64,000 nt of DNA from Candidatus Zipacnadia bacterium (GTDB taxonomy: Bacteria > Armatimonadota > Zipacnadia > Zipacnadales > UBA5352). A program made the translations under genes and the position numbers. The stretch covers positions 1 to 64,000 of the forward strand of contig JALGUJ010000005.1 in assembly GCA_029820945.1 (NCBI GenBank). The letters run 5' to 3'. The notes below the pieces were generated by a model, which made no database searches, was not told where the DNA came from, and saw only the letters and a program-made list of their open reading frames with translations. Shown here piece after piece: positions 1-64,000 of this stretch (the first letter of the stretch is position 1; each line of letters begins with the position of its first letter).

Positions 1-2
1 TG

Positions 3-80
3 CTGTGCGCAATGTGGCGCGACGAGACGCTCTACGACGAACAGCGCCACCAGGACAACCGACGGCGCGCCGCCGCCTGA
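3..80 (+). CDS. 3' end of an unidentified CDS (25 codons visible)
   Basis: An open frame enters from the left edge and stops with TGA at 78-80. The 25 visible residues are charged and Arg/Gln-rich and end in RRRAAA, the kind of tail common at the end of cytosolic proteins. Nothing identifies the family. It is called because the frame is open at the edge and codon choice looks coding. A chance open frame in GC-rich DNA of this length is quite possible. Confidence 0.4.
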   Translation: MCAMWRDETLYDEQRHQDNRRRAAA

Positions 81-184
81 CCCCATCGCACAACACTCTT
101 GACATACACAGTCCTTAACGGCTGAACGAACGGCGCCGGTCTCCTTCCCGATGCCCGATACCCCGTCCCCCCATGCCCGGCCGG

Positions 185-1492
185 TCACGTGAAGCTCCTG
201 AAGCTCTCCTTGACTTCGGTAACGCGCAGGCGCTCGGAGACGGTTCCCTCATCGACGGCCTCGGCGATGACGGCCAGGCTCTCGTCGAGCGCCGCCAGCG
301 TCTCCTCGACCTCCTCGTCGCGGTGTGAGTAGGTAATGAAGAGCAGGCCGCCGCGGCGCAGGAGCACGCCCCGCTCCGCCATCTCCTGCAACAGCAGCGT
401 CCAGACGTCGCGCGAGAGCTGCGCGTCCTCGTAGTCGATGGTCTGGCTGGACATCGGCTCGTAGCCGTGGCACCTCAGCGGAACGCCGTGCTTCTCGCCC
501 AGCTCTTCGAAGCCGGCCATGAGCCGGCCGCCGGTGGCCCAGATCTGGTCGAAGACCGGCTCGGAGCGGTAGACCTGCATGGCCGCCCTGCCCGCCGCCA
601 GCGACAGGGCCTCACCGCCGTAGGTGACACTGATGGTGACGTCGTCCGCGGCCAGCCGCATGACGTCGGCCCTGCCGCACACGATGCCCAGCGGCATGCC
701 GTTTGCCGAGCCCTTCGCGAAGCACGCGAGGTCCGGCGTGACGCCGAAGTACTCCTGCCCACCACCGGGCGCCATGCGGAAGCCTGTCACGATCTCGTCG
801 TACATCAGCAGCGCGCCGTGCTCGTTACACAGCTCGCGCACGGCCTGGTGGTAGCCGTCGGGCACGCGCGCCCCGCCACCGGCGGGGTCCAGAGAGACCA
901 ATGCCACGCGGCCCTCGTACTCCTCGAGCTTCGCCCGTAGCCCGTCGAGGTCGTGGCGGGGCCAGCCGTCGATGACGCCGCTCAGGCACTGCGGGATGCC
1001 GGTGAGCCGCTCGGTGTGCTGTGCGGCCCAGGTGTCCACCCAGCCGCGATAGCCGCAGTTGAGGATTACCTCGCGGCCCGTATAGGCGCGGGCGAGCCGC
1101 GCCGCGGCCTGCGTCACCTCCGCGCCGCCCTTGAGGAAGCGCACCATCTCCGCGCACGGGACCATCTCGCAGACCGCCGCCGCGACCTCCACCTCCAGCG
1201 GGCTCAGCAGCCCGTAGATGATGCCGCGATCGACCTGCTCGTGGATCGCGCGGTCCACATCGGGGTAACAGTAGCCCAGCGTGATCGGCCCCAGCCCCAG
1301 AACGTAGTCGATGTACCAATTGCCGTCCACATCCTGGATGCGCGCGCCAGCGGCATCCTGCGCGTAGATGGGGAAAGCCCCCAGCGCGAAGGCCGTCGCC
1401 CGCTTGCTGTTGGTCTGCGACCCGCCCGGCACCAGCTCGATCTCCCGTCGGTACAGATCGAGCGACCTGTCGTAGCTGCGCGACCGTGACAT
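185..1492 (-). CDS. Class-III PLP aminotransferase, glutamate-1-semialdehyde 2,1-aminomutase-like
   Basis: A 435-residue fold-type I PLP enzyme, the usual size for the HemL/class-III aminotransferase family. The PLP Schiff-base lysine is in the context FAKGSANGMPLG (Lys260), close to the Lys position of bacterial HemL. The upstream aspartate motif LLMYDEIVTGFR is the typical class-III cofactor-pocket segment. The start at 1492 is chosen because AAGGAGG lies 7 nt upstream; a longer frame to 1573 has no such site. No haem-biosynthesis genes are near, so a transaminase or aminomutase acting on another substrate (for example a sugar or amino acid derivative) is as likely as tetrapyrrole synthesis. 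The family call is firm; the substrate is unknown. Confidence 0.85.
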   Translation of the reverse strand: MSRSRSYDRSLDLYRREIELVPGGSQTNSKRATAFALGAFPIYAQDAAGARIQDVDGNWYIDYVLGLGPITLGYCYPDVDRAIHEQVDRGIIYGLLSPLEVEVAAAVCEMVPCAEMVRFLKGGAEVTQAAARLARAYTGREVILNCGYRGWVDTWAAQHTERLTGIPQCLSGVIDGWPRHDLDGLRAKLEEYEGRVALVSLDPAGGGARVPDGYHQAVRELCNEHGALLMYDEIVTGFRMAPGGGQEYFGVTPDLACFAKGSANGMPLGIVCGRADVMRLAADDVTISVTYGGEALSLAAGRAAMQVYRSEPVFDQIWATGGRLMAGFEELGEKHGVPLRCHGYEPMSSQTIDYEDAQLSRDVWTLLLQEMAERGVLLRRGGLLFITYSHRDEEVEETLAALDESLAVIAEAVDEGTVSERLRVTEVKESFRSFT

Positions 1493-1875
1493 GCTTCTGC
1501 CTCCTTGCGGGACGGCCGGCACACGCGCCCCGGTAGCGGCCGGTTCACGTTGTCCTGCCGGGCCGCCGCCCACTGAGGTGGATATCGGGCACGAAGCTCA
1601 GACCGCGCGGGCGCACGCTTTCACCTGGAGGAGCAACACAGGCCACGGCACATGCCGGCCGCGGCCGGTAACAGCCGGTGGGCGCCGGCGCCGTCTCGCC
1701 GCCCTCCCCCTCGCCTGCGCCGAGGGCTGTGGACGAGCACCCCGCATCTTGTGCGGCGCCGCGTCGCGCAAGATCGGCAGGGCCGTTTGACAACACCCCG
1801 GCCGCAGGTATAATGCCTGAGTTGGCGCACAGACCTCCCGCGCGCGCCCGGCGCCCGGAGGCGACTTCCACACAG
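1493..1875. other. Divergent intergenic region between aminotransferase and ABC transporter
   Basis: This 383-base gap separates two divergently read genes. The rightward half carries a strong sigma-70 promoter (listed separately) and the untranslated leader of the ABC transporter, with GGAGG at 1857-1861. The leftward half carries the aminotransferase ribosome binding site. An open frame running through from 1678 is not believed to be coding, because the promoter lies inside it. No promoter was recognised for the leftward gene. Confidence 0.6.
1787..1814 (+). promoter_or_regulatory. Consensus sigma-70 promoter for the ABC transporter
   Basis: TTGACA at 1787-1792 and TATAAT at 1809-1814 match the -35 and -10 consensus exactly, with a 16-bp spacer. 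Transcription would start near 1821, giving a leader of about 55 nt before the ATG at 1876. It stands out in GC-rich DNA and argues against any translation start upstream of it. Confidence 0.75.
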
Positions 1876-3738
1876 ATGGGTCTCTTCCTCAGACTCCTCG
1901 AGTTCGCGGCCCGCTACCGCGCAGGCCTGGTTATGTCGATCTCCCTGGTCTTCGTCACGACGGGCCTGGGCATGGTCCCCCCCTACCTCACGCGGCTGCT
2001 GGTTGACAGCCAGCTCTCCAACTACCACATGCTCGACCCCGCCACCAAGGCATCTGTTCAGGCCGAACTCTGGGCCCTGGTGTTGAGCGTCTGCGTCTGG
2101 CTGCTGGCCCTGCGGCTGTCGATAGCCGTCATCGGCTATGTGCGCCGGATGATCATGGTGGTCATCGGCAATCGCGTCGTCTTCGACATTCGTCAGCAGC
2201 TCTACAGGCACCTGCAGCGCCTGTCCATGCGCTACTTCCAGTCTCACTCCACCGGGCGCATCATGACCCGCATCCTCTACGACGTCCACGCCGTCCAGCA
2301 GACGCTGACCGGCAACCTCGTGGACATCATCACGAACAGCACCACCGTGCTGTTCGTCTTCGGACTGGTCTTCTTCATCAACTGGCGACTGGCGCTGGTC
2401 GCGGTCGCCGTGCTGCCGCTATATGTCATCAACTTCCTTGTATGGCGGCCGCAGATCAGGCACGCCTCCCGTGAGGCCCGAGAGCAGTTCTCCGCCGTCT
2501 CCGGGCAGCTCAACGACGCCATCTCCGGCATCCGGGTGATCAAGGCCTTCACTCGCGAGCGCTCCGAGTCGCGCCGATTCGTGCACGAGATTCGCGAGAT
2601 CATCGACCTCAACGTCAAGGCCGGGCGTGCGAGGGCCTTCCTCTCGGTCATCTCCACCCTCCTCACCGGCATGGCCACCATCGTCGTGATCTACGTAGGC
2701 GCCCGCGAGGTGCTCTTCGCCCAGCGTATGACCTACGGCCAGCTCATCCAGTTCAACGCCTACATGGGCATGCTCTACAGCCCAATCATCGCTCTGGTCA
2801 CCATCAACGACCAGATTCAGGTGGCCATGGCGGCCATCGAGCGCATCTTCGAGCTGTTCGACACCGCGCCGGACATTCAGGAGCGCCGTGACCCGATCAT
2901 CCTGCAGCGCTGTGAGGGTGAGCTGGAGTTCGACCACGTCTGGTTCGCCTACGACCCGAACGAGGACGTGCTCAAGGACATCGCCTTCACCGCCCACCCG
3001 GGGACGGTCACCGCCCTGGTCGGGCGCAGCGGCTCGGGCAAGTCAACGCTGGTGCATCTGATCCCGCGCTTCTACGACCCCACGAGGGGCCGCATCCTGC
3101 TCGACGGCATCGACCTGCGCGACCTGCAGATCACCAGCCTGCGCAACCAGATCAGCATGGTTATGCAGGAGACATTCCTCTTCGCCGGGACGCTGCGCGA
3201 TAACATCAAGTACGGCCGCCCAGACGCCACCGACGCCGAGGTCGTGCAGGCGGCCATCGCTGCGAACGCCCACGAATTCATCACCGAGTTCCCCGACGGC
3301 TATGAGTCGCGCGTGGGCGAACGCGGCACACGCCTCTCCGGCGGCCAGCGGCAGCGCATCTCCATCGCCCGCGCCATCCTGCGCAATCCCCGCATCCTGA
3401 TCCTGGACGAGGCCACCTCGGCCCTGGACTCAGAATCCGAGGCCGCCATCCAGGAGGCCCTGGAGTATCTGATGCAGGGCCGCACGACCTTCACCATCGC
3501 CCACCGGCTCTCCACGGTCATGAACGCCGACGAGATCATCGTGCTCGACTACGGCGAGATCGTCGAGCGAGGCACGCACGCCGAGCTGGCCACCGCCGGC
3601 GGGATCTACGAGATGCTGTGCGAGGTGCAGTTCAAGAAGGCCGTGGAGAAGATGGAGGAGCACGAGGAGGCGGTGCGCGAGAGGCGCCGCGAGCGCAGGA
3701 GGAGGGACAAAGGCACCTCCGGGGAGCCGCCGGGCTGA
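1876..3738 (+). CDS. ABC transporter, fused permease and ATP-binding half-transporter (MsbA/LmrA type)
   Basis: A 620-residue type-IV exporter subunit that would work as a dimer in the inner membrane. Residues about 1-320 are the six-helix transmembrane domain, with hydrophobic segments beginning near the N terminus. From about residue 350 comes the nucleotide-binding domain. It has the Walker A motif GRSGSGKST near residue 383, the signature LSGGQRQR, Walker B plus D-loop ILILDEATSALD and the H-loop IAHRLS, so it should hydrolyse ATP. The C terminus is a highly charged Glu/Arg tail of about 35 residues. The start at ATG 1876 lies downstream of a consensus promoter and has GGAGG 14 nt upstream, a rather long spacing. 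Substrate (lipid, drug or peptide) cannot be told. The gene is monocistronic; what follows is on the other strand. Confidence 0.93.
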   Translation: MGLFLRLLEFAARYRAGLVMSISLVFVTTGLGMVPPYLTRLLVDSQLSNYHMLDPATKASVQAELWALVLSVCVWLLALRLSIAVIGYVRRMIMVVIGNRVVFDIRQQLYRHLQRLSMRYFQSHSTGRIMTRILYDVHAVQQTLTGNLVDIITNSTTVLFVFGLVFFINWRLALVAVAVLPLYVINFLVWRPQIRHASREAREQFSAVSGQLNDAISGIRVIKAFTRERSESRRFVHEIREIIDLNVKAGRARAFLSVISTLLTGMATIVVIYVGAREVLFAQRMTYGQLIQFNAYMGMLYSPIIALVTINDQIQVAMAAIERIFELFDTAPDIQERRDPIILQRCEGELEFDHVWFAYDPNEDVLKDIAFTAHPGTVTALVGRSGSGKSTLVHLIPRFYDPTRGRILLDGIDLRDLQITSLRNQISMVMQETFLFAGTLRDNIKYGRPDATDAEVVQAAIAANAHEFITEFPDGYESRVGERGTRLSGGQRQRISIARAILRNPRILILDEATSALDSESEAAIQEALEYLMQGRTTFTIAHRLSTVMNADEIIVLDYGEIVERGTHAELATAGGIYEMLCEVQFKKAVEKMEEHEEAVRERRRERRRRDKGTSGEPPG

Positions 3739-3760
3739 TGCCGCCGCCCGCGGCCGCCGG

Positions 3761-4038
3761 CTATCCCGTCGAGACGCCCGCCTCCCCCACGCCCACGCCG
3801 AAGAACGCGCCGTAGAGCGCCGCCGTGCCGGTGTTGTGCGCCAGCGCGTACCTCGTGCCCTGCCACGCCGCATAAACCTCCTCAAACTCGAGGAGGGCTC
3901 GATCGCGGACATCTGCCGGCTGTGCAGCATCTCCACGACCGCCCACTCATCGCGCTCGTCGATGATAGGGTGAACGAAGATGTCGCCGGGATCCCTGGTG
4001 ACGGCCTTCGGACCGCCGTTGATCGCCAGTGCGCTCAT
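3761..4038 (-). pseudogene. Frameshifted, truncated DegT/DnrJ/EryC1/StrS aminotransferase remnant
   Basis: The start at 4038 keeps an AGGAG ribosome binding site and begins MSALAINGGPKAV, the classic N terminus of sugar DegT/DnrJ/EryC1/StrS aminotransferases. The homologous sequence breaks off near position 3900 and resumes in another frame as FEEVYAAWQGTRYALAHNTG followed by TAALYGAFFGVGVGE, then stops at 3761. Only about 90 of the roughly 400 expected codons remain, so the PLP lysine and most of the fold are missing. In the first frame the text beyond 3900 is unrelated to the family. This is a decayed gene end abutting the 3' end of the ABC transporter. A single sequencing indel could explain the frameshift but not the missing 300 codons. 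Confidence 0.8.
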
Positions 4039-4283
4039 CGCCGTCGGCTCCTGGGGGTCTCACGGTCGCTCTCTCGCCTTAGCTATCTCGTGTTCGCGTT
4101 CTGCGCGGATTGCCCTCTTCGGCAGGACTGCGCCTCCGCGCGCCGAAACCATCATCGGCATTTGAGCGACTGCACGGCGGGATACGGCGGCCATCGCCGG
4201 CGCAGGTGGGAGCACAACGCGCTCTCACCTCCCAGCCCGACTGTCGCCCGCAGCGGCCGAATCGCCGGAGAGGAGGCGTTCCG

Positions 4284-4490
4284 ATGCAAGAGCAGAAGAT
4301 CGAGGTCCGCTGCCCGTTCCTGGACATGATGCGCGACTACTTCCCGCTGATTCCGGTGGTCGTGCCTATTCTGTTTCCGATCGTGCCGCTGCTCTGCATG
4401 GTCGTGTACGTCACACGCATCGCCGCGAGCGCGAGACACATCGAGCAACAGCTCGACGAGGTCCTCAGCGCGCTCCGGCGCATCAGTTGA
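4284..4490 (+). CDS. Small single-span membrane protein (68 aa)
   Basis: The start at ATG 4284 has AGGAGG about 8 nt upstream; a longer frame from 4110 has no such site. After a polar N terminus with one Cys, residues about 17-43 are strongly hydrophobic (PLIPVVVPILFPIVPLLCMV), one or two short membrane passes. The last 25 residues look like an amphipathic coiled coil (IEQQLDEVLSALRRIS). The stop lies 13 nt before the SGNH hydrolase gene, so the two are probably co-transcribed. No family is recognised. Confidence 0.7.
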   Translation: MQEQKIEVRCPFLDMMRDYFPLIPVVVPILFPIVPLLCMVVYVTRIAASARHIEQQLDEVLSALRRIS

Positions 4491-4503
4491 GGGGACCGAT
4501 TCG

Positions 4504-5745
4504 ATGAAGCGGCTGAACCTCGCCGCGGCCCTGCTCACCTACGCGAGTGCACTCTGCGCCGCGCAGCCCTACCTGCTGGAAGACTTCAACGATCCGGAGG
4601 CACTTGAGGCTCGCGAGGCCGTGACGGTCGCGCGCAAGCCCGCGGAGTTCAGCCTAGAGCCCGATGGCGTCACCGGCGGCGCAGTCACCGTGCGCCTGCC
4701 CGGAATGGTCAGAGTCACCCTCGACCCGGCTCTGCTGGAGGCCACCTCGCACTGGGACGCCTGCAACGGCATCTCGTTCATGGCCCGCGGGGACGGCTCC
4801 GACAACTGGGGCTGCATCGAGCTCGGCGGAGGCGGCTCGAACAGCCGGTTCACCTACAGCCTCTACTTCCCGCTCGCGGACACCGGGTGGCACGAGGTCC
4901 GGGCGCATTTCAGCGAGCTGGTGAGCACCGACGCAGCCCTGTACGGCATCGGCGAGCCGGGCATGCTTCCCCGCAGCGGCATCGCGCGCATCACCCTCGG
5001 AGACCGCTGGACCATCCACTGGAACAACGCGCCCAGGCCGGAGCACTCGTTTTCCGTCGACGACCTCCGCCTGATCGCCGACGCCCCCGAGCTGCCGCCG
5101 GCGCCGGCCGCCCGTCCGCTGGAGGAGGTACTGCGCATGATGCGCGACGGGGAGCCCGTCGCGATCCAGTGCATGGGCGACTCCATCACCGCCGGCACGG
5201 GGCTGCCCGACCGCGACACCCAGCGCTACGCCGTGCTGCTGCAGCGCGAGCTCCGTGAGCGGCTCGGCCACGATGGCATCGTCTGTTACTCGCGCGCGGT
5301 TGGCGGGGCGAAGCTCAACCACGGCCGCGCCTGGTACCGCCGCGACTTCGCCGGGGTCGAGCCCGACATCGTGACCATCGCCTACGGCTACAACGACAAG
5401 TCGGGCGCCTTCCCGGCGGACTACCTCCGCTACTCGCTGGACGACTACTGCCGGCGCATCGCGCGCGTGACGGACGGCACGACGGCCATCTGCGCCATCA
5501 CCACGCTTCCCGGCGGCGGCTCTCGCTTCGTCATGATGGACGACTACGCGCAGCGGATCCGCGACCTCACCGACGAGCGAGCGGACGTGAGCTGCATCGA
5601 CCTCGCGGCACGGATCAAGGCCATGGGGCGTGAGGCATGGGGGGCACTGCTCGGGGACATGGCACACCCAAACGAGCAGGGACACGAGTGGCTCGCCGAG
5701 GCCATCGCTGACTGGCTCATCGAGCGCATGGAGGGCCTGCAGTAG
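4504..5745 (+). CDS. Secreted SGNH/GDSL-family hydrolase (esterase) with N-terminal beta-sandwich domain
   Basis: A 413-residue exported protein with a signal peptide ending about residue 20 (ALCAA). Residues about 25-195 resemble a carbohydrate-binding-like beta-sandwich. From about residue 215 comes the SGNH hydrolase domain: block I MGDSITAG with nucleophile Ser227, block II Gly in VGGAKLN, block III Asn in YGYNDK, and block V Asp385-x-x-His388 in GDMAHPNEQGH. All catalytic residues are present, so it should be an active ester hydrolase. Likely substrates are acetyl or other esters on plant polysaccharides, by analogy with SGNH acetylxylan and rhamnogalacturonan acetylesterases. It follows the small membrane protein by 13 nt. 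Confidence 0.88.
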   Translation: MKRLNLAAALLTYASALCAAQPYLLEDFNDPEALEAREAVTVARKPAEFSLEPDGVTGGAVTVRLPGMVRVTLDPALLEATSHWDACNGISFMARGDGSDNWGCIELGGGGSNSRFTYSLYFPLADTGWHEVRAHFSELVSTDAALYGIGEPGMLPRSGIARITLGDRWTIHWNNAPRPEHSFSVDDLRLIADAPELPPAPAARPLEEVLRMMRDGEPVAIQCMGDSITAGTGLPDRDTQRYAVLLQRELRERLGHDGIVCYSRAVGGAKLNHGRAWYRRDFAGVEPDIVTIAYGYNDKSGAFPADYLRYSLDDYCRRIARVTDGTTAICAITTLPGGGSRFVMMDDYAQRIRDLTDERADVSCIDLAARIKAMGREAWGALLGDMAHPNEQGHEWLAEAIADWLIERMEGLQ

Positions 5746-5811
5746 CAGCGGCGTCGCCGGGCCCGCAGATCCCCCCTGAGGCCGCCCTCACGAAACCTCA
5801 TCGGTCCCGGA

Positions 5812-5829
5812 GGGCAGGGGTGCCTGCCC
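5812..5829. terminator. Hairpin GGGCAGG/CCTGCCC between convergent genes
   Basis: Perfect 7-bp stem with a 4-nt loop, located 66 bases past the SGNH hydrolase stop. There is no U-tract, so it is not a canonical intrinsic terminator. The call rests on position and stem strength only. Confidence 0.3.
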
Positions 5830-6043
5830 CGGCTGTGGCCCGAGCAAGATCGCCCATCGCGAACCAAGCCGTGCGGAGGGCCGGCGTGCCTACGCCGCCC
5901 GACGTTGAGGGGTTGCGGCGCCCACGCTCCCCTCCCGCCACCGGGCCTCGAAGCGGCACATGCTGTCAACGACCAACGAGCGGGCGGGCCGGGCAGCCAT
6001 CCTCCGTGCGACGTACGACCAATACCCCGCGCCACAACGCGTG

Positions 6044-6062
6044 CGGACGGGGGGCGTCCGCC
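6044..6062. terminator. Hairpin GCGGACG/CGTCCGC downstream of acyl-CoA synthetase
   Basis: Perfect 7-bp stem with a GGGGG loop, just beyond the 3' end of the minus-strand acyl-CoA synthetase gene. It lacks a U-tract in either direction, so termination is inferred from position. Confidence 0.3.
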
Positions 6063-6120
6063 CCACGGGACGACTGGCAACGACGGCGACGCGCCGCAGG
6101 CGACAACGACCAGGGCGCGG

Positions 6121-7653
6121 TCACGCCAACTCCCGCTTCACGACCTTCCCCGACGGGTTGCGCGGGAGCTCCTCCACGAACTCGACCTGGTGCGGCACCT
6201 TGAAGGATGCCAGCCGCTCGGCGCAGTGGCGCCTGATCTCACGCTCGGAGACCTCCGCGCCCGGACGCGGGACCACGACCGCCTTCACCACCTGGCCCAA
6301 CACCGGGTGCTCGACCCCCACCACCGCTGCCTCCACGACGTCCCGGTGGCGGGTGAGCACGTTCTCGACCTCCACGGGGTAGACGTTCTCGCCCGCGACG
6401 ATGATCATCTCCCTCGTCCTCCCGCGCAGGAAGACGAAGCCGTCCTCATCAATGAATGCCTTGTCGCCGGTGTGCAGCCAGCCCTCCTCCAGCGCCTCCT
6501 GGGTTGCCTCCGGCCGCTGGTGGTAGCCCGCGAAGATGCTCGGCCCGCGGATGAGCAGCTCGCCCACCTCGCCCGGCGGCAGCATCCGGCCCTCCTCATC
6601 CACGATCTTCGCGTCGAGCTCGGGCACAACGCGGCCGATCGACTCCGCGTGGCTGAGCGCGAACTCCGACGGCAACACGGTGGTCACCGACGTGGTTTCG
6701 GTGAGGCCGTAGAAGTTGTGCAGCGCCACATCCGGGAACAGCTCCCGCAGCCTGTGGATGGCCCGCACGGGCATCGGCGCGCCGGAGTAGGCCAGCAGCC
6801 GCAGCGACGAGATGTCGAATTCTCCGAGGCTCGGCTCCTGCGCCAGCAGGATGGTGGTCGTCGGCACCGTGAACATCGTCGTGCAGCGATGGCGCTGGAT
6901 CAGCTCCAGCAGCTCGCGCGGGTTGCTCTTCGCGCTGATGACCATGGTGGAGCCGAGCTGCAGGGAGGTGGGCATGATGGTGTTCAGGCCCGTCACGTGG
7001 AAGAGCGGCACGATCAGCAGATGCACGTCATCGCGCCGGAAGCCGTGGCCGCGGATGGTGGAGCGCACGTTGAACAGCACGTTCCCGTGCGTGATCATGG
7101 CGCCCTTGGGCAGGCCGGTGGTGCCTGACGTGTAGATGATGGCCGCCACGTCCTCGGGTGCGATCTCAGGCACATCGAAGCCGGGCCCCGCATCTGCCGT
7201 GAGGGCATCGACGGCGATGACTCCCTCCGCCTCCAGGCCGATGCCCAGCACCACCTCGACCGCGTCCAGGTCCTCCAGCGCCTCGCTCACGGTCGGCCAG
7301 GTGCGCTCGTGCGCGATGACCACCCGCGCGCCCACGTCACCGATGATGAAGCGCATCTCCGGGGGCGTAAGGCGCACGTTGATGGGCACCGCGATGGCTC
7401 CGGCGCGGATCGCGCCGAGGTAGCAGACCACCGAGTGCAGGCAGTTGGGCATGACCAGCGCGACGCGGTCGCCCGGCCGCACGCCCACGTGCGCGCGCAG
7501 CGCCCGCGAGACGCGCGAGACGCGCTCGCGCAGTCCCGCGAACGAGACGGGGTCGCCGCGGTAAATCGCGGCGACCCCGTCGCCGAACTCGTCGGCGGAC
7601 CGATTGAGGAGGTCGATCAGGTTGCGTGGCCTCTGCAGCAGCCTTCCCGCCAC
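6121..7653 (-). CDS. AMP-forming acyl-CoA synthetase / ligase (ANL superfamily)
   Basis: A 510-residue cytosolic adenylate-forming enzyme, the usual length of bacterial acyl-CoA synthetases. Visible motifs are the P-loop YTSGTTGLPKGAM, FYGLTETTSV (A5 region), GWLHTGDKAFIDEDGF (ATP/ribose binding), the hinge LRGRTREMIIVAGENVYP and the C-terminal acyl-adenylation lysine in NPSGKVVKREL. All catalytic motifs are intact. It would activate a carboxylic acid to acyl-AMP and then to acyl-CoA; chain length or aromatic specificity cannot be read. The start is a GTG at 7653 with a weak AGGCGA upstream. It lies 30 nt after the isomerase-like gene and is probably in its operon. Confidence 0.92.
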   Translation of the reverse strand: MAGRLLQRPRNLIDLLNRSADEFGDGVAAIYRGDPVSFAGLRERVSRVSRALRAHVGVRPGDRVALVMPNCLHSVVCYLGAIRAGAIAVPINVRLTPPEMRFIIGDVGARVVIAHERTWPTVSEALEDLDAVEVVLGIGLEAEGVIAVDALTADAGPGFDVPEIAPEDVAAIIYTSGTTGLPKGAMITHGNVLFNVRSTIRGHGFRRDDVHLLIVPLFHVTGLNTIMPTSLQLGSTMVISAKSNPRELLELIQRHRCTTMFTVPTTTILLAQEPSLGEFDISSLRLLAYSGAPMPVRAIHRLRELFPDVALHNFYGLTETTSVTTVLPSEFALSHAESIGRVVPELDAKIVDEEGRMLPPGEVGELLIRGPSIFAGYHQRPEATQEALEEGWLHTGDKAFIDEDGFVFLRGRTREMIIVAGENVYPVEVENVLTRHRDVVEAAVVGVEHPVLGQVVKAVVVPRPGAEVSEREIRRHCAERLASFKVPHQVEFVEELPRNPSGKVVKRELA

Positions 7654-7683
7654 CTTCCGTCGCCTACTTCGTCTTCGCTGCCG

Positions 7684-8481
7684 TTAGACGTTCGCCCGCA
7701 GCCAGTCCAGGCACTTGCGGTAGCCGATGTCGCCGTCCTCGGAGCCCTCGTACTCCGCGCAGTAGGCGCCGTCGTAGCCGGCATCCTTGAGCGCCTGCAC
7801 GGCCACGTCCAGCGGGATCTCGCCGTCGCCGAGCGCCGCGCCCTGGTAGTCGGCCCGCGCGTTGCGCCCGTCTTTCATGTGCGTGTGTTTCACCCACGGC
7901 GCCATGGCGCGGTAGATACCGGGCAGCTCATCGACCTCGTACCCGAACCAGCGGTAGTTCATCGTGTCCATGTTCGAGCCGACGTAGGGGCTGTCCACCG
8001 CCTCGAAGACCTCAAGCTGCAGTTCGTAGTCGTTGCTGACCACGCCGTGGTTGTCGATGGCGAGGTGGATATCCAGCTCCTCACACATCGGCAGCGCGGC
8101 CTCAACGCACTTGATGATGGCCTCGGCCTGGCGGTCCTCCGGCACCTCGTCCTTGGGCCGGCCGCCCTCGGTGCGAAAGACGTTGCAGTCCATCATCAGC
8201 GTCAGTTCGGCGATGCGCCGCGCGCGTTCCACCTCCGCCGCGATGGCATCGTCGTCGAGCAGCACGAAGTCATTGCCCAGCGAGACCGCGGAGCAGACCA
8301 GGCCCAGCTCATCGAGCAGCGCCTTGAGCTGCCTCGTGTTGGCGACGGCGTCCTCGCAGTCCTCGGGCTCGAGGTCGGTATGGCGCAGCTCGACGCACTC
8401 GAAGCCCGCGCCGGCCGCCCAGCGCACAAACTCCTCAGCGGTGTCGCCGGGCGCCCTGTAGTGGATCAGACCAAGCATCAT
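7684..8481 (-). CDS. Sugar phosphate isomerase/epimerase (xylose-isomerase-like TIM barrel)
   Basis: A 265-residue protein of the AP-endonuclease-2/xylose-isomerase-like TIM barrel family. Typical segments are FECVELRHTDLEP (first strand), LAIDNHG (metal-site strand), VGSNMDTMNYRW and VKHTHMKDGR with its metal His, and a C-terminal YCAEYEGSEDGD with acidic ligands. It is cytosolic and probably a metal-dependent isomerase or epimerase of a keto-sugar or inositol-type substrate. The start at 8481 (ATG ATG pair) follows GAGGGAG at 7 nt; the frame extends further upstream without such a site. It sits between the secreted esterase and the acyl-CoA synthetase on the same strand. Confidence 0.85.
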   Translation of the reverse strand: MMLGLIHYRAPGDTAEEFVRWAAGAGFECVELRHTDLEPEDCEDAVANTRQLKALLDELGLVCSAVSLGNDFVLLDDDAIAAEVERARRIAELTLMMDCNVFRTEGGRPKDEVPEDRQAEAIIKCVEAALPMCEELDIHLAIDNHGVVSNDYELQLEVFEAVDSPYVGSNMDTMNYRWFGYEVDELPGIYRAMAPWVKHTHMKDGRNARADYQGAALGDGEIPLDVAVQALKDAGYDGAYCAEYEGSEDGDIGYRKCLDWLRANV

Positions 8482-8608
8482 GGTGCTCTCCCTCACATTC
8501 GCGTGACGTGCTGTCCGGTGTGGCGTCAGTTCCCCGTCCGGCTCCGTTGACCTTCGCACCGCCGCCCTGCCCGGCAGGCATGCCCGACGGCCGCGGGCCC
8601 TTCACCGT

Positions 8609-11600
8609 TTACTCGCCCTCCGCGAGTCGCTCAACTGCCGCCACGATCTCCTCGGGCGACAGGTCGCAGGCGACCGTCAGGCTGTCATCTGACCACGACT
8701 TCGCCCACGCCAGGTCCTGGCGGGCGGCGTCGGCGTCGAGCGGGTGCAGCATCTCGTCTACGGGGTTGAGGAGCGCGACCGGCCGCGGGGCGATCAGCGC
8801 GGGCAGGTCGGGCAGGTCGTACGCCTCAAGGGCCTTCGGCACCCAGAAGTACTCGCGCAGGGCGTTCCACTTGCGCTCAATCAGCCGCGCATACGAGGAG
8901 AGCATGCCCACCGTCGCGACGCCGGCCACTCGCTCGTCGGCCATCGCGGCGGCCAGCGCCCACGTCCCGCCCAGGCCCTCGCCGACCAGGGCGTAGCGAC
9001 CAATCCCGCCCCGCTCCGCGTCGAGGTAGTCCATGACGCGCATCAGGTCGAAGGCCCGCGCGCCCATCATCGTCCGACCGGCGCCGGCGTAGGAGATCGC
9101 GTATCCGTCGCGCTGCCAGTGCGTCCGGTCGTACTCCACCACCCTCGAACGCGCGCCACCCTCGATGTCCAGCTCGCCCGTGCCGCGCACGTCCACGGAA
9201 ACGACGCGATGCCCGTGCACGGCGACGGCGAAGGGGAGTGCCTGCGGGTCGTACGCCGTCGGCTTCCCGCCCTCGGCGGCGTGGATGATCGGCGGCCCGG
9301 ATGCGCCGCCCGCCGGCTCGATGATCAGCGCCGCGACCTCGATCCCCTCCTCGCTCTCGATGCCGACCTTGCGCACCGACAGCTCCGGATGCTCATAGGC
9401 ACCCGCCTCGCGCCAGGGCGGGGCCTCGCGCTCCGCGCCGGGGGCAAGCCCGAGCTTGCGCAGCACCAGCGCCGTCCGCTCCGCCACGAACGCGCGCCGC
9501 TGATCCTCCGCCGCGGGGGGGTTGGGCCGCTCCGGCGCCATCTCCTGCATGAGCCGCGTGTCGAGCGTCCACGGCAGCACTCCGCCCAGCGAGCTCTCCA
9601 CCAGCCCCGTCCCGGTGCACCACAGCTCCTCAGCCTCGAGGTGCTCGATCTCGCCCTCCTCCCGGCCGGCGTCGATGCCGAACCAGCGATTGAGCCACTC
9701 ATAGGCGGCCTCGCGCTTCGGCCGCTCAAGATTGTGGACGCCATCCACCCACTCGAACTTGTGCGCGTCCGCGGCGCCGAACGTCTCATAGAGCGGCTGC
9801 AGCCACTCGTAGCGCGTCTCATGGTGCGTCTCGCCCGAGTCCTCTCCCACGATCCAGATCAGCGGGCGGGGCGGGATGAGGCTGATGATCTGGCGGTCGA
9901 ACTCGCGCTTGCCGAGGAAGTAGGTGTTCTCGCACGAGCCGCCGGGGTGCGCGGCGCAGCAGACCTTCACCGCCGGGTGGCAGGCGGCCGTGAGCAGAGC
10001 CATCTGCCCGCCGCCGGAGTTGCCACCCACGCCGATGCGCTCGGGGTCGATGACGTCGGTGCGGGTGAGCATGTAGTCCACCACGCGCACGGTGTCGCGC
10101 GTGCGCAGACCGCTGAGGCTGCGTCCGACGAGGAAGCCGCGCCGCACCTCGTAGTGGTGCTGACCGACCGGCCCGCCGCACCTCCCCAACTCCTCCGGCG
10201 GCTCCGCCCAGTAGATGCGCTCGCCCTGGCCGATCGGGTCGAGCGCGACCGCGACGTAGCCCTTCTCGGCCAGCCCCAGACCGAACTCGTGGTAGAGGTG
10301 GTAGCCCTTGCCCTCCGCGGCGTGGCCGATGGTGATGCAGATGCCCGGCGCAGGCAGGGGCTTGCTCTTCGGGATGTAGACGTTCAGCGGCACGTAGAGG
10401 CCCGGCTCGCTCTCGATGATGACCTTCTCGATGGTGCAGTAGTCGAGCTCGATCTCGCCCACCTTGCGGGGGTTCAGCGGCGATCCGCTCTCGCCGGTCC
10501 AGCGCCCGAAGATGGCGGGCAGCAGGGCGCGCACATTCGCCTGATACGCGCGCACCTGCTCGGGCGTGTGCAACGCCTCGATCTCCTCGCTCACGCGCGC
10601 GAAGTCCGCCTGCTCACGCCGGCCTACCTGGCGGGCCAGCATCAGGCTCGCCTCATGGCGCTCGCTCGGGCTCTGGTATACACGCAGGTTGTTCGGCGGC
10701 GGGAGATCCTCGGCCGGCAGCAGCTCACCCTCGAACCTGCGCACCGGTGCGAAATGCAGCTCGACCACTCGCGCGCGCTCGCCCTGATCGGCCTCCCCCA
10801 CCACCGTGACGCGGCTGTAGCGCTGGATGTCAACGCCTTCGAAGGTGTGCTCTCGCAGCTCCTGGGCGGCGTCCGTCTCGCCCTCCACCGCATCGGCCGT
10901 CACGGTCCCAACCTCGACGCCGTTGACCAGCAGGCGGATGGTGGAGGCGCCATCGGGCTCGTCGATGTAGCGCAGCGTGACGTCCCAGCGCGCGGTCGCC
11001 TCATGGAAGATCGTCGTCGCACGGCCGACCCGTCCCTCCTCGGCGGTCTGCAGGACCGTCCACTGCGAGCGCTGCGCGATCTCGTAGCCGTCGAACTCTT
11101 CGAAGTGCCGGGGCTCGTAGGTCGTCTCGTCCATGTCAGGGGGCAGTGGCGCGCCGGCGACGCCCTTCAGCTCGACGTCGTCGAACCACGCTCTGCCGGC
11201 TCCTCTCAGCCCGACGTAGGGCATCACGTAGCAGGGATCATCGGGCGCGGTCACGGTCACGGAGACGCGCGTCCAGTCGCTGGTGCCGGTCACGTTTCCA
11301 CCGCCCGGCTGCAGGAGGATCGCCCCGCCGATGCCGATTGCGTATATCTGCACACCGGCCGCCCCCGTGGCGTCCTCTGTCCTGACCCAGGCGGAGAGGG
11401 TCGCCTCGGTGCCCGGCTCCAGGCCGATGCTCTGGTCAGAGCCCGCGCGCCAGCGGTCCGGGACGAGGTACTCGTCGCTGCCCTCGATGAACAGGCTGCG
11501 CTCGCCCGTGTGCGCAACGCCCTCGGCCCACTCGAAGCGCGAGGTCGAGCCCGGCGCGGGCCGGGTCTCCCAGCCGAGGGGACCATGGCGGTCTCCCAGC

Positions 11601-11734
11601 TCGAAGGACGGGTTTGGCGCCAGGTTCTCGGTCCGGTCTCCGGCGGGGTCCTGCTCCTGGCAGAGGGCGGCCGATGCCAGGAAGGCGCCGACGAGGCAGG
11701 CGACAGCCAGAATGCCACTTGGCCGAGGGCACAT
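8609..11734 (-). CDS. Very large secreted esterase with two alpha/beta-hydrolase domains (second apparently inactive)
   Basis: A 1041-residue exported protein with a signal peptide to about residue 25 and GAGGGGAG 7 nt before the ATG. Residues about 35-190 resemble a carbohydrate-binding beta-sandwich (NPSFELGDRHGPLGWE), and another beta-rich segment follows to about 340. The first alpha/beta-hydrolase domain (about 400-680) is acetyl-xylan-esterase/dienelactone-hydrolase-like, with the nucleophile elbow GGNSGGGQ at Ser573. The second (about 770-1035) has the same fold cues, but its elbow reads VGEGLGG, so Gly920 replaces the nucleophile. The family commonly removes acetyl or glucuronoyl esters from plant polysaccharide. 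The second domain may be structural or substrate-binding. Confidence 0.8.
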   Translation of the reverse strand: MCPRPSGILAVACLVGAFLASAALCQEQDPAGDRTENLAPNPSFELGDRHGPLGWETRPAPGSTSRFEWAEGVAHTGERSLFIEGSDEYLVPDRWRAGSDQSIGLEPGTEATLSAWVRTEDATGAAGVQIYAIGIGGAILLQPGGGNVTGTSDWTRVSVTVTAPDDPCYVMPYVGLRGAGRAWFDDVELKGVAGAPLPPDMDETTYEPRHFEEFDGYEIAQRSQWTVLQTAEEGRVGRATTIFHEATARWDVTLRYIDEPDGASTIRLLVNGVEVGTVTADAVEGETDAAQELREHTFEGVDIQRYSRVTVVGEADQGERARVVELHFAPVRRFEGELLPAEDLPPPNNLRVYQSPSERHEASLMLARQVGRREQADFARVSEEIEALHTPEQVRAYQANVRALLPAIFGRWTGESGSPLNPRKVGEIELDYCTIEKVIIESEPGLYVPLNVYIPKSKPLPAPGICITIGHAAEGKGYHLYHEFGLGLAEKGYVAVALDPIGQGERIYWAEPPEELGRCGGPVGQHHYEVRRGFLVGRSLSGLRTRDTVRVVDYMLTRTDVIDPERIGVGGNSGGGQMALLTAACHPAVKVCCAAHPGGSCENTYFLGKREFDRQIISLIPPRPLIWIVGEDSGETHHETRYEWLQPLYETFGAADAHKFEWVDGVHNLERPKREAAYEWLNRWFGIDAGREEGEIEHLEAEELWCTGTGLVESSLGGVLPWTLDTRLMQEMAPERPNPPAAEDQRRAFVAERTALVLRKLGLAPGAEREAPPWREAGAYEHPELSVRKVGIESEEGIEVAALIIEPAGGASGPPIIHAAEGGKPTAYDPQALPFAVAVHGHRVVSVDVRGTGELDIEGGARSRVVEYDRTHWQRDGYAISYAGAGRTMMGARAFDLMRVMDYLDAERGGIGRYALVGEGLGGTWALAAAMADERVAGVATVGMLSSYARLIERKWNALREYFWVPKALEAYDLPDLPALIAPRPVALLNPVDEMLHPLDADAARQDLAWAKSWSDDSLTVACDLSPEEIVAAVERLAEGE

Positions 11735-11789
11735 CGCACTCTCCCCTCGCGGTCAATCGCGTCCGCGGCGGCCACCCACGCGCAGCGCG

Positions 11790-11844
11790 CCCGCCCCGGC
11801 GGGGGCAGGCGCGCCTGATTGCGACAGACCGGCTCCGTCCGGTC
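11790..11844. terminator. Cluster of GC-rich hairpins after the outer-membrane-barrel gene
   Basis: Between the stop of the barrel gene and the start of the esterase gene are GACCGG/CCGGTC (11827-11832 with 11839-11844), a 12-bp palindrome CAGGCGCGCCTG (11806-11817) and CCCGC/GCGGG near 11790-11803. Together they could attenuate read-through from the barrel gene. There is no U-tract. Confidence 0.35.
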
Positions 11845-11884
11845 GCTTGCACGCCGTCGCCAAGCCCGCTGCCCGCCCTCCGGG

Positions 11885-12757
11885 CTAGAACTCGCCGCTC
11901 ACGCGCAGGCCCAGGCCGATGGACTGATCGGGAGTAGCGATGATGGACGTCGCAGCCGTGGGGCCCGCCGCGTTGGTGAGGAAGGCGTCAACACGCACGT
12001 CGTCGTCCTCGGGCTGCCAGGAGCCGCCGACGGACCACACGAAGTCACTGGTTGGGTCGTTGGTCGCGTCGTCGATGCTGTTCTCTCCCGTGAGGACGAG
12101 CTGCACGTCGCCCATCGCCGAGTACTCGCCGAGCGGGTGTGAGACGCCAAAGCCGACGGCGAAGACGTCGCCGAAGCCGTCTATGGTCTCGTCGCCCACG
12201 CTCGGGGAGTCATCGAACCCGATATAGCGGGGGACAAGCTTGAGGCGAGTGCCGCGCGCGTTCATCCACTCGACCGGGACGGAGATCGTCGGGATGACGT
12301 CATCCGACAGAGCGGTGGCCGGAATCTCGGTGTTGGTGCCCTCGAGATTGCCTATGGGGATCTCGAAGCCGGGCATTACCGAGACCGTCGTCTGCCCGCT
12401 GTTACTGGCTTCCTGGTAGGCCAGCCACTTGAAGCTCAAGCCGACGAGCGTCGCCGTCGAGTCGCGGACCACGTCGGCGATCGGGTCCTCCCCGCTGGTG
12501 TCCATGGTGAAGATGGTGAATTCGGCTTCGGTCTCCTCACCGGCTCTCACCCGGACGCCGGCCGCAAAGGTCTGATTGCCGTCACCATTGAACAGGCGCA
12601 GCTCACCGCCCCCTACGCCGCCCTCCTGCTGGTACGGCTCCGCGCTCGGCAGGTTGGGGGTGTTGTAGCTCTCGGCCCACGCCACCCCGGAAGAAGCAAG
12701 AAGCGCCAGGACAGCTACTGCGGTAAGGCTGTGACGAAGGATGCTGGCACCAAGCAC
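11885..12757 (-). CDS. Putative outer-membrane beta-barrel protein (porin/transport-like)
   Basis: A 290-residue exported protein with a signal peptide ending ASSGVAWA-E. The mature part has alternating polar and hydrophobic stretches with many Gly, Asp and Thr. It ends in GLGLRVSGEF, a C-terminal Phe strand typical of outer-membrane barrel proteins recognised by the BAM machinery. No family is recognised. The start matters: the ATG at 12763 lies only 1 nt after GGGAGG, too close to work. The in-frame GTG at 12757 is 7 nt from it, so GTG is preferred. It may be a passive channel for the locus; that is inference. Confidence 0.65.
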   Translation of the reverse strand: MLGASILRHSLTAVAVLALLASSGVAWAESYNTPNLPSAEPYQQEGGVGGGELRLFNGDGNQTFAAGVRVRAGEETEAEFTIFTMDTSGEDPIADVVRDSTATLVGLSFKWLAYQEASNSGQTTVSVMPGFEIPIGNLEGTNTEIPATALSDDVIPTISVPVEWMNARGTRLKLVPRYIGFDDSPSVGDETIDGFGDVFAVGFGVSHPLGEYSAMGDVQLVLTGENSIDDATNDPTSDFVWSVGGSWQPEDDDVRVDAFLTNAAGPTAATSIIATPDQSIGLGLRVSGEF

Positions 12758-12966
12758 GGTCATCCCTCCCGGTCTGAATGGAGAGTCCCTGACGGGCCCG
12801 CACGGCCCTGGTGTCTATTGGCGCCGAGGGCCTACCCCCGGCAGCCCACGCAGCGTATCGTGAGGGAGGTTAGCCGCGCGGCCTCCCTTTCCCTCCTTCA
12901 CGAGAAGGAAATCACCCGGCGGCAGCGGGGGAGATCGCCGCGGATCCTCGCGCTCCTCCGCGGCGC
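12758..12966. other. Intergenic region with hairpin, barrel gene upstream sequence
   Basis: About 200 bases with no open frame of note. GGGAGG (12864-12869) can pair with CCTCCC (12882-12887), followed on the plus strand by TTTCCC. As both flanking genes are on the minus strand, it may be a weak terminator for the DUF4091 gene or a regulatory hairpin for the barrel gene. No promoter was recognised. Confidence 0.35.
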
Positions 12967-14655
12967 CTATCTGGCGTGGGCGATGATCTCCGCCAGCTCC
13001 CGGCGCGCCCGGGCGTAGTCCTCCGCGTCGTGGCTCCAGTCGCCGAAGGAGGCGGCGATGTCCGCCACGATGGCATCCACACGCTCGCGGGCGTTCTGGG
13101 GGCGCACCATCACCATGCCCTCCGGGCCCATGACCGCGTGGGTGCGCCCCGACTCGCCCGACGCCGCGGCCATGACCATGTACTCGTAGTCCTCCAGCGC
13201 CTCGCGGATGAGCTTGAGGCGGATGGAGGGCACGGGGCCCTCGATGCCCGCCGGCGGGCCGGGATACAGCAGCATCCCCTCGCCCCAGAACTTCTCACGG
13301 AAGTGCGGGGCCTCCCACACGCCCTCCATCGTCTCATACTGGCTCCAGTAGACGCTCGACCAGTAGAGGAAGCCGGTGATGTCGTAGTGCCAGCTCACCC
13401 AGAAGGGCGCGCGGAAGTTCAGCGGCTCCACGTCGATCTGCCACCACGGAGTGCCCTCCGCGCCCTGGCACAGCGCCGTGTAGCTCCACAGCCTCTCCCC
13501 CTGCTCCAGCCGCTCGCGCGCGGTCGCCTCATCCCACAGGCCCCAGAGCGGGCACCAGATGTCCACCGCCCCGTAGAGGTCGCCCCATTCGGGGTTGCTC
13601 GTGACGGTCTGCTCGGTGCACATGCGGGCGATTTCGGGGTCGGCCTCGTGGATCAGCGCCCCCTGCCGGCGCACCGTCTCGTACTCCTCGGCGTCGTTCG
13701 GCTCATCTCTCATGTAGATGTAGGCCAGGTCGAGATAGCCGAGGTCGCGCAGCCAGTCTGCAATCGCGCGCAGGTAGGCCTTGCACTTCTCGGGCTCATC
13801 GCGATAGCGGAAGGGGATGGCCAGCGCGTTCACGTGCTTCTCCTCGACCAGCATGCGCAGCCGCTCGGCCTCGCCGTGCTCCTGGAGGCCCTCCTCCTCG
13901 GACCACTCAGGCCAGATCGGGCCGAAGGACCCGGGCACGGCGCGGTGGCGCAGCATCTCGTCGATGTAGAGGTCCTCCACGCGCCTGAACTCGTCGGAGT
14001 CCGCGTCTATCCCCAGGCCCTTCGCCACCCGGCTGCCGAGGCTGCCGAAGCGCGAGCGCATGGCGATCTCCGCGGGCAGCTCGAAGTTCCAGACCTCCAG
14101 GTCAACGGGGACCTGTGCCAGCTCGATGCTCCCGGCCGCCACGCTGATAGTGCCGGTGTAGCGTCCGGCGCGAGTGCCCGCAGGCACGAAGAGGTCGCAC
14201 CAGACCTCGGCGTTCTCTCCCGGCTCCACGTCGAAGGGCGCCGCATCGTAGGTTGCGCCCTCAAGGTCCTCGCCGGTCTCCCGATCGAGGAACGGGATCA
14301 GCGCATCAGGGTACCATCCGGTGGGGCTGTCCACGCGGTAGCTCGGCTCGGTGATCTCCAGGTAATGCGCGCGGTATAGCTCGAGGTTGTAGGCCGAGAT
14401 CGCGCCACCGGGGCCGTTGAGGCTGCCGGCGACCACGCGCACGTCGCGCAGCGGGCGGTCGCCCGCATGCACGATGAGGCGGAAGGGCTCGTACTCGTTC
14501 GCCGCGGCCCCCAGCCGTGCCGCGGTCTGCGTGCCGGGCGGGGTGCTCTTGAGCACACGCTGCCAGGGCGAAGCGACCCAGACCGTCGCATCCTCCTGGG
14601 CGAACGCCATGACCGGGATGCAGGTGAGCAGCAGGGCCATCAGCAAGATCTGCAT
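12967..14655 (-). CDS. Secreted DUF4091 glycoside-hydrolase-like protein
   Basis: A 562-residue exported protein with a signal peptide to about residue 19 (PVMAFA) and GAGGAGGT 7 nt before the ATG at 14655. The first ~170 residues are a beta-sandwich seen in DUF4091 proteins (ANEYEPFRLIV; DVEPGENAEVWCDLFVPAG). A TIM-barrel-like region follows with YMRDEPNDAEEY, and the C-terminal DUF4091 signature is SIRLKLIREALEDYEYM. The family is associated with glycan degradation, but activity is largely unassigned. It is the last gene of the run that begins at the ceramidase-like genes; the M14 peptidase gene lies 53 nt upstream. Confidence 0.82.
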   Translation of the reverse strand: MQILLMALLLTCIPVMAFAQEDATVWVASPWQRVLKSTPPGTQTAARLGAAANEYEPFRLIVHAGDRPLRDVRVVAGSLNGPGGAISAYNLELYRAHYLEITEPSYRVDSPTGWYPDALIPFLDRETGEDLEGATYDAAPFDVEPGENAEVWCDLFVPAGTRAGRYTGTISVAAGSIELAQVPVDLEVWNFELPAEIAMRSRFGSLGSRVAKGLGIDADSDEFRRVEDLYIDEMLRHRAVPGSFGPIWPEWSEEEGLQEHGEAERLRMLVEEKHVNALAIPFRYRDEPEKCKAYLRAIADWLRDLGYLDLAYIYMRDEPNDAEEYETVRRQGALIHEADPEIARMCTEQTVTSNPEWGDLYGAVDIWCPLWGLWDEATARERLEQGERLWSYTALCQGAEGTPWWQIDVEPLNFRAPFWVSWHYDITGFLYWSSVYWSQYETMEGVWEAPHFREKFWGEGMLLYPGPPAGIEGPVPSIRLKLIREALEDYEYMVMAAASGESGRTHAVMGPEGMVMVRPQNARERVDAIVADIAASFGDWSHDAEDYARARRELAEIIAHAR

Positions 14656-14708
14656 GGTGGGACCTCCTCGGCGATCACGTGTCGTTGCGTGCCACACGTC
14701 TCCCGCAG

Positions 14709-15692
14709 CTATGGGCCCGCCAGCAACCGCTCGATACCGGTACGTATTGCCACCTCGTTGAGGCGTTGTTGCAGCGCCGGCGGCGTTCGAGGGCTGTTGT
14801 TCTGGATCTCGGAGGTGATGATGTGGAGGCGATGGTACAGGTCGCCCCACCGCTCCACGAAGTACTGCCGCTGCTGGCCCGTGTAGCCCAGCGGCCTGAC
14901 CTCCTCGCACGGGTGAGCGCCCTCAAGCTCGCTCCACGCCGCCACGATCTCCTCCGCCCACTCGCGCTCGTAGCGCTGGATCTCCGGCGGCTGCTCGTCG
15001 AACAGGCAGGGAAGAATCATCATCGCGTTGTGGGGCGAGTTCACGAACTCCGTCTGGTGCAGGCTCAGGGCCTGGTCCCAGTGCTCGTGGCGGTCGAGCA
15101 GCTCGAAGATCCACCGGAAGAGCGTCGAGGAGTGATGGCGGTTCGGCTCCACCCAGTGGTGCTCGTCTATCTGCTCGTAGACGATGCCGATGCGCTCGGG
15201 CAGATTCTCCTCCTCGCGGTCGTCGAAGATGTCCACGCGCTTCCACATCTCGCCGGTCTCGGGATCCTCGCCGCGCATCCAGCACCAGAACTCATCGTTG
15301 CTGTACTTGCTCCCGTCCCAGGCTTCGACGGGCGCGCGGGCGGTGCCGTCGGGGTTGGCGTCGGGCATGAACACGAGTTGGCACTCGCGCAGCACGCGCT
15401 CGTTGTCGAACTCACTGGGCTGGCCGTCGAGCGTCCGGCCGGTCAGGAGCTGGCTGATCACGTTCATCTGCGCGGCGATGGGCGCGGGCTCGTGCGCGTG
15501 CGGCTTGAAGAACATGGCCTTAGCCTTGCCGGCGTCATCGACCGACCGGTCCGTCACCGTCAGCGCCCACACCGGCCTGCCGGCGAACTGCGTCTTGCTC
15601 TCGGCGAGGAAGATGTCGCCATGGTCGGCCGACCACTGAGCGACCTTCGCGTCCACCTCGTCCGGATGCGAGATCCAGGCGGGCTCGAGCAT
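14709..15692 (-). CDS. M14-family zinc carboxypeptidase-like protein
   Basis: A 327-residue protein with the M14 metallopeptidase pattern. It has His65-Ala-His67-Glu68 (KPHAHEPAP, the HxxE zinc motif), ANPDG typical of the substrate-binding loop, a third candidate zinc His in LSLHQTE and a late SEIQ that could supply the catalytic Glu. It has no signal peptide, unlike digestive M14 enzymes, so it probably acts in the cytosol on a peptide or amide of unknown nature. GGAGG lies 7 nt before the start. Only 3 nt separate it from the upstream oxidoreductase gene, so they are in one operon. Confidence 0.75.
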   Translation of the reverse strand: MLEPAWISHPDEVDAKVAQWSADHGDIFLAESKTQFAGRPVWALTVTDRSVDDAGKAKAMFFKPHAHEPAPIAAQMNVISQLLTGRTLDGQPSEFDNERVLRECQLVFMPDANPDGTARAPVEAWDGSKYSNDEFWCWMRGEDPETGEMWKRVDIFDDREEENLPERIGIVYEQIDEHHWVEPNRHHSSTLFRWIFELLDRHEHWDQALSLHQTEFVNSPHNAMMILPCLFDEQPPEIQRYEREWAEEIVAAWSELEGAHPCEEVRPLGYTGQQRQYFVERWGDLYHRLHIITSEIQNNSPRTPPALQQRLNEVAIRTGIERLLAGP

Positions 15693-15695
15693 CGT

Positions 15696-16886
15696 TCAGC
15701 CTCCGTTCCGCGTCGGTGGATGGTACTCCCACGGCTCCGGCTCGACGTCCGGCAGCGGGACGTGGTTCCAGAACTCGGTCCCGCGCCGCGGTCCGGTGCG
15801 TATGTCCGGCACGCTGATGGGCTGTCCGCCCAGCTCCGCCGACCGCGCCGCGAGAATCCCCGGCACCGTGTAGTCGCACATGCGGTAGACGTCGATCGGG
15901 ACGTGCCGGTCCTGCAGCAGCGCGCGCGTGAAGTACCAGGCGGTCTTGAGGTCCGCGCCCGCATGGCCGGTGGTGGTATCGTCGTCCGGCGCGGCCAGCC
16001 CGATGTCGTAGACCTTCCAGCCATCTTGCACACCCATGTCGCGGTCGTTCAGCCGGCAGAAGCCCTCGTGTCGGAACCACTCGAGGCTGCCGAGCGTGCC
16101 CATCAGCCGGTAGTTGTGCGGGTGCGGACGCTGCGTGTTGAGGCTGACGGTGATCTTGATCATGCGCCCCGCCGCGGTCTGGAAGAGCGCCGTCTGGGCG
16201 TCCGCGCGCAGCGGCGCCTGCTCCTGCCACCACGGCCCCTCGCGGCAGACCACCGAGGTCACGCGGTCGTCGAGGACCTCCAGCAACGGGCCAAGCTCGT
16301 GCGTCAGGTACTGGATCGGCGGCTGGTCGGCCCGCCATGAGGGCGGCAGGTCGGTCAGGCCCTCCTCCCGGGCCTGCAGCGGCGTGGTGCGCTCGTTGCC
16401 GGGCGTCACGAGGGTCGCGGGCAAGTAGTGAACGTACTCGCCCTCGGCGTACGAGACCTGCCCGATGCGTTCCTCGACCACCCACTTGCGGAAGTAGCGC
16501 ACGAAGTCCCAGAATGCTGAGTTCTCGCCCAGCATGTACTGCCTGCCCGAGGCCTGAGCGGCCGCCACGATGCGGTGGGCCTCCTCCACCGTGAAGGCGC
16601 CCGGCACCTCGGAGATGACGTGGCACCCGGCCCTGAGCGCCTTGATCGAGTGCTCGGCCTGGCGGCGGCCGTTCGTCGCAACCACGACCGCGTCCGGCTC
16701 CATCGCCAGGAGCTCGTCGTACTCCTCGACCAGCCGTGCCTCCGGCACCACCTCTCGAACGTTCTCGCGAAGGTGCTCGTATCTGTCGGCGCACCCGATG
16801 ATCTCGACGTCATCCAGGTAGGCGTAGTTTCTCACATGGGTCCTGCCACGCCGCAGGCCCAGGATTCCGACGCGGAGGTTACTCAT
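15696..16886 (-). CDS. Gfo/Idh/MocA-family oxidoreductase, paralogue 1 (EKP lysine missing)
   Basis: A 396-residue NAD(P)-dependent oxidoreductase-type protein. The N terminus VGILGLRRGRTH is the Rossmann glycine loop and CADRYEHL follows the second strand. The motif that normally reads EKP is SEVPGAF here, so the conserved lysine is replaced by Val. The C-terminal alpha/beta domain contains VPIDVYRMCDYTVPGI with conserved Asp/Tyr. It is the same length as, and closely similar to, the next gene (SEVPG, EGPWWQ and VPDIR segments shared), so the two are a tandem duplication. GGGAGA precedes the start. The M14 gene follows by 3 nt. Confidence 0.87.
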   Translation of the reverse strand: MSNLRVGILGLRRGRTHVRNYAYLDDVEIIGCADRYEHLRENVREVVPEARLVEEYDELLAMEPDAVVVATNGRRQAEHSIKALRAGCHVISEVPGAFTVEEAHRIVAAAQASGRQYMLGENSAFWDFVRYFRKWVVEERIGQVSYAEGEYVHYLPATLVTPGNERTTPLQAREEGLTDLPPSWRADQPPIQYLTHELGPLLEVLDDRVTSVVCREGPWWQEQAPLRADAQTALFQTAAGRMIKITVSLNTQRPHPHNYRLMGTLGSLEWFRHEGFCRLNDRDMGVQDGWKVYDIGLAAPDDDTTTGHAGADLKTAWYFTRALLQDRHVPIDVYRMCDYTVPGILAARSAELGGQPISVPDIRTGPRRGTEFWNHVPLPDVEPEPWEYHPPTRNGG

Positions 16887-16957
16887 CTCTCAGTCTCCCG
16901 GATCAAGCAATGGTCGAACGGATGTTTGACGCGAAACAGTGTAGACGCGAATCACGG

Positions 16958-18148
16958 TCAGAAGATAAGCTGGCTCGGCGACTCGTAGTCCCACCGCTCC
17001 GGCTCAGTCTCGGGGATGGGCACATGCTCCCAGAAGACCGTGCCGCCGCGTGGGCCGGACCGGATGTCCGGCACGGTGATCGGCTGGCCGCCGAGCTCGG
17101 CCGAGCGGGCCGCCAGGATTCCGGGCACTGAGTAGTCGCACATGCGGTAGACGTCGATCGGCACCTCGCGGCCTTCGAGGATCGCCTTCGTGAAGTAGTA
17201 CGCGGTCTTGATGTCGGTGCCGCCGTGGCCGACCGTCTTGTCGTCCTCGGGCGCCGCGCTGCCGATGGGGACGCACTCCCAGCCCTCGCGCTCCTCGCGG
17301 TCGCGGTCGCAGATGCGGCAGAATCCCTCGTGGCTGAGCCACTCCGCCCCGCCCTCCGTCCCGTGGAGGCGGTAGTTGTGCGAGCCGGGCCGGCGCGTGC
17401 TGAGCGTCACGGTGATCTTGATGAGGCGCCCGGCCGCGGTCTGGAAGAGCGCCACCTGCGCGTCCGCGCGCAGCGGCGTCTGAGTCTGCCACCACGGTCC
17501 CTCGCGGCAGACCACGGACACCACGCGGTCGTCGAGCACCTCCAGGAGCGGCCCGAGATCGTGGGTCAGGTACTGGATCGGCGGCTGATCGGCGCGCCAC
17601 GTCGGCACCAGATCGGTCCGGCCCTCCTCGCGGGCCTGCGCCGGCGTGTAGCGGTTGTTGTCCGCGTCCATCAGGCTGTACGGCAGGTAGTGCAGGTACT
17701 CGCCCTCCGCCAGCGAGATGTCGCCGAGGCAGCCCTCGAGCACCCACTTGCGCCAGTAGCGCAGGAAGTCCAGGAAGCACGAGTTCTCGGCCAGCATGTA
17801 CTGCCGGCCGCTCTGCTGGACAGCGGCGACAATGTGGTGCGCCTCCTCGACCGTGAAAACGCCCGGCACCTCCGACATGGCGTGGCAGCCGGCCTCAAGG
17901 GCCTGGATCGCGTGCTTCGCCTGGGCTCGACCGTTCGTGCACACGGCGATGGCGTCCGGCTCCATCGCCAGTAGCTCCTCATACTCCTCCACCATGGGCA
18001 CGTCCGGCGCGATCTCCTGCGCGGCCTCGCGGATATGCTCGTGGCGGTCGGCGCCGCCGATGACCTCCGCGTCCTCCACGCGCATGAAATTGCCCAGGTG
18101 CGACCTGCCCCGGCGCAGGCCCAGGATCCCGACACGCAGCTTCTTCAT
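16958..18148 (-). CDS. Gfo/Idh/MocA-family oxidoreductase, paralogue 2 (EKP lysine missing)
   Basis: Also 396 residues, with VGILGLRRGRSH at the N terminus and SEVPGVFTVEEAH at the EKP position, again lacking the lysine. It shares long stretches with paralogue 1, including ADQPPIQYLTH, EGPWWQ and VPIDVYRMCDYSVPGILAA. The start at 18148 has AAGGAGAG 9 nt upstream; the frame extends to 18184 without one. It probably reduces or oxidises a sugar or cyclitol, or serves as a dehydratase-like member of the family. The substrate is unknown. A 71-nt gap separates it from paralogue 1. Confidence 0.87.
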   Translation of the reverse strand: MKKLRVGILGLRRGRSHLGNFMRVEDAEVIGGADRHEHIREAAQEIAPDVPMVEEYEELLAMEPDAIAVCTNGRAQAKHAIQALEAGCHAMSEVPGVFTVEEAHHIVAAVQQSGRQYMLAENSCFLDFLRYWRKWVLEGCLGDISLAEGEYLHYLPYSLMDADNNRYTPAQAREEGRTDLVPTWRADQPPIQYLTHDLGPLLEVLDDRVVSVVCREGPWWQTQTPLRADAQVALFQTAAGRLIKITVTLSTRRPGSHNYRLHGTEGGAEWLSHEGFCRICDRDREEREGWECVPIGSAAPEDDKTVGHGGTDIKTAYYFTKAILEGREVPIDVYRMCDYSVPGILAARSAELGGQPITVPDIRSGPRGGTVFWEHVPIPETEPERWDYESPSQLIF

Positions 18149-18343
18149 GGTAGCGACTCTCCTTGGCGATCCGTCACACGTCACCAGTCATAGGCCTTAA
18201 CTAACGACACACAGCCGGGCAAGCAGGAGGGCTCGCCCCTCACGAACGGCTAGGACAGGGGGGAACACCGAACGGCCCATTACCGGCACACTCGTGGCGC
18301 GGCACGATGTCGCGTGCCCTTGTCGTGAGCCAGCAACCGGCGT
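18149..18343. other. Short intergenic region with hairpin
   Basis: Between ceramidase-like paralogue A and oxidoreductase paralogue 2. GGCACG (18301-18306) can pair with CGTGCC (18313-18318), loop ATGTCG, shortly after the ceramidase-like stop on the minus strand. It may be a weak terminator. No clear promoter was found. Confidence 0.3.
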
Positions 18344-19702
18344 CTACCGCCCCTCGCTCATTCGCGGGCGGTCGAGGGGCGCTTCGTCGTCCCAGATCTC
18401 CCACATCGCCGCCTGCACCCAGTCCGTCATGCGCCGGCCCGCGTCGGCGATGAGCCGCCGCGAGAGGATGGGCTTGGCGCCGTAGCCGCCGCGCATGGCC
18501 TGGTCGGTGGTGGGCACGTAGCCGACCCAGTCGTTCGCCAGCTCCACCACGAAGGTCCACGGTGCGGGCGACCAGTGCTTGATCTCCAGCCCCCACTTCG
18601 TGAAGACCTCGGCGGGCAGGCCCACGATCATCATGTCACCGAAGCGCATCACCTGCAGCGGGACCCGGGCGATCTGCCCGTCAAGCTCCCACCGCTCGAC
18701 CGCGCCGATGGTCGCCTTCTCGAAGTACTCCAGGTCGTCGCGCTGCTTCATCGCCTCGATCTCGGCCATCAGGTCATCGTCGCGGGTGTAGTACGGGATC
18801 TGCAGGTCCTCGTACTTCGAGCCGCAGCCGGTGCCCTCCATCGGCTCGGCCACCTCGATCGCCGCGACCGCCAGGCCCGCGTAGGTGCGGCCCATCTGCA
18901 TGGCCTTGGCCTCGCCCTCGCCCGGCTGGCGGGTCTCGCGCCAGAGGCGGTGGTTGATGTCGCCGCAGCACCCGTTGGCGAAGAGCGTGATGGCCTGCTC
19001 TCCGTAGACGCCGGCGATGGCGCGCTCCATGATGCCGGGCCAGTCGGCGGAGACGAAGTCCGCCGACCCGCCTCCGATGACATCGGCGTGCATCGGGTAG
19101 TTGACGAGCACCGCGCGGACCGTGCCGTCGTGCTCGCGAACGCCCAGCGCCAGCAGCTCAGGATCGACCGGTCCGGCGTGCCCGAGGACGCCGCTGCTGG
19201 AGAAGACCTCATCGCCATCGCGCGTGCGCCCCAGGCGGTTGCTGGTCAGGCAGTGCTCCTGCTGGACGCCCGGAAAGAGCAGCGCGTCGAAGGTGTCGTT
19301 CGCGGCGGCCTCCGCAGTGTCGGCGATCAGGCCGGGCAGCGCGTCCAGCCACTGCTGCGGAATCTGCCAGCGGCCCCCGCGCACGGGCGGGCCCGTGTGC
19401 GTGTGGGTGGCCGAGATCAGGATGCGGTCCGCGGGGATGCCCGTCCGCTCGACGATGCTCTCGCGCGCGGGGTCGGCCCACTCGCGCAGCACGTTGACCA
19501 GATCGAGTGTCGCCAGGCAGATGCGGCAGTCCCCGTCCTCGAGCACCAGCGCGCGGCAGTGCAGGTCGTCACGCACGCGCGAGCCGATGCGCTCGTGGTA
19601 GTAGCCGGCCAGCGGGACCTCGCCCTCGGGGGTGATGACGGTCCGGGCCACTCCGGCGCGAATCTCGGGCAGCCCGTCGGTGTCATAGGGTGACGCGGCC
19701 AT
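18344..19702 (-). CDS. Neutral/alkaline ceramidase-fold protein, paralogue A (nucleophile Ser replaced by Asn)
   Basis: A 452-residue protein of the neutral/alkaline non-lysosomal ceramidase N-terminal domain type. The putative zinc ligands are kept: His100 and His102 in SATHTHTGP, His205 in NYPMHADVIGG, a Glu in GLPAEVFTKWG and a Tyr in VGYVPTTDQA. True neutral ceramidases carry the nucleophile Ser in GDVSPN; here the segment is CCGDINHR, with Asn250. There is no signal peptide, whereas ceramidases are exported. So it is a cytosolic zinc protein of this fold with a different, unknown reaction. The start at ATG 19702 has GAGGAG 8 nt upstream and is preferred over the GTG at 19711. It is one of three paralogues. 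Confidence 0.8.
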   Translation of the reverse strand: MAASPYDTDGLPEIRAGVARTVITPEGEVPLAGYYHERIGSRVRDDLHCRALVLEDGDCRICLATLDLVNVLREWADPARESIVERTGIPADRILISATHTHTGPPVRGGRWQIPQQWLDALPGLIADTAEAAANDTFDALLFPGVQQEHCLTSNRLGRTRDGDEVFSSSGVLGHAGPVDPELLALGVREHDGTVRAVLVNYPMHADVIGGGSADFVSADWPGIMERAIAGVYGEQAITLFANGCCGDINHRLWRETRQPGEGEAKAMQMGRTYAGLAVAAIEVAEPMEGTGCGSKYEDLQIPYYTRDDDLMAEIEAMKQRDDLEYFEKATIGAVERWELDGQIARVPLQVMRFGDMMIVGLPAEVFTKWGLEIKHWSPAPWTFVVELANDWVGYVPTTDQAMRGGYGAKPILSRRLIADAGRRMTDWVQAAMWEIWDDEAPLDRPRMSEGR

Positions 19703-19738
19703 GTTGCTCACTCCTCGCTGTTGCTTACACTTCGGCGG

Positions 19739-21964
19739 TCAACGCTCAGAGCGCCGGATGATGTCCTGCTGCTCCGCCTCCGGCAGGAGCACGAAGTACG
19801 CGTTGAACCCGGCGACGCGGACCATCAGATCGCGGTGGAAGTCCGGATGGCGGACAGCGTCGAGCAGCGCCTCCCGGCCCACCACGTTGACCTGCAGGTG
19901 CAGGCCCCCCAGGTCGAAGTACGCCTCCATCAGGCCGCGGATGACCTCCGCCCGCTTCCGCGTTTCGGTCTCGCCCAGGGACACGGCGAGCGTTGCCGCG
20001 CCCGCCGGGGCGCGATGAAGCGGCAGTGCGGCCATTGACAGGAGCTTCGACGTGGCGGAACATCGCGCCGTCCCGGCCGACGGCGAGAGGTTCTCGCTGA
20101 GCGGGTCGCCGGACGCCCGGCCGTCGGGCGTTGCGGGCGTATGCTCGCCCAGCCGCAGGTGGGCCATGTGCGAGTAGAAGCCCGGCCACATCGCGAGGCG
20201 CTCCATGCCCTCCGAGGCGCGCTGCACCTCATCGGCCCACAGGTCGCCAACGCGCGCGGTCAGATCCCGGACAGCCCGGTCATCCTGGCCGAAGCGCGGC
20301 AGCTCGGTGCGGATGCGCCGCCGCAGCGCCTCATGGCCCGACCAGTCGGCGGAGAGGATGCGGGCGAGTTCGGGCAGGCTGACGCGGTCGCCCGCATCAT
20401 CGCCGAAGGCCACCTCGCGGATTGCGGTCAGGGAGTCGATGGCTGTCGCGATCCCGGCGAAGTAGTGGTTCAGGTGGCTGACGGGCGCGGCGGTCCAGCA
20501 CGACTCGCCCGCCTCGAGAGCGGCGCGCACCAGGCAGGAGTAGAGCAGCGGCGTAGCGTCACGGTAATGCTGCGCCCAGCGTCGCTGTGAGGCCTCGCGA
20601 CCGCGGGCCAACGCGAAGCGCACCTGCTCGGCGAAGGCGGCCCATAGGTCCTCGAAGGTCGCAAGCCGATCAGGCTCGGGGGTCGCTGCGCCCGCCATCT
20701 CCCCGCTCACCGGGTCGCGGCCGCCGGTCATGGCAAGCAGCACCATGCGCGGGACATTGTAGAAGCCGCCCGGGCCGCTCCCGGCCTCAAGGCCGGGGAC
20801 GAAGGCGTTGTGGCAGGCGCTGTGAGCGTAGCAGCGCGCATCGGGCTCCGGGACGCCGTTCTCGACCAGGCCGGGGATGACCACCGCGTCATTGTAGACG
20901 GTGACGGGCAGGCGATCGGCCATCAGCCCCGTGATACTCCCGAGGAGCGCCGCGTCCATGTCGGCGTGGTAGCGGAGCAGGAGCGTCGGCTCCTTGTAGG
21001 CCAGGCGGCGGATCGCGTCGGCGATCGCAAGGGACAGCTCGTTCTCGGCCGGGGCGCCATCCCGGGTGACGCCGCCAACCGTCACGTAAAGGTGGCTGTA
21101 ACGACAGGGCGAGCGGCGGTGATTCGACTCGAAGTCCGACGCGTTCCCGGCGGTTTGCGTCAGTCGCAGCAGGAACATCGCCAGCAGCGTCACCGCATCG
21201 TCACGCGCAAGCTGGCCGCGCTCGATGCTGGTACGGTAGAAAGGCAGGAGGTACTGATCGACCCGCCCGGGCGTGACGTCACGCCCACCCACGAGGCACG
21301 AGAGCGCCATGTGCACGATCTGCAGCAGTTGCAGCGCCTCCGGCAGGTCCACCGGCGGGTCCCAGGCGACGCGATCGCAGCGCGCGGCGATCAGCTCAAG
21401 CTCGCGGCGGCGCCGGGGCCCGGCATGGCGCGCCAGCTCAAGCGCCCTCGACGCGTACCGGCGCAGGAGCGTCGAGACCGCCTGCATCGCCGCGATGGCC
21501 GCTCTGTAGAACTCGGCCCGCGCGGCATCACCTGGCAGCACTGAAAGCCGCTCTAGCGCATATGCCGCGATGCCACCCAGGCCGCGCTGCAGGAGCAGAT
21601 CCCACTCCGGGACGCAGATGGAGATGCCGTCGAACCACCCGGGCACGCCCGGCTCCACGAACAACTCCGGGCGCCGGGCGATCAGCGCCTCTTCCTCGGC
21701 GCTCGGGATCACTGCGGGCATCTGGCCGACGATGGTATCCTCGTCCAGGATGACGGGCGTGATGCCCTCACAGAGGTCGCGGAGGACGGCTGCCTGGCGC
21801 GGCACCCGCTCCAGCGACGCGTGCTCGCGCTCGGCCGCCATGAGGATGCGGGCGCGCTCCATGCACACCAGGCGCTCGTCCTCAGCCAGGCGGCGCGCGC
21901 GCAGGCGGTCGAGCCGGGTGGCATCGACCGCGACGGGTGCGCCTGCCTGCTCAAGCTCGGACAT
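19739..21964 (-). CDS. Glycyl radical enzyme (pyruvate formate-lyase/dehydratase superfamily)
   Basis: A 741-residue member of the glycyl radical enzyme superfamily, which works only without oxygen after a radical-SAM activase makes the glycyl radical. The radical site is RVAGFNAYF with Gly719 near the C terminus. The active-site cysteine is most likely Cys384 in HSACHNAF, in the middle of the barrel where other members have GCVE. The catalytic Glu two residues on, used by dehydratases and lyases such as CutC, is Asn here, and there is no Cys-Cys pair as in pyruvate formate-lyase. The substrate is unknown. No activase is in the window. The start at 21964 has GGAG 9 nt upstream; upstream ATGs lack one. 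It lies between two ceramidase-like genes on the same strand. Confidence 0.85.
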   Translation of the reverse strand: MSELEQAGAPVAVDATRLDRLRARRLAEDERLVCMERARILMAAEREHASLERVPRQAAVLRDLCEGITPVILDEDTIVGQMPAVIPSAEEEALIARRPELFVEPGVPGWFDGISICVPEWDLLLQRGLGGIAAYALERLSVLPGDAARAEFYRAAIAAMQAVSTLLRRYASRALELARHAGPRRRRELELIAARCDRVAWDPPVDLPEALQLLQIVHMALSCLVGGRDVTPGRVDQYLLPFYRTSIERGQLARDDAVTLLAMFLLRLTQTAGNASDFESNHRRSPCRYSHLYVTVGGVTRDGAPAENELSLAIADAIRRLAYKEPTLLLRYHADMDAALLGSITGLMADRLPVTVYNDAVVIPGLVENGVPEPDARCYAHSACHNAFVPGLEAGSGPGGFYNVPRMVLLAMTGGRDPVSGEMAGAATPEPDRLATFEDLWAAFAEQVRFALARGREASQRRWAQHYRDATPLLYSCLVRAALEAGESCWTAAPVSHLNHYFAGIATAIDSLTAIREVAFGDDAGDRVSLPELARILSADWSGHEALRRRIRTELPRFGQDDRAVRDLTARVGDLWADEVQRASEGMERLAMWPGFYSHMAHLRLGEHTPATPDGRASGDPLSENLSPSAGTARCSATSKLLSMAALPLHRAPAGAATLAVSLGETETRKRAEVIRGLMEAYFDLGGLHLQVNVVGREALLDAVRHPDFHRDLMVRVAGFNAYFVLLPEAEQQDIIRRSER

Positions 21965-22046
21965 CGGCTTGCTCTCCATACGGGCAACCATCTGACCGCC
22001 GGGACCGGCGCAATGGCGACGGTTGCCGCTTACCCGCGGCTTCCAG

Positions 22047-23372
22047 CTACTCCACCATCCGCCACATCAGCACCTGAGCGCTGTCGGCGATCCGGCGACC
22101 GGCGTCGGCGATGAGCCGGTGCGACTGCGTCGGGCGGGCGCCGTAGGCCCAGCGCGAGGCCTGGTCGGTGGTCGGAATATACCCGAACCAGGCGTTCGAG
22201 AGCGACGCGACCGCCGTCCAGTCGGTTGGCGACCAGCGCTTGACCTCCAGCCCCCACGCCGCGAAGACCTCGCTGGGCAGGCCCACGAACAGCAGGTCAC
22301 CCAGGCGCAGCACCTGGACCGGCACCTCCGCGACGTCGCCGTCATGGGTCCACTCATCGAAGCAGCGCACCCAGGCCTCGTCGAGATACGGCAGCTCCTC
22401 CTGCGCGCGCAGGCTCTCAATGTGCACGCGCAGCTTCTCAGTGCGGATGTAGTACGGGATCTCCAGATCCTCCCACGCGACCGCGATGCCGCCGCTCTCG
22501 AGCGGCTCGGCCTTCTCCGAGCAGTTGATGGCGGCGCCGGCCAGCGCCCGGCCGACCTGCACGGCCTTCGCCTCGCCGCTCTGTGGCAGGCGCGAGGGCT
22601 CCCAACGCCTGTGGTAGACGTCACCGTTGGGCGCGTTGAGCAGCACGGTCACGAAGTCATCGCCATACATGCCGCACATCGCGCGGGACAGCTCGCCCGG
22701 CCAGTCGGCTGAGATGAAGTCGGCGCTCCCGCCACCGATCACGTTCGCGTGCATGCCATAGCAGGCTACCATGCCGCGCGGGGTACCGTCGAACTCGCGG
22801 ATCCCCAGCGCCAGCAGCTCAGGGTCGGTCGGGCCGGCCGGGCCGATGAGGCCCTCCGCGCTGGTGCCCATGTGCTCTGACCCATCCCTGAGCCTGAACA
22901 CGCGGCAGACGCCGGTGTCGTCCACGGTGCGACCCGGGAAGAGGAGGGCGTCGAACATGTCGTCCGCGGCCGCTGAGACGGTGTCGGCGATCGCGCGCGG
23001 CAAGTCCTGCAGCCACTCGGGATTGACCCACTCGCCGCGGATCGCCGGCCGCACCGCCGGGCCGGTGTGCGTGTGGGTGGCGCAGATCAGCACGGCCTCC
23101 TCGGGCATGTCGAGGCGCCCGCCAATCATCGACCGCGCCTCGTCTCCCCAGCCGCGATCGACGGCGATCAGGTCGAGGCTCACCAGCACGACGCGCCTGC
23201 CCTCGGACTCAAGCACCGCGGCGTGGCAGTGGAGGTGATCGCGCACGCTCGTGGCCTCGCGGTCGTGGAAGAAGCCGGCCATCATGGCCGGGATCGGTGG
23301 CGTGATGCGCGTGCGCGCCAGCCCGGCGCGGATCGCCGGCAGACCGTCGGTGTTGTACGCTGAGGCGGGCAT
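22047..23372 (-). CDS. Neutral/alkaline ceramidase-fold protein, paralogue B (nucleophile Ser replaced by Tyr)
   Basis: A 441-residue paralogue of the neighbouring ceramidase-fold proteins. His100 and His102 in CATHTHTGP, His208 in CYGMHANVIGG, Glu in GLPSEVFAAWG and Tyr in FGYIPTTDQ match the zinc-site positions. The nucleophile segment reads PNGDVYHRRW, with Tyr253 in place of Ser. No signal peptide is present. GGAGG lies about 7 nt before the ATG at 23372. It is followed after 82 nt by the glycyl radical enzyme on the same strand, suggesting joint expression. Confidence 0.8.
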   Translation of the reverse strand: MPASAYNTDGLPAIRAGLARTRITPPIPAMMAGFFHDREATSVRDHLHCHAAVLESEGRRVVLVSLDLIAVDRGWGDEARSMIGGRLDMPEEAVLICATHTHTGPAVRPAIRGEWVNPEWLQDLPRAIADTVSAAADDMFDALLFPGRTVDDTGVCRVFRLRDGSEHMGTSAEGLIGPAGPTDPELLALGIREFDGTPRGMVACYGMHANVIGGGSADFISADWPGELSRAMCGMYGDDFVTVLLNAPNGDVYHRRWEPSRLPQSGEAKAVQVGRALAGAAINCSEKAEPLESGGIAVAWEDLEIPYYIRTEKLRVHIESLRAQEELPYLDEAWVRCFDEWTHDGDVAEVPVQVLRLGDLLFVGLPSEVFAAWGLEVKRWSPTDWTAVASLSNAWFGYIPTTDQASRWAYGARPTQSHRLIADAGRRIADSAQVLMWRMVE

Positions 23373-23449
23373 GGCGCCCCTCCGGAACGGCGGGAATTGG
23401 GAATGGGCAATCGGCAACAGGGAAGGGCGACGACGAACGCCGTCGCGGT

Positions 23450-24826
23450 CTACGTGTCATTCGGCGGCACTGCGCTGCCGCCCTCACCCATGCGCGGGCG
23501 GTCGTGCTCGGCTTCGCCCTCCCACAGATCCCACATCGCGACCTGCACCGCGTCGGTCATCTTCCGGCCACCGTCGGCCTCCAGACGCCGCGACAGGATC
23601 GGCTTGGCGCCGTAAGCCCCGCGCAGGGCCTGGTCGCTCGTGGGGATGTAGCCGAACCAGTCGTTGGCCAGCTCGGCCACGAAGGTCCACCGGCCGGGCG
23701 ACCAGTGCTTGATCTCCAGCCCCCAGCCGACAAAGACCTCGCTGGGGATGCCCACGATCGCGACGTCGCCCACGCGCATGACCTGGACAGGCACCCGCGC
23801 GACCTCGCCGTCGTGCGGCCAGTCCTCGAAGGCATCGATCACGTACCGGTCCCGGGGGCTGATCTCGTCCCCGGCGCGCAGTTGCTCGACCTCCGCGCGC
23901 ATCTCGTCATCGCGGGTGTAGTAGGGAATATCCACGTGGCGGAAGATGCAGCCGATCTCGCCGGTCTCCAGCGGCTCGGCCAGCTCGGTGGCGTCCACCG
24001 CCAGCCCGGCCATGGCGCGCCCCATCTGCGTCGCCTTCTCGATGCCCTTGCCGACCCATCGGCTCTCATACCAGTGCCCGTGGTTGATGTCGCCGCAGGT
24101 GCCCTGCAGGAAGACCGTCACGCACTGGTCGCCGTAGATGTTGCGCAGCGTTGCGGCCATGCGGCCCGGCCATCCCGCCGAGATCCCGTTGCCCCCGACC
24201 GTGTCCGCGTGCATGGCGTAGTTCGCCACCATGGCGCGCACGGTGCCCTGGCGATCGCGCACGCATAGAGCCATCAGCTCGGGGTCGATGGGGCCCGCCG
24301 GGCCGAGCGTTCCCTCCTTGCCGAAGACCTCGCTCGCGTCCGGGCGGCGGCCAATGCGGTTGCTGCCCATGCGGTCCTCGTAGCCCCGCGCAGGCAGCAG
24401 CACGGCGTCGAACATCTCCTCGCACGCGGCCTCAACCGACGAGGCGATCAGCCCCGGTACGCTCTCCAGCCACTCGTCGTTCGTGGGGATGATCCGGCCC
24501 CGTCGCATCTCCGGGCCCGTGTGCGTGTGCGTGGCGCAGATGAGCGCGTTGCCGGCCGGGATGCCGATGCGCTCTTCGATGCGCCCGCGCGCGGGGTCGG
24601 CGATGTCGCCCGGCATGCAGATGACATCGCAGGAGACCAGCGCGATGCGCTCTCCCCTACTCTCCAGCACCAGCGCGTTGGCGTAGAGCGGGTCCTCGAC
24701 GCGGTCTGAGGTGCGCGGCGTGAAGTAGCCTGCCAACGCGGTGCCGACCGGTGGCGTGATCTCAACGCGGGCCGAGCCCGCGCGTATCTCCGGCAGCCCC
24801 TCCATGTCGATGGGTCCGTCGGGCAT
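23450..24826 (-). CDS. Neutral/alkaline ceramidase-fold protein, paralogue C (nucleophile Ser replaced by Asn)
   Basis: A 458-residue paralogue and the first gene of the minus-strand cluster. Zinc-site segments are CATHTHTGP (His100, His102), NYAMHADTVGG (His206), GIPSEVFVGWG and FGYIPTSDQ. The nucleophile segment is TCGDINHG, with Asn248 where ceramidases have Ser. There is no export signal. GGAGG lies 10 nt before the start. The end is 77 nt from the next paralogue. Divergence from A and B suggests an old triplication with kept metal site and altered chemistry. Confidence 0.8.
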   Translation of the reverse strand: MPDGPIDMEGLPEIRAGSARVEITPPVGTALAGYFTPRTSDRVEDPLYANALVLESRGERIALVSCDVICMPGDIADPARGRIEERIGIPAGNALICATHTHTGPEMRRGRIIPTNDEWLESVPGLIASSVEAACEEMFDAVLLPARGYEDRMGSNRIGRRPDASEVFGKEGTLGPAGPIDPELMALCVRDRQGTVRAMVANYAMHADTVGGNGISAGWPGRMAATLRNIYGDQCVTVFLQGTCGDINHGHWYESRWVGKGIEKATQMGRAMAGLAVDATELAEPLETGEIGCIFRHVDIPYYTRDDEMRAEVEQLRAGDEISPRDRYVIDAFEDWPHDGEVARVPVQVMRVGDVAIVGIPSEVFVGWGLEIKHWSPGRWTFVAELANDWFGYIPTSDQALRGAYGAKPILSRRLEADGGRKMTDAVQVAMWDLWEGEAEHDRPRMGEGGSAVPPNDT

Positions 24827-25081
24827 GATGAGTCGCCTCCACGATACGCCAAATGTCAGTCCGCAGGCGATTCACCGCCGCCAGCGCTTTGCCCTCCCCC
24901 GCACAGTGCGCCGGCCTGCATTCCCCGCTGCCGGTGCTCGGCTCGCTGCAACGACCCGCGCCCTCCACGTACGCCACGAGGCCCGCACGCCCTTCTCTCG
25001 GGCGGAAGTGTCGCGGAAGGAAGGCGCGCCGCCACGGGCGAAGGGGCCCCTGCCGCAACCCGACCGTCCGGAGGTGCACCC
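24827..25081. other. Divergent intergenic region
   Basis: This region of 255 bases must hold the promoters for the leftward ceramidase-like cluster and the rightward GH42-like gene. No -35/-10 pair with acceptable spacing was recognised on either strand. Confidence 0.5.
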
Positions 25082-27172
25082 ATGAAGGCGACCGCCGGGC
25101 TGCTGGCCGCGCTGATCGCGGTCAGTGCGTGCGCCGCACCCGATCCGCTTGTCCCCGTCAGTGATGAATACGTCACCACCAGCCCCGCCTACACCTACAT
25201 CCTCGACCGCGGGCCCGTCCTGACCGACGAGGGCGAGGTCGATCGAGAGTATGTCGATCTCCTCGCTCAGGGGCCGCCGAGCCTGCTCGAGAACGGCAAC
25301 CTCACGCCCGGCCACCCCTACTTCGGCCCGGTGTGTGATCTAGGCGCCCTCAGGGCCGGCGAGGAGGTGCCGGTCGACGAGTTCGTACGCCGCTATGCGC
25401 AACGCCGGGAGGCGATGCCTCGCTACATCGAGGCCGCCAGGGCGGCCGGCGTGGACCGCGTGATCGCCTACATCTGCATGATGACCACCGGCGGCGACCC
25501 CGAGAAGCGCACCGGATTCTGGGCATTCTGGGACAACTGGGACGCGTTCGAGGACTTCAACATCCCGCCGCGGCCCGAGCTTGATCCGGTCAACTGGCAG
25601 CAGCGCCAGCCGGATGGCTCCCCGGTGATCGCCTACCGCCGCGATCACCCGCCCTATCACCCCATGTTCCGCTGGACGAACTGCATCAACAACCCCGCGT
25701 GGCGCACCTACCAGCGCTGGGTCACCGAGGAGGCCGCGCGCGTTGGGATCGACGGCTTCTTCGTGGACAACGCGGGCACCCAGCACTGCTACTGCGAGCA
25801 CTGCCGCGCGGGCTTCAGGGAATGGCTCCGCTCACGGTACACGGACGCCGAGATCGAGGACCTGTTCGGCGGCGACCTGTCGATGGCGCCCGACTGGCGG
25901 CGCGGAACAGATCTGCGCACGGCCGAGACGCTGCTGTTCTGGCGTGACAGCATCCACCGTTTCCTCGGTGACATCCGCGAGTGGGGCTCGGCGATACACG
26001 GCAACTTCTTCGTCTTCCCCAACGGCCTGCACAAGCGCCACTACCACATCGCCACCAGCTTCCGCGACTGCGACCTGGCGATGGACGAGAACTCAGTGGG
26101 CGGCTTCGGCACCCATCCGGGGCAGATCACCCAGCACATCGTGGCCGGGATGTATGACCAGCATGTCAATGACAACATGCTCGCGTACAAGTACGCCACC
26201 GGCGCGGGCTTCCCGTGCCGGATGAACCTGCTCTGCCGAAGCGGCTACCCGACGAGCGACTACGGCGCGCTCGGGCCGAACAAGTACGTGGGGGCGCTTG
26301 GCATCGCCGAGGCCAGCGCGTTCGGAGGAGGCGGCTGCTACCTGCACCGCGGTCCGCGCCACGCAGAGTGGCTGATCCCGGTCCGCGCGAAGTGGAACGC
26401 CTTCTTTGACCGCTGCGCGCGGGACCTCGCGGGCAAGTACCCCTGGGGCCAGGTGGCGATCTTCGCCCCTGTCGCTCCCAGCTACTTCAACGACAGGATG
26501 ACGTATTCGGGGGCCGAGCACACGCTGCGGACGCTGCTCGAGCGCAAGATCCTCGCCGACCTGATCACCGAGAACACCTTCACCGCCGAGCGCCTCGCGC
26601 GCTACGAGGCGGTCGTGGTCCCGTTCGTCGCGATCATGTCCGACGCGCAGATGCAGACGCTGATCGACTACGGCGACGCCGGCGGCACGCTGGTGCTCAT
26701 CGGCGAGGACGTCGCGAGCCGCGATCGATTCGGACGCGACCGCGCCGAAGCCGACCGGCAGGCGCTGCTGGACGCGGCGGCCCTGCACACGCCCGCCAGC
26801 GTGGATCAGGCTCTAGTAGACGGCGCGGCCCTGGCGGAGCTGCCGCTCGGCGCGCGCAACGAGGCGCCACTGGTGCGCATGGCGGCCTACGTGGATGACC
26901 CGGAGGCGCCGACGGAACTCCTTCTGCACATGGTGAACTACGATGTGCACCTGGGCATGGATGAGCCGAGGCTGAACGCCGTCAGTGACCTGGCGCTGAC
27001 GGTGCCGCTGCCCACGGGCACGGTGGCGACCGGGGCGACGCTCAAGCGCCCGGACGCGGACGACCTGCCGGTCGCGGTCGCCTGCGAGGGCGGCACGGCA
27101 CGGCTGACAGTGCCTGAACTGAATATCTACGCATACCTGCGCATCCCGCTGCAGAGAGGTGAGGGCCAGTGA
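25082..27172 (+). CDS. Secreted GH42-like TIM-barrel protein with altered acid/base site
   Basis: A 696-residue exported protein. The N terminus (LIAVSACAA) can be read as a lipobox with Cys17 or as an ordinary signal peptide. The barrel shows the GH42 Cys cluster (HCYCEHCRAGFREWL, about residue 235 onward), which binds zinc in GH42. However, the preceding segment reads VDNAG, with Ala231 where GH42 enzymes have the acid/base Glu after Asn. A flavodoxin-like domain resembling the beta-galactosidase trimerisation domain follows (about 455-570), then a beta-rich C terminus. Classical beta-galactosidase activity is therefore doubtful. GGAGG lies 7 nt before the start. The next gene overlaps it by 4 nt. 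Confidence 0.75.
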   Translation: MKATAGLLAALIAVSACAAPDPLVPVSDEYVTTSPAYTYILDRGPVLTDEGEVDREYVDLLAQGPPSLLENGNLTPGHPYFGPVCDLGALRAGEEVPVDEFVRRYAQRREAMPRYIEAARAAGVDRVIAYICMMTTGGDPEKRTGFWAFWDNWDAFEDFNIPPRPELDPVNWQQRQPDGSPVIAYRRDHPPYHPMFRWTNCINNPAWRTYQRWVTEEAARVGIDGFFVDNAGTQHCYCEHCRAGFREWLRSRYTDAEIEDLFGGDLSMAPDWRRGTDLRTAETLLFWRDSIHRFLGDIREWGSAIHGNFFVFPNGLHKRHYHIATSFRDCDLAMDENSVGGFGTHPGQITQHIVAGMYDQHVNDNMLAYKYATGAGFPCRMNLLCRSGYPTSDYGALGPNKYVGALGIAEASAFGGGGCYLHRGPRHAEWLIPVRAKWNAFFDRCARDLAGKYPWGQVAIFAPVAPSYFNDRMTYSGAEHTLRTLLERKILADLITENTFTAERLARYEAVVVPFVAIMSDAQMQTLIDYGDAGGTLVLIGEDVASRDRFGRDRAEADRQALLDAAALHTPASVDQALVDGAALAELPLGARNEAPLVRMAAYVDDPEAPTELLLHMVNYDVHLGMDEPRLNAVSDLALTVPLPTGTVATGATLKRPDADDLPVAVACEGGTARLTVPELNIYAYLRIPLQRGEGQ

Positions 27173-27918
27173 AGCGCATCGTTGTCGCGATGGTCTTTTG
27201 CGGAGTGCTCGCTGCAGGGGCATGGGCACAGGAGGTGACGTCGCCGGTCCTCCGGCACACGCACTACTTCGTGCTGGTGGATCCGGGCGAGGCGCCGGAG
27301 GTCACGCTCGAAACGCGCGCGTTCTATGACTACCATGAGGGCGTGACCGTCAAGATCACCGACCCCGGCGGCGACGTGCGCTTCGAGGGCATGGCGCCGC
27401 TCGGCCAGTCCCTGCACGCGAAGGTCCAGGGCGAGCCGGCGGACGCGTTCATGGTCACCGCCGAGCCGGGCATGAACGGGATCGTCTTCAGCGCGAACGT
27501 GCCCTGGTGTGTGTTCGTGGGCGGGCAATGGGGCCTCGGCAGCAACAACGACGTGCCACCAATGTACCTGTGGGTGCCACCGGACTGCGAGCACTTCACC
27601 GTCGCGGCGATGGCCGGATCGCCCGGCGAGTCCGGGCGCATCATGGTGGACGATCCCTCAGGTGAGCAGGCGGCGGCGATGGACAGCACCTTCGACGAGC
27701 GGGAGGAGACGGTCATCGAGGTGCCTGCCGACCACATGGGCGCTGTCTGGACGCTGCGGTGGAGCGACCCCGAGGTCGCGGAGGGGCGCCTCGATGACAT
27801 CAACACCTTCGTCGAGGGCGAGCTGACGCCCGTCCTGTGGCCGACGGCGGAGTGGGCCCAGCAGTACGGACAGACGCTCTGGGAGCGCCACCGGGCCGCG
27901 ACCGCGCCGGAAGAGTAA
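27169..27918 (+). CDS. Secreted protein of unknown function, coupled to GH42-like gene
   Basis: A 249-residue exported protein with a signal peptide to about residue 20 (AAGAWA). The body is beta-rich (HTHYFVLVDPGEAPEV; VTVKITDPGGDVRFEG) and may be one or two beta-sandwich domains, with no motif recognised. The start is GTG in a GTGA overlap with the upstream stop, so translation is probably coupled and the two proteins are likely needed together. Confidence 0.75.
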   Translation: MKRIVVAMVFCGVLAAGAWAQEVTSPVLRHTHYFVLVDPGEAPEVTLETRAFYDYHEGVTVKITDPGGDVRFEGMAPLGQSLHAKVQGEPADAFMVTAEPGMNGIVFSANVPWCVFVGGQWGLGSNNDVPPMYLWVPPDCEHFTVAAMAGSPGESGRIMVDDPSGEQAAAMDSTFDEREETVIEVPADHMGAVWTLRWSDPEVAEGRLDDINTFVEGELTPVLWPTAEWAQQYGQTLWERHRAATAPEE

Positions 27919-28008
27919 GCCCTAAGCGGCGATTGTGCGACTATCCGGCCGCGCCACGGGTATGACGTATTCAGAGACGGGTGTTGGGCGGACAGGGGGC
28001 CGATCGGC

Positions 28009-29349
28009 GTGAGGACCCGAATCTGCGCTGCGGTCGTGCTCGCGGTTGTCCTGTCAACGTGCCTCGGGATCGCGCAGGAGGACACCGCGAAGCCATGGGA
28101 GACCTGGCGGCCGCCCGCCGTCGAGATGCCGGACCCCAACGCCTGGGAGATCTACCTGCTGGCCTTCGAGCTGGAGGAGCATATCTACGAGCGACTGCGG
28201 GAGGAGGCCGGGCTGCCTCCCAGGCAGGAGGAGGCGGATCGGCCACCAGAACCGATGGCGGTCGCCCCGCAGCAGCCACCCCTGCTGCGATTCGGCTGGG
28301 GGCATGAGGAGCCGACGGTCGAGGAGTTACAGCGCCTCGCCGACGCCTATGATCCCGTCTTCGCCGCTCTCGAGGCGGCGATGGCCGGCGAGGCGCAGCC
28401 GCCACCGATCCGCTCGCTTGCCGATACCGAGGAAGCCTTCCCGCACTTCGCCCACTTTCGCGAGGCCGCGCGCATGTTCTCGGGCCGGGCGCTGCTGCAC
28501 CGCAGGGAGGAGCGGTCGCTCGAGGCCGCGCTTGACTGCATCGCGTGCGTGCGACTCGGCGCGGACGTCGGGCAGCAGCGCAGCCTGATCGCGGGCCTCG
28601 TGCAGGTCGCATGCCAGGCCATCGGCGAGGCGCGACTGCGCGAGGATATCTCCACGCTCGACGGCCGCGAGGCGCGGATCGCGCTCAACGCGCTGCAGCG
28701 TGCGATGGCCGACGCAGCAGGCTTCGGCGAGATCATGGCGGGCGAGGCGATCGTGGGCAAGACACTCTTCATCGAGACGATTGCCCCGGCGCTCGGAGAC
28801 GAGGCCAGGCTGGCCCAGGTCTACGGCGATGAGAAGCTGGCCCGCGAGGCACGGGGGGTGACCGCGCAGGAGACATGGCCGTTGATGGTCGAGGTCTTCG
28901 AGCGGCGCACCGAGCAGGCGCGCAAGCCGTACTGGGCGCGCGAGGCGATTGAGGCGCCCGAAAACCCGATCGTGGGGCGGTCGGTCTCCGCATTAGAGCG
29001 CGCGGGGGGCAAGTTCGCGTACATGCAGGCGCGCCTGCGACTCGCCGTAGCGGGCCTCGCCGCACAGGCGTTCAGGGCCGATGCCGGCGTCTACCCCGCC
29101 ACGCTCGATGCGCTCGTGCCGGACTATCTGCAGGAGGTCCCGCGCGATCCCTTCGCCGACGCGCCAATGCGGTCGATCGCGCGCGATCCAGTCTCCCGCG
29201 CCCATCCGGCGGCCGGTCGGGAGCCCACGGGCGCGGGCGTGCTGACGATCTACTCCGTCGGCCCCGACGGAGATGACGACGGCGGGGCAGACATCGGCCA
29301 CGACCTGGACGCGGACGGCGACATCGCGCTCGTGCTGGGGGCTGACTGA
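28009..29349 (+). CDS. Secreted protein with pseudopilin-like C-terminal tail, tandem copy 1
   Basis: A 446-residue exported protein starting with GTG. The signal peptide is about residues 1-22, followed by PWETWRPPAVEMPDPNAWE. The middle (about 100-340) is helical. The C-terminal ~100 residues read YPATLDALVPDYLQEVPRDP and IYSVGPDGDDDGG, resembling the C-terminal half of type II secretion major pseudopilins. The pilin N-terminal methylation helix is absent, so it is not itself a pseudopilin. A closely related copy follows on the same strand. Function unknown. Confidence 0.75.
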   Translation: MRTRICAAVVLAVVLSTCLGIAQEDTAKPWETWRPPAVEMPDPNAWEIYLLAFELEEHIYERLREEAGLPPRQEEADRPPEPMAVAPQQPPLLRFGWGHEEPTVEELQRLADAYDPVFAALEAAMAGEAQPPPIRSLADTEEAFPHFAHFREAARMFSGRALLHRREERSLEAALDCIACVRLGADVGQQRSLIAGLVQVACQAIGEARLREDISTLDGREARIALNALQRAMADAAGFGEIMAGEAIVGKTLFIETIAPALGDEARLAQVYGDEKLAREARGVTAQETWPLMVEVFERRTEQARKPYWAREAIEAPENPIVGRSVSALERAGGKFAYMQARLRLAVAGLAAQAFRADAGVYPATLDALVPDYLQEVPRDPFADAPMRSIARDPVSRAHPAAGREPTGAGVLTIYSVGPDGDDDGGADIGHDLDADGDIALVLGAD

Positions 29350-29501
29350 AGGCAGCACGGTCTGACCAACGCGAGTGAGGCAGAGCCATGCCGCCGGCAC
29401 CGGGCGGGCGAGGGAGCGCGGCGGCACCGGCGGCGGCACGAGCGCCGGCAGCCGACGGCGAGCGTACTGCGGAGGGACCGCGGGGGCGAGGGATGATTGA
29501 T

Positions 29502-30788
29502 GTGAGGACGCGAAGCTGGATCGCGGTCGTGCTGACGGTGCTGATGCCGCTTCGCGTCGCTCCCGCGCAGGAGCAGGCCGCCGAGGCGAAGCCGTGGGAG
29601 GCCTGGCAGCCGCCGTCCGTCGGGATGCCCGACCCGAACGCCTTCGAGCTGTACGAGCTGGCCTTCGATCTGCAGGCCGCCATCCAGGCACGGCTGGAGG
29701 AGGAGCACGCGGGCGATGCCGAGCCGCCGCGCCTGGTGCTCGATGCCGCGGACGGCCTCGACACCGAGACGACCCGCACGCTCGCCGCCGCTTACGCGCC
29801 GGTCTTCCGCACGCTGGAGGAGGCCATCGCCGGCGAGGCGCAGTTCCCCATGCTCACCGATCCCGAGCAGCAGATGCCGTACTTCGCGAAGCTGCGCGAG
29901 GCCGCGCGCATGTTCTCGTCGCGCGCCAGGATGTACCGCGCCGACGGGCGCCCGCTGCGGGCCGCGCTGGACGCGATCGCGTGCATGCACATCGGGGCGG
30001 ACGCGATGACACAGGGGACGCTCATCTCCGGCCTGGTCGGGGTCGCGGTGCAGTCGATCGGCCTGCGCGACCTGGACGCAGCGATGCCCGCGATGGACGC
30101 GACCGAGGCCCAGATAGCCCTCAATGCCCTGCGCCGCGCGGCGGCCGAACGCGCCAGCTTCACGGACGTTATGCGCGGCGAGGAGACTTACGTGCGGCTG
30201 GCGATGATCCGCTACTTCCCGATGTTCGAGGAAGCGCAGGACGCGGCGGATCGGCAGCTCGGCCCCGAGGCCGCCGGACAGCTCGGTGCCATGGAGCCCG
30301 CACGCACATGGGAGGAGATCGGCCGCTACTTCAGCGACCTCGCCGCCCAGGCGGACAGACCATGGTGTGAGCGCACCGACCCGGAGGAGCCCGCCAACCC
30401 GCTGCTGGCGAACCTGACGCCAGCGTATCGCGTCGCGTCCCTCAAGTTCGCCGTTATGGAGGCGCGCTGCGCCCTTGCCCAGGCGGCGCTCGCGGCCCAC
30501 ATCTACCTCGCCGACACTGAGGGCCTGCCGGAGTCGCTCGACGCGCTGGTGCCCGACTACCTGCCTGACGTCCCGCGCGATCCGTTCGCGGACGCCCCGC
30601 TGCAGGCGGAGTACTTCCCACCGGAGCGCCGAGCCCACCCGGCCACCGGCCGCGAGCCACAGGGGGGGGAGGTCCTGGTGATCTACTCGCTTGGCCCGGA
30701 CGGCAATGACGACGGGGGCCAGGACATCGGGACGAGCGTGGACGCCGACAGCATCGGCGACATCGCCCTGGTGCTGGCGCCGGACTGA
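29502..30788 (+). CDS. Secreted protein with pseudopilin-like C-terminal tail, tandem copy 2
   Basis: A 428-residue paralogue of the previous gene: PWEAWQPPSVGMPDPNAFE at the mature N terminus and SLDALVPDYLPDVPRDPFAD with IYSLGPDGNDDGG at the C terminus. The start is put at GTG 29502 (GTGAGGACGCGA), because it aligns with the copy 1 start GTGAGGACCCGA and has GAGGG 9 nt upstream. The ATG at 29493 touches that site. The gap to copy 1 is 152 nt. The pair arose by tandem duplication; partners and function are unknown. Confidence 0.75.
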   Translation: MRTRSWIAVVLTVLMPLRVAPAQEQAAEAKPWEAWQPPSVGMPDPNAFELYELAFDLQAAIQARLEEEHAGDAEPPRLVLDAADGLDTETTRTLAAAYAPVFRTLEEAIAGEAQFPMLTDPEQQMPYFAKLREAARMFSSRARMYRADGRPLRAALDAIACMHIGADAMTQGTLISGLVGVAVQSIGLRDLDAAMPAMDATEAQIALNALRRAAAERASFTDVMRGEETYVRLAMIRYFPMFEEAQDAADRQLGPEAAGQLGAMEPARTWEEIGRYFSDLAAQADRPWCERTDPEEPANPLLANLTPAYRVASLKFAVMEARCALAQAALAAHIYLADTEGLPESLDALVPDYLPDVPRDPFADAPLQAEYFPPERRAHPATGREPQGGEVLVIYSLGPDGNDDGGQDIGTSVDADSIGDIALVLAPD

Positions 30789-30832
30789 ACCGGTGATCGC
30801 GGGAAGGCGGGCTGGGCCTGCCCTCTCCCCGG
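30789..30832. terminator. Hairpin between convergent genes
   Basis: GGCGGG and CCTGCC near 30807-30823 form a 6-bp stem with one G-T pair and a CTGGG loop, in the 44 bases between two converging genes. This is a plausible bidirectional stop signal without a U-run. Confidence 0.3.
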
Positions 30833-32182
30833 TCAGTACATCAGCCCGACATCCCCCAGCTCATCGAGGCGGTGCACGCCGTCGCGGACATGGAAGAGCG
30901 ATGGGAACTGCTCGGCCTCGGCCGTCGATGACGCTGGGATGAACTGCATCACGTTCAGCTCGACGCCGTTGCAGGTCGCGCAGTGCGCCGCGAGGCCCGC
31001 CGCATGCACCGCGCCGATATTCGGGTTCGTCAGGTCCTGCAGCGCGTAGGGCCGGCCGGTCAGCTCGCACCAGGCGATCTCCAGCAGCGCAAGCGAGTGC
31101 CCCTTGCAGGTCTTCAGCGCCGGCCCGCTCCAGCCCAGCTCCGCCGACAGCCGCAGCTCATCGATGCCGGTCACGCCCTCGTCGGCCAGCACCGGCTTGC
31201 GCACCGCGATGTCGCGCATGTCCCAGGAGTTCGCGGCCAGGTCGCGCTCGGTGGGCTGCTCCAGGTAGTCCAGCGCCTCATACGCCTCCGCATCCGTCTC
31301 CTCCAGGGCGTTGAGGAACTCAGTCACCACCCACGGTCCCTCGCAGCCCTCGTTGGCGTCCACCTCGTAGCGGATCTCGCCCCCGAGGCCCTGCTCGGCG
31401 CGGATGGCCGCGATCTCGCGGTAGACCGACGCCACCCACTCGGCCTCGGCGCGCGGCTCGGCGCCCTTGACCTTGAGCTTGAAGCAGCGGTAGCCGCAGC
31501 GCCGGATCCACCCCTCCACCGACGCGGGCAGGCCATCGCCCAGGTCGTCGGCATGGGCCTCGCGGAGCGCGTCGTTGGTCCCCACCACGAGCCAGGCGTC
31601 GAGCGCCCGGCTCTCCCTGCGGCGGATGAACTCATCGAGGTAACGCCCCTCCCCCGGCTCGCCGAGCCACCGCGACAGGTCGCAGCGGAGGAACTCACGC
31701 GAGAGCGCCTCGTAGCTGGAGATGCCGTGCAGGCGCCCGTAGGCGTCGTGCAGCGCCTGGTCGAAAGGAGACAGGCAGACCAGCGCGGCAAGCGTCGGGA
31801 TGCGCTCGGTGATGAACAGGCGCTTCCCGACGGGGATCGCGAGGCCGTCGGCGCGCTCGTGAAGCTCCACGCCATGTTCGAGCGGATGGCGCGGCCCGAT
31901 GCACCAGATGGGCATGCGGTCGCGGATCTCGATGCACATCTGCTGCATGGCGTCCACGCGCTGCAGGAAGCCCAGCTTCGACTGCGGCCAGGCCCAGATG
32001 GCGGAGAGGAAGACGGTGCCGCGGCCGGCGGCCGTGCGGCCGTCGGCGGCCTCGACCGTCACGGTGCACCGCGCCTCGGTCGCCTCCTCGATGGTGCCGC
32101 CGGTGAGGATCAGCGGCGAGCGCATGGGGTAGTCCTCGAAGGTCACTGTCGCGTCCACGACGCGCACGCCACGCTCCGACAT
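30833..32182 (-). CDS. Enolase-superfamily enzyme (mandelate racemase/muconate lactonizing type)
   Basis: A 449-residue cytosolic barrel enzyme with a capping domain. The K-x-K base motif is in FKLKVKG (about 234-240). The three metal ligands are Asp275 in EVDANEG, Glu308 in LEQPTERD and the acidic pair in LADEG (334-335); KTCKGHS (about 357-363) supplies the opposite-face lysine. These allow proton abstraction next to a carboxylate, as in racemases and sugar-acid dehydratases. Next to pectin lyases, a role on uronic or aldonic acids is plausible but is inference. The start at 32182 has GGAGG 8 nt upstream. Confidence 0.85.
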   Translation of the reverse strand: MSERGVRVVDATVTFEDYPMRSPLILTGGTIEEATEARCTVTVEAADGRTAAGRGTVFLSAIWAWPQSKLGFLQRVDAMQQMCIEIRDRMPIWCIGPRHPLEHGVELHERADGLAIPVGKRLFITERIPTLAALVCLSPFDQALHDAYGRLHGISSYEALSREFLRCDLSRWLGEPGEGRYLDEFIRRRESRALDAWLVVGTNDALREAHADDLGDGLPASVEGWIRRCGYRCFKLKVKGAEPRAEAEWVASVYREIAAIRAEQGLGGEIRYEVDANEGCEGPWVVTEFLNALEETDAEAYEALDYLEQPTERDLAANSWDMRDIAVRKPVLADEGVTGIDELRLSAELGWSGPALKTCKGHSLALLEIAWCELTGRPYALQDLTNPNIGAVHAAGLAAHCATCNGVELNVMQFIPASSTAEAEQFPSLFHVRDGVHRLDELGDVGLMY

Positions 32183-32300
32183 ACCGCATCCCTCCACAAG
32201 CAGCTACATTCGGAGAGCTGTTTCCCCGCTCGGCCTCCTCCTCCCTTGCATGGCAGGCGCCCGTGCTCGCCTTGGCGAATACGTCTTCAGTCTAACCAGA

Positions 32301-32315
32301 GGAGGTACGACCCTG
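32301..32315 (+). promoter_or_regulatory. Strong ribosome binding site positioned for a CTG start
   Basis: AGAGGAGGT ends at about 32305 and sits 7 nt before CTG 32313-32315. No ATG, GTG or TTG is available at the right spacing in that frame. The codons after CTG encode a textbook signal peptide. Confidence 0.55.
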
Positions 32316-34190
32316 AAGCTCGCGCTCGTCGTCACACTGATCTGTTTAACCGCCGCCACACAGGCGCAAGAGGAGCACGCATTCACCGACCACGGAGTGG
32401 GCGCGGCGGTGGCCGAGAGCCGCGGGTTCGTCGCCACGCAGGGCGCGCAGGGTAAGCCGTTGCTGATCGCGCTGAGCCTGGACCAGAGCCCCCGCGGGTG
32501 GATTCTGCTTATCGACCCGGACACCGGCGAGGCCGAGCAGTTCTACTACCCCGAGGGCGTGCCGAACTCCGCGCCGTTTGCGTCGCTCGTGAGCGAGAAC
32601 GGGCGCTTCTACACCTTTGCGGGGAAGGTGCTCCTGGAGTTCGACCCGGTGGCGCGCGAGTGGCTCTTCGACGGCGTGCCGCCGCAGGCCGGAAGCTGCG
32701 TGACCGGCAGCGCAATGTGCGACGGGCCGGGCGGGCGGATCTTCGCGGGCATGCACCCGAACTGCCGGCTCGTCAGCTACGATCCGGGGACACAGCAGCT
32801 ACGCGAGCACGGGCAGCTTGATGAGGCCGAGCACTACGTGAGCTACCTTGTAGCCGATGACGCCGGGTGGCTCTATGCCGGCATCGGTACGGCACGGCAG
32901 AACGTGGTGGCATTGAACCCGGCGACCGGCGAGCGCGTGCAGATCCCCGCCGAGGACCAGCGCGGGCACGGAACCGGCTACGTCTTCCTGGGCACGGACG
33001 GGAAGGCCTACGCCAGGGTCGGCGAGACGTGGTGGCGCTGCTACGCGGGCGAGGCGGAGGAGATACCCGCAGACCAGGTGCCCGGCAGGCAGATGACCGG
33101 CGCCTTCGGCTGGGGCGCCAGGACCGCCACGCTGGCCGATGGCCGCACGGCCACGCTCAACCTGCCGGAGCGGTACATCGACGTGGGCCCGCCCGGGGGT
33201 GAGACGACGCGCATCGAATTCGACTACCAGTCCGGGGGCGCGAGTATCACGTCGCTGGCGGAAGGGCCCGACGGAGCCATCTACGCCTCTTCCTGCCACC
33301 CGATGCACCTGGTCCGGTACGACGCGGCCGCAGATGTGCTGACCGACCTGGGCGCGGTGCCGAAGGTGGGCGGTGGGAACTTCTGCGCCATGGCGAGCGC
33401 CGGCGACTGCCTCTACGCCGCGTCCTACTCCGGTGGCTACGTCTGGCGCTACGACCCTGCAGCGCCGTGGCAGCCCTCTGCGGAGGAGGCGCCGAATCCA
33501 CTCGCGCTCGCGCAGTACAAGGCCGATCTGTGCCGACCGCGCGCGTGTGTCGCCGACCCGACCGAGCGATGGGTGGTCTCGGGCGGCTTCGCGGGCTACG
33601 GTCTCTGCGGGGGCGGGCTGGCGATCCATGACCGCGACACGGGCGAGACCGGCCTGCTCACCCACGAGCAGCTTATCCCCTACCACAGCACAATCACCAT
33701 GCGCTTCCTGCCCGATGGGAATCTGGTCGGGGGAACGAGTATCCACACGCCCGGCGGCGGGCATCCCCAAGCCGAGGAGGGCGCGCTCTACGTCCTCGAC
33801 TGGGCGACCCGCGACGTGGCCTATCAGACGGTACCGGTGCCCGGCGCGCCCGAGGTCGTCAGCATCGAGGTCGGCCCGGACGGGCTCGTGTACGGAGTGG
33901 CGAGCGGCACCCAGCTCTTCGTGCTCGACCCCGTCACGCGCGAGATCGTCCACAGAGAGGACCTGTCCGCCTACGGAGGCCCGACCCGGCAGACCTTCGT
34001 CCTCGGCCCCGACGGCATGATCTACGGCGCGTTCTCCTCGGCCGTGGTGCGCATCACGCCGGGGAGCTTCGAGCACGAGAAGCTGGCCGACCCGCCCACG
34101 GGAATCAGCCACGGAGCGGTGATCCACGACGGGCGGCTCTACTACGCGCGCGGCTCGCACCTGTGGAGCTACGATCTCGGGATCGAGTGA
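32313..34190 (+). CDS. Secreted beta-propeller-like protein, probable CTG start
   Basis: A 625-residue exported protein if translation begins at CTG 32313. The N terminus would be MKLALVVTLICLTAATQAQ, a normal signal peptide. An ATG exists at 32250, but it has no ribosome binding site and would put 21 charged residues ahead of the signal. The mature part is made of repeated blade-like units (DGPGGRIFAGMHP, GPDGAIYASSCHP, GPDGLVYGVASGT, GPDGMIYGAFSS), as in NHL/SMP-30/PQQ-type propellers. A sugar-lactone or lyase-like role is possible; no catalytic set was identified. It converges with the next gene, with 4 nt between the stops. Confidence 0.72.
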   Translation: MKLALVVTLICLTAATQAQEEHAFTDHGVGAAVAESRGFVATQGAQGKPLLIALSLDQSPRGWILLIDPDTGEAEQFYYPEGVPNSAPFASLVSENGRFYTFAGKVLLEFDPVAREWLFDGVPPQAGSCVTGSAMCDGPGGRIFAGMHPNCRLVSYDPGTQQLREHGQLDEAEHYVSYLVADDAGWLYAGIGTARQNVVALNPATGERVQIPAEDQRGHGTGYVFLGTDGKAYARVGETWWRCYAGEAEEIPADQVPGRQMTGAFGWGARTATLADGRTATLNLPERYIDVGPPGGETTRIEFDYQSGGASITSLAEGPDGAIYASSCHPMHLVRYDAAADVLTDLGAVPKVGGGNFCAMASAGDCLYAASYSGGYVWRYDPAAPWQPSAEEAPNPLALAQYKADLCRPRACVADPTERWVVSGGFAGYGLCGGGLAIHDRDTGETGLLTHEQLIPYHSTITMRFLPDGNLVGGTSIHTPGGGHPQAEEGALYVLDWATRDVAYQTVPVPGAPEVVSIEVGPDGLVYGVASGTQLFVLDPVTREIVHREDLSAYGGPTRQTFVLGPDGMIYGAFSSAVVRITPGSFEHEKLADPPTGISHGAVIHDGRLYYARGSHLWSYDLGIE

Positions 34191-34194
34191 CGCA

Positions 34195-36993
34195 TCAATG
34201 CTGCCCCATGGCCCGCCGGGCCATCTCGTCGGTCGGGACCACCAGCGGGTCGTCCGAGATGCAGATCAGGTCCAGGCGCGGGTTGACCTCGAGACTCGCG
34301 CCCTCGCGGGCGTAGACGCGGAAGGTGAACGACCCCGCCTCAAGCGGGTAGGTGATCGGCCGGCCGGGCGGCGCCTCGCGGCTTCCCGAGCCTCGCCCGG
34401 TCCAGTGCCACCGGGCCCCGTTTTCCCCGCAGTTGCCGAGGACCTGATGGTAGTCGAGCCTCAGCTCCTCCCCCGGCCTCAGGATGCCAAACGAGGCGTC
34501 GCCGCCCTTGGGGTACCGCACTCGCGCCCACACCGTCCACGGTCCGCTGTAGGGGAGGTCCACGCTGTACTCGGCGAACCACGGCTTCGGATCGTCGAAG
34601 CTCGGGTTGCCCGTACAGACCAGCACATCGCCGCTGAGGGCACCGTCGTCCTCGATGCCGACCGTCGAGCCGAGAGCCATCTCGCCCTCGAGCGCGTCGC
34701 ACTCATCAGCCCGGATGACCACGAGCTCGGGCGGACGCAGCGTGACATCCGCGTTCGCCAGCGCGGCCCGGAGCTCATCGGGCGCGATGGCGGAGCAGTG
34801 CACCGTGCTGCGCTCGGCGCCGAAGGGCAGCACGGCGGCGCCGCGCGCCTCGCTGAACTCAAGGGCCTCCCCGTCGAAGCCGGTCAGGGTCAGCGCCGCC
34901 GGGGCGAGCGCCAATCGCAGCCAGCCACGGCGCCCGCGGTAGTGCCAGAAGGTGGCGACGCTCCCGTCGGCCGTCTCGCCCACGAAGGCGCGCACGTCGT
35001 GCGTGCCGCCGACCTCCGGGACCTCGAAGACCTCGACGAAGCGCACGTCGCCACCGTCCTGGAGCATGACGAAGTCGCGACCGGTCTCGGCCAGCGGCGC
35101 GATGACCTCCTCAGGTAGCGCGCGGTCCATGCGCAGGCCCTCATAGCGGCGCATCATCGCCAGGATCGTGGGCGTCAACGGGTGCTTCTGCATGGTCTCG
35201 AAGTGTGTCTGCAGCGACACCGGCGCGTCGAGCGCCAGCGACTTGCACATGAGGTACTCGAACTCGTCGAGCTGCAGGCCATCGGTGTTCTCCGCCGCGG
35301 GCCAGATGCCGAACCAGCCCAGCTCGGCGGGCATCATGTCATCCTGCAGCGAGACGACGCGGCGCACGGAGCGGTCGATGTGCTCCTTCACGGTGGGCCA
35401 TTCGTCGATCTCACGGCCGGAGAGGATGGCGCCGCGGAGGGTGTTGAGGTAGGTGTCCACCGTGCCGCTGCGCGCGAAGGAGTGCCAGAGCCGGTGTGTG
35501 AGCACCGTGCCCATGTGAATGATCGGGCGCTTCTCGAACCGGCGCATGGCCTGGCGCTGGAAGTTGGTCGAGTAGTAGTAGAAGCGCCGCCGGTCAACGT
35601 CCTCGCCGCCGTCGAAGTAGACCATGTCGAAGCCGCAGTAGTTGAAGATGCCCGCGATGCGGTCGGCGACCTCGTCCATCAGGTCGGTCTCCTGGTCGAT
35701 AATGTAGCCGTTGATACAGCCGTCCACGCCGTAGTGCCTGACGGTCTCGCCGGCGTGGTGGGCCGCCGCGACGGTCCCCCAGGCGCCGCGCTCGCAGTCG
35801 AGGAAGGTGTTCCAGGCACCCTCGGGGCCGATGGCCTCGTACTTGATGATCTCGTCGCCGATGATACACTCCCGGTGCTTCTGGACGCCGCCCTCCCAGT
35901 GGGCCTGGGACGCGATCGGGCTGCCCGCCCATTCGCTCAGGTCGCCGGTCACCACGATCTCGCCGTCCCCGGGCCCGATGTCCCCCGCGAGCGCGTCCTG
36001 CCTGTCCACCCAGAAGCGCCGGTCGGGGACCGGCGTCACGTAGGCATCGGTCTTGGAGACCTTCGAGACGAAGCAGTGCATACCGACCAGGATGCCGGCA
36101 TCGTGCAGCCGGTCGACCGCGGCCTTGAGGTCCTCTCGACCGTTGGGCCAGCCCTCGCGGAAGACGTAGTGGCCGACCCTCGTGCACCACGCGCCGGAGG
36201 ACATCATGACCTGCCCGATCCCGGCGCGATGGCAGTAGTCGATGACGGTGTCCACGTCCTTGGGGCCGAAGCCGAGGAACCAGTAGGAGCCGCGCACCAG
36301 GTCCGTGTCCTTGACCGGGGTGCCCGAGGCGTCCTCGTTCGTCGGCAGGCCGAAGGCGTGCGAGGCGTCGCGTGCGACGGCCTTGAAGCGGGCCGTCGGG
36401 CAGACGATCAACGCGACCGCGGCGCCCTCCAGCCGGGGGCCCGGCGCGTCCTGCGTCACCGCCTGCAGCCACGCGTGCTCCCTGCCGCTGGCGACGCAGC
36501 GGACCTGGAGGTTGCCGGCCATCAGGCAAACGGCGGTCTCGTCGTCCCAGCCGATGTTCAGCATGCGTCCGACGTGCTCGTTCACGCCCACGGGCAGCCG
36601 CAGCGTGACCCGGTCCGGGCGTGTCCCATTGACCGCGCGCAGCGTCAGGCGCAGCCAGTCATCGGCCGGCTCGGCGGCGTACTCCAGCACCGTGTCCACG
36701 CCATCGAAGCTCAGCGCGAAGCCGCCATCCACGGCCCGGGCCGCGATCGCGTCATGTGCCTGATCGCCAATATGCACGGCGGCGACGGGCCCCGGGTCCA
36801 CGCGTGAACACTCGCGACCGCTGACCGCCTCCGTGATGGACGCCAGCGTGGCGTCGGCGTTGAGCGTGAGGCTGCCTGCGGGCCATTGCAGCACCGTCTC
36901 GGCCATTGCGGCTGCACCCCCGGCGACGACGAGGATCATCGCCGCGCACATCGCGCGGCGCACGCTCGTGAGGTCGGGACCCAGCGCGATCAT
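34195..36993 (-). CDS. Large secreted glycoside-hydrolase-like TIM-barrel protein
   Basis: A 932-residue exported protein with a signal peptide to about residue 31 (GGAAAMA). An N-terminal beta-sandwich (about 35-260) precedes a barrel-like region with WFLGFGPKDVDTVIDY, RLHDAGILVGMHCF and DMVYFDGGEDVDRRR. The Asp of VYFDGG is placed like the nucleophile of clan GH-D and GH31-type alpha-glycosidases. A C-terminal beta domain ends with a carbohydrate-binding-like segment. The exact GH family is not recognised. The ATG overlaps the upstream nitrilase-domain gene by 4 nt (ATGA) behind GGAGGAGG, so the pair is co-translated. The frame's extension to 37635 is a shadow of the upstream gene. Confidence 0.7.
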   Translation of the reverse strand: MIALGPDLTSVRRAMCAAMILVVAGGAAAMAETVLQWPAGSLTLNADATLASITEAVSGRECSRVDPGPVAAVHIGDQAHDAIAARAVDGGFALSFDGVDTVLEYAAEPADDWLRLTLRAVNGTRPDRVTLRLPVGVNEHVGRMLNIGWDDETAVCLMAGNLQVRCVASGREHAWLQAVTQDAPGPRLEGAAVALIVCPTARFKAVARDASHAFGLPTNEDASGTPVKDTDLVRGSYWFLGFGPKDVDTVIDYCHRAGIGQVMMSSGAWCTRVGHYVFREGWPNGREDLKAAVDRLHDAGILVGMHCFVSKVSKTDAYVTPVPDRRFWVDRQDALAGDIGPGDGEIVVTGDLSEWAGSPIASQAHWEGGVQKHRECIIGDEIIKYEAIGPEGAWNTFLDCERGAWGTVAAAHHAGETVRHYGVDGCINGYIIDQETDLMDEVADRIAGIFNYCGFDMVYFDGGEDVDRRRFYYYSTNFQRQAMRRFEKRPIIHMGTVLTHRLWHSFARSGTVDTYLNTLRGAILSGREIDEWPTVKEHIDRSVRRVVSLQDDMMPAELGWFGIWPAAENTDGLQLDEFEYLMCKSLALDAPVSLQTHFETMQKHPLTPTILAMMRRYEGLRMDRALPEEVIAPLAETGRDFVMLQDGGDVRFVEVFEVPEVGGTHDVRAFVGETADGSVATFWHYRGRRGWLRLALAPAALTLTGFDGEALEFSEARGAAVLPFGAERSTVHCSAIAPDELRAALANADVTLRPPELVVIRADECDALEGEMALGSTVGIEDDGALSGDVLVCTGNPSFDDPKPWFAEYSVDLPYSGPWTVWARVRYPKGGDASFGILRPGEELRLDYHQVLGNCGENGARWHWTGRGSGSREAPPGRPITYPLEAGSFTFRVYAREGASLEVNPRLDLICISDDPLVVPTDEMARRAMGQH

Positions 36994-39269
36994 CCCTGCT
37001 CCTCCTCCGCATCGGGCGCGAGCACCTGGTACAGCTCCGGCCGGCGCTGACGGCGGATCGTGTCCTGCAGGTCGTTCGCGACCTTCGGCAGCTCGGTCGG
37101 CTGGTACTGGGGCAGGTAGCCGCGCGGCTCGTGGGGCGTCCACTCCCGCACGTAACGCCGAGGCCGGTCGTTGTCGAGGTCCACGACCGCGCTGACCAGG
37201 CCGGGGCGCATGTAGGCCGACGAGGCCACGATGGCGCCGGTCGGGTCGGCGATAATGGAGCGGTGCCGCGCCTCGCTGCCGCTGTGAGTCGCCTCGACCA
37301 GAAACGCCCCGGCGTCCATGCTGCGAGCCAGGTCGCGCATGTCGCGGTGCAGCGCGTCGGGGCCCCAGCTCTGGGTGGGCACGCAGATGATGTCGGCGCC
37401 CTTGATCCCGTAGCAACGGTCGATCTCCGGGTAGGCCTCGTCCGCGCAGATGTGCACGCCGATCCGCCCGAAGTCGGTCTCCAGGATGTTCGTCTCGGTC
37501 CCGCAGTCCTGCAGGTCGTAGGTGGAGACGATCTTGCGGTAGCGCCCCACCTCGTTCCCCTCGCGGTCGAAGAGGATGCCCTCGTTCACGGTCTGGCGCT
37601 CGATGACGCCAGCGACGAGCACGTACATCGCCCACCGCCGCGCGATCTCGGCGACTCGGTCCAGGCGCTCCCGCGCAACCCGCTCGGCCTCGGCCACGCG
37701 CTCCTGATCGCCCTCGGCGCCGCCGCGAATCGGTACCCAGACGTACTCGTAGGTCACCACGAGGTCAGAGCCCATCTCCCCAGCCTCGTTGAGCAGCTCG
37801 ACGAGCCTGTCGAAGGAGATATGATTCTCGATGGCGGTGAGGCGCACGCGGCGCTTCGCCCACTCCCGCGGCTCGGGGAGCCGCACCGGGTCGGTGATGG
37901 CGCGGAATGCCTCCTTGCCCGACGCTCCGCGACCGCCGCCGCGAAGCTGCGACCTGGGGATGACTGCGGTCGCGATGCAGGCGCCCTTGCGCGGCGTGCA
38001 GGCGAGCCGCTGCCCCTCCCGGTTGATGACCCAGGAGCGCCCGATGGGCTGGCCGCGGTAGGGCGGGAACTTGTTGGTGATCCAGCCCTCGCCCGCGCGG
38101 GCGTAGCGGGCGCAGGCGTAGCACACGCGATAGTCGATGGCGCGCCCCAGCACCGGCGCGTCCTGGAGCCACTCGTCCTCGACCGGCTCGGGCCTCTGCG
38201 ACCAGAAGATGATGCGCGCGCCCTTCGCGGTGAAAACGTGGTCGATGTCCACGAAGTGCCGGTCGCTCCCGATCCGCATGGCGATCGGCCCGAAGTCGGT
38301 CTCGAAGACCGGCAGGTCATCGCCCAGGTCCATGTCCTCGTCGGGCATCCTGTGCGACTTGCGGTACTTCCCGACGATCCGCCCCTCGCGGTCGCACAGG
38401 AAGCTCGTCACGTAGGTGCCGCCGGCGTCGCTCTCGCGGATGCAGCCGATCACGTAGATGCCGTGCTCGGCGGCCTTCGCCGCGATGGCCTCGCTGATCG
38501 GCCCGGGGATCGGCTCCCCATCGGTCTTCACGCACTCCTGAGGCAGCAGCAGGATGTCGGTGCCCGCATAGGCGGCCTCGTCGATCAGCTCCCGAACCGC
38601 ATCCAGCGTCCGGCCCTCGTCGCTCCACTCCTGCGTGGCCACGCTGACGCGCACTCGCCTCACCCGCCGCAGGAACCGCTCGCGCTCGAGCTGCTCGGCG
38701 GTTCCCTCCGCGGCGCTGATGACCAGATCGTCGATGACCACGTCGGCCACCGGATCGTCGGTCCGCACCACGGAGAATATGATGTCCGAGACGAAGCCCT
38801 CGGCCGGGTCCTGCTCGCTCCGCCCGCACCAGGCCGCAAGCTCGTCCCAGGCGCTTTCGAGGCTGACGGTCTCCCACTCGCCCGTGCCCTGGCTCGACGG
38901 GCCGTGGTAGATGAACCCGAAGGGGCTGATACCGACCTTCAGACGCACCGGCGCGCTGCTCTTCACGCGGAAGGAGATGGTCTGCAGGCCGTCCACCAGA
39001 GGCAGCGGCTCGGCGAGGTCGTACGCCCAGTAGGACTGCTGGTGCTCGCTCTCGGGCGGGAAGGTCAGTCGCAGGCGCGCCGCGGCCGAGCCATCCACGC
39101 CGATGCCGGCCTCGGCGCCGTTGGCCGCGACCTCCTCGGGCACGTCGCCCCAGATGTGTCGCAGCAGGTCCTCGGTCGCCGCAGCCCCGAAGTCCTCCCG
39201 GTAGACGACCTCGGCGCACGCGCAACTGGCGCATACCAGCACCGCGAACGGGATCAGCGCACGAGTCAT
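36990..39269 (-). CDS. Secreted protein with two nitrilase (carbon-nitrogen hydrolase) domains, first one lacking Cys
   Basis: A 759-residue exported protein: signal peptide to residue 19, then a carbohydrate-binding-like beta-sandwich (about 20-190), then two nitrilase-superfamily domains. Domain 1 (about 205-440) keeps Glu245 (LLLPQE) and Lys304 (KYRKSH), but the cysteine position in IAMRIGSDRHF is Gly334. Domain 2 (about 474-730) has the complete triad Glu508 (VVTYEYVW), Lys579 (RYRKIV) and Cys608 (VHICADEAYPE), so it should hydrolyse an amide or nitrile. Nitrilase-fold enzymes are usually cytosolic, so an exported version with a binding domain is odd. The start at ATG 39269 is preferred over GTG 39278, which lies within the ribosome binding site. 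Confidence 0.83.
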   Translation of the reverse strand: MTRALIPFAVLVCASCACAEVVYREDFGAAATEDLLRHIWGDVPEEVAANGAEAGIGVDGSAAARLRLTFPPESEHQQSYWAYDLAEPLPLVDGLQTISFRVKSSAPVRLKVGISPFGFIYHGPSSQGTGEWETVSLESAWDELAAWCGRSEQDPAEGFVSDIIFSVVRTDDPVADVVIDDLVISAAEGTAEQLERERFLRRVRRVRVSVATQEWSDEGRTLDAVRELIDEAAYAGTDILLLPQECVKTDGEPIPGPISEAIAAKAAEHGIYVIGCIRESDAGGTYVTSFLCDREGRIVGKYRKSHRMPDEDMDLGDDLPVFETDFGPIAMRIGSDRHFVDIDHVFTAKGARIIFWSQRPEPVEDEWLQDAPVLGRAIDYRVCYACARYARAGEGWITNKFPPYRGQPIGRSWVINREGQRLACTPRKGACIATAVIPRSQLRGGGRGASGKEAFRAITDPVRLPEPREWAKRRVRLTAIENHISFDRLVELLNEAGEMGSDLVVTYEYVWVPIRGGAEGDQERVAEAERVARERLDRVAEIARRWAMYVLVAGVIERQTVNEGILFDREGNEVGRYRKIVSTYDLQDCGTETNILETDFGRIGVHICADEAYPEIDRCYGIKGADIICVPTQSWGPDALHRDMRDLARSMDAGAFLVEATHSGSEARHRSIIADPTGAIVASSAYMRPGLVSAVVDLDNDRPRRYVREWTPHEPRGYLPQYQPTELPKVANDLQDTIRRQRRPELYQVLAPDAEEEQG

Positions 39270-39287
39270 CTCGGTCACCTCGCAGGG

Positions 39288-40757
39288 CTACCCGGTGCGC
39301 CCCGGCACCGCCGGGCGATAGCTCCACGCCTGCCAGCGCAGCAGGTCCCACAGCGGCTCGTGGTCCCAGCCAGCGGGCATGTTCGTCGAGCCGAAGCGCC
39401 GATCCTGTATGATCGGCGTCTCGATCACGCCGGGGAGCGTCGGCACGGCGTCGATGGTGACCTGCTCGGGCAGCGCACCGGTGTCCTCGTACCCCAGCAC
39501 CAGTCCCGCGGCCAGGTGCAGGAGCTGGGCGGGGCCGACATCGACGCGGCTGGCGCGCAGCCTGCCGGGCAGGCGCCTGTCGTCCATCATGATCGCGTAA
39601 GCGGCGAGGCAGCCGGCGAAGATGCTGCGCCGGTCGGCGGTAATGCTCTCGGCGCACTGCATCGGCTCCTCCGTGGGGCCGAGCACGCGCTGGACCGGGA
39701 TCTGCTCGGGCCAGGCGTTGTGCCGGTGGCAGTACTGGACCGCGAAGATCAGCATCCCGCACACGTCCGCGGGTGAGAAGCTCGTGCCGTAGTCCACGAT
39801 CGCGTCGAGGTCATCGGTCATGCGCCGCGCCAGCGACACGAGCTGCTCCCAGCTCACCCAGCGCTGGCCGGGCTCCTCATCGCGCTCGCATAGCTCGGCG
39901 TAGGTGGTCAGGTTCGCATCATCGCGGGTCTTGATCCAGCGCAGGAGCAGGCGCAGATGCTCGTAGGCGGCCGCGGTGTCCTGCGGCGTGCGCGGCCTGG
40001 CGGGCGCATCGATGCGCGGGCGCGGGTACCGCCCGGCCGTGCCGTAGCGGAACAGGGTCGCGTAGCTCCACAGCCCGCCCCACTCGCGCGTCACCCAGCA
40101 GACCGGGTGTCCGACGAAGCTGATGAAGTCCTCCGTCTCGGCGCGGCGCTCGAAGCTCTCCTGGGTCTGGCGGAGGTCCTCCTCCGGGTTGGCGGGCGGC
40201 TTGACAGCCTCGGGGTCGAGCGGATCGCGCTCCATGTTCCAGTCGCCCTGGCTGGAGACGGTGCAGTTCGAGCGCGGCCAGCTCAGCCAGTTCATGATCC
40301 AGCCGCGTGGCCCGCCCGCCCAGCAGCGCACGCCCGCCAGCTTCATGGCGTACTGCATGGGCAGCGACTGCTGCGCCTGATGGCAGCACCAGGCGACGGG
40401 GAACTGGCCGCAGATCTCGGCGACGTCGTGCAGCCCGCGGGCCTCGATGTGCAGTGCCATCTCGACCGCCTCGTCGAAGGGCAGGCGCACGCCGTAGCGC
40501 GTGGCGGGCTCGGGGAAGTCGCCCCAGTAGTTCCCGTGGTAACAGATCTCGATGAGGCCGCGCTCCGACCTCCCGGCGATGGCGTCGAGTGCGTCCTTGC
40601 GACCACGCTGGCGCATGCAACGCGCCTTCTCGGCCGCCACGAACATGCACGCCGGGACGCCCTCCTCCGAGTGGATGCGACAGATCTCAAGCAGCGCGTC
40701 GTCGGAGGCCGGGGTGTAAACGTCCTCGACATCGTACGCGAAGACCACGTCGATCAT
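39288..40757 (-). CDS. Polysaccharide deacetylase-like protein, copy 1
   Basis: A 489-residue protein without signal peptide, starting MIDVVFAYDVEDVYTPASDD. This resembles the first NodB-homology motif (FDVED), and IEICYHGNYWGD matches the His motif. The metal-site residues Asp and His are present. The long C-terminal half (about 240-489) has no recognised domain. GGGAGG lies about 8 nt before the start. The gene ends 18 nt before the nitrilase-domain gene and follows the rhamnogalacturonan lyase on the same strand. A role in deacylating a pectin-derived oligosaccharide inside the cell is possible but unproven. Related to the copy at 51589-53019. Confidence 0.68.
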   Translation of the reverse strand: MIDVVFAYDVEDVYTPASDDALLEICRIHSEEGVPACMFVAAEKARCMRQRGRKDALDAIAGRSERGLIEICYHGNYWGDFPEPATRYGVRLPFDEAVEMALHIEARGLHDVAEICGQFPVAWCCHQAQQSLPMQYAMKLAGVRCWAGGPRGWIMNWLSWPRSNCTVSSQGDWNMERDPLDPEAVKPPANPEEDLRQTQESFERRAETEDFISFVGHPVCWVTREWGGLWSYATLFRYGTAGRYPRPRIDAPARPRTPQDTAAAYEHLRLLLRWIKTRDDANLTTYAELCERDEEPGQRWVSWEQLVSLARRMTDDLDAIVDYGTSFSPADVCGMLIFAVQYCHRHNAWPEQIPVQRVLGPTEEPMQCAESITADRRSIFAGCLAAYAIMMDDRRLPGRLRASRVDVGPAQLLHLAAGLVLGYEDTGALPEQVTIDAVPTLPGVIETPIIQDRRFGSTNMPAGWDHEPLWDLLRWQAWSYRPAVPGRTG

Positions 40758-40780
40758 GCTCGGTCCCTCCCGTTGCGCGC

Positions 40781-42628
40781 TCAGTCTCCGTGACGCAACG
40801 CCACGAAGTCGTACATCACCCATGACCCGCGGTGGGGCAGGTTCAACTCGATGCGGTTGGTGCCCTCCCGCAGCATCGCGGCGCGGATCGCGACATGGTG
40901 CACCTGGTAGTGGCCGGACGCCCCGCAGCGATAGGCCGCGGAGTCGCCCGGCGCCAGGGCCAGCTCCTCGAGCTCGGTTTCGTTGACCCTGATGGCGACC
41001 CCGGCCGGTGGGTGGTAGCTCGAATCGGCTATCCCCAGGGTCAGGATCGCATCGATTGGCTGGCCGAGATCGAACTCAACGGTCCAGGGGTGCTGCACGC
41101 GCGCGCCGTCGTCGAGCACCGTCGGACCCGGCTGCGCGATGTTCCAGTGCTCGCGCTCCTCGCTCTCGCCCACCACGAAGGTGAGATCATGCGGGAAGTC
41201 CTCCGGGTAGAAGCGCAGGATGTTCCAGCGGCGGAAGTCGTCGCCACGGCGGAACTCAGCCGCGCTGCGGTCGGGCGTGCCTATCTGCCAGATGGCGTCC
41301 CGGCCCCAGGTGGGCAGGACGATGGTGGCGGCGACGAGCTCTTCGCCCGCCACGACCGCGATGTCGTCGCACCGCGCCTCGCCCGGAACGCCCGCACGCC
41401 AGGCCCGGAGGGAGTAGCCGCCGGGTCGCACCTTCTCGATGCGGAAGGCGCCGTCGGCGTCGGTTCGTGCCCAGAAGCGATAGCCGTCGCTCTGGCCCTG
41501 CCAGTTGCCATCCACGCCCCCGAGTATCACCCAGGCGCCCTGCGCCGGCCGCCCCTCGGCGTCTGTGACGCGGCCCCTGACCGCGCCACGCTCCAGCGGG
41601 TAGAGCGCTTCGCCAACTGCATGCGCGCACCACCGGTAGGGCCATCGCCGCCGCTCCATCTCCGCCCGCGCCACGGCGTCCGCCCACAGCTCCTCGCGGG
41701 AGCCGCCGGCGTTCACGTAGTAGAGCCACGGGCCGATGACCCTGGCCCACGCTCCGTCAACGTGCAGGCCCGTGCTCGGCCCCATGTAGTGGCCGTTGAG
41801 GGGCTCATTAAGCAGCAACGCCCCGTTCTGCACCGTCAGGTTCTGCTTGGTGGGCCCGCCGGTGCAGTACTCGTGGCTGGGCTCGATCGCCCACAGGCCG
41901 GTGCCGGCGTTCTCGGACACGAGCCCCCATGCCGGGCCCTCGCTCAATGCGCGGGAGTACTGGTACTTCGTCACGATGCGCCCATTGGGGAGCCGGAAGG
42001 TGGCGTCGGCGATGGTCTCGGCCTGCCGGAACTGCTCCCACGGCGCCAGATCGCCCGCACGGTGGTCGCTGAGGCGGTAGGCGTCGAAGAGCTCCTGGTT
42101 GCAGCGCATCACGTGTCGGGCCTGATGGAGCTCGAGGGCGGGCAGCTCCGTGGGATGGCGCAGCACGCCGACGAGATAGAAGCCCGGCAGGCCGGCCTCG
42201 AACACGTAGTGGACCTCCTGCAGCAGCGGCACGTGGAAGGCATTGCCCGGGTCGCGCCGGCTCTCATCGGTGCGCACGCACAGGTGAAGGCGGCCCTCGC
42301 TTCGGTGCACGACCTCGGCGACAACCGGAACGTGATGCCCGAAACGCGTGTACTGGCCATGGCGGGCGTCGCCGCCATCAGGCTGGTAGACGAGGTCCCA
42401 GTACCCTCCACCCTCAGCCATCAGCTCCGGTCCGCCGGGCAGCCGCAGCGAGCGCACGTAGTTGCGGTCGTCGATGACGGCCTCGATCGCACCGGTGGTG
42501 ATTCGCCAGCACTCGTCGCCACGGACGGCTGTCACCTTGGCACGCGCCGAACCCGGCAGCACCAGCACTGCAGAGGCGAGCGCCAGGACACGGGCCAACT
42601 CACTGACCCGGCACCGGACACAGCCCAT
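40781..42628 (-). CDS. Rhamnogalacturonan lyase (polysaccharide lyase family 4 type)
   Basis: A 615-residue exported enzyme with the three-domain PL4 plan. The catalytic beta-sandwich is about residues 30-330. An Fn3/CNA-B-like domain follows (GRVTDAEGRPAQGAWVILGG), then a carbohydrate-binding jelly roll beginning IWQIGTPDRSAAEFRRGDD, the typical PL4 junction. It would cleave rhamnose-galacturonic acid bonds of rhamnogalacturonan I by beta-elimination. The start is put at ATG 42628, because GAGGAG lies 8 nt upstream and the signal peptide (LALASAVLVLPGSARA) follows. This overlaps the end of the pectate lyase gene by 29 nt. A TTG at 42598, just past that stop, is the alternative. Confidence 0.83.
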   Translation of the reverse strand: MGCVRCRVSELARVLALASAVLVLPGSARAKVTAVRGDECWRITTGAIEAVIDDRNYVRSLRLPGGPELMAEGGGYWDLVYQPDGGDARHGQYTRFGHHVPVVAEVVHRSEGRLHLCVRTDESRRDPGNAFHVPLLQEVHYVFEAGLPGFYLVGVLRHPTELPALELHQARHVMRCNQELFDAYRLSDHRAGDLAPWEQFRQAETIADATFRLPNGRIVTKYQYSRALSEGPAWGLVSENAGTGLWAIEPSHEYCTGGPTKQNLTVQNGALLLNEPLNGHYMGPSTGLHVDGAWARVIGPWLYYVNAGGSREELWADAVARAEMERRRWPYRWCAHAVGEALYPLERGAVRGRVTDAEGRPAQGAWVILGGVDGNWQGQSDGYRFWARTDADGAFRIEKVRPGGYSLRAWRAGVPGEARCDDIAVVAGEELVAATIVLPTWGRDAIWQIGTPDRSAAEFRRGDDFRRWNILRFYPEDFPHDLTFVVGESEEREHWNIAQPGPTVLDDGARVQHPWTVEFDLGQPIDAILTLGIADSSYHPPAGVAIRVNETELEELALAPGDSAAYRCGASGHYQVHHVAIRAAMLREGTNRIELNLPHRGSWVMYDFVALRHGD

Positions 42629-43952
42629 TGATGTACTCCTCGACGTTCGTGTAGCCGTCACCGTCGCGATCCTGGGTGGCATCGGCGGAATCGCCCGGAT
42701 CGAGACCGCGCTCGCGCTCCCAGGCGTCCGGCATGCCGTCATCGTCGGCATCGGCCGGGGCCTCCCCGGCGGCAAGCTCCGGCCAGCCGCCGACATCTGA
42801 GGGGTGATCGATGATCCGGCCGCTGCCGTTGCGCACGTCCGCCACCACGCGGGCATCGGCCGTGTCCCGTTCGGGCAGCGTGGCACCGGCGTGCTCCAGT
42901 ACCATCTCGGTCGCGGTCGCATAGTCCCAGGTCGTCACGGGCGGCGCATCGAAGCGCGCGCCGGCCTTCAACTCCTCCGTGTCCTCGATGCCTCCGATCC
43001 ACCGCACCGACCTGAACTGGTCCTGGTCATCCCCGGTGCGGACACAGTCGATGTTGCCGCTGGCGTGGATCCTGGCGCGCACGCCCATGGACAGAGAGGG
43101 TTGCATCACGGAGTCAGGGCCGGGAATGTAGTGGTTACCGACCAGGTTGATGCGGCCGTTGTGGTTCTCCTTCGGGTACCCAATGCCTGCGGCGCAGCCC
43201 CAGTTGTACACGACGTTGTTGACTACATCGATGATGTACGGGACATGTCCCTCCGTGGGCAGGTACGGATTGCGATCCCAGCAGTGGGCGATCAGGTTAT
43301 GATGCAGGGAGACGCTGGCCGGTCCATAGGCGACCATCAGACCCTTGGAGTGGGGGCCCTTGGGATGAGTGCTCTCCTGCAATCCCTCATGGACCATGCA
43401 CCACTGGGCCGTGATGTCCCGGCACCGCCCGTGGGCCTCCTCTGGATGTGAGGTGATGGAGAAGCATTCGTCCACACCCCAACTGATTGAACAGTGATCC
43501 ACCACAACTCGTTGGCAGGTGATGATGGCCAGAGCATCGGGCTGAGCCTGCGGACCGCTGTCGCCGGTGCGAATCCGCAGGTGGCGCAGCACGACGTCGT
43601 GTGTATTCCTGAGGACGAAGCCGGCGTTCGAGATGCAGATGCCGCCGCCGGGCGCCGTCTGGCCGGCGACGGTCAGGAATCCCCGCTCAGCGCTCTCCAC
43701 GAACAACGGCTCCTTCAGCACTACGGTACCGCTCACCTCGAAGACGACGATGCGGGGATACTCGCGCGTCACGGCCCAGCGGAAGGTGCCGGGCTCATCG
43801 CCGTCCTCCAAAGTGGTGACCTTCAGCACCTGGCCGGCGCGTCCGCCCGGCGTCTGCGCGCCGAAGCCCTCAGCGCCAGGGAACGCAGGCAGTGCGTGCA
43901 ACGGTGCGGCGGCTGTTACCAGCACAACAGACAACACGACCCGAATGACCAT
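42600..43952 (-). CDS. Secreted pectate lyase (polysaccharide lyase family 1 type) with calcium-repeat tail
   Basis: A 450-residue exported enzyme with a signal peptide ending about residue 21 (APLHA). The parallel beta-helix carries family features FPGAEGFGAQTPGGRAG, GTFRWAVTREYPRIVVFEVSG, VVVDHCSISWGVDE and DVVNNVVYNW. The C-terminal 60 residues (DADDDGMPDAWERERGL, DRDGDGYTNVEEYING) are a thrombospondin-3/dockerin-like calcium-binding repeat. It should cleave polygalacturonate by beta-elimination with Ca2+. GGAGG lies 8 nt before ATG 43952; an earlier ATG at 43976 has none. The rhamnogalacturonan lyase overlaps its 3' end, so both act on neighbouring pectin regions. Confidence 0.9.
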   Translation of the reverse strand: MVIRVVLSVVLVTAAAPLHALPAFPGAEGFGAQTPGGRAGQVLKVTTLEDGDEPGTFRWAVTREYPRIVVFEVSGTVVLKEPLFVESAERGFLTVAGQTAPGGGICISNAGFVLRNTHDVVLRHLRIRTGDSGPQAQPDALAIITCQRVVVDHCSISWGVDECFSITSHPEEAHGRCRDITAQWCMVHEGLQESTHPKGPHSKGLMVAYGPASVSLHHNLIAHCWDRNPYLPTEGHVPYIIDVVNNVVYNWGCAAGIGYPKENHNGRINLVGNHYIPGPDSVMQPSLSMGVRARIHASGNIDCVRTGDDQDQFRSVRWIGGIEDTEELKAGARFDAPPVTTWDYATATEMVLEHAGATLPERDTADARVVADVRNGSGRIIDHPSDVGGWPELAAGEAPADADDDGMPDAWERERGLDPGDSADATQDRDGDGYTNVEEYINGLCPVPGQ

Positions 43953-44453
43953 TTCACAGACCTCCGTCGGCTTCACACGCCTGTGCTCTGTTCCCGGCAG
44001 CCGAGGGGATTACCTGTCTGGACGGGCTTCGCATCGAAGTTGCATGGCCGCCAGTTCCACCTCCCTGCGGCAGGGCAGGCGACGACCGCACAGGATAAGG
44101 GCACGCGGGCAGGCCTCCCCCAAAGACCTTCACGGTGCTCGGTGCACCTCTGCCTGCACGCCGGTAGCGGCGGGCCGACGACAATCGCTCCTGCCCGCCG
44201 CAGCGGTACACCGGTGGGTGCGCCGCCGCCAGGTGCTGTCACGCGCAACTGACGGGGGCCCGCTCGACGCTATCCGGCGGTCGCCGGCCCGATCGGCTGT
44301 TGGCGAACTGCGGCGGTCTGGCACGCAACCGTCTGGACCTGCCTCAAGGCCATGGAGGAGAAGTCACCGGGCGCTGCGAAGCATTCTCCAACCGCAGCAA
44401 CACGTGCAGGTGAGCGTGCCTGGGCGCCACCAGGGTCGAGGGAGGACCACTCT
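43953..44453. other. Divergent intergenic region between pectate lyase and arylsulfotransferase-like genes
   Basis: About 500 bases with no supported gene. It must carry promoters for two divergent units of the pectin locus. No consensus promoter was found. A 13-bp dyad CTTCGCATCGAAG at 44027-44039, 75-87 bases upstream of the pectate lyase start, is a possible operator. The frame that extends the rightward gene to 44352 has no ribosome binding site. Confidence 0.45.
44027..44039. promoter_or_regulatory. Possible operator dyad CTTCG-CAT-CGAAG
   Basis: A perfect 5-bp inverted repeat with 3-bp centre in the upstream region of the pectate/rhamnogalacturonan lyase operon. The size suits a LacI- or GntR-type regulator, but no regulator gene is nearby and a single site carries little weight. 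Confidence 0.2.
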
Positions 44454-45596
44454 ATGGGATTCGTTGGTGTGCTCTTGAGCGCTTGCGCAACCGCGAACAA
44501 TGCGGAGACCGGCGTCCTAACGCACGACCCGGACCGCGCATGGCAGGGCTACACGCTGTGCTGTGAGAGCTGGGAGGACCCATCACAGTCGCCGGACGGG
44601 AAGGGCGAGATCCTGCTGATCGACATGGCGGGGGAGATCGTCCACCGCTGGTACGTCGAGACGGCGCTGCAGTCATTCTGCCGGCTGCTGCCGGACGGGA
44701 ACCTGCTCTACCCCACGCGCGACCGGTCGAACATCATGCAGGCGGGGGTGCGCGAGCTCGACCCGGAGAGCAACGTGGTCTGGTACTACCACTGCCGCAT
44801 CGACCACGACTTCCAGGTCTTCGATGACGGGCGCATGCTCCTGCATACCATCCGGGATCACATGTGGCCGCAGCTCGGACCGGAGCTCAAGCGCTGCCCG
44901 TACATGGTCGAGATCAACCGCGACAAGGAGCTGCTGTGGGAGTGGCACGGCGAGCACCACCTGGAGGAGCTGGAGACGCTGCTGCCGGCGGAGAGCTGGG
45001 AGCACGTGCAGTCACGCATCGCAGGCCAGTTCGCGTTCGATTGGGCGCACAACAACACGCTGCAGGTCATCCCGCCCAACGAGAGCTGGGAGAGGGAGCG
45101 CGGCGCGGGAGGCCCCGAACGCTTCCGTCCGGGCAACATCGTCTTCTCCTACCGCAGCCTCGACGTGATCGGTGTCATCGACCGGGAGAGTTCGGAGATC
45201 GTCTGGGCCTGGGGGCCGGGCGTCATCGACGGCCAGCACAAGCCGCACATGCTCCCCAACGGCAGGATACTGATCTTCGACAACGGCACGCTGCGCGGCT
45301 TCTCCCGCGTCATTGAGGTTGACCCTATCACAGAGGAGATCGAGTGGGAGTACCGCGCGCCGAACCCCGAGGACTTCTTCTCCCCCTACATCTCCGGGGC
45401 CCAGCGCCTCCCGAACGGGAACACCCTCATCTGCGAGGGCGGCAAGGCGCACCTGTTCGAGGTGACGCCCGAGGGCGAGATCGTCTGGGACTTCGTGAAC
45501 CCATACCGCAAGGAGGGGGCGCTGGGAAGCATCTACCGTTGCCTGCGCTACTCCGAGGAGTACTGCGAGGCGCTCTTCGAACGCATCGCCGACTGA
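44454..45596 (+). CDS. Arylsulfotransferase (ASST)-like propeller protein
   Basis: A 380-residue protein resembling the ASST family: GYTLCCESWEDP near the N terminus, then propeller-like units such as FCRLLPDGNLLYPTRDR, LDPESNVVWYYH, HMLPNGRILIFDNGT and RLPNGNTLICEGGKAHLFEV. ASST enzymes move sulfate between phenolic compounds, but many family members in polysaccharide loci have unknown activity. No strong export signal is seen. The short N terminus (VLLSAC) could pass as a lipobox but lacks a basic residue. GGAGG lies 9-10 nt before ATG 44454. The large GH42-like gene follows after 12 nt. Confidence 0.72.
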   Translation: MGFVGVLLSACATANNAETGVLTHDPDRAWQGYTLCCESWEDPSQSPDGKGEILLIDMAGEIVHRWYVETALQSFCRLLPDGNLLYPTRDRSNIMQAGVRELDPESNVVWYYHCRIDHDFQVFDDGRMLLHTIRDHMWPQLGPELKRCPYMVEINRDKELLWEWHGEHHLEELETLLPAESWEHVQSRIAGQFAFDWAHNNTLQVIPPNESWERERGAGGPERFRPGNIVFSYRSLDVIGVIDRESSEIVWAWGPGVIDGQHKPHMLPNGRILIFDNGTLRGFSRVIEVDPITEEIEWEYRAPNPEDFFSPYISGAQRLPNGNTLICEGGKAHLFEVTPEGEIVWDFVNPYRKEGALGSIYRCLRYSEEYCEALFERIAD

Positions 45597-45608
45597 CGGA
45601 GGCCAGTC

Positions 45609-48600
45609 ATGCGCACGCTGCCGGCAACCGCGGGGCTGATCGCGCTGTGCGTCATCGCCACACCCGCCGAGGAGCTGATCTGGCGCTTTGATACCGAAGG
45701 CGACCTGGAGGGCTGGACGCCGGCCAACTTCGAGAGCGTCGAGGTCTCGAGCGGGATGCTCCGCGGCGTCACCCAGTACGACTGCATGCTCACCTCGCCG
45801 GAGCTGAACATCCCCGCCGACCAATACACCGTGGTCGAGTTCCGGGCATCGAGCAGCGTCACGGGCAGCGGCGAGGTCTTCTGGCATGGTCCCGGCGAGG
45901 GCTTCCGCGACGACGTCAAGCGCCGCCACGTGCTGCACGCCTCGGGCGAGCCGCGGGTCTACCGGTCGCGCGTGGCCGACGTCGAGACCTGGGAAGGGAC
46001 GATCGAGCGCATCCGGCTGGACCTGCTGAACCCCGCCGGCGCGCGCATTGCCCTCGACTACGTGCGCATCACCACCGAGCCGCCGGGGATCGTGCCGAAC
46101 TGGAGCTTCGAGGACGACTTCGACGGCGATCGGCTGCCGGACGGCTGGACCATTGACGCCGCCGACGCCGCGTGGTCGGCCGAGGTCGCCCTGCAGGGCG
46201 ACCGATCGCTGATGGTAGAGGCGCGGCGGCGCGACCATGAGGTCGCGTCGGTGACGACCACCGTGGAGCTTGACCGCACCGGTACCTACCGACTCGACGC
46301 GGCGGCGGCGCGCATCGAGGGCCGGCCGCGCAGGCTGTCGGCGCGGCTGCGGTTCTTCGACGCCCTCGGCCGGGAGACGGGCCAGGGCCCGGCCACCGTC
46401 ACGAAGTGGGAGCGGACGGAGGAGGGCGCGCGCGTCTTCGGAGCGCTCGAGACGCCGCGACTGGCCGCCTCGGCGGAGCTGTCACTTCTGGCGGAGAGCG
46501 ACGGGGCACGCGTCTGGTGGGACGCGGTCGAGTTGCGGCACGAGGCCGATCCGGTCCGCGCCTGCGAGCGGCCGTTGGAGAACTGGAGCGCGCAGTGGAT
46601 CTGGGCGACGGCCACGCGCGGGCAGGACGACGCGCCAGCCTGCTTCCGGCGGACCTTTGAGCTGCCCGTCGCGCCCGAGCGGATCGAGCGGGCCACCGCC
46701 CAGATCACCGCGGATGACACCTACCGCATGTGGCTCAACGAGGAGGAGATCGCCGAGAGCGCCGACGTGGACGGCTGGCGCACGCCGGAGATCGTGGACC
46801 TGCTGCCCCACCTGCAGGCGGGCACCAACTGCATCGCCGTAGAGGCGCATGACGTCGCCAGCGCGGAGGGCCTGCTCTTCGAGGCGCACATCGTCTGGCC
46901 CGGCGGCGTGCTCGCGATCCTGAGCGACGGCTCGTGGAAGGCCACGGACGCCGGGGAGGGGGGCTGGAAGGACCCGAGGTTCGATGACGGCGACTGGCCG
47001 GTGGCCGAGGTCATCGCCGGCGCCGGAGCGGAGCCGTGGGGACCTCTCCCCTACACGTGGTTCGGTCCCCGCGAGACCGTTGCGCTGGTGGCCGCCGAGG
47101 CGCCAGCGCAGATTGAGGCCGGAGAGAGCCTCACCGTGTCCGCGACGCTCTCGAAGCTGCCCTCGACCGCGGCCGACCACCCGGTCAGGCTCTCGCTCAT
47201 GCAGGACGGCGGGGAGGTGCTGTGCTGGGCCTGGCCGGTTAGCGCAGTGACCGAGAAGACGGAGCAAGGGGTGGCTATCGGCCCGCTGACGGTCAGGACG
47301 TCGCGCTTCTTCACGCCTGGAGCCTACCAGATCGCGCTCGGCTTCCCCCGCACGCGTTACGAGGACCAAGAGGGCATCGGCGTCGCAGAGCTGCGGATCC
47401 GGCCCCCCGCGGTGGCCGAGGAGCGTCCTGAGGTGAGCGTAGCGAGGCACAACGGCATCCCCACCCTGATGATCGACGGCGCGCCTCACCCCTTCATGCA
47501 CTACCAGGAGTTGGAGGTCAGTCGCGAGCGCATCGGCAACATGGCCGAGGCGGGCGTTCACCTGTACTTCCTGCGCGCGGACGACATCGGCTGGAAGGGC
47601 CCCGACAGCTATGACTACTCCGAGTGGGACGCGAAGATCACGCGGCTCCTGACTTACGACCCGGACGCCCTGGTGATTCCCGCCTTCACGCTCTCCGGGC
47701 GGCATCAGCAGTGGTGGCTCGACCCGCACCCCGACGAGCTTGCGCTCACCCAGTCCGGCAGCGACCTGGTCGGCATCTACCACCACGCTGGCCGGGCGAT
47801 CTCGCTCGCCTCCGAGGCCTGGCGCCAGGAGAGCGGGGAGGCGCTGCGGCGCTTCATCACGCACTGCCGCTCCTCGTCGTACTCGACGCGCATCATCGGC
47901 TTCCTGCCCGCGTCCGGCGTCTCGTGGGAGTGGCAGCACTGGGGATCGGTCGGTGACCACGAGCCGACCGACTACAGCGCCCCGATGCAGGCGGCCTTCC
48001 GGAGGTGGGTGAGCGAGCGCTACGAGACCGAGGAGGCCCTCCGCGCGGCGTGGCAGATGCCCGAGATCACCTTCGAGACGGTCGCGATCCCGTCCGTCGC
48101 TCAGCGCGACGCGGCCGACCACATGCTCTTCCGCGACCCGAAGACGTCGCGCTACGTCATCGACTTCTACCGCTTCTTCCAGGACGTTATGGTCGATGGC
48201 ATCCTGCACTACCTGGCGATTATCAAGGACGCCTCCGACGGCGAGGCGCTGGCGGGAACCTACTACGGATACGTCGTCACCATGCTCGGCGGCGCCAGGC
48301 GCGCGGGCGATTCGGGGCACATGGCGCTCTCGCGCGTCCTCGACTCGGAGCTGTGCGACTTCCTGATCTCGCCGTGGGACTACTCGAACCGCGCCGTGGG
48401 AGAGCCCACGACCATCATGAGCGCCGTCGGCTCGGTGCTGGCGCACGGTAAGCTCTGGGTCATGGAGACCGACCTGCGCACCCATCTCGTCGAGGACGAG
48501 AGGCAGCGGGGCTACGGCGCGCCCGACCACCTTACGGGCACCGTCAGCCAGCTCCGCCGCGCCTTCGCCAGCACAGCCACCAAGGGCCTGGCGCTGCGCT

Positions 48601-49538
48601 GGTACGACTTCAGCCACGGCTGGATCTCCGGCGACCCGCGACAGACCCAGGTCATCGGCCAGCTTCGCGAGATCGCCGGCCGCTGGCTGGAGTGGGACCG
48701 CACACCCGACCCGCGGGGCATCGCGGTCGTCGTGGACGAGGACACGCCGGCGGCCTACCTGAGCCACGAGATCCAGGCGATGTACTGGCTGGTCTTCAAG
48801 CAGAAGCGCACATTCGAGCACGTGGGCGCGCCCTGGAGCATCTACCTGCTCGATGACGTCGTCTCCGGTCGCGTGCCAGGGGCGCAGGCCTACTTCTTCC
48901 TCAACTGCTTCCACATGACAGCCGAGGAGCGCGCCGCGCTGGAGGAGCTGAAGTCCGGCGGCCGCACGCTCGTCTGGCTCTACGCGCCCGGCTACATCGA
49001 CGAGGACCTGGACGCGTCGCGCATCTCGGAGCTGACCGGGATGGACTTCGGGGAGATCGGGGAGATGCGCCCGTGGGCCATCGAGCTGGATCCGGCACAT
49101 CCGTGGGCCGAGGGCATCGGCGAGGGCGAGAACCAGCAGCCGGGCATCGAGATCGGGCCGGTCTTCGTCCCGGACGAGGACGGCATCGAGGTCGTCGGCC
49201 GCTGGGCCGACGGCGAGCCGGGGCTGGCGGTGCGCAGGTTCGACGACTGGACGAGCGTTTACTCCGCGGGGCCGATCCTCTCCCCCACGCTCCTCAAGCG
49301 CATCTGCCGCGAGGCCGGCGTCGCGGTGCGCGTGGATGGCGTCGAGCCGAGCTACGTGAGCCGCAACCTGATCGGGCTGCACGCGGCGGTGCCGCGGACC
49401 GAGACGGTGCGCTTCGACGAGCCGACGCGCGTCATCGACCTGGTGACCGGCGAGATCCTCGCGGCTGCGTGCACGGAGCTTGAGGTCGAGGTGCCGGGGC
49501 CGGGGACGCGGCTGCTCCGGACGCGGAGAGCTTACTGA
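45609..49538 (+). CDS. Giant secreted GH42-like protein with rhamnosidase-type N-terminal module
   Basis: A 1309-residue exported protein with a signal peptide of about 20 residues. In order come two carbohydrate-binding-like beta-sandwiches (about 22-310, including NWSFEDDFDGDRLPDGW) and a module resembling the N-terminal domain of alpha-L-rhamnosidases (SAQWIWATATRGQ; FRRTFELP; YRMWLNEEEI; about 325-470). A linker beta domain follows, then a GH42-like barrel (about 625-1010) with GVSWEWQHWG, where Glu774 is a candidate acid/base, and AAFRRWVSERYETEEALRAAW. A trimerisation-like flavodoxin domain (about 1040-1210) and a beta-rich end close it. The target may be galactan or rhamnosyl side chains of pectin (inference). 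It sits in an operon with the ASST-like gene, 12 nt upstream. Confidence 0.8.
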   Translation: MRTLPATAGLIALCVIATPAEELIWRFDTEGDLEGWTPANFESVEVSSGMLRGVTQYDCMLTSPELNIPADQYTVVEFRASSSVTGSGEVFWHGPGEGFRDDVKRRHVLHASGEPRVYRSRVADVETWEGTIERIRLDLLNPAGARIALDYVRITTEPPGIVPNWSFEDDFDGDRLPDGWTIDAADAAWSAEVALQGDRSLMVEARRRDHEVASVTTTVELDRTGTYRLDAAAARIEGRPRRLSARLRFFDALGRETGQGPATVTKWERTEEGARVFGALETPRLAASAELSLLAESDGARVWWDAVELRHEADPVRACERPLENWSAQWIWATATRGQDDAPACFRRTFELPVAPERIERATAQITADDTYRMWLNEEEIAESADVDGWRTPEIVDLLPHLQAGTNCIAVEAHDVASAEGLLFEAHIVWPGGVLAILSDGSWKATDAGEGGWKDPRFDDGDWPVAEVIAGAGAEPWGPLPYTWFGPRETVALVAAEAPAQIEAGESLTVSATLSKLPSTAADHPVRLSLMQDGGEVLCWAWPVSAVTEKTEQGVAIGPLTVRTSRFFTPGAYQIALGFPRTRYEDQEGIGVAELRIRPPAVAEERPEVSVARHNGIPTLMIDGAPHPFMHYQELEVSRERIGNMAEAGVHLYFLRADDIGWKGPDSYDYSEWDAKITRLLTYDPDALVIPAFTLSGRHQQWWLDPHPDELALTQSGSDLVGIYHHAGRAISLASEAWRQESGEALRRFITHCRSSSYSTRIIGFLPASGVSWEWQHWGSVGDHEPTDYSAPMQAAFRRWVSERYETEEALRAAWQMPEITFETVAIPSVAQRDAADHMLFRDPKTSRYVIDFYRFFQDVMVDGILHYLAIIKDASDGEALAGTYYGYVVTMLGGARRAGDSGHMALSRVLDSELCDFLISPWDYSNRAVGEPTTIMSAVGSVLAHGKLWVMETDLRTHLVEDERQRGYGAPDHLTGTVSQLRRAFASTATKGLALRWYDFSHGWISGDPRQTQVIGQLREIAGRWLEWDRTPDPRGIAVVVDEDTPAAYLSHEIQAMYWLVFKQKRTFEHVGAPWSIYLLDDVVSGRVPGAQAYFFLNCFHMTAEERAALEELKSGGRTLVWLYAPGYIDEDLDASRISELTGMDFGEIGEMRPWAIELDPAHPWAEGIGEGENQQPGIEIGPVFVPDEDGIEVVGRWADGEPGLAVRRFDDWTSVYSAGPILSPTLLKRICREAGVAVRVDGVEPSYVSRNLIGLHAAVPRTETVRFDEPTRVIDLVTGEILAAACTELEVEVPGPGTRLLRTRRAY

Positions 49539-49785
49539 GCGACGCGTAGGGTGATGCGATGCCAAGCCAGGCCGATGACAGGCCTCCATGGCCCATCGCG
49601 CGCAGGGAGCTGGTCGGGCAGCTCGGAACGGTCGTGAGAGATCGTGAACGACGAAACGCCGGGCCGGGATGGGACCTTCCGCTTCGCGGAACTCCTCGCT
49701 TCGCTCGGAGCGGCCCCTCCTCAGGACACGACGCACCCGACCCCTTTGCCGTTGCCCACAACTCGAAACCCAAAACCCGAAAACG
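49539..49785. other. Convergent intergenic region with hairpins
   Basis: These 247 bases separate two converging genes. TTCCGC/GCGGAA with a TTC loop (49677-49691) forms a tight hairpin, followed by CTCC...GGAG pairing at 49692-49710. These probably end transcription or protect mRNA 3' ends. No gene is supported here. Confidence 0.4.
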
Positions 49786-51573
49786 CTACTCGGCGTCCAC
49801 CCAGATCGGGCTGGACCAGGCCATGACCGCGCGGTGCTGGATCATCTTCTCCTGCTGCACGCGCGCGTAGTACATCACGGGGCCGCCGAACTGCTCCGTG
49901 ACGGTCGCCTCGAAGTCCAGCTCGTAAGGCCGCTCCTCGAAGACCTCGATGTACTCGCCGCTATAGCGGTTGAGGCGCAGCAACTCCACGCGCGACAGCA
50001 CGTCGGTCCCGTGGACCTCCAGGCGAATCTCCAGGTCGTCGCCGGTCCGCGCCGTCATCTCCCGGCCCATGGGCGTCCCGTTGATCGACAGGTCCAGCAG
50101 GATGCGCTCGCCCGTGGTGCCGTAGCACTGCCGCCCGCGGATGGCCCGCCAGATGCCCTCGCGCGTCAGCTCATCGGCGAAGACCCCGGCGATACCCTCG
50201 AAGTCCATCCCGCCCTGACCGTAGTGGTCATCCGATGACGCGATGACGCCGAGCCGCTTACCCATGCGCCAGGCGTCCTGCGCGAAATGCCCAGGCACCG
50301 AGCGGTTGGTGCGGCGCCCCGGCTTGTGCCAGCGGTTGAACTCATAGGCATTCACGTGATCCGGCTCGTAGCGTTCGCTCTGTCCGTGGTGAGAGTAGAT
50401 CTCGAGCACGGGCGAGTAGCGCTCGTCGAGCTTGTCGAAGTCCACCGCCGTCGAGCCCGGCGGGCGGCCCCAGCCGATCGCCGTGTGATGCGGGATGGTC
50501 ATCGCATCCTCGGGGTCGAGCATGGCGTTCAGGCGCTCGATGTCGCCGTCGAACTCGGGCTTGAGGTAGCAGCGGCCCTCAGCGCCGCTGTAGTAGGTGT
50601 TGTAGTGTCCCGAGGGCGCGCCCAGCCCGTTCTCGTAGGCGACGAGAGCGACGAAGCGGCCAGGCTGGTTGTGCTCATTCGCCATCGCGACCAGCCGGTC
50701 CCAGGCCAGGATGGCGCTCTCCGCGTGATCGCAGACCGCGGCGAAGTCCAGGCCCGAGACGTCTCGCGCGTACTCGTACGGGAAGCGCCCGATCGCGTCG
50801 TGCGACCAGCGGGTATGGATGTGGGTGTCGCCCCAGTATGGCCCGCGCGGCTCCTGGGTGACGCGAATCGGGTTGCTCAGCACCTCGCGGTAGCTCAGGC
50901 GCTGCACGCCCTCGTCGTCGAGCGAGACCGCGACCCGGCAGCTCCCATGGAAGCGCAGCGGCTCGGTCATGGCCTCGCCATCGGGCCCGAGCAGCGCGTC
51001 GCCCTCATGCCGGGTCCCGGAGGCGTTCTCGTAGGGATCGAGCGAGACGATCAGCACGTGGAACGGCTCGCCGGGCGCGACGGACGACGGCGCGATGACG
51101 CGCAGCCGGGCCTCCTGCTCCGGCCAGGTCACGATCTCCGGCAGCGGCTCGATGCGCTCGCCGTCAATCGCCACGTGCACGATCTCAGTCTCCGCCCGGC
51201 GGGAGGCCAGCGTGTTGCGCCAGTCCACGACGACCGTGCGGCCCGGCGGGACGGCCGCCTCTCTCACAGTGGCGCAGATACGCCGCCCATGCCGCGAGAT
51301 CTCCGCGCCCGTGTCGAAGTCGCGCTCCTCGACGCGCACATCGAAGCGACAGCTCTCACCCGGCACATAGACCTGCAGGAACTCAGGCGCCGATGGGTCG
51401 TCGGTCTGATACTGCTTGGTGAAGCTGGCGCAATCGCGCATGGTCCACGACTGCGGGAACTGCACCTCGATCTCCGTGCCCGGCGCCAGCTCGCGGTCGG
51501 CACCCACCTCGACGCGCACGTCGCAGGGCTGGAGGACGGTGAACCTGTCGGGGACGACTCGTGCTGTCGCCAT
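49786..51573 (-). CDS. DUF3604-type PHP-like metal-dependent protein
   Basis: A 595-residue protein without signal peptide. The first ~245 residues are beta-rich. Then GPYWGDTHIHTRWSHDAIG (about 245-264) gives the D-x-H-x-H metal motif, with further ligands in AAVCDHAES and MTIPHHTAIGWGRPPG; this is the DUF3604/PHP layout, usually a metal-dependent phosphoesterase or hydrolase fold. The C-terminal part contains YGTTGERILLDLSING, also typical of the family. AGAGGAG lies about 9 nt before the start. The gene begins 15 nt after the deacetylase-like copy 2 stop, so they form one unit. Substrate unknown. Confidence 0.78.
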   Translation of the reverse strand: MATARVVPDRFTVLQPCDVRVEVGADRELAPGTEIEVQFPQSWTMRDCASFTKQYQTDDPSAPEFLQVYVPGESCRFDVRVEERDFDTGAEISRHGRRICATVREAAVPPGRTVVVDWRNTLASRRAETEIVHVAIDGERIEPLPEIVTWPEQEARLRVIAPSSVAPGEPFHVLIVSLDPYENASGTRHEGDALLGPDGEAMTEPLRFHGSCRVAVSLDDEGVQRLSYREVLSNPIRVTQEPRGPYWGDTHIHTRWSHDAIGRFPYEYARDVSGLDFAAVCDHAESAILAWDRLVAMANEHNQPGRFVALVAYENGLGAPSGHYNTYYSGAEGRCYLKPEFDGDIERLNAMLDPEDAMTIPHHTAIGWGRPPGSTAVDFDKLDERYSPVLEIYSHHGQSERYEPDHVNAYEFNRWHKPGRRTNRSVPGHFAQDAWRMGKRLGVIASSDDHYGQGGMDFEGIAGVFADELTREGIWRAIRGRQCYGTTGERILLDLSINGTPMGREMTARTGDDLEIRLEVHGTDVLSRVELLRLNRYSGEYIEVFEERPYELDFEATVTEQFGGPVMYYARVQQEKMIQHRAVMAWSSPIWVDAE

Positions 51574-51588
51574 CAGGAAGCTCCTCTG

Positions 51589-53019
51589 TCAGTCCGTCTT
51601 CGTCGCGGTCTTGAAGGTCCAGTACTGCCACTTCGCATGCCGGCGGATGGCCGAGAAGTCCAGCTCGTCCTTGCGGTCCTGGAACTGGATGTAGCCCATC
51701 GGCCAGCCCTGCGTCTCGATCGCCTCGTAGTGCCCCTCCCGCCACTCGTCGGGGAGATTCGGCGCATCAGGGATGAGGATGCGCTCCTCCTCGGACCGAC
51801 GGATGGCGCGCGCCATCGCGACGAGGAACCCGCCGGGACCGACCTGCGTCTGGCCCACCCGGATACGGTGCGGCACGCGCGCGAAGTCGCGGATGAAGTG
51901 CTCGGCCTCAGTCGCGGCCTCGGCAAGCGCGTCGCGTCCCACCTCGCCGGGCCGGGTGTCCACCGGCTCCTCGGTGGGTCCGATGATGCGGCGCAGCGGG
52001 GCCCTCCGGGAGGCCGCGCCACCCTCCGGCGCCCCCAGCGCATGGGCGAACACGCCGAACAGCTCGGCCGGCGAGAAGCTCTCACCGTCGAGCGTCACCA
52101 TGGCCGGGCGGTCCGCCACCAGCTCCGCCAGTCGCCTCGTCTCCTCGGCCGTGACCCAGAGGCGCGTGGGGCGGTACTCCTCGTAGAACTCGCGGAATGT
52201 CCGCGGCTCGATCTCGTCCTGCTCGGCGACCCAGCCGACCAGTTCGTCGGCGATCCACAGCAGCTCGTCGGTCAGCTCCTGCGGGAAGCGCTGCGGGGCG
52301 CGCCAGTCCCGCCGCGGCGGGTCAGCGCAGTGCCCCCACCAGTTGGGCTGCTCCCACCAGGTGTCGGCGATGAAGCGCGTCGGGTGGTTGACCCAGCCCA
52401 GCCGATAGGTGCCCTGCTCGAGGTGGCGCAGCACGTCCGCCCTGTGCCGCTCCAGCTTCTCCTGCGGCGTCTGGTCGAAGTCGTGGAGGTAGTCCTCATA
52501 CATCTGCCGGGGGTTGGCGATCTGGAGCTGGTTGCAGTACCAGACGGGCGTCGGATCGCTGTTGTGAAAGACCGGGCCGTAGGCGTGCACGCCCAGGCCC
52601 AGCCGCGCGTGCGCCACCATGACCTGCGGCGTCCAGTCGCCGTAGTTGCGGAGCTGCGTGACCGGGCGCTGCCCGAAGACCTCGCCGATGTCCGCGATCC
52701 CGCGCGACTCCTCGGCCAGCAGCCGGTCCACCGCGGCGTCCCAGCTCTGCTCGCTCACCCATGCAGGCATGTGGCGCGGGTCATAGCGCCAGTTCGGCAG
52801 GATGAAGTGGTGGTCGGAGTGGTAGCCCACCTCGTGCTCCTTTAGGGCCTCCACGACATCGTCGCGGCCGCAGAAGTGCACGAAGCGCGCCTTCTCGCCC
52901 ACCAGCCCGAAGACCGCGGGCACACCGTGCCTGGAGTGGATCTGCGCCAGGCGCAGCAGCGCGTCGTTCGACGCCGGGTCGATGTAGTCCTCGGTGTCGA
53001 AGCTGAAGATCATCTCCAT
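51589..53019 (-). CDS. Polysaccharide deacetylase-like protein, copy 2
   Basis: A 476-residue cytosolic protein beginning MEMIFSFDTEDYIDPASND, parallel to copy 1 (AYDVEDVYTPASDD), with the His motif VGYHSDHHF. The C-terminal half shares FSPAELFGVFAHALGAPE and IIGPTEEPV with the SPADVCGMLIFAV and VLGPTEEPM region of copy 1, so the two are diverged paralogues. GGAGG lies 7 nt before ATG 53019; the frame runs on to 53214 without a site. It is co-transcribed with the DUF3604 gene. The combination suggests deacylation plus a metal hydrolase step on a common substrate, which is inference. Confidence 0.7.
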   Translation of the reverse strand: MEMIFSFDTEDYIDPASNDALLRLAQIHSRHGVPAVFGLVGEKARFVHFCGRDDVVEALKEHEVGYHSDHHFILPNWRYDPRHMPAWVSEQSWDAAVDRLLAEESRGIADIGEVFGQRPVTQLRNYGDWTPQVMVAHARLGLGVHAYGPVFHNSDPTPVWYCNQLQIANPRQMYEDYLHDFDQTPQEKLERHRADVLRHLEQGTYRLGWVNHPTRFIADTWWEQPNWWGHCADPPRRDWRAPQRFPQELTDELLWIADELVGWVAEQDEIEPRTFREFYEEYRPTRLWVTAEETRRLAELVADRPAMVTLDGESFSPAELFGVFAHALGAPEGGAASRRAPLRRIIGPTEEPVDTRPGEVGRDALAEAATEAEHFIRDFARVPHRIRVGQTQVGPGGFLVAMARAIRRSEEERILIPDAPNLPDEWREGHYEAIETQGWPMGYIQFQDRKDELDFSAIRRHAKWQYWTFKTATKTD

Positions 53020-53242
53020 GGCATGCCTCCGAATCGCTTCCACTCCGGGAGAGTCACTGCGTCGGGGCGGAGGTTCGACGCGACGCGGCCGGGAGCCTGC
53101 GTCGAGGGGACACCGGTTGAGCGTCTCCGGGCCCAGACACTTCCGGGAGATGGAGCCGCTCCGCCGGGGGGGCCTACTGAGGAACGGACCGACGCGACGC
53201 GTGGCAGGCCGCACGGGGACACCGACGGAATGTGAGCGGCCC
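53020..53242. other. Intergenic region with a direct repeat
   Basis: These 223 bases lie between two minus-strand genes. The 12-mer CGACGCGACGCG occurs at 53076-53087 and 53190-53201. Low-complexity GC sequence makes chance likely. No promoter was recognised. Confidence 0.3.
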
Positions 53243-54535
53243 TCACCCTCCCCCGGTCTCCTGGAGAAGCCGCACGGCCTTGAGATACCTGGCGACCCTG
53301 TCTACATGCCCGACGAGTTGTCGGACATTCCCCTGCTGAGTCGGCCAGGACCCCAGGGAGCCGTCAGGGGCGCAGACCTCCCGGACGTACTCCTCCTCGG
53401 CCTCGACCAGTTCCCGCGCCTGCTGCAGTGACATCGGCGCGGACTCCTCGGCAATGAGCGCCAGGCGGCCGATCTCCTGCAGCCGCTCCCAGCGTGCCAG
53501 CCGCGTCTCGAAGGGCAAGCTCCCCCACTGCGCGTAACCAGGGTAGAGCCCCTCGTCGCGCTCGTAGCGAACCCAGGGCTCGCACTCTATCGCGGCGTAG
53601 AGCGGCCTGCCGGTCTTCACCTCGTAGAAGCGCGCCCACTCATTCGGCCCCGTGCGGGCCCGATCCAGCCATGCCAGCGCGGCCGGGATGGGCTGCAGGT
53701 AGCGGGGATCGCCGGTCAGCAGGTGGATGTCGATGAGCACATCGATGACGTCCGCGGAGCGTGCACCGCAGGCGCAGGGCGGCTCGAAGCGTCTCCCCCA
53801 CGCGGGCCGATAGTCGAAGTCGTAGTGCTGCGCCCAGCCGGGCGTGGGCTCCTCGAGCTGGTGGTCGATCAGCCACTGCCCGGTGCGCTCGACGGCCTCC
53901 AGGTAGCGCGGATCGCTGGAGTGCCTGTAGACCAGCATCAACTCCCGGACCGAGGAGATGGTCACCCGGTCGTTGAGCATGGGCAGCTCCAGGTAGCTCC
54001 GGGGTGGAGCGGGGTAGTCCGAGTGCCAGGCGCCATCGGGATGCTGGGCCGAGAGGGTGAACTCGGCGGTCTCGAGAGCGCTGCGCAGGTAGCGCTCGTC
54101 GCCTGTGTAGTCGAAGGCCTGCAGCACGACGCGCTGGGCCTTGAAGCTGCGGGAGTTGCGGAAGGTCATGCGCCCGGTCTGCGTCTCCTGGGCATCGACC
54201 CGCTTGCGGAAGGCCACGCGGCTGTATCCGCCCTCGGGCTGCTTCATCGCCACGCAGAGGTCGGCCACGGCCAGGAAGCCCTGCAGGAAGCGCTCCTCCC
54301 CGGTGGCATCGTAGGCGGCGGAGAAGATGGCGGCATAGACGGGCGGGCGCTCCGTCTCGTAGAGGTTGGCCTGCGTCATGCGGTCGATGTCCGCCACGCC
54401 GTCGGGCATGTCGCGCGCGGCCAGGGCATCGACCGCCGCCACGAGCGCCTCCCTCGCGAGCGTCGGCGTGTCCGTGGCCTGGCTGTGCGCGCCGTCGCCC
54501 ACCAACAGGATGGCGGCGAGTGTGAGGAGCTTCAT
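53243..54535 (-). CDS. Secreted PL10-like pectic acid (polygalacturonate) lyase
   Basis: A 430-residue exported protein with a signal peptide of about 19 residues (GDGAHS). It looks like an alpha/alpha toroid: repeated helical units with RYLRSALETAEFTL, ELMLVYRHSSDPRYLEAVERT and GDPRYLQPIPAALAWLDRA. The family segment TPGWAQHYDFDYRPAWGR followed by RFEPP is the conserved PL10 region. It should cleave polygalacturonate with Ca2+, backing up the PL1 enzyme ten kilobases away. GGGAGG lies 6-7 nt before ATG 54535. No dedicated promoter was recognised. Confidence 0.82.
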   Translation of the reverse strand: MKLLTLAAILLVGDGAHSQATDTPTLAREALVAAVDALAARDMPDGVADIDRMTQANLYETERPPVYAAIFSAAYDATGEERFLQGFLAVADLCVAMKQPEGGYSRVAFRKRVDAQETQTGRMTFRNSRSFKAQRVVLQAFDYTGDERYLRSALETAEFTLSAQHPDGAWHSDYPAPPRSYLELPMLNDRVTISSVRELMLVYRHSSDPRYLEAVERTGQWLIDHQLEEPTPGWAQHYDFDYRPAWGRRFEPPCACGARSADVIDVLIDIHLLTGDPRYLQPIPAALAWLDRARTGPNEWARFYEVKTGRPLYAAIECEPWVRYERDEGLYPGYAQWGSLPFETRLARWERLQEIGRLALIAEESAPMSLQQARELVEAEEEYVREVCAPDGSLGSWPTQQGNVRQLVGHVDRVARYLKAVRLLQETGGG

Positions 54536-54674
54536 CAGTGCCTCCCGGGCATCAGTGGGTTCGAGGACGGCCGGACCCCTCCAGCCGGACACAGTCAGAA
54601 ACCGCGCCTGCCGGCCGAACCCCGCCGGCGCCCTGCCACGGCCGGCCCCGATGCGTTCTCGCGTTCGCTGCGGA

Positions 54675-55715
54675 CTACACCTCGAGCTCGTCGAGCTTCA
54701 CCGGCCGGCCCTCCGCCAGCGACTTCTCGATGGCGAACATGACGCGGTGGGTCTTGAAGGCCTCCTCGAAGTTGATGATCGACTCGCGGTCCTCGAGGAC
54801 GCACTCCATGAACTCGTCGATCTGCGGCGGGTACGGGTGGTCGAGGACGTCCCCCGACTCGGCCTGCGCTGTGGGCGTGGTCATCCACTCATCCGCGCGC
54901 AGACCCTCGATCTGCGTGGACCAGAGGCGGTCGTTCCAGAGCGTGCCCTCGCTGCCCACCAGGTGGATGTTGAAGACGTAGGGCTGGCGGCAGTCCACGC
55001 ACGAGGTGATCTTGCCGTGCGCCCCGTCGGCGAAGCTGAGGATGGCCGTAGAGGTGCTGTCGTACTCGTAAGGCTGCGCCCAGTCGGCAGAGGACTTGCT
55101 GGAGTAGGCGTAGACCTCCTCGACCTCGCTGTCGGCGAACGCGACGATGGCGTCAAGGGCGTGGCAGCCGGCGGTGATCAGCGCGCTGCCGCCCATGTCC
55201 TTCCTGACGTTCCACTCGAACTGCCCGTACCACGGGCCGATGCCGTGGTAGTAATCGATCTCGAAGAAGTGCACGTCGCCGAGCAGGCCCTGCGCCATGA
55301 CCGACTGGATGAGCTGGAAGTGGGGGATGAAGCGCAGCTCGAAGTAGACGGTGGTCTTGACGCCCGCCGCCTGCACCGCGTCGCGCATCGCCAGCAAGTC
55401 ATCGTAGTTGATGGCCAGCGGCTTCTCGATCATGATGTGCTTGCCGGCCTCCGCGGCTCTGATGGTCTGGTCGGCGTGGACGGGATGGGGCGTGCAGATA
55501 TCGACGACGTCCAGCCCGGGGTGTTGCAGGAACTCATCGTAGTCGTGATACAGCGTCGCGGCCGGGCCCCCCGTCATCTCCACGATCTGGTCCTCAGTGA
55601 GGTCCTTGCTCGAGCAGAGCGCGTCAACGACGCAGTTCGGGTTTGCGTTGAACGCGGGCAGATGCCCACTGGCGGCCCAGCCAAGTCCAACGACTCCAAC
55701 CTTGATCTCGGCCAT
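54675..55715 (-). CDS. Gfo/Idh/MocA-family oxidoreductase, canonical
   Basis: A 346-residue NAD(P)-dependent oxidoreductase with the Rossmann loop VGVVGLGWAASGH at the N terminus and the intact IEKPLAIN motif, unlike the two paralogues at 15.7-18.1 kb. The C-terminal domain has EWNVRKDMGGSALITAGCH with its typical Asp and His. It probably acts on a sugar, uronate or cyclitol. GGAGGTGA precedes the start at 55715; the frame extends further to 56033 without support. Upstream is a possible operator dyad. Confidence 0.9.
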   Translation of the reverse strand: MAEIKVGVVGLGWAASGHLPAFNANPNCVVDALCSSKDLTEDQIVEMTGGPAATLYHDYDEFLQHPGLDVVDICTPHPVHADQTIRAAEAGKHIMIEKPLAINYDDLLAMRDAVQAAGVKTTVYFELRFIPHFQLIQSVMAQGLLGDVHFFEIDYYHGIGPWYGQFEWNVRKDMGGSALITAGCHALDAIVAFADSEVEEVYAYSSKSSADWAQPYEYDSTSTAILSFADGAHGKITSCVDCRQPYVFNIHLVGSEGTLWNDRLWSTQIEGLRADEWMTTPTAQAESGDVLDHPYPPQIDEFMECVLEDRESIINFEEAFKTHRVMFAIEKSLAEGRPVKLDELEV

Positions 55716-55792
55716 CTCCGTCACCTCCGGTATGACTTGCCCCCGGCCCTCGAGGTCGCCGGGATGTCGCTCGCCGCTCATCCGGCAACGCC

Positions 55793-55812
55793 GTGTATTC
55801 GCCGGAGTACAC
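55793..55812. promoter_or_regulatory. Possible 20-bp operator dyad GTGTA(N10)TACAC
   Basis: An inverted repeat lies about 80-97 bases upstream of the canonical oxidoreductase start, in a 139-base gap. Seven of ten half-site positions are symmetric. It may be a repressor site; no regulator is adjacent. Confidence 0.25.
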
Positions 55813-55854
55813 ACCTGACCCTCCCCCCACGCCGACCTACGCGAGTGATCCGCG

Positions 55855-56757
55855 CTAGATAAGGGCCGTCGAGAAGTAGCGCTCCACGCGGTCGGGCAGG
55901 ACGGTGGCGATGATGCTGCCCGGCGCCAGCTCGCGCGCCAGCCTGCGCGCGGCCCAGACGTTCGCGCCGGACGAGGTGCCGACCAGGAGGCCCTCGTCGC
56001 GCGCAAGCCGCCGCGTGGTCCGTATTGCGTCATCGTCCGTCACCGTGATGACCTCGCTGATGATCGATGTGTCCAGGATGGGCGGCACGAAGCCATCCCC
56101 GATGCCGGGGATGCGGTGCAGGCCCGGCTCGTGACCGAGCAGCGCCGCCGCGTTGGCCGGCTCCACCGCCACCAGATGCACGGCCGGATTATGCTCGCGC
56201 AGGAACTTGCCGACGCCCGCGAAGGTGCCGCCCGAGCCTATCCCGGCCACGAAGGCGTCCACACGGCCCTGCAGGTCCAGCCAGATCTCGGGCCCCGTCT
56301 GATCGTAGTGCACCGCGGGGTTGTCCGGGTTCTCGAACTGCTGCAGGCAGACAGCCCCCTCAATCTCCGCCACCAGCTCCTGGGCGCGGTCGCAGGAGCC
56401 CTCGATGTTGGCCTCCTTCGGTGTCAGCTCAAGCTCCCCGCCGAAGGCGGTGATGATCTTCTTGCGCTCCTCGCTCATGTCCTCGGGCATGACCACGATC
56501 ACGCGGTAGCCCTTCTGCACCCCGACCAGCGCCATGGCGATGCCGGTGTTCCCCGATGAGGGCTCCACGATCGTGGAGCCGTCCCCCAGCTCGCCGCGCT
56601 GCTCCGCGGCCTCGATCATGCGCACCGCCACGCGGTCCTTGATGGAGCCGCCGGGGTTCAGGTACTCCGCCTTCGCCCAGACCTCACACGGCCCGTCGCA
56701 CTCGATGGACACGATGGGGGTATTACCGATCGCCTCGAGGATGCTTCTGCACCTCAA
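55855..56757 (-). CDS. Cysteine synthase / PLP-dependent beta-family lyase
   Basis: A 300-residue fold-type II PLP enzyme of the O-acetylserine sulfhydrylase family. The Schiff-base lysine is Lys40 in NPGGSIKDR, the substrate loop is EPSSGNTG, and the phosphate-binding loop is GIGSGGTFAG. GTSSGANVWAA closes the site. It would make cysteine from O-acetylserine and sulfide, though a cystathionine-beta-synthase-like or related role is not excluded. The start is TTG 56757 with GGAGTG about 9 nt upstream; no ATG or GTG fits this frame nearby. It follows the DNA glycosylase gene by 30 nt and may be in its transcript. Confidence 0.88.
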   Translation of the reverse strand: MRCRSILEAIGNTPIVSIECDGPCEVWAKAEYLNPGGSIKDRVAVRMIEAAEQRGELGDGSTIVEPSSGNTGIAMALVGVQKGYRVIVVMPEDMSEERKKIITAFGGELELTPKEANIEGSCDRAQELVAEIEGAVCLQQFENPDNPAVHYDQTGPEIWLDLQGRVDAFVAGIGSGGTFAGVGKFLREHNPAVHLVAVEPANAAALLGHEPGLHRIPGIGDGFVPPILDTSIISEVITVTDDDAIRTTRRLARDEGLLVGTSSGANVWAARRLARELAPGSIIATVLPDRVERYFSTALI

Positions 56758-56787
56758 CTGCGTTCACTCCAGTCGGTCAGGTTCGCG

Positions 56788-57633
56788 CTACCGCGCCCGG
56801 CAGCGCCGCTGGCAGCCGGGGCAGAAGTACGTGGATCGATTGCTCTGTACGATGCGCTCGATAGTGTGCTCACAGCCGTCACGCCCACACGGCTCGCCCT
56901 CGCGTCCGTAGACGCGCAGTCGGTCCTGGAAGCTCCCGGGCACGCCGTTGCCGGTCACGTAGTCCGAGATGGTCGTGCCCTCCGCGGCGATGGCCTCGGC
57001 CAGCACCGCGTGGATGGCCGCGTGGAGACGGCGCACGTCGCCCCCGGAGAGGTCGTTGCAGCGGGCCTCGGGGTGGATGCCGGCCCGGTACAGCGCCTCG
57101 CAGACGTAGATGTTGCCCAACCCCGCGAGACGCGACTGGTCGAGTAGCGCGCCCTTAAGCAGCGCGCTGCGCCCCTCCAGCATCTGCGCCAGGTAATCCG
57201 CGCTGAACTCGTCGCTCATCGCGTCAATGCCGACGTTGCGCAGCGTCGAGCTGTCGGCGACCCGACCGCTGGGCACCAGCTCCATGTGCCCGAAGCGCCG
57301 CACGTCGCGGAAGACCACCCGGCCCTCGCCGGACAGCTCCACCACGACGTGCGTGTGGTCGGGCGGCTCCTCCGGTCCATCGGTGAAGTAGAGCTGGCCG
57401 CTCATCCCCAGGTGGACGAGAAGCGCCGCTCCGCCGGAGAGCCGCAGGATGAGGTTCTTGCCGCGCCGCCGCACCGACCGGCAGGCGCGACCGGCGACCG
57501 CCTCGCGCAGCTCGCGCGGCTCGGTCTCGCGCAGGATGTCGTCTCTGTGTATCGTGATGGCCTCGATCGTCCGCCCGACCAGCGTCTGCTCCAGGTCGCG
57601 GCGGATCGTCTCGACCTCGGGAAGCTCCGGCAT
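56788..57633 (-). CDS. mutM: Formamidopyrimidine-DNA glycosylase
   Basis: A 281-residue base-excision repair enzyme that removes 8-oxoguanine and formamidopyrimidines. The N terminus MPELPEVETIRRDLE provides the catalytic Pro2 and Glu3. The conserved Lys near 57 is in RRGKNLIL, followed by LVHLGMSGQL. The helix-two-turn-helix segment LDQSRLAGLGNIYVCEALYR is complete. The C-terminal zinc finger has Cys pairs in CGRDGCEH and FCPGCQRRC. The start at 57633 is fixed by the MPELPE requirement, as only a weak GGGG site precedes it. It has its own promoter. Confidence 0.96.
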   Translation of the reverse strand: MPELPEVETIRRDLEQTLVGRTIEAITIHRDDILRETEPRELREAVAGRACRSVRRRGKNLILRLSGGAALLVHLGMSGQLYFTDGPEEPPDHTHVVVELSGEGRVVFRDVRRFGHMELVPSGRVADSSTLRNVGIDAMSDEFSADYLAQMLEGRSALLKGALLDQSRLAGLGNIYVCEALYRAGIHPEARCNDLSGGDVRRLHAAIHAVLAEAIAAEGTTISDYVTGNGVPGSFQDRLRVYGREGEPCGRDGCEHTIERIVQSNRSTYFCPGCQRRCRAR

Positions 57634-57691
57634 GCCAGCCCCAATGTCGGCGCGTAAAGAACGATGCGCCGCACGCACCGGCGCACCGTTG

Positions 57692-57720
57692 AGGATAGGG
57701 ACAGCGCCCGAGCTTGTCAA
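57692..57720 (-). promoter_or_regulatory. Sigma-70 promoter for mutM
   Basis: On the minus strand TTGACA (57720-57715) and TATCCT (57697-57692) are separated by 17 bp. The -35 is perfect and the -10 matches four of six. Transcription would start near 57685, about 50 nt before the mutM start. Confidence 0.65.
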
Positions 57721-57754
57721 TCGGAAACGGACTGCCGACTCAGGCCTCGGCCCG

Positions 57755-60280
57755 CTACTGAAGCCCCAGGCAGCGACGGATGTGCTCGACCATCTCCGCC
57801 CGCACCTCGTAGAGGTCACGCTGGGGATCCAGCTCGTTCACCCACTGTTGGGCGGCCGCGGCGACGGCCTCGTCGTCGCAGTCCTCGATCGCCGCGAGCA
57901 GCGTCGCCATGTACCGCGTGTCATCGACGCCCTCGCGGAAGCCCTCGAACTGGACGGTGGTGACCACGCCGTCGGCGGTGGGATAGGCGAAGTTGTGATC
58001 GCGGTAGCGGTCGCTGTCGAAGTCGTTCCACACGTGGTTGAAGCCGTGCTGGTAGGCGTAGTCCATGGCGCCGTCGAACCCCGCCCTCCAGAGCGTGAGC
58101 CCGAAGTTGCGGCGGAAGGTCTCGGGCTCCTCGCGGCCGACCTGCGGGAATGCGTAGGTAAAGACCTTGCTGCCCACGCCGTGGAACTTGGCGGCCTCGT
58201 CCGGGTCGGGTCGGCCGGCCAGCACCGCGATGTTGAGCAGGTCGCCCATGGCCTCGAAGGTGCCGTAGTAGCAGGCGACGAAGGTGCCGGCGCCCTCCTC
58301 CTGGACGGCCTTCCAGGCCTCGCGCTGCGCCGCCAGGCGCTCCCCGCGGGCCTCGTCGATGCCGTAGACGTACATCTCCTCGTAGCCGAAGCGCTCGGCC
58401 ATGGCCAGCCACTCGCGGACGCGCTGGCGCAAGGCGTCGATCTCCTCCTGGGTCTGCGGCGCCCCGGTGCTGACCCCGAGCGTGAAGAGGTAGTCCGTCG
58501 GCAGGCCGGCCTGCGCGCGCAGCTCCAGCGCGCGCGGCAGCAGCTCGTCGTCGTAGGCCTGATAGATCGTCGGGTAGAGCACGCCATGGCTCGCCATGTC
58601 GCGCATCTCGGCCAGGTACTGCTCCTCCGAGCGCATCTCGGAGGTGATGGTGGGCTGGTTGTCCTCGGCGAGCTTGCCGCGGTAGTAGACCGAGTAGATG
58701 AGCGGGCTCGGCTCAAGCTCGAAGTCGTGGACCGTGAGCGCGATCGGCAGGTCCACGCCGTCGCCCTGTTCGTTGCGAACGCGCAGGGCCCCCTCGTACT
58801 CGCCCGCGGGGACGTCGGGCACGCGAACGGTGACCCAGTACTGCTGGACGCGCATGGCCGGCAGGTCGAGCGGCTGCAGCGACTCGGCATCGATCGGCCG
58901 CACGTCCGCGAGCATCTCGCTCGTCTCGCCGCTGCAGAGCACGTACTCGCTGGTGCGTCCGTCGGCGCCGGTGCTGCGCAGGTAGTTGTGCCGCTCGTCC
59001 TCGTCCACGCGCACCAGCGCGTCATCGTTGAGCAGAAGCTCCGGGACGAGGATGCGGTCCTTCAGGTCGTGGATGCCCCGCCCGGCCTGGTACCAGACCT
59101 TGACGAGCTTGACGTCCAGCGCCTCGGCGGGGATCACCGCCCCTGCATCCGAACGCAGCGGAGAGGGCTGCACCAGCAGCCCGGCCTGATCCTCCAGCGC
59201 CATGACCACGAAGCTGGCGGACTCGTATTCGCCGCGGCACGCGGACAGCTCGAGGCCCTCCCGGTCGATGAAGGGGACGGCCAGCTCGGCGGGGACAATG
59301 CGCGCGTTGGTGATGGCACGCACGGGCAGCAGGATGAATGGCTGACCCGCATCCGCGGCCTGTGCCACGCGCTGCAGCGTGGTGGGCGCGAGCTCGGCCA
59401 TGCGCAGATCCGCCTCGAGCGCATCGACCTCCTCAGGGCGCGCGTAGCCGGCCTCGGAGAGCGCCTGCACGCCCTCGCCCGCGCGGTCCGCGGCGGCGGT
59501 CGCGGCCTCCGCGGCCGGCGCGAACCTGTCGGGCAGCTCGGGAAGGTCCGCGAGCCGCTGCCCGATCTCCTCCATCCGCGCACGCCAGCCGGCGACGCGC
59601 TGCGCCCAGGCCTGCTCGAAGGCCGCCCAGCGCTCCTGGGTCAGCGCCTGGTAGGCCTCGTCCTCGGGCACCCGGCCCTCGATGCGGATGTCGTCCACGT
59701 AGATGGTGGCGCGCTGTCCGGGCTTCCCGTTGACGAAGATCCCGACGCGATCGATGTAGACCGCGACGTGGTCTCCGCTGGCGCCGTCCACCCACTTCTG
59801 CATGATCCTGTCGGCGCGATCGAAGGCCTCATCCGACATGTTCGCCTCGATGAGCTTCCACTCGCCCGTGGCTTCGCGGTAGCTCTCGAAGGCGCCACAG
59901 CCGGAGTGCCGCGTCGGGGGGAATGCCCAGTTGACGCCCAGTCCGGCGGCCGCCGTATGTCCCTCCTCCGCGTAGATACGCGCGGAGAACCGCAGGTCGC
60001 CCTCGGCAGGCATACGCACGGGGATTTGCCAGTAGAAGTAGCTGCCCGAGGTGAGGCTGACATCGAGCTTGAATGAGCGATCGCCCTCAAAGGCACGCTC
60101 GTCCGTTACGCCCTTGAAGTGCACCTCGTACTCGCCATTGGACACCCAGAACGTGACGGGATCCTGGCCATCCTCGAAGTCCACATGGTACGCGACGTCT
60201 CGCATGGGCAGCTCCTGGGGGGAGCAGATGGCCGTCGCAACGAGGAGTCCACAGACAGCGGCGCCTATGACACGATACAT
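57755..60280 (-). CDS. Large secreted DUF4091-like protein
   Basis: An 841-residue exported protein with a signal peptide to about residue 20 (TAICS) and GGAGGTG 7 nt before the ATG. Residues about 25-205 form a carbohydrate-binding-like domain (YVDDIRIEG). A helical stretch follows (about 210-310), then the DUF4091 arrangement: beta-sandwich (ACRGEYESASFVVMALEDQ; VTVRVPDVPAGEYEGALRV) and a barrel region with YGYEEMYVYGIDEARGERL, plus the C-terminal FREGVDDTRYMATLLAAIED. Related in plan to the shorter DUF4091 gene at 12967-14655. A glycan-active role is likely; the reaction is unknown. Confidence 0.78.
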   Translation of the reverse strand: MYRVIGAAVCGLLVATAICSPQELPMRDVAYHVDFEDGQDPVTFWVSNGEYEVHFKGVTDERAFEGDRSFKLDVSLTSGSYFYWQIPVRMPAEGDLRFSARIYAEEGHTAAAGLGVNWAFPPTRHSGCGAFESYREATGEWKLIEANMSDEAFDRADRIMQKWVDGASGDHVAVYIDRVGIFVNGKPGQRATIYVDDIRIEGRVPEDEAYQALTQERWAAFEQAWAQRVAGWRARMEEIGQRLADLPELPDRFAPAAEAATAAADRAGEGVQALSEAGYARPEEVDALEADLRMAELAPTTLQRVAQAADAGQPFILLPVRAITNARIVPAELAVPFIDREGLELSACRGEYESASFVVMALEDQAGLLVQPSPLRSDAGAVIPAEALDVKLVKVWYQAGRGIHDLKDRILVPELLLNDDALVRVDEDERHNYLRSTGADGRTSEYVLCSGETSEMLADVRPIDAESLQPLDLPAMRVQQYWVTVRVPDVPAGEYEGALRVRNEQGDGVDLPIALTVHDFELEPSPLIYSVYYRGKLAEDNQPTITSEMRSEEQYLAEMRDMASHGVLYPTIYQAYDDELLPRALELRAQAGLPTDYLFTLGVSTGAPQTQEEIDALRQRVREWLAMAERFGYEEMYVYGIDEARGERLAAQREAWKAVQEEGAGTFVACYYGTFEAMGDLLNIAVLAGRPDPDEAAKFHGVGSKVFTYAFPQVGREEPETFRRNFGLTLWRAGFDGAMDYAYQHGFNHVWNDFDSDRYRDHNFAYPTADGVVTTVQFEGFREGVDDTRYMATLLAAIEDCDDEAVAAAAQQWVNELDPQRDLYEVRAEMVEHIRRCLGLQ

Positions 60281-60388
60281 GGTAGCACCTCCACGTGTTT
60301 GGCAGCGGGGGGAACCTTCGTGCGCCGAGGCCGAAGGACCTGCAGGGCGTCGGCAGTGCGCCGGGATCGTGCGACCCGGAGGTGGTGC

Positions 60389-62872
60389 CTACAGCGAGAG
60401 TCGTGCGAGGCGCTTGCGGAGCCCGGCGAGTCGCTCGCGGCTGCGCAGTGCGTGCTGCACCGCGGGGTGCGCGCTGATGAGCTCCCAGTCCACGTCCTCG
60501 TCTATCGCCTGGAGCGCGTAGCGTGGGCCCGCCAGCCTCGGCGGCACCGTGGTCAGGCATTCGCGCGGGTCGAGCGGCCGGAAGCTCATGATCGTCTCAT
60601 CGAACCTGGCCCTGGCCTCGCCGCCCCCATAAGCGAGCACACTGAGCTCCTGGTAGCGCCGTTGGCCGGCTGCTCCGCCCAGAGTCTTCATGCGCTGCCA
60701 GTGACGCAGGGCAGCCTCCACGTCTGTCGCGCGGTTGCGCAGCATGTAGGCCAGGCCGATGTTGCCGTGCAGCACCGGGTCGTCAGGGGCGCCCTCGAGG
60801 GCATCGAGGAAGTAACGCAGAGCCGTGGAGAGGTGCTTCTGTGCCCTTTGCAGCAGATGCTGCTCGCGCTCCTCGCTTGAGAGACCCGCCGCGCGAACCT
60901 GGCGGTTCAACTCCAGTCCCTCCTGGGCGTACACGATGCCCAGGTTGTTGGCGGCCTCGCCGCTATGCTCAAGCTGGAGCATCTTGCGGAAGGCAGTGCG
61001 TGCAGCCTCCGTATCGCCGAGGTTGTAGGCACACATACCGAGATTGCAGAAGGCATCGCTGCTGACCTCGCCCAGCTCCAAAGCCAGTTGCAGATACCGG
61101 CGGGCGCGCTTGAGTAGGTCCCGGGCACGGCCGACCAACCCGCCATCCCTGGCCCCATGTGCCTCCTGTACCGCTCTCGCGGCCTCGGCCAACGCGGTCC
61201 CCGCGCAGAAGCGGAGGAAGCCATCGTCGGGATAGGCGGCGGCCACGCGCAGGAACCCGTCGGCGGCCGCCTCGAACTCCAGCCGCAGGTACCGATACAG
61301 GGCGAGGTTCAGTCTCGCCTCGGCAGACTCCTGGACGTCTGCGTCCACGACCTCCTCCAGGGGCCGTGCACAGCGGCCCAAGGCGCTAAGGAACCGCTCG
61401 CGCTGCCGCTTGCCCATCTTCGGCGAGTACAGCTTCAGCGCGTCCGCCAGATAGGCCAACCCCTCGAGGAAGCGCACAGATGAGTGCTCGCGCTGGTCGT
61501 CCGAGAGCTGCTCGAGCATCTCGAGCGCCGCTTCGGCGTCGCCGGCGGCGATCCGGGCGGTGGCCAGGTTGACGATCACGCCGGTGTGTTCGGGGCCCGG
61601 CTCTGCCGCGCGCGAGAGTTCCTCCTGTATACGCTCATCGTCGCCCAATGCCCAGCCCACGCACCCGAGGTTGTTGTGCAGTCCGATGTCCGCCTCGTCG
61701 TGCTCCAGCCCCCTCTCGAGCTGGCCCATCGCAGGCCCAAGCCTGTCAAGCCCGATGAGCACCAGCGCGCTGTTGTGTGCCGCCAGGACCGGGTACTCCT
61801 TGCGCACCCAGGGGTTGTTGAAGCTGTCAAGTGCGTCGCCATGCTGTCCGAGCATGAGCCGCACCACACCGCGGTTCAGCTCAACGGCGGGGCTGCCTGG
61901 GGCCAGAAGTGCCGCCCGACTGAGCTGGCGGGCAGCGACCATCGGTCGCCCCCCGGCGCACAGCAGTGCTCCGAGCGCGGTCACCAGCCGGGGGTTGAGC
62001 GGGTCGAGCACCGCGGCCTCCTGCAGTCCTCTGATCGCCTCACGCAACCTGCCCCTCCGGTGTTGCACGAGAGCGAGGTTGGCGCGCGGCGCCACGGCGA
62101 CAGGGTCCTGCTCAATTGCCCGGGAGAAGTAGTCCTCCGCCCGATCGAGGTTCCCCGCGGCCAGCTCCCTGGCGCCCAGGCTATTGAGCGTCGCCGCGGA
62201 GGCAAGGCGATCGAGCCGATCCACCAGACGCCTGGCGACCGGTGGGGGCGGCCTCCTGGTGAGGAGCACACCGATGTTGTGGTGGGCTGCCTGGGACGTC
62301 GCGTCATCGCTTGCCGCCTCGGCCAGCATCTCGGCCGCGGCGGCGAAGTCGCTCCTCTCCGCCAGAGCGACCGCGAGGTTCAGACGCACGCCCGGCATGC
62401 CGTCGTGGGAGTCAGCACGCTCCAGTGCAGACAGCGCTCGCTCGGGGTCGCCGTGGAGCAGGGCCACCACGCCCAGCGCATTCCACGCCTGGACGTCGTT
62501 CCCGTTCTCCTCGACGTGCTGCTGCAGGTCCTCTGAGGCGCGCGCGAGCTCTCGCGAATAGGCCGCCCTGCGTCGGGCGAAGGCGATACGCGCAAACAGC
62601 AACCGAACGCGATGCACCAGCACCGCCGGCATCAGCACGACCACGAAGCCCAGCAGGGCGCCGATGACCGTCGCGGCGATCGTCCACAACGTCCCCGCGT
62701 CGCGGGCGAACGCGTGCGCCCAGACGAATCCCCCAGTGCCCCCAAGGACCAGCGCCAGGGCGCAGTACAGGATGCGTGTGGATCGCCGCGGAAGGTAGAT
62801 CGCGTAGGCAGTCTCGTCGGGGACTACGTCGGCGGCCTGCGGGAGAGCCAGGCGTCTGGAAAGCGTCCTCAT
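60389..62872 (-). CDS. Membrane-anchored TPR-repeat protein
   Basis: An 827-residue protein with two hydrophobic segments near the N terminus (ILYCALALVLGGTGGFVWA at about 35-53 and AATVIGALLGFVVVLMPAVL at about 66-85), followed by more than a dozen tetratricopeptide-like repeats (NALGVVALLHGDPERALSAL; NLGMCAYNLGDTEAARTAF; GNIGLAYMLRNRATDVEAAL). It is likely a scaffold at the inner membrane. The start at ATG 62872 is chosen over GTG 62884; neither has a good ribosome binding site. A promoter-like sequence lies about 48 nt upstream. Confidence 0.8.
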   Translation of the reverse strand: MRTLSRRLALPQAADVVPDETAYAIYLPRRSTRILYCALALVLGGTGGFVWAHAFARDAGTLWTIAATVIGALLGFVVVLMPAVLVHRVRLLFARIAFARRRAAYSRELARASEDLQQHVEENGNDVQAWNALGVVALLHGDPERALSALERADSHDGMPGVRLNLAVALAERSDFAAAAEMLAEAASDDATSQAAHHNIGVLLTRRPPPPVARRLVDRLDRLASAATLNSLGARELAAGNLDRAEDYFSRAIEQDPVAVAPRANLALVQHRRGRLREAIRGLQEAAVLDPLNPRLVTALGALLCAGGRPMVAARQLSRAALLAPGSPAVELNRGVVRLMLGQHGDALDSFNNPWVRKEYPVLAAHNSALVLIGLDRLGPAMGQLERGLEHDEADIGLHNNLGCVGWALGDDERIQEELSRAAEPGPEHTGVIVNLATARIAAGDAEAALEMLEQLSDDQREHSSVRFLEGLAYLADALKLYSPKMGKRQRERFLSALGRCARPLEEVVDADVQESAEARLNLALYRYLRLEFEAAADGFLRVAAAYPDDGFLRFCAGTALAEAARAVQEAHGARDGGLVGRARDLLKRARRYLQLALELGEVSSDAFCNLGMCAYNLGDTEAARTAFRKMLQLEHSGEAANNLGIVYAQEGLELNRQVRAAGLSSEEREQHLLQRAQKHLSTALRYFLDALEGAPDDPVLHGNIGLAYMLRNRATDVEAALRHWQRMKTLGGAAGQRRYQELSVLAYGGGEARARFDETIMSFRPLDPRECLTTVPPRLAGPRYALQAIDEDVDWELISAHPAVQHALRSRERLAGLRKRLARLSL

Positions 62873-62919
62873 GTGCTGCCACACCCAGCCGGCGTGTACT
62901 GGCGCCCATCCTCACCTTA

Positions 62920-62947
62920 CTTATACCCCGAGCGCACACGCCATCAA
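62920..62947 (-). promoter_or_regulatory. Sigma-70-like promoter for the TPR gene
   Basis: On the minus strand TTGATG (62947-62942) and TATAAG (62925-62920) are separated by 16 bp, matching four and five of six consensus bases. An 8-bp palindrome GTGTACAC lies at 62957-62964, ten bases upstream of the -35, and a half copy GTGTAC at 62893-62898. Confidence 0.5.
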
Positions 62948-62964
62948 CCGGTGCTGGTGTACAC

Positions 62965-62998
62965 GCATGCGGCCGAGCTCGATAGCTCGGCCACATGC
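62965..62998 (-). terminator. Long hairpin terminator after the SdrD/Cna-B-type gene
   Basis: GGCCGAGCT/AGCTCGGCC (62971-62979 with 62984-62992, loop CGAT) is extended by GCATG/CATGC (62965-62969 with 62994-62998) across one mismatch, giving a 14-bp paired stem. It lies 94 bases past the stop of the gene to its right. It has no U-tract, but it is the strongest stem in the window. Confidence 0.55.
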
Positions 62999-63091
62999 CG
63001 GTCGCCTCCGCTCTGCTGATGTCTTCGGCGGCCGGGCCCGCCGAGACTCATTGTTCTCGGGCGAGAGGGCACCGACCGTCGTCTTCAGTTA

Positions 63092-64000
63092 TCACCGCCG
63101 CGGCCTGTGACCGTGACGGCCCCCGCCGCGGCGGCCGTCATCGTCGTCGCCGTAGCCTGGAGAGCAGCCTCCACCACAGCTCATATTGCCGAGGTTGTTC
63201 CACTGGTTGAGGAACCAGGCCATGGAGCCGGCCTGGCCCTGGTCCTCGTTGTGGACGTACTCGGCCCACCAGAGCATGGCGGCCTCGAGCTGGGGCATCG
63301 AGCTGCTGTAGCCCGAGACCACATTCAGCTCGGCGGCCAGGAGTTGGCGATCCAGCTTCTGCAGCGGGCAGTTATCGCTGAGGGACGGGTGGAGATACCA
63401 GAGCGCCTTCCACAGCGGGTTACCGCCGAGATCGAAGGGCTCATCCCAGTAGCCGGCATCCGCGTCAAGCGCCTCAACTGCGGCCAGGTACTCCAGCAGG
63501 TCGGCCTTCGGGACCTGAACGCCCTTGCTGCAGTCGGCCAGCGCGCGCCGGACGTTGTGCTTCCAGAAGCCGATGGTGTGGTTGTCGCCCGTGATCTCGC
63601 ACTTGTGCATGGCCTTGACGATCTCACAGGGCTCGGGATAGTAGCCGAAGTAGAAGACGAGAGGGCTCTCGGTATCGGCGTCAATGGTGAAGTCATACGA
63701 GGCCGGCGTGGTGGTCTCCCAGTACTCGAGGAGGCCGTAGCCGCCCCCGTCGGTCACGGCAATCGAGTAGTCGCCACCCTCGCGGCTGCCGAAGTCGGCC
63801 AGCCCCGCGGCGTCGGTCTGCAGGAGGGTGGTGTCGCCGCTGTCGGAGAGCGTCACGCCTACGTCCTCGAAGCCCATCTCGAAGTCGTCGAACTCGCCGT
63901 TGCGATTCACATCGAAGAACACGTAGGCCAGGACGTCCGCCTCAGCGGGAAGCTCGTAGTCCGGATCGACGTAGCCGAAGTCGATGCCCGTGGCGGGCGC
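63092..64000 (-). CDS. 3' part of a secreted SdrD/Cna-B-type surface protein (5' end outside the window)
   Basis: The frame is open to the right edge and gives 302 residues to the stop at 63092. The visible start TGIDFGYVDPDYELPAEADV followed by VFFDVNRNGEFDDFEMGFED and VGVTLSD is the junction of two SdrD B-like/Cna-B repeats, with the calcium-binding DVNRNGEFD loop. The C-terminal ~200 residues are different: NHTIGFWKHNVRRAL and KLDRQLLAAELNVVSGY, a segment found at the ends of some surface proteins, ending in a Gly/Asp/Arg-rich tail. It is probably an adhesin or structural surface protein. Signal peptide and repeat number cannot be seen. Confidence 0.8.
   Translation of the reverse strand, partial: APATGIDFGYVDPDYELPAEADVLAYVFFDVNRNGEFDDFEMGFEDVGVTLSDSGDTTLLQTDAAGLADFGSREGGDYSIAVTDGGGYGLLEYWETTTPASYDFTIDADTESPLVFYFGYYPEPCEIVKAMHKCEITGDNHTIGFWKHNVRRALADCSKGVQVPKADLLEYLAAVEALDADAGYWDEPFDLGGNPLWKALWYLHPSLSDNCPLQKLDRQLLAAELNVVSGYSSSMPQLEAAMLWWAEYVHNEDQGQAGSMAWFLNQWNNLGNMSCGGGCSPGYGDDDDGRRGGGRHGHRPRR

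Follow-up and report, generated by a model that had tools for sequence, protein, structure and literature searches.

We analysed a window of 64,000 nucleotides (contig JALGUJ010000005.1 of a Candidatus Zipacnadia bacterium), in which three intact minus-strand ORFs encode ceramidase-fold proteins of 455-458 aa. In this analysis we named them CerA (18344-19711; 455 aa), CerB (22047-23417) and CerC (23450-24826). Their pairwise identities are 52-56% (53% and 56% to CerA). CerA was assigned from its ORF, an AlphaFold2 model, Foldseek and a profile alignment, CerB from its ORF, Pfam and the identity to its sisters, and CerC from its ORF, Pfam, identity and a tree. The listed ORF of CerB starts with TTG; its true start is likely the ATG 45 bases further inside, at about position 23372. 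The three genes and their relatives are under purifying selection (dN/dS about 0.2-0.3), and CerB (0.24) is as constrained as its sisters (0.28 and 0.21), which rules out a decaying pseudogene.

The trio forms part of a minus-strand operon in the order CerC, CerB, glycyl radical enzyme, CerA, two Gfo/Idh/MocA oxidoreductases, M14-like protein and GH123-like protein. The first oxidoreductase (16958-18184, minus; Pfam), with a weak GH109 match at its C-terminus, also adjoins CerA in the related loci L064, L065, L068, L076 and L115. It is followed by the second (15696-16886, minus; Pfam), by an M14-type zinc carboxypeptidase-like protein (14709-15692, minus; Pfam), which is kept in L065, L068 and L076, and by a GH123-type glycoside hydrolase-like protein with a signal peptide (12967-14700, listed ORF to 14910, minus; PF13320, E 2e-14), which is kept in L065 and L068. 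In these last two loci, CerA is retained together with a CerC-type gene and with the Gfo, M14 and GH123 genes. On the other side the operon is bordered by a secreted, divergent GH42/GHL6-like protein (25082-27172, plus; Pfam), and the same border occurs in L064, L066, L069 and L076. With this GH42-like protein and a second one (45609-49538, plus), a rhamnogalacturonan lyase-like protein (40781-42922, minus) and an acetyl-xylan-esterase-like protein (8609-11734, minus), the window resembles a region for polysaccharide degradation. Two similar-looking exported proteins encoded side by side (28009-29349 and 29388-30788, both plus), neither with a Pfam match, are probable tandem duplicates. A 292-aa protein (11885-12763, minus), likewise without a Pfam match, has a counterpart next to this cluster in L068 (55% identity).

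The glycyl radical enzyme between CerA and CerB (19739-21991, minus), which the original prediction had not mentioned, consists of a PFL-like and a Gly_radical domain (Pfam E 7e-93 and 3e-18). Alignment with YbiW-type enzymes showed that the radical glycine loop (RVAGFN; RVAGYS in YbiW) and the thiyl cysteine (YAHSACHN; YAAIGCIE in YbiW) are kept. The catalytic Glu that dehydratase- or lyase-type enzymes have two positions past the Cys (GCxE) is replaced by Asn (ACHN), a change that we also found in L157-L160. The enzymes of L157 and L158 are 76-78% identical to that of the window and occupy the same position between ceramidase-like genes; L159 and L160 carry the ACHN motif with no ceramidase-like gene within the short flank examined. 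A new glycyl radical chemistry is possible for this enzyme. The window contains no matching activase, and the only strong candidate lies elsewhere (G000:C188), beside another glycyl radical enzyme. Among the relatives of the cluster, the glycyl radical enzyme was present in L064 (genome G009) and L076 (genome G005) only, each time between ceramidase-like genes, and in these two loci there is also a CerB-type gene as third paralogue, whose slot residue (see below) is Tyr or Ala.

The AlphaFold2 model of CerA, computed from a 70-row alignment that left out plasmid-derived rows, had a mean pLDDT of 93.1 and a pTM of 0.92. Searched with Foldseek against the PDB, it gave convincing matches to the neutral ceramidases 2zws, 2zxc and 4wgk only (E 1.7e-29 to 9e-26). 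The best was 2zws from Pseudomonas aeruginosa (E 1.7e-29; query TM score 0.73, and about 0.7 for all three), and the first match beyond ceramidases dropped to E 8e-4 and a TM score of 0.15. Together with the ORFs, this bears out the proposal of three ceramidase-fold paralogues in one cluster.

A profile of 74 members matched 2zws with E 1e-33 and placed CerA H103, H208, E368 and Y398 opposite His97, His204, Glu411 and Tyr448, which we take to be the zinc ligands of 2zws. CerA, CerB and CerC all retain Arg159 and the four ligands, the latter in the motifs ATHTHTGP (all three), PMHAD/GMHAN/AMHAD, PAEVF/PSEVF and GYVPTTDQ/GYIPTTDQ/GYIPTSDQ. Conservation of the putative zinc site had been predicted correctly. 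The predicted numbering His100/His102 for the N-terminal histidines applies to CerC and to CerA counted from an internal ATG; counted from the annotated GTG of CerA, these residues are 103 and 105.

In the same alignment, CerA Asn253 stands opposite the Ser of the 2zws motif GNLSPN (residue 250 of the mature chain by our own count, and presumably Ser274 of the literature in precursor numbering). The slots of the trio read GDINHR, GDVYHR and GDINHG, with Asn, Tyr and Asn opposite the catalytic Ser and His in place of the Pro that follows it, so the predicted loss of the nucleophile was confirmed. The reference motif had been given as GDVSPN; this is the human-type sequence (alignment with 4wgk), whereas the Pseudomonas motif is GNLSPN. 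No conserved Ser able to replace the nucleophile was found. Ser221 is near-invariant, but the aligned Ser is also present in 2zws (ISAD/ISPD) and it is therefore not a replacement. We infer that the chemistry may well differ from that of ceramidase, as had been suggested.

Neutral/alkaline non-lysosomal ceramidases (PF04734; 2zws from P. aeruginosa, 4wgk human) thus share the fold and the register of the four ligands with the trio, and they have equivalents of His105, Arg159 and Tyr410. They are longer (about 646-688 aa versus about 455 aa), only about 17% identical, and have a C-terminal domain and an export signal. The C-terminal domain is absent from the ORFs of the trio, and no signal peptide or hydrophobic stretch was visible in the N-termini (MSNMAASPYDTDGLPEIRAG, MPASAYNTDGLPAIRAG, MPDGPIDMEGLPEIRAG). 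As predicted, CerA, CerB and CerC would accordingly be cytosolic, and they appear to be single-domain proteins. Their match to PF04734 was weak but real (25-30 bits; curated cut-off 32.1), and they scored 16-19 bits against NF041649, the NCBI neutral-ceramidase equivalog model, whose cut-off is 1200.

The trio had been presented as exceptional, and this did not hold. All three proteins have the traits of a short family (70-member profile), namely a length of about 400-460 aa, ATHTH, Arg159, the zinc Glu, the GYxP Tyr and a G[DN]xx slot. Among 206 non-identical members, H103 is conserved in 203 and H105 in 204, values that are partly biased since 80 loci were collected by the ATHTHTGP pattern; the other sites are free of this bias (H208 in 203, E368 in 201, Y398 in 200, R159 in 204 and Y410 in 196). 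Position 253 is Asn in 151 members, Ser in 14, Thr in 12, Cys in eight, Ala in five, Asp in four, Val in three and Tyr in two, and rarely His. A nearly invariant metal site beside a variable slot indicates that selection holds the zinc site and not the nucleophile. The predicted GDxx-H pattern fits CerA, CerB and CerC, and His is common at position 254, but elsewhere in the family P, N, S, Q or T occurs there. The only Tyr orthologue of CerB is in L064 (GDVYQR), and the next nearest proteins, in L067 and L076, have Ala (GDLAPR). On a tree built without the slot motif, the distribution of Asn needs nine changes compared with 49 in shuffles, and most Ser members fall into one clade, mixed with Thr and Ala. 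A clade with Cys in the slot (G/A-N-L/I-C-Q; L013, L138, L245, L247-L249 and L254) is kept across genera, and its members are candidates for thiol nucleophiles.

About 20 such proteins (24 matches) are encoded in the genome of the window itself, and the family is present in 40 of 41 related genomes, with up to 40 matches in one of them. In public genomes, the subclade of the trio occurs in Armatimonadota/Zipacnadia/WS1, Lentisphaerota, Hydrogenedentota, Sumerlaeota, Planctomycetota and Verrucomicrobiota. Bacterial and archaeal members are annotated automatically as 'neutral/alkaline non-lysosomal ceramidase N-terminal domain-containing protein'. The trio belongs to this family and differs from it in nothing essential, with the same length, the same zinc site and the mostly Asn-type slot; its subclade is a typical one, common to Armatimonadota/WS1, Lentisphaerota, Hydrogenedentota and others. 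Among 251 genomes of the phylum we found no true ceramidase, the best PF04734 score being 95.6 bits, over the N-terminal half. Our literature search, which had little access to subscription papers, yielded no published work on Ser-less members. A preprint on metal-dependent bile salt hydrolases (PMC13081902) deals with another fold. Absence of the Ser is the rule in a large family and hence not peculiar to the trio. We conclude that CerA, CerB and CerC are typical members and that what is new is the family, not these three proteins.

The gene context of distant relatives was very mixed. On alphaproteobacterial plasmids (Nitratireductor, Microvirga and Ponticoccus; slots GDANHA, GDANTG and GDVNTG), the gene overlaps a NagA-like deacetylase gene by 4 bp, is preceded by NagB-like and sugar-isomerase genes and is followed by a sugar ABC transporter. 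The HMM identities in this operon (nagA, E 4e-56; nagB, E 2e-30) are both under the curated cut-offs. Haloarchaeal members are flanked by Gfo/Idh/MocA genes and by a heparinase-like gene or sulfatases. On an Enterococcus raffinosus plasmid (L186, 4799-7239), a tandem pair lies between an amidohydrolase and a beta-glucoside PTS. Of this pair, one protein has lost two of the three His (HFQ), and the other has Ser in GDSSNH. Sugar-type context was absent around the plasmid members of Agrobacterium and Arthrobacter, the neighbours in uncultured phyla vary, and no single neighbour is conserved across the distant members (no Pfam family in more than three of 61 neighbours). Given this mixture, the case for amino sugars comes from the alphaproteobacterial operon, with scattered hits besides. 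It is suggestive of a carbohydrate connection, not one that is general across the family.

We propose that CerA, CerB and CerC are ceramidase-superfamily proteins that dispense with the Ser, CerA and CerC acting as zinc-water hydrolases of small carbohydrate-derived N-acyl, O-acyl or lactone compounds, a reading that we regard as the likeliest of those considered, if short of probable. A mononuclear zinc would be held by two His, one Glu and one Tyr, and the zinc-activated water would attack the amide or ester carbonyl, polarised by the conserved Arg159, His105 and Tyr410. Asn253 and His254, in the old Ser slot, would position the substrate instead of acting as nucleophile, and the slot residue would thereby shape the choice of substrate. 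Zinc-water amidases such as M14 carboxypeptidases and LpxC-type deacylases use metal-activated water and form no covalent intermediate; their zinc ligands are unlike those of the trio, and the likeness is in the proposed mechanism only. The substrates would be small, hydrophilic compounds in the cell and not ceramide. We suggest carbohydrate-derived amides or esters because the alphaproteobacterial relatives are translationally coupled to NagA-like genes and lie beside NagB-like genes; in the operon of the window, the carbohydrate-type neighbours are the GH123-like protein and the two Gfo/Idh/MocA oxidoreductases. CerB, with Tyr in the slot and Ala in its relatives, may be a third copy that has diverged and accompanies the glycyl radical enzyme, as a specialised enzyme or a partner subunit.

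Several other explanations have to be weighed against this one. That the proteins are ordinary ceramidases acting on ceramide, with another Ser as the nucleophile, would agree with the shared fold and zinc site. We consider it very improbable, since the Ser is missing from the catalytic position, Ser221 is no substitute, the proteins have neither signal peptide nor C-terminal domain and the equivalog scores are far below the cut-off. It seems just as hard to believe that only the covalent step differs, with Thr or Cys (12 and eight of the 206 members) as substitute nucleophiles and an Asn-assisted route in the Asn variants; the 151 Asn members would be left unexplained, and Thr and Ala members intermingle within the Ser clade.

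Rather unlikely, though to be taken more seriously, is the idea that the members without the Ser use their zinc for another type of reaction, as lyases, epimerases or isomerases of sugar-derived substrates, and lost hydrolysis together with the nucleophile. Asn-type and Ser-type members differ also at the linked positions Phe370 (two residues past the zinc Glu, E368), loop 164-181 and P400, so that an entirely different reaction is conceivable; oxidoreductases and sugar isomerases adjoin Ser-less members, and the common His at 254 is a possible acid/base. However, Arg159, His105 and Tyr410, which according to the alignment line the ceramidase site, are kept in both groups, and a zinc-water hydrolase requires no further change. 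We also think it unlikely that the Ser-less copies, or at least CerB, are non-catalytic binding or scaffold proteins and that CerB pairs with CerA or CerC as a heteromer. The Tyr and Ala slots of CerB and its relatives, the recurrence of tandem pairs and the Enterococcus protein with a depleted His set speak for such a role, but the zinc ligands and Arg159 are intact in all three proteins and selection constrains CerB no less than the other two.

More broadly, the Asn branch may consist of undescribed zinc-water hydrolases for amides of amino sugars or related carbohydrates. The Ser mechanism would then be one of several uses of a more ancient zinc site, and in these anaerobes CerA, CerB and CerC would act in the same pathway as a glycyl radical enzyme whose chemistry is new (Asn for Glu). 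We regard this extension as possible but doubtful. The label 'ceramidase' on this large bacterial and archaeal family is probably misleading, because nearly all members lack the Ser thought necessary for ceramidase chemistry. If zinc-water activity were demonstrated, a protein that is very common in Armatimonadota, Lentisphaerota, Planctomycetota and Hydrogenedentota would gain a function, and the role of the Ser in true ceramidases would need to be reconsidered.
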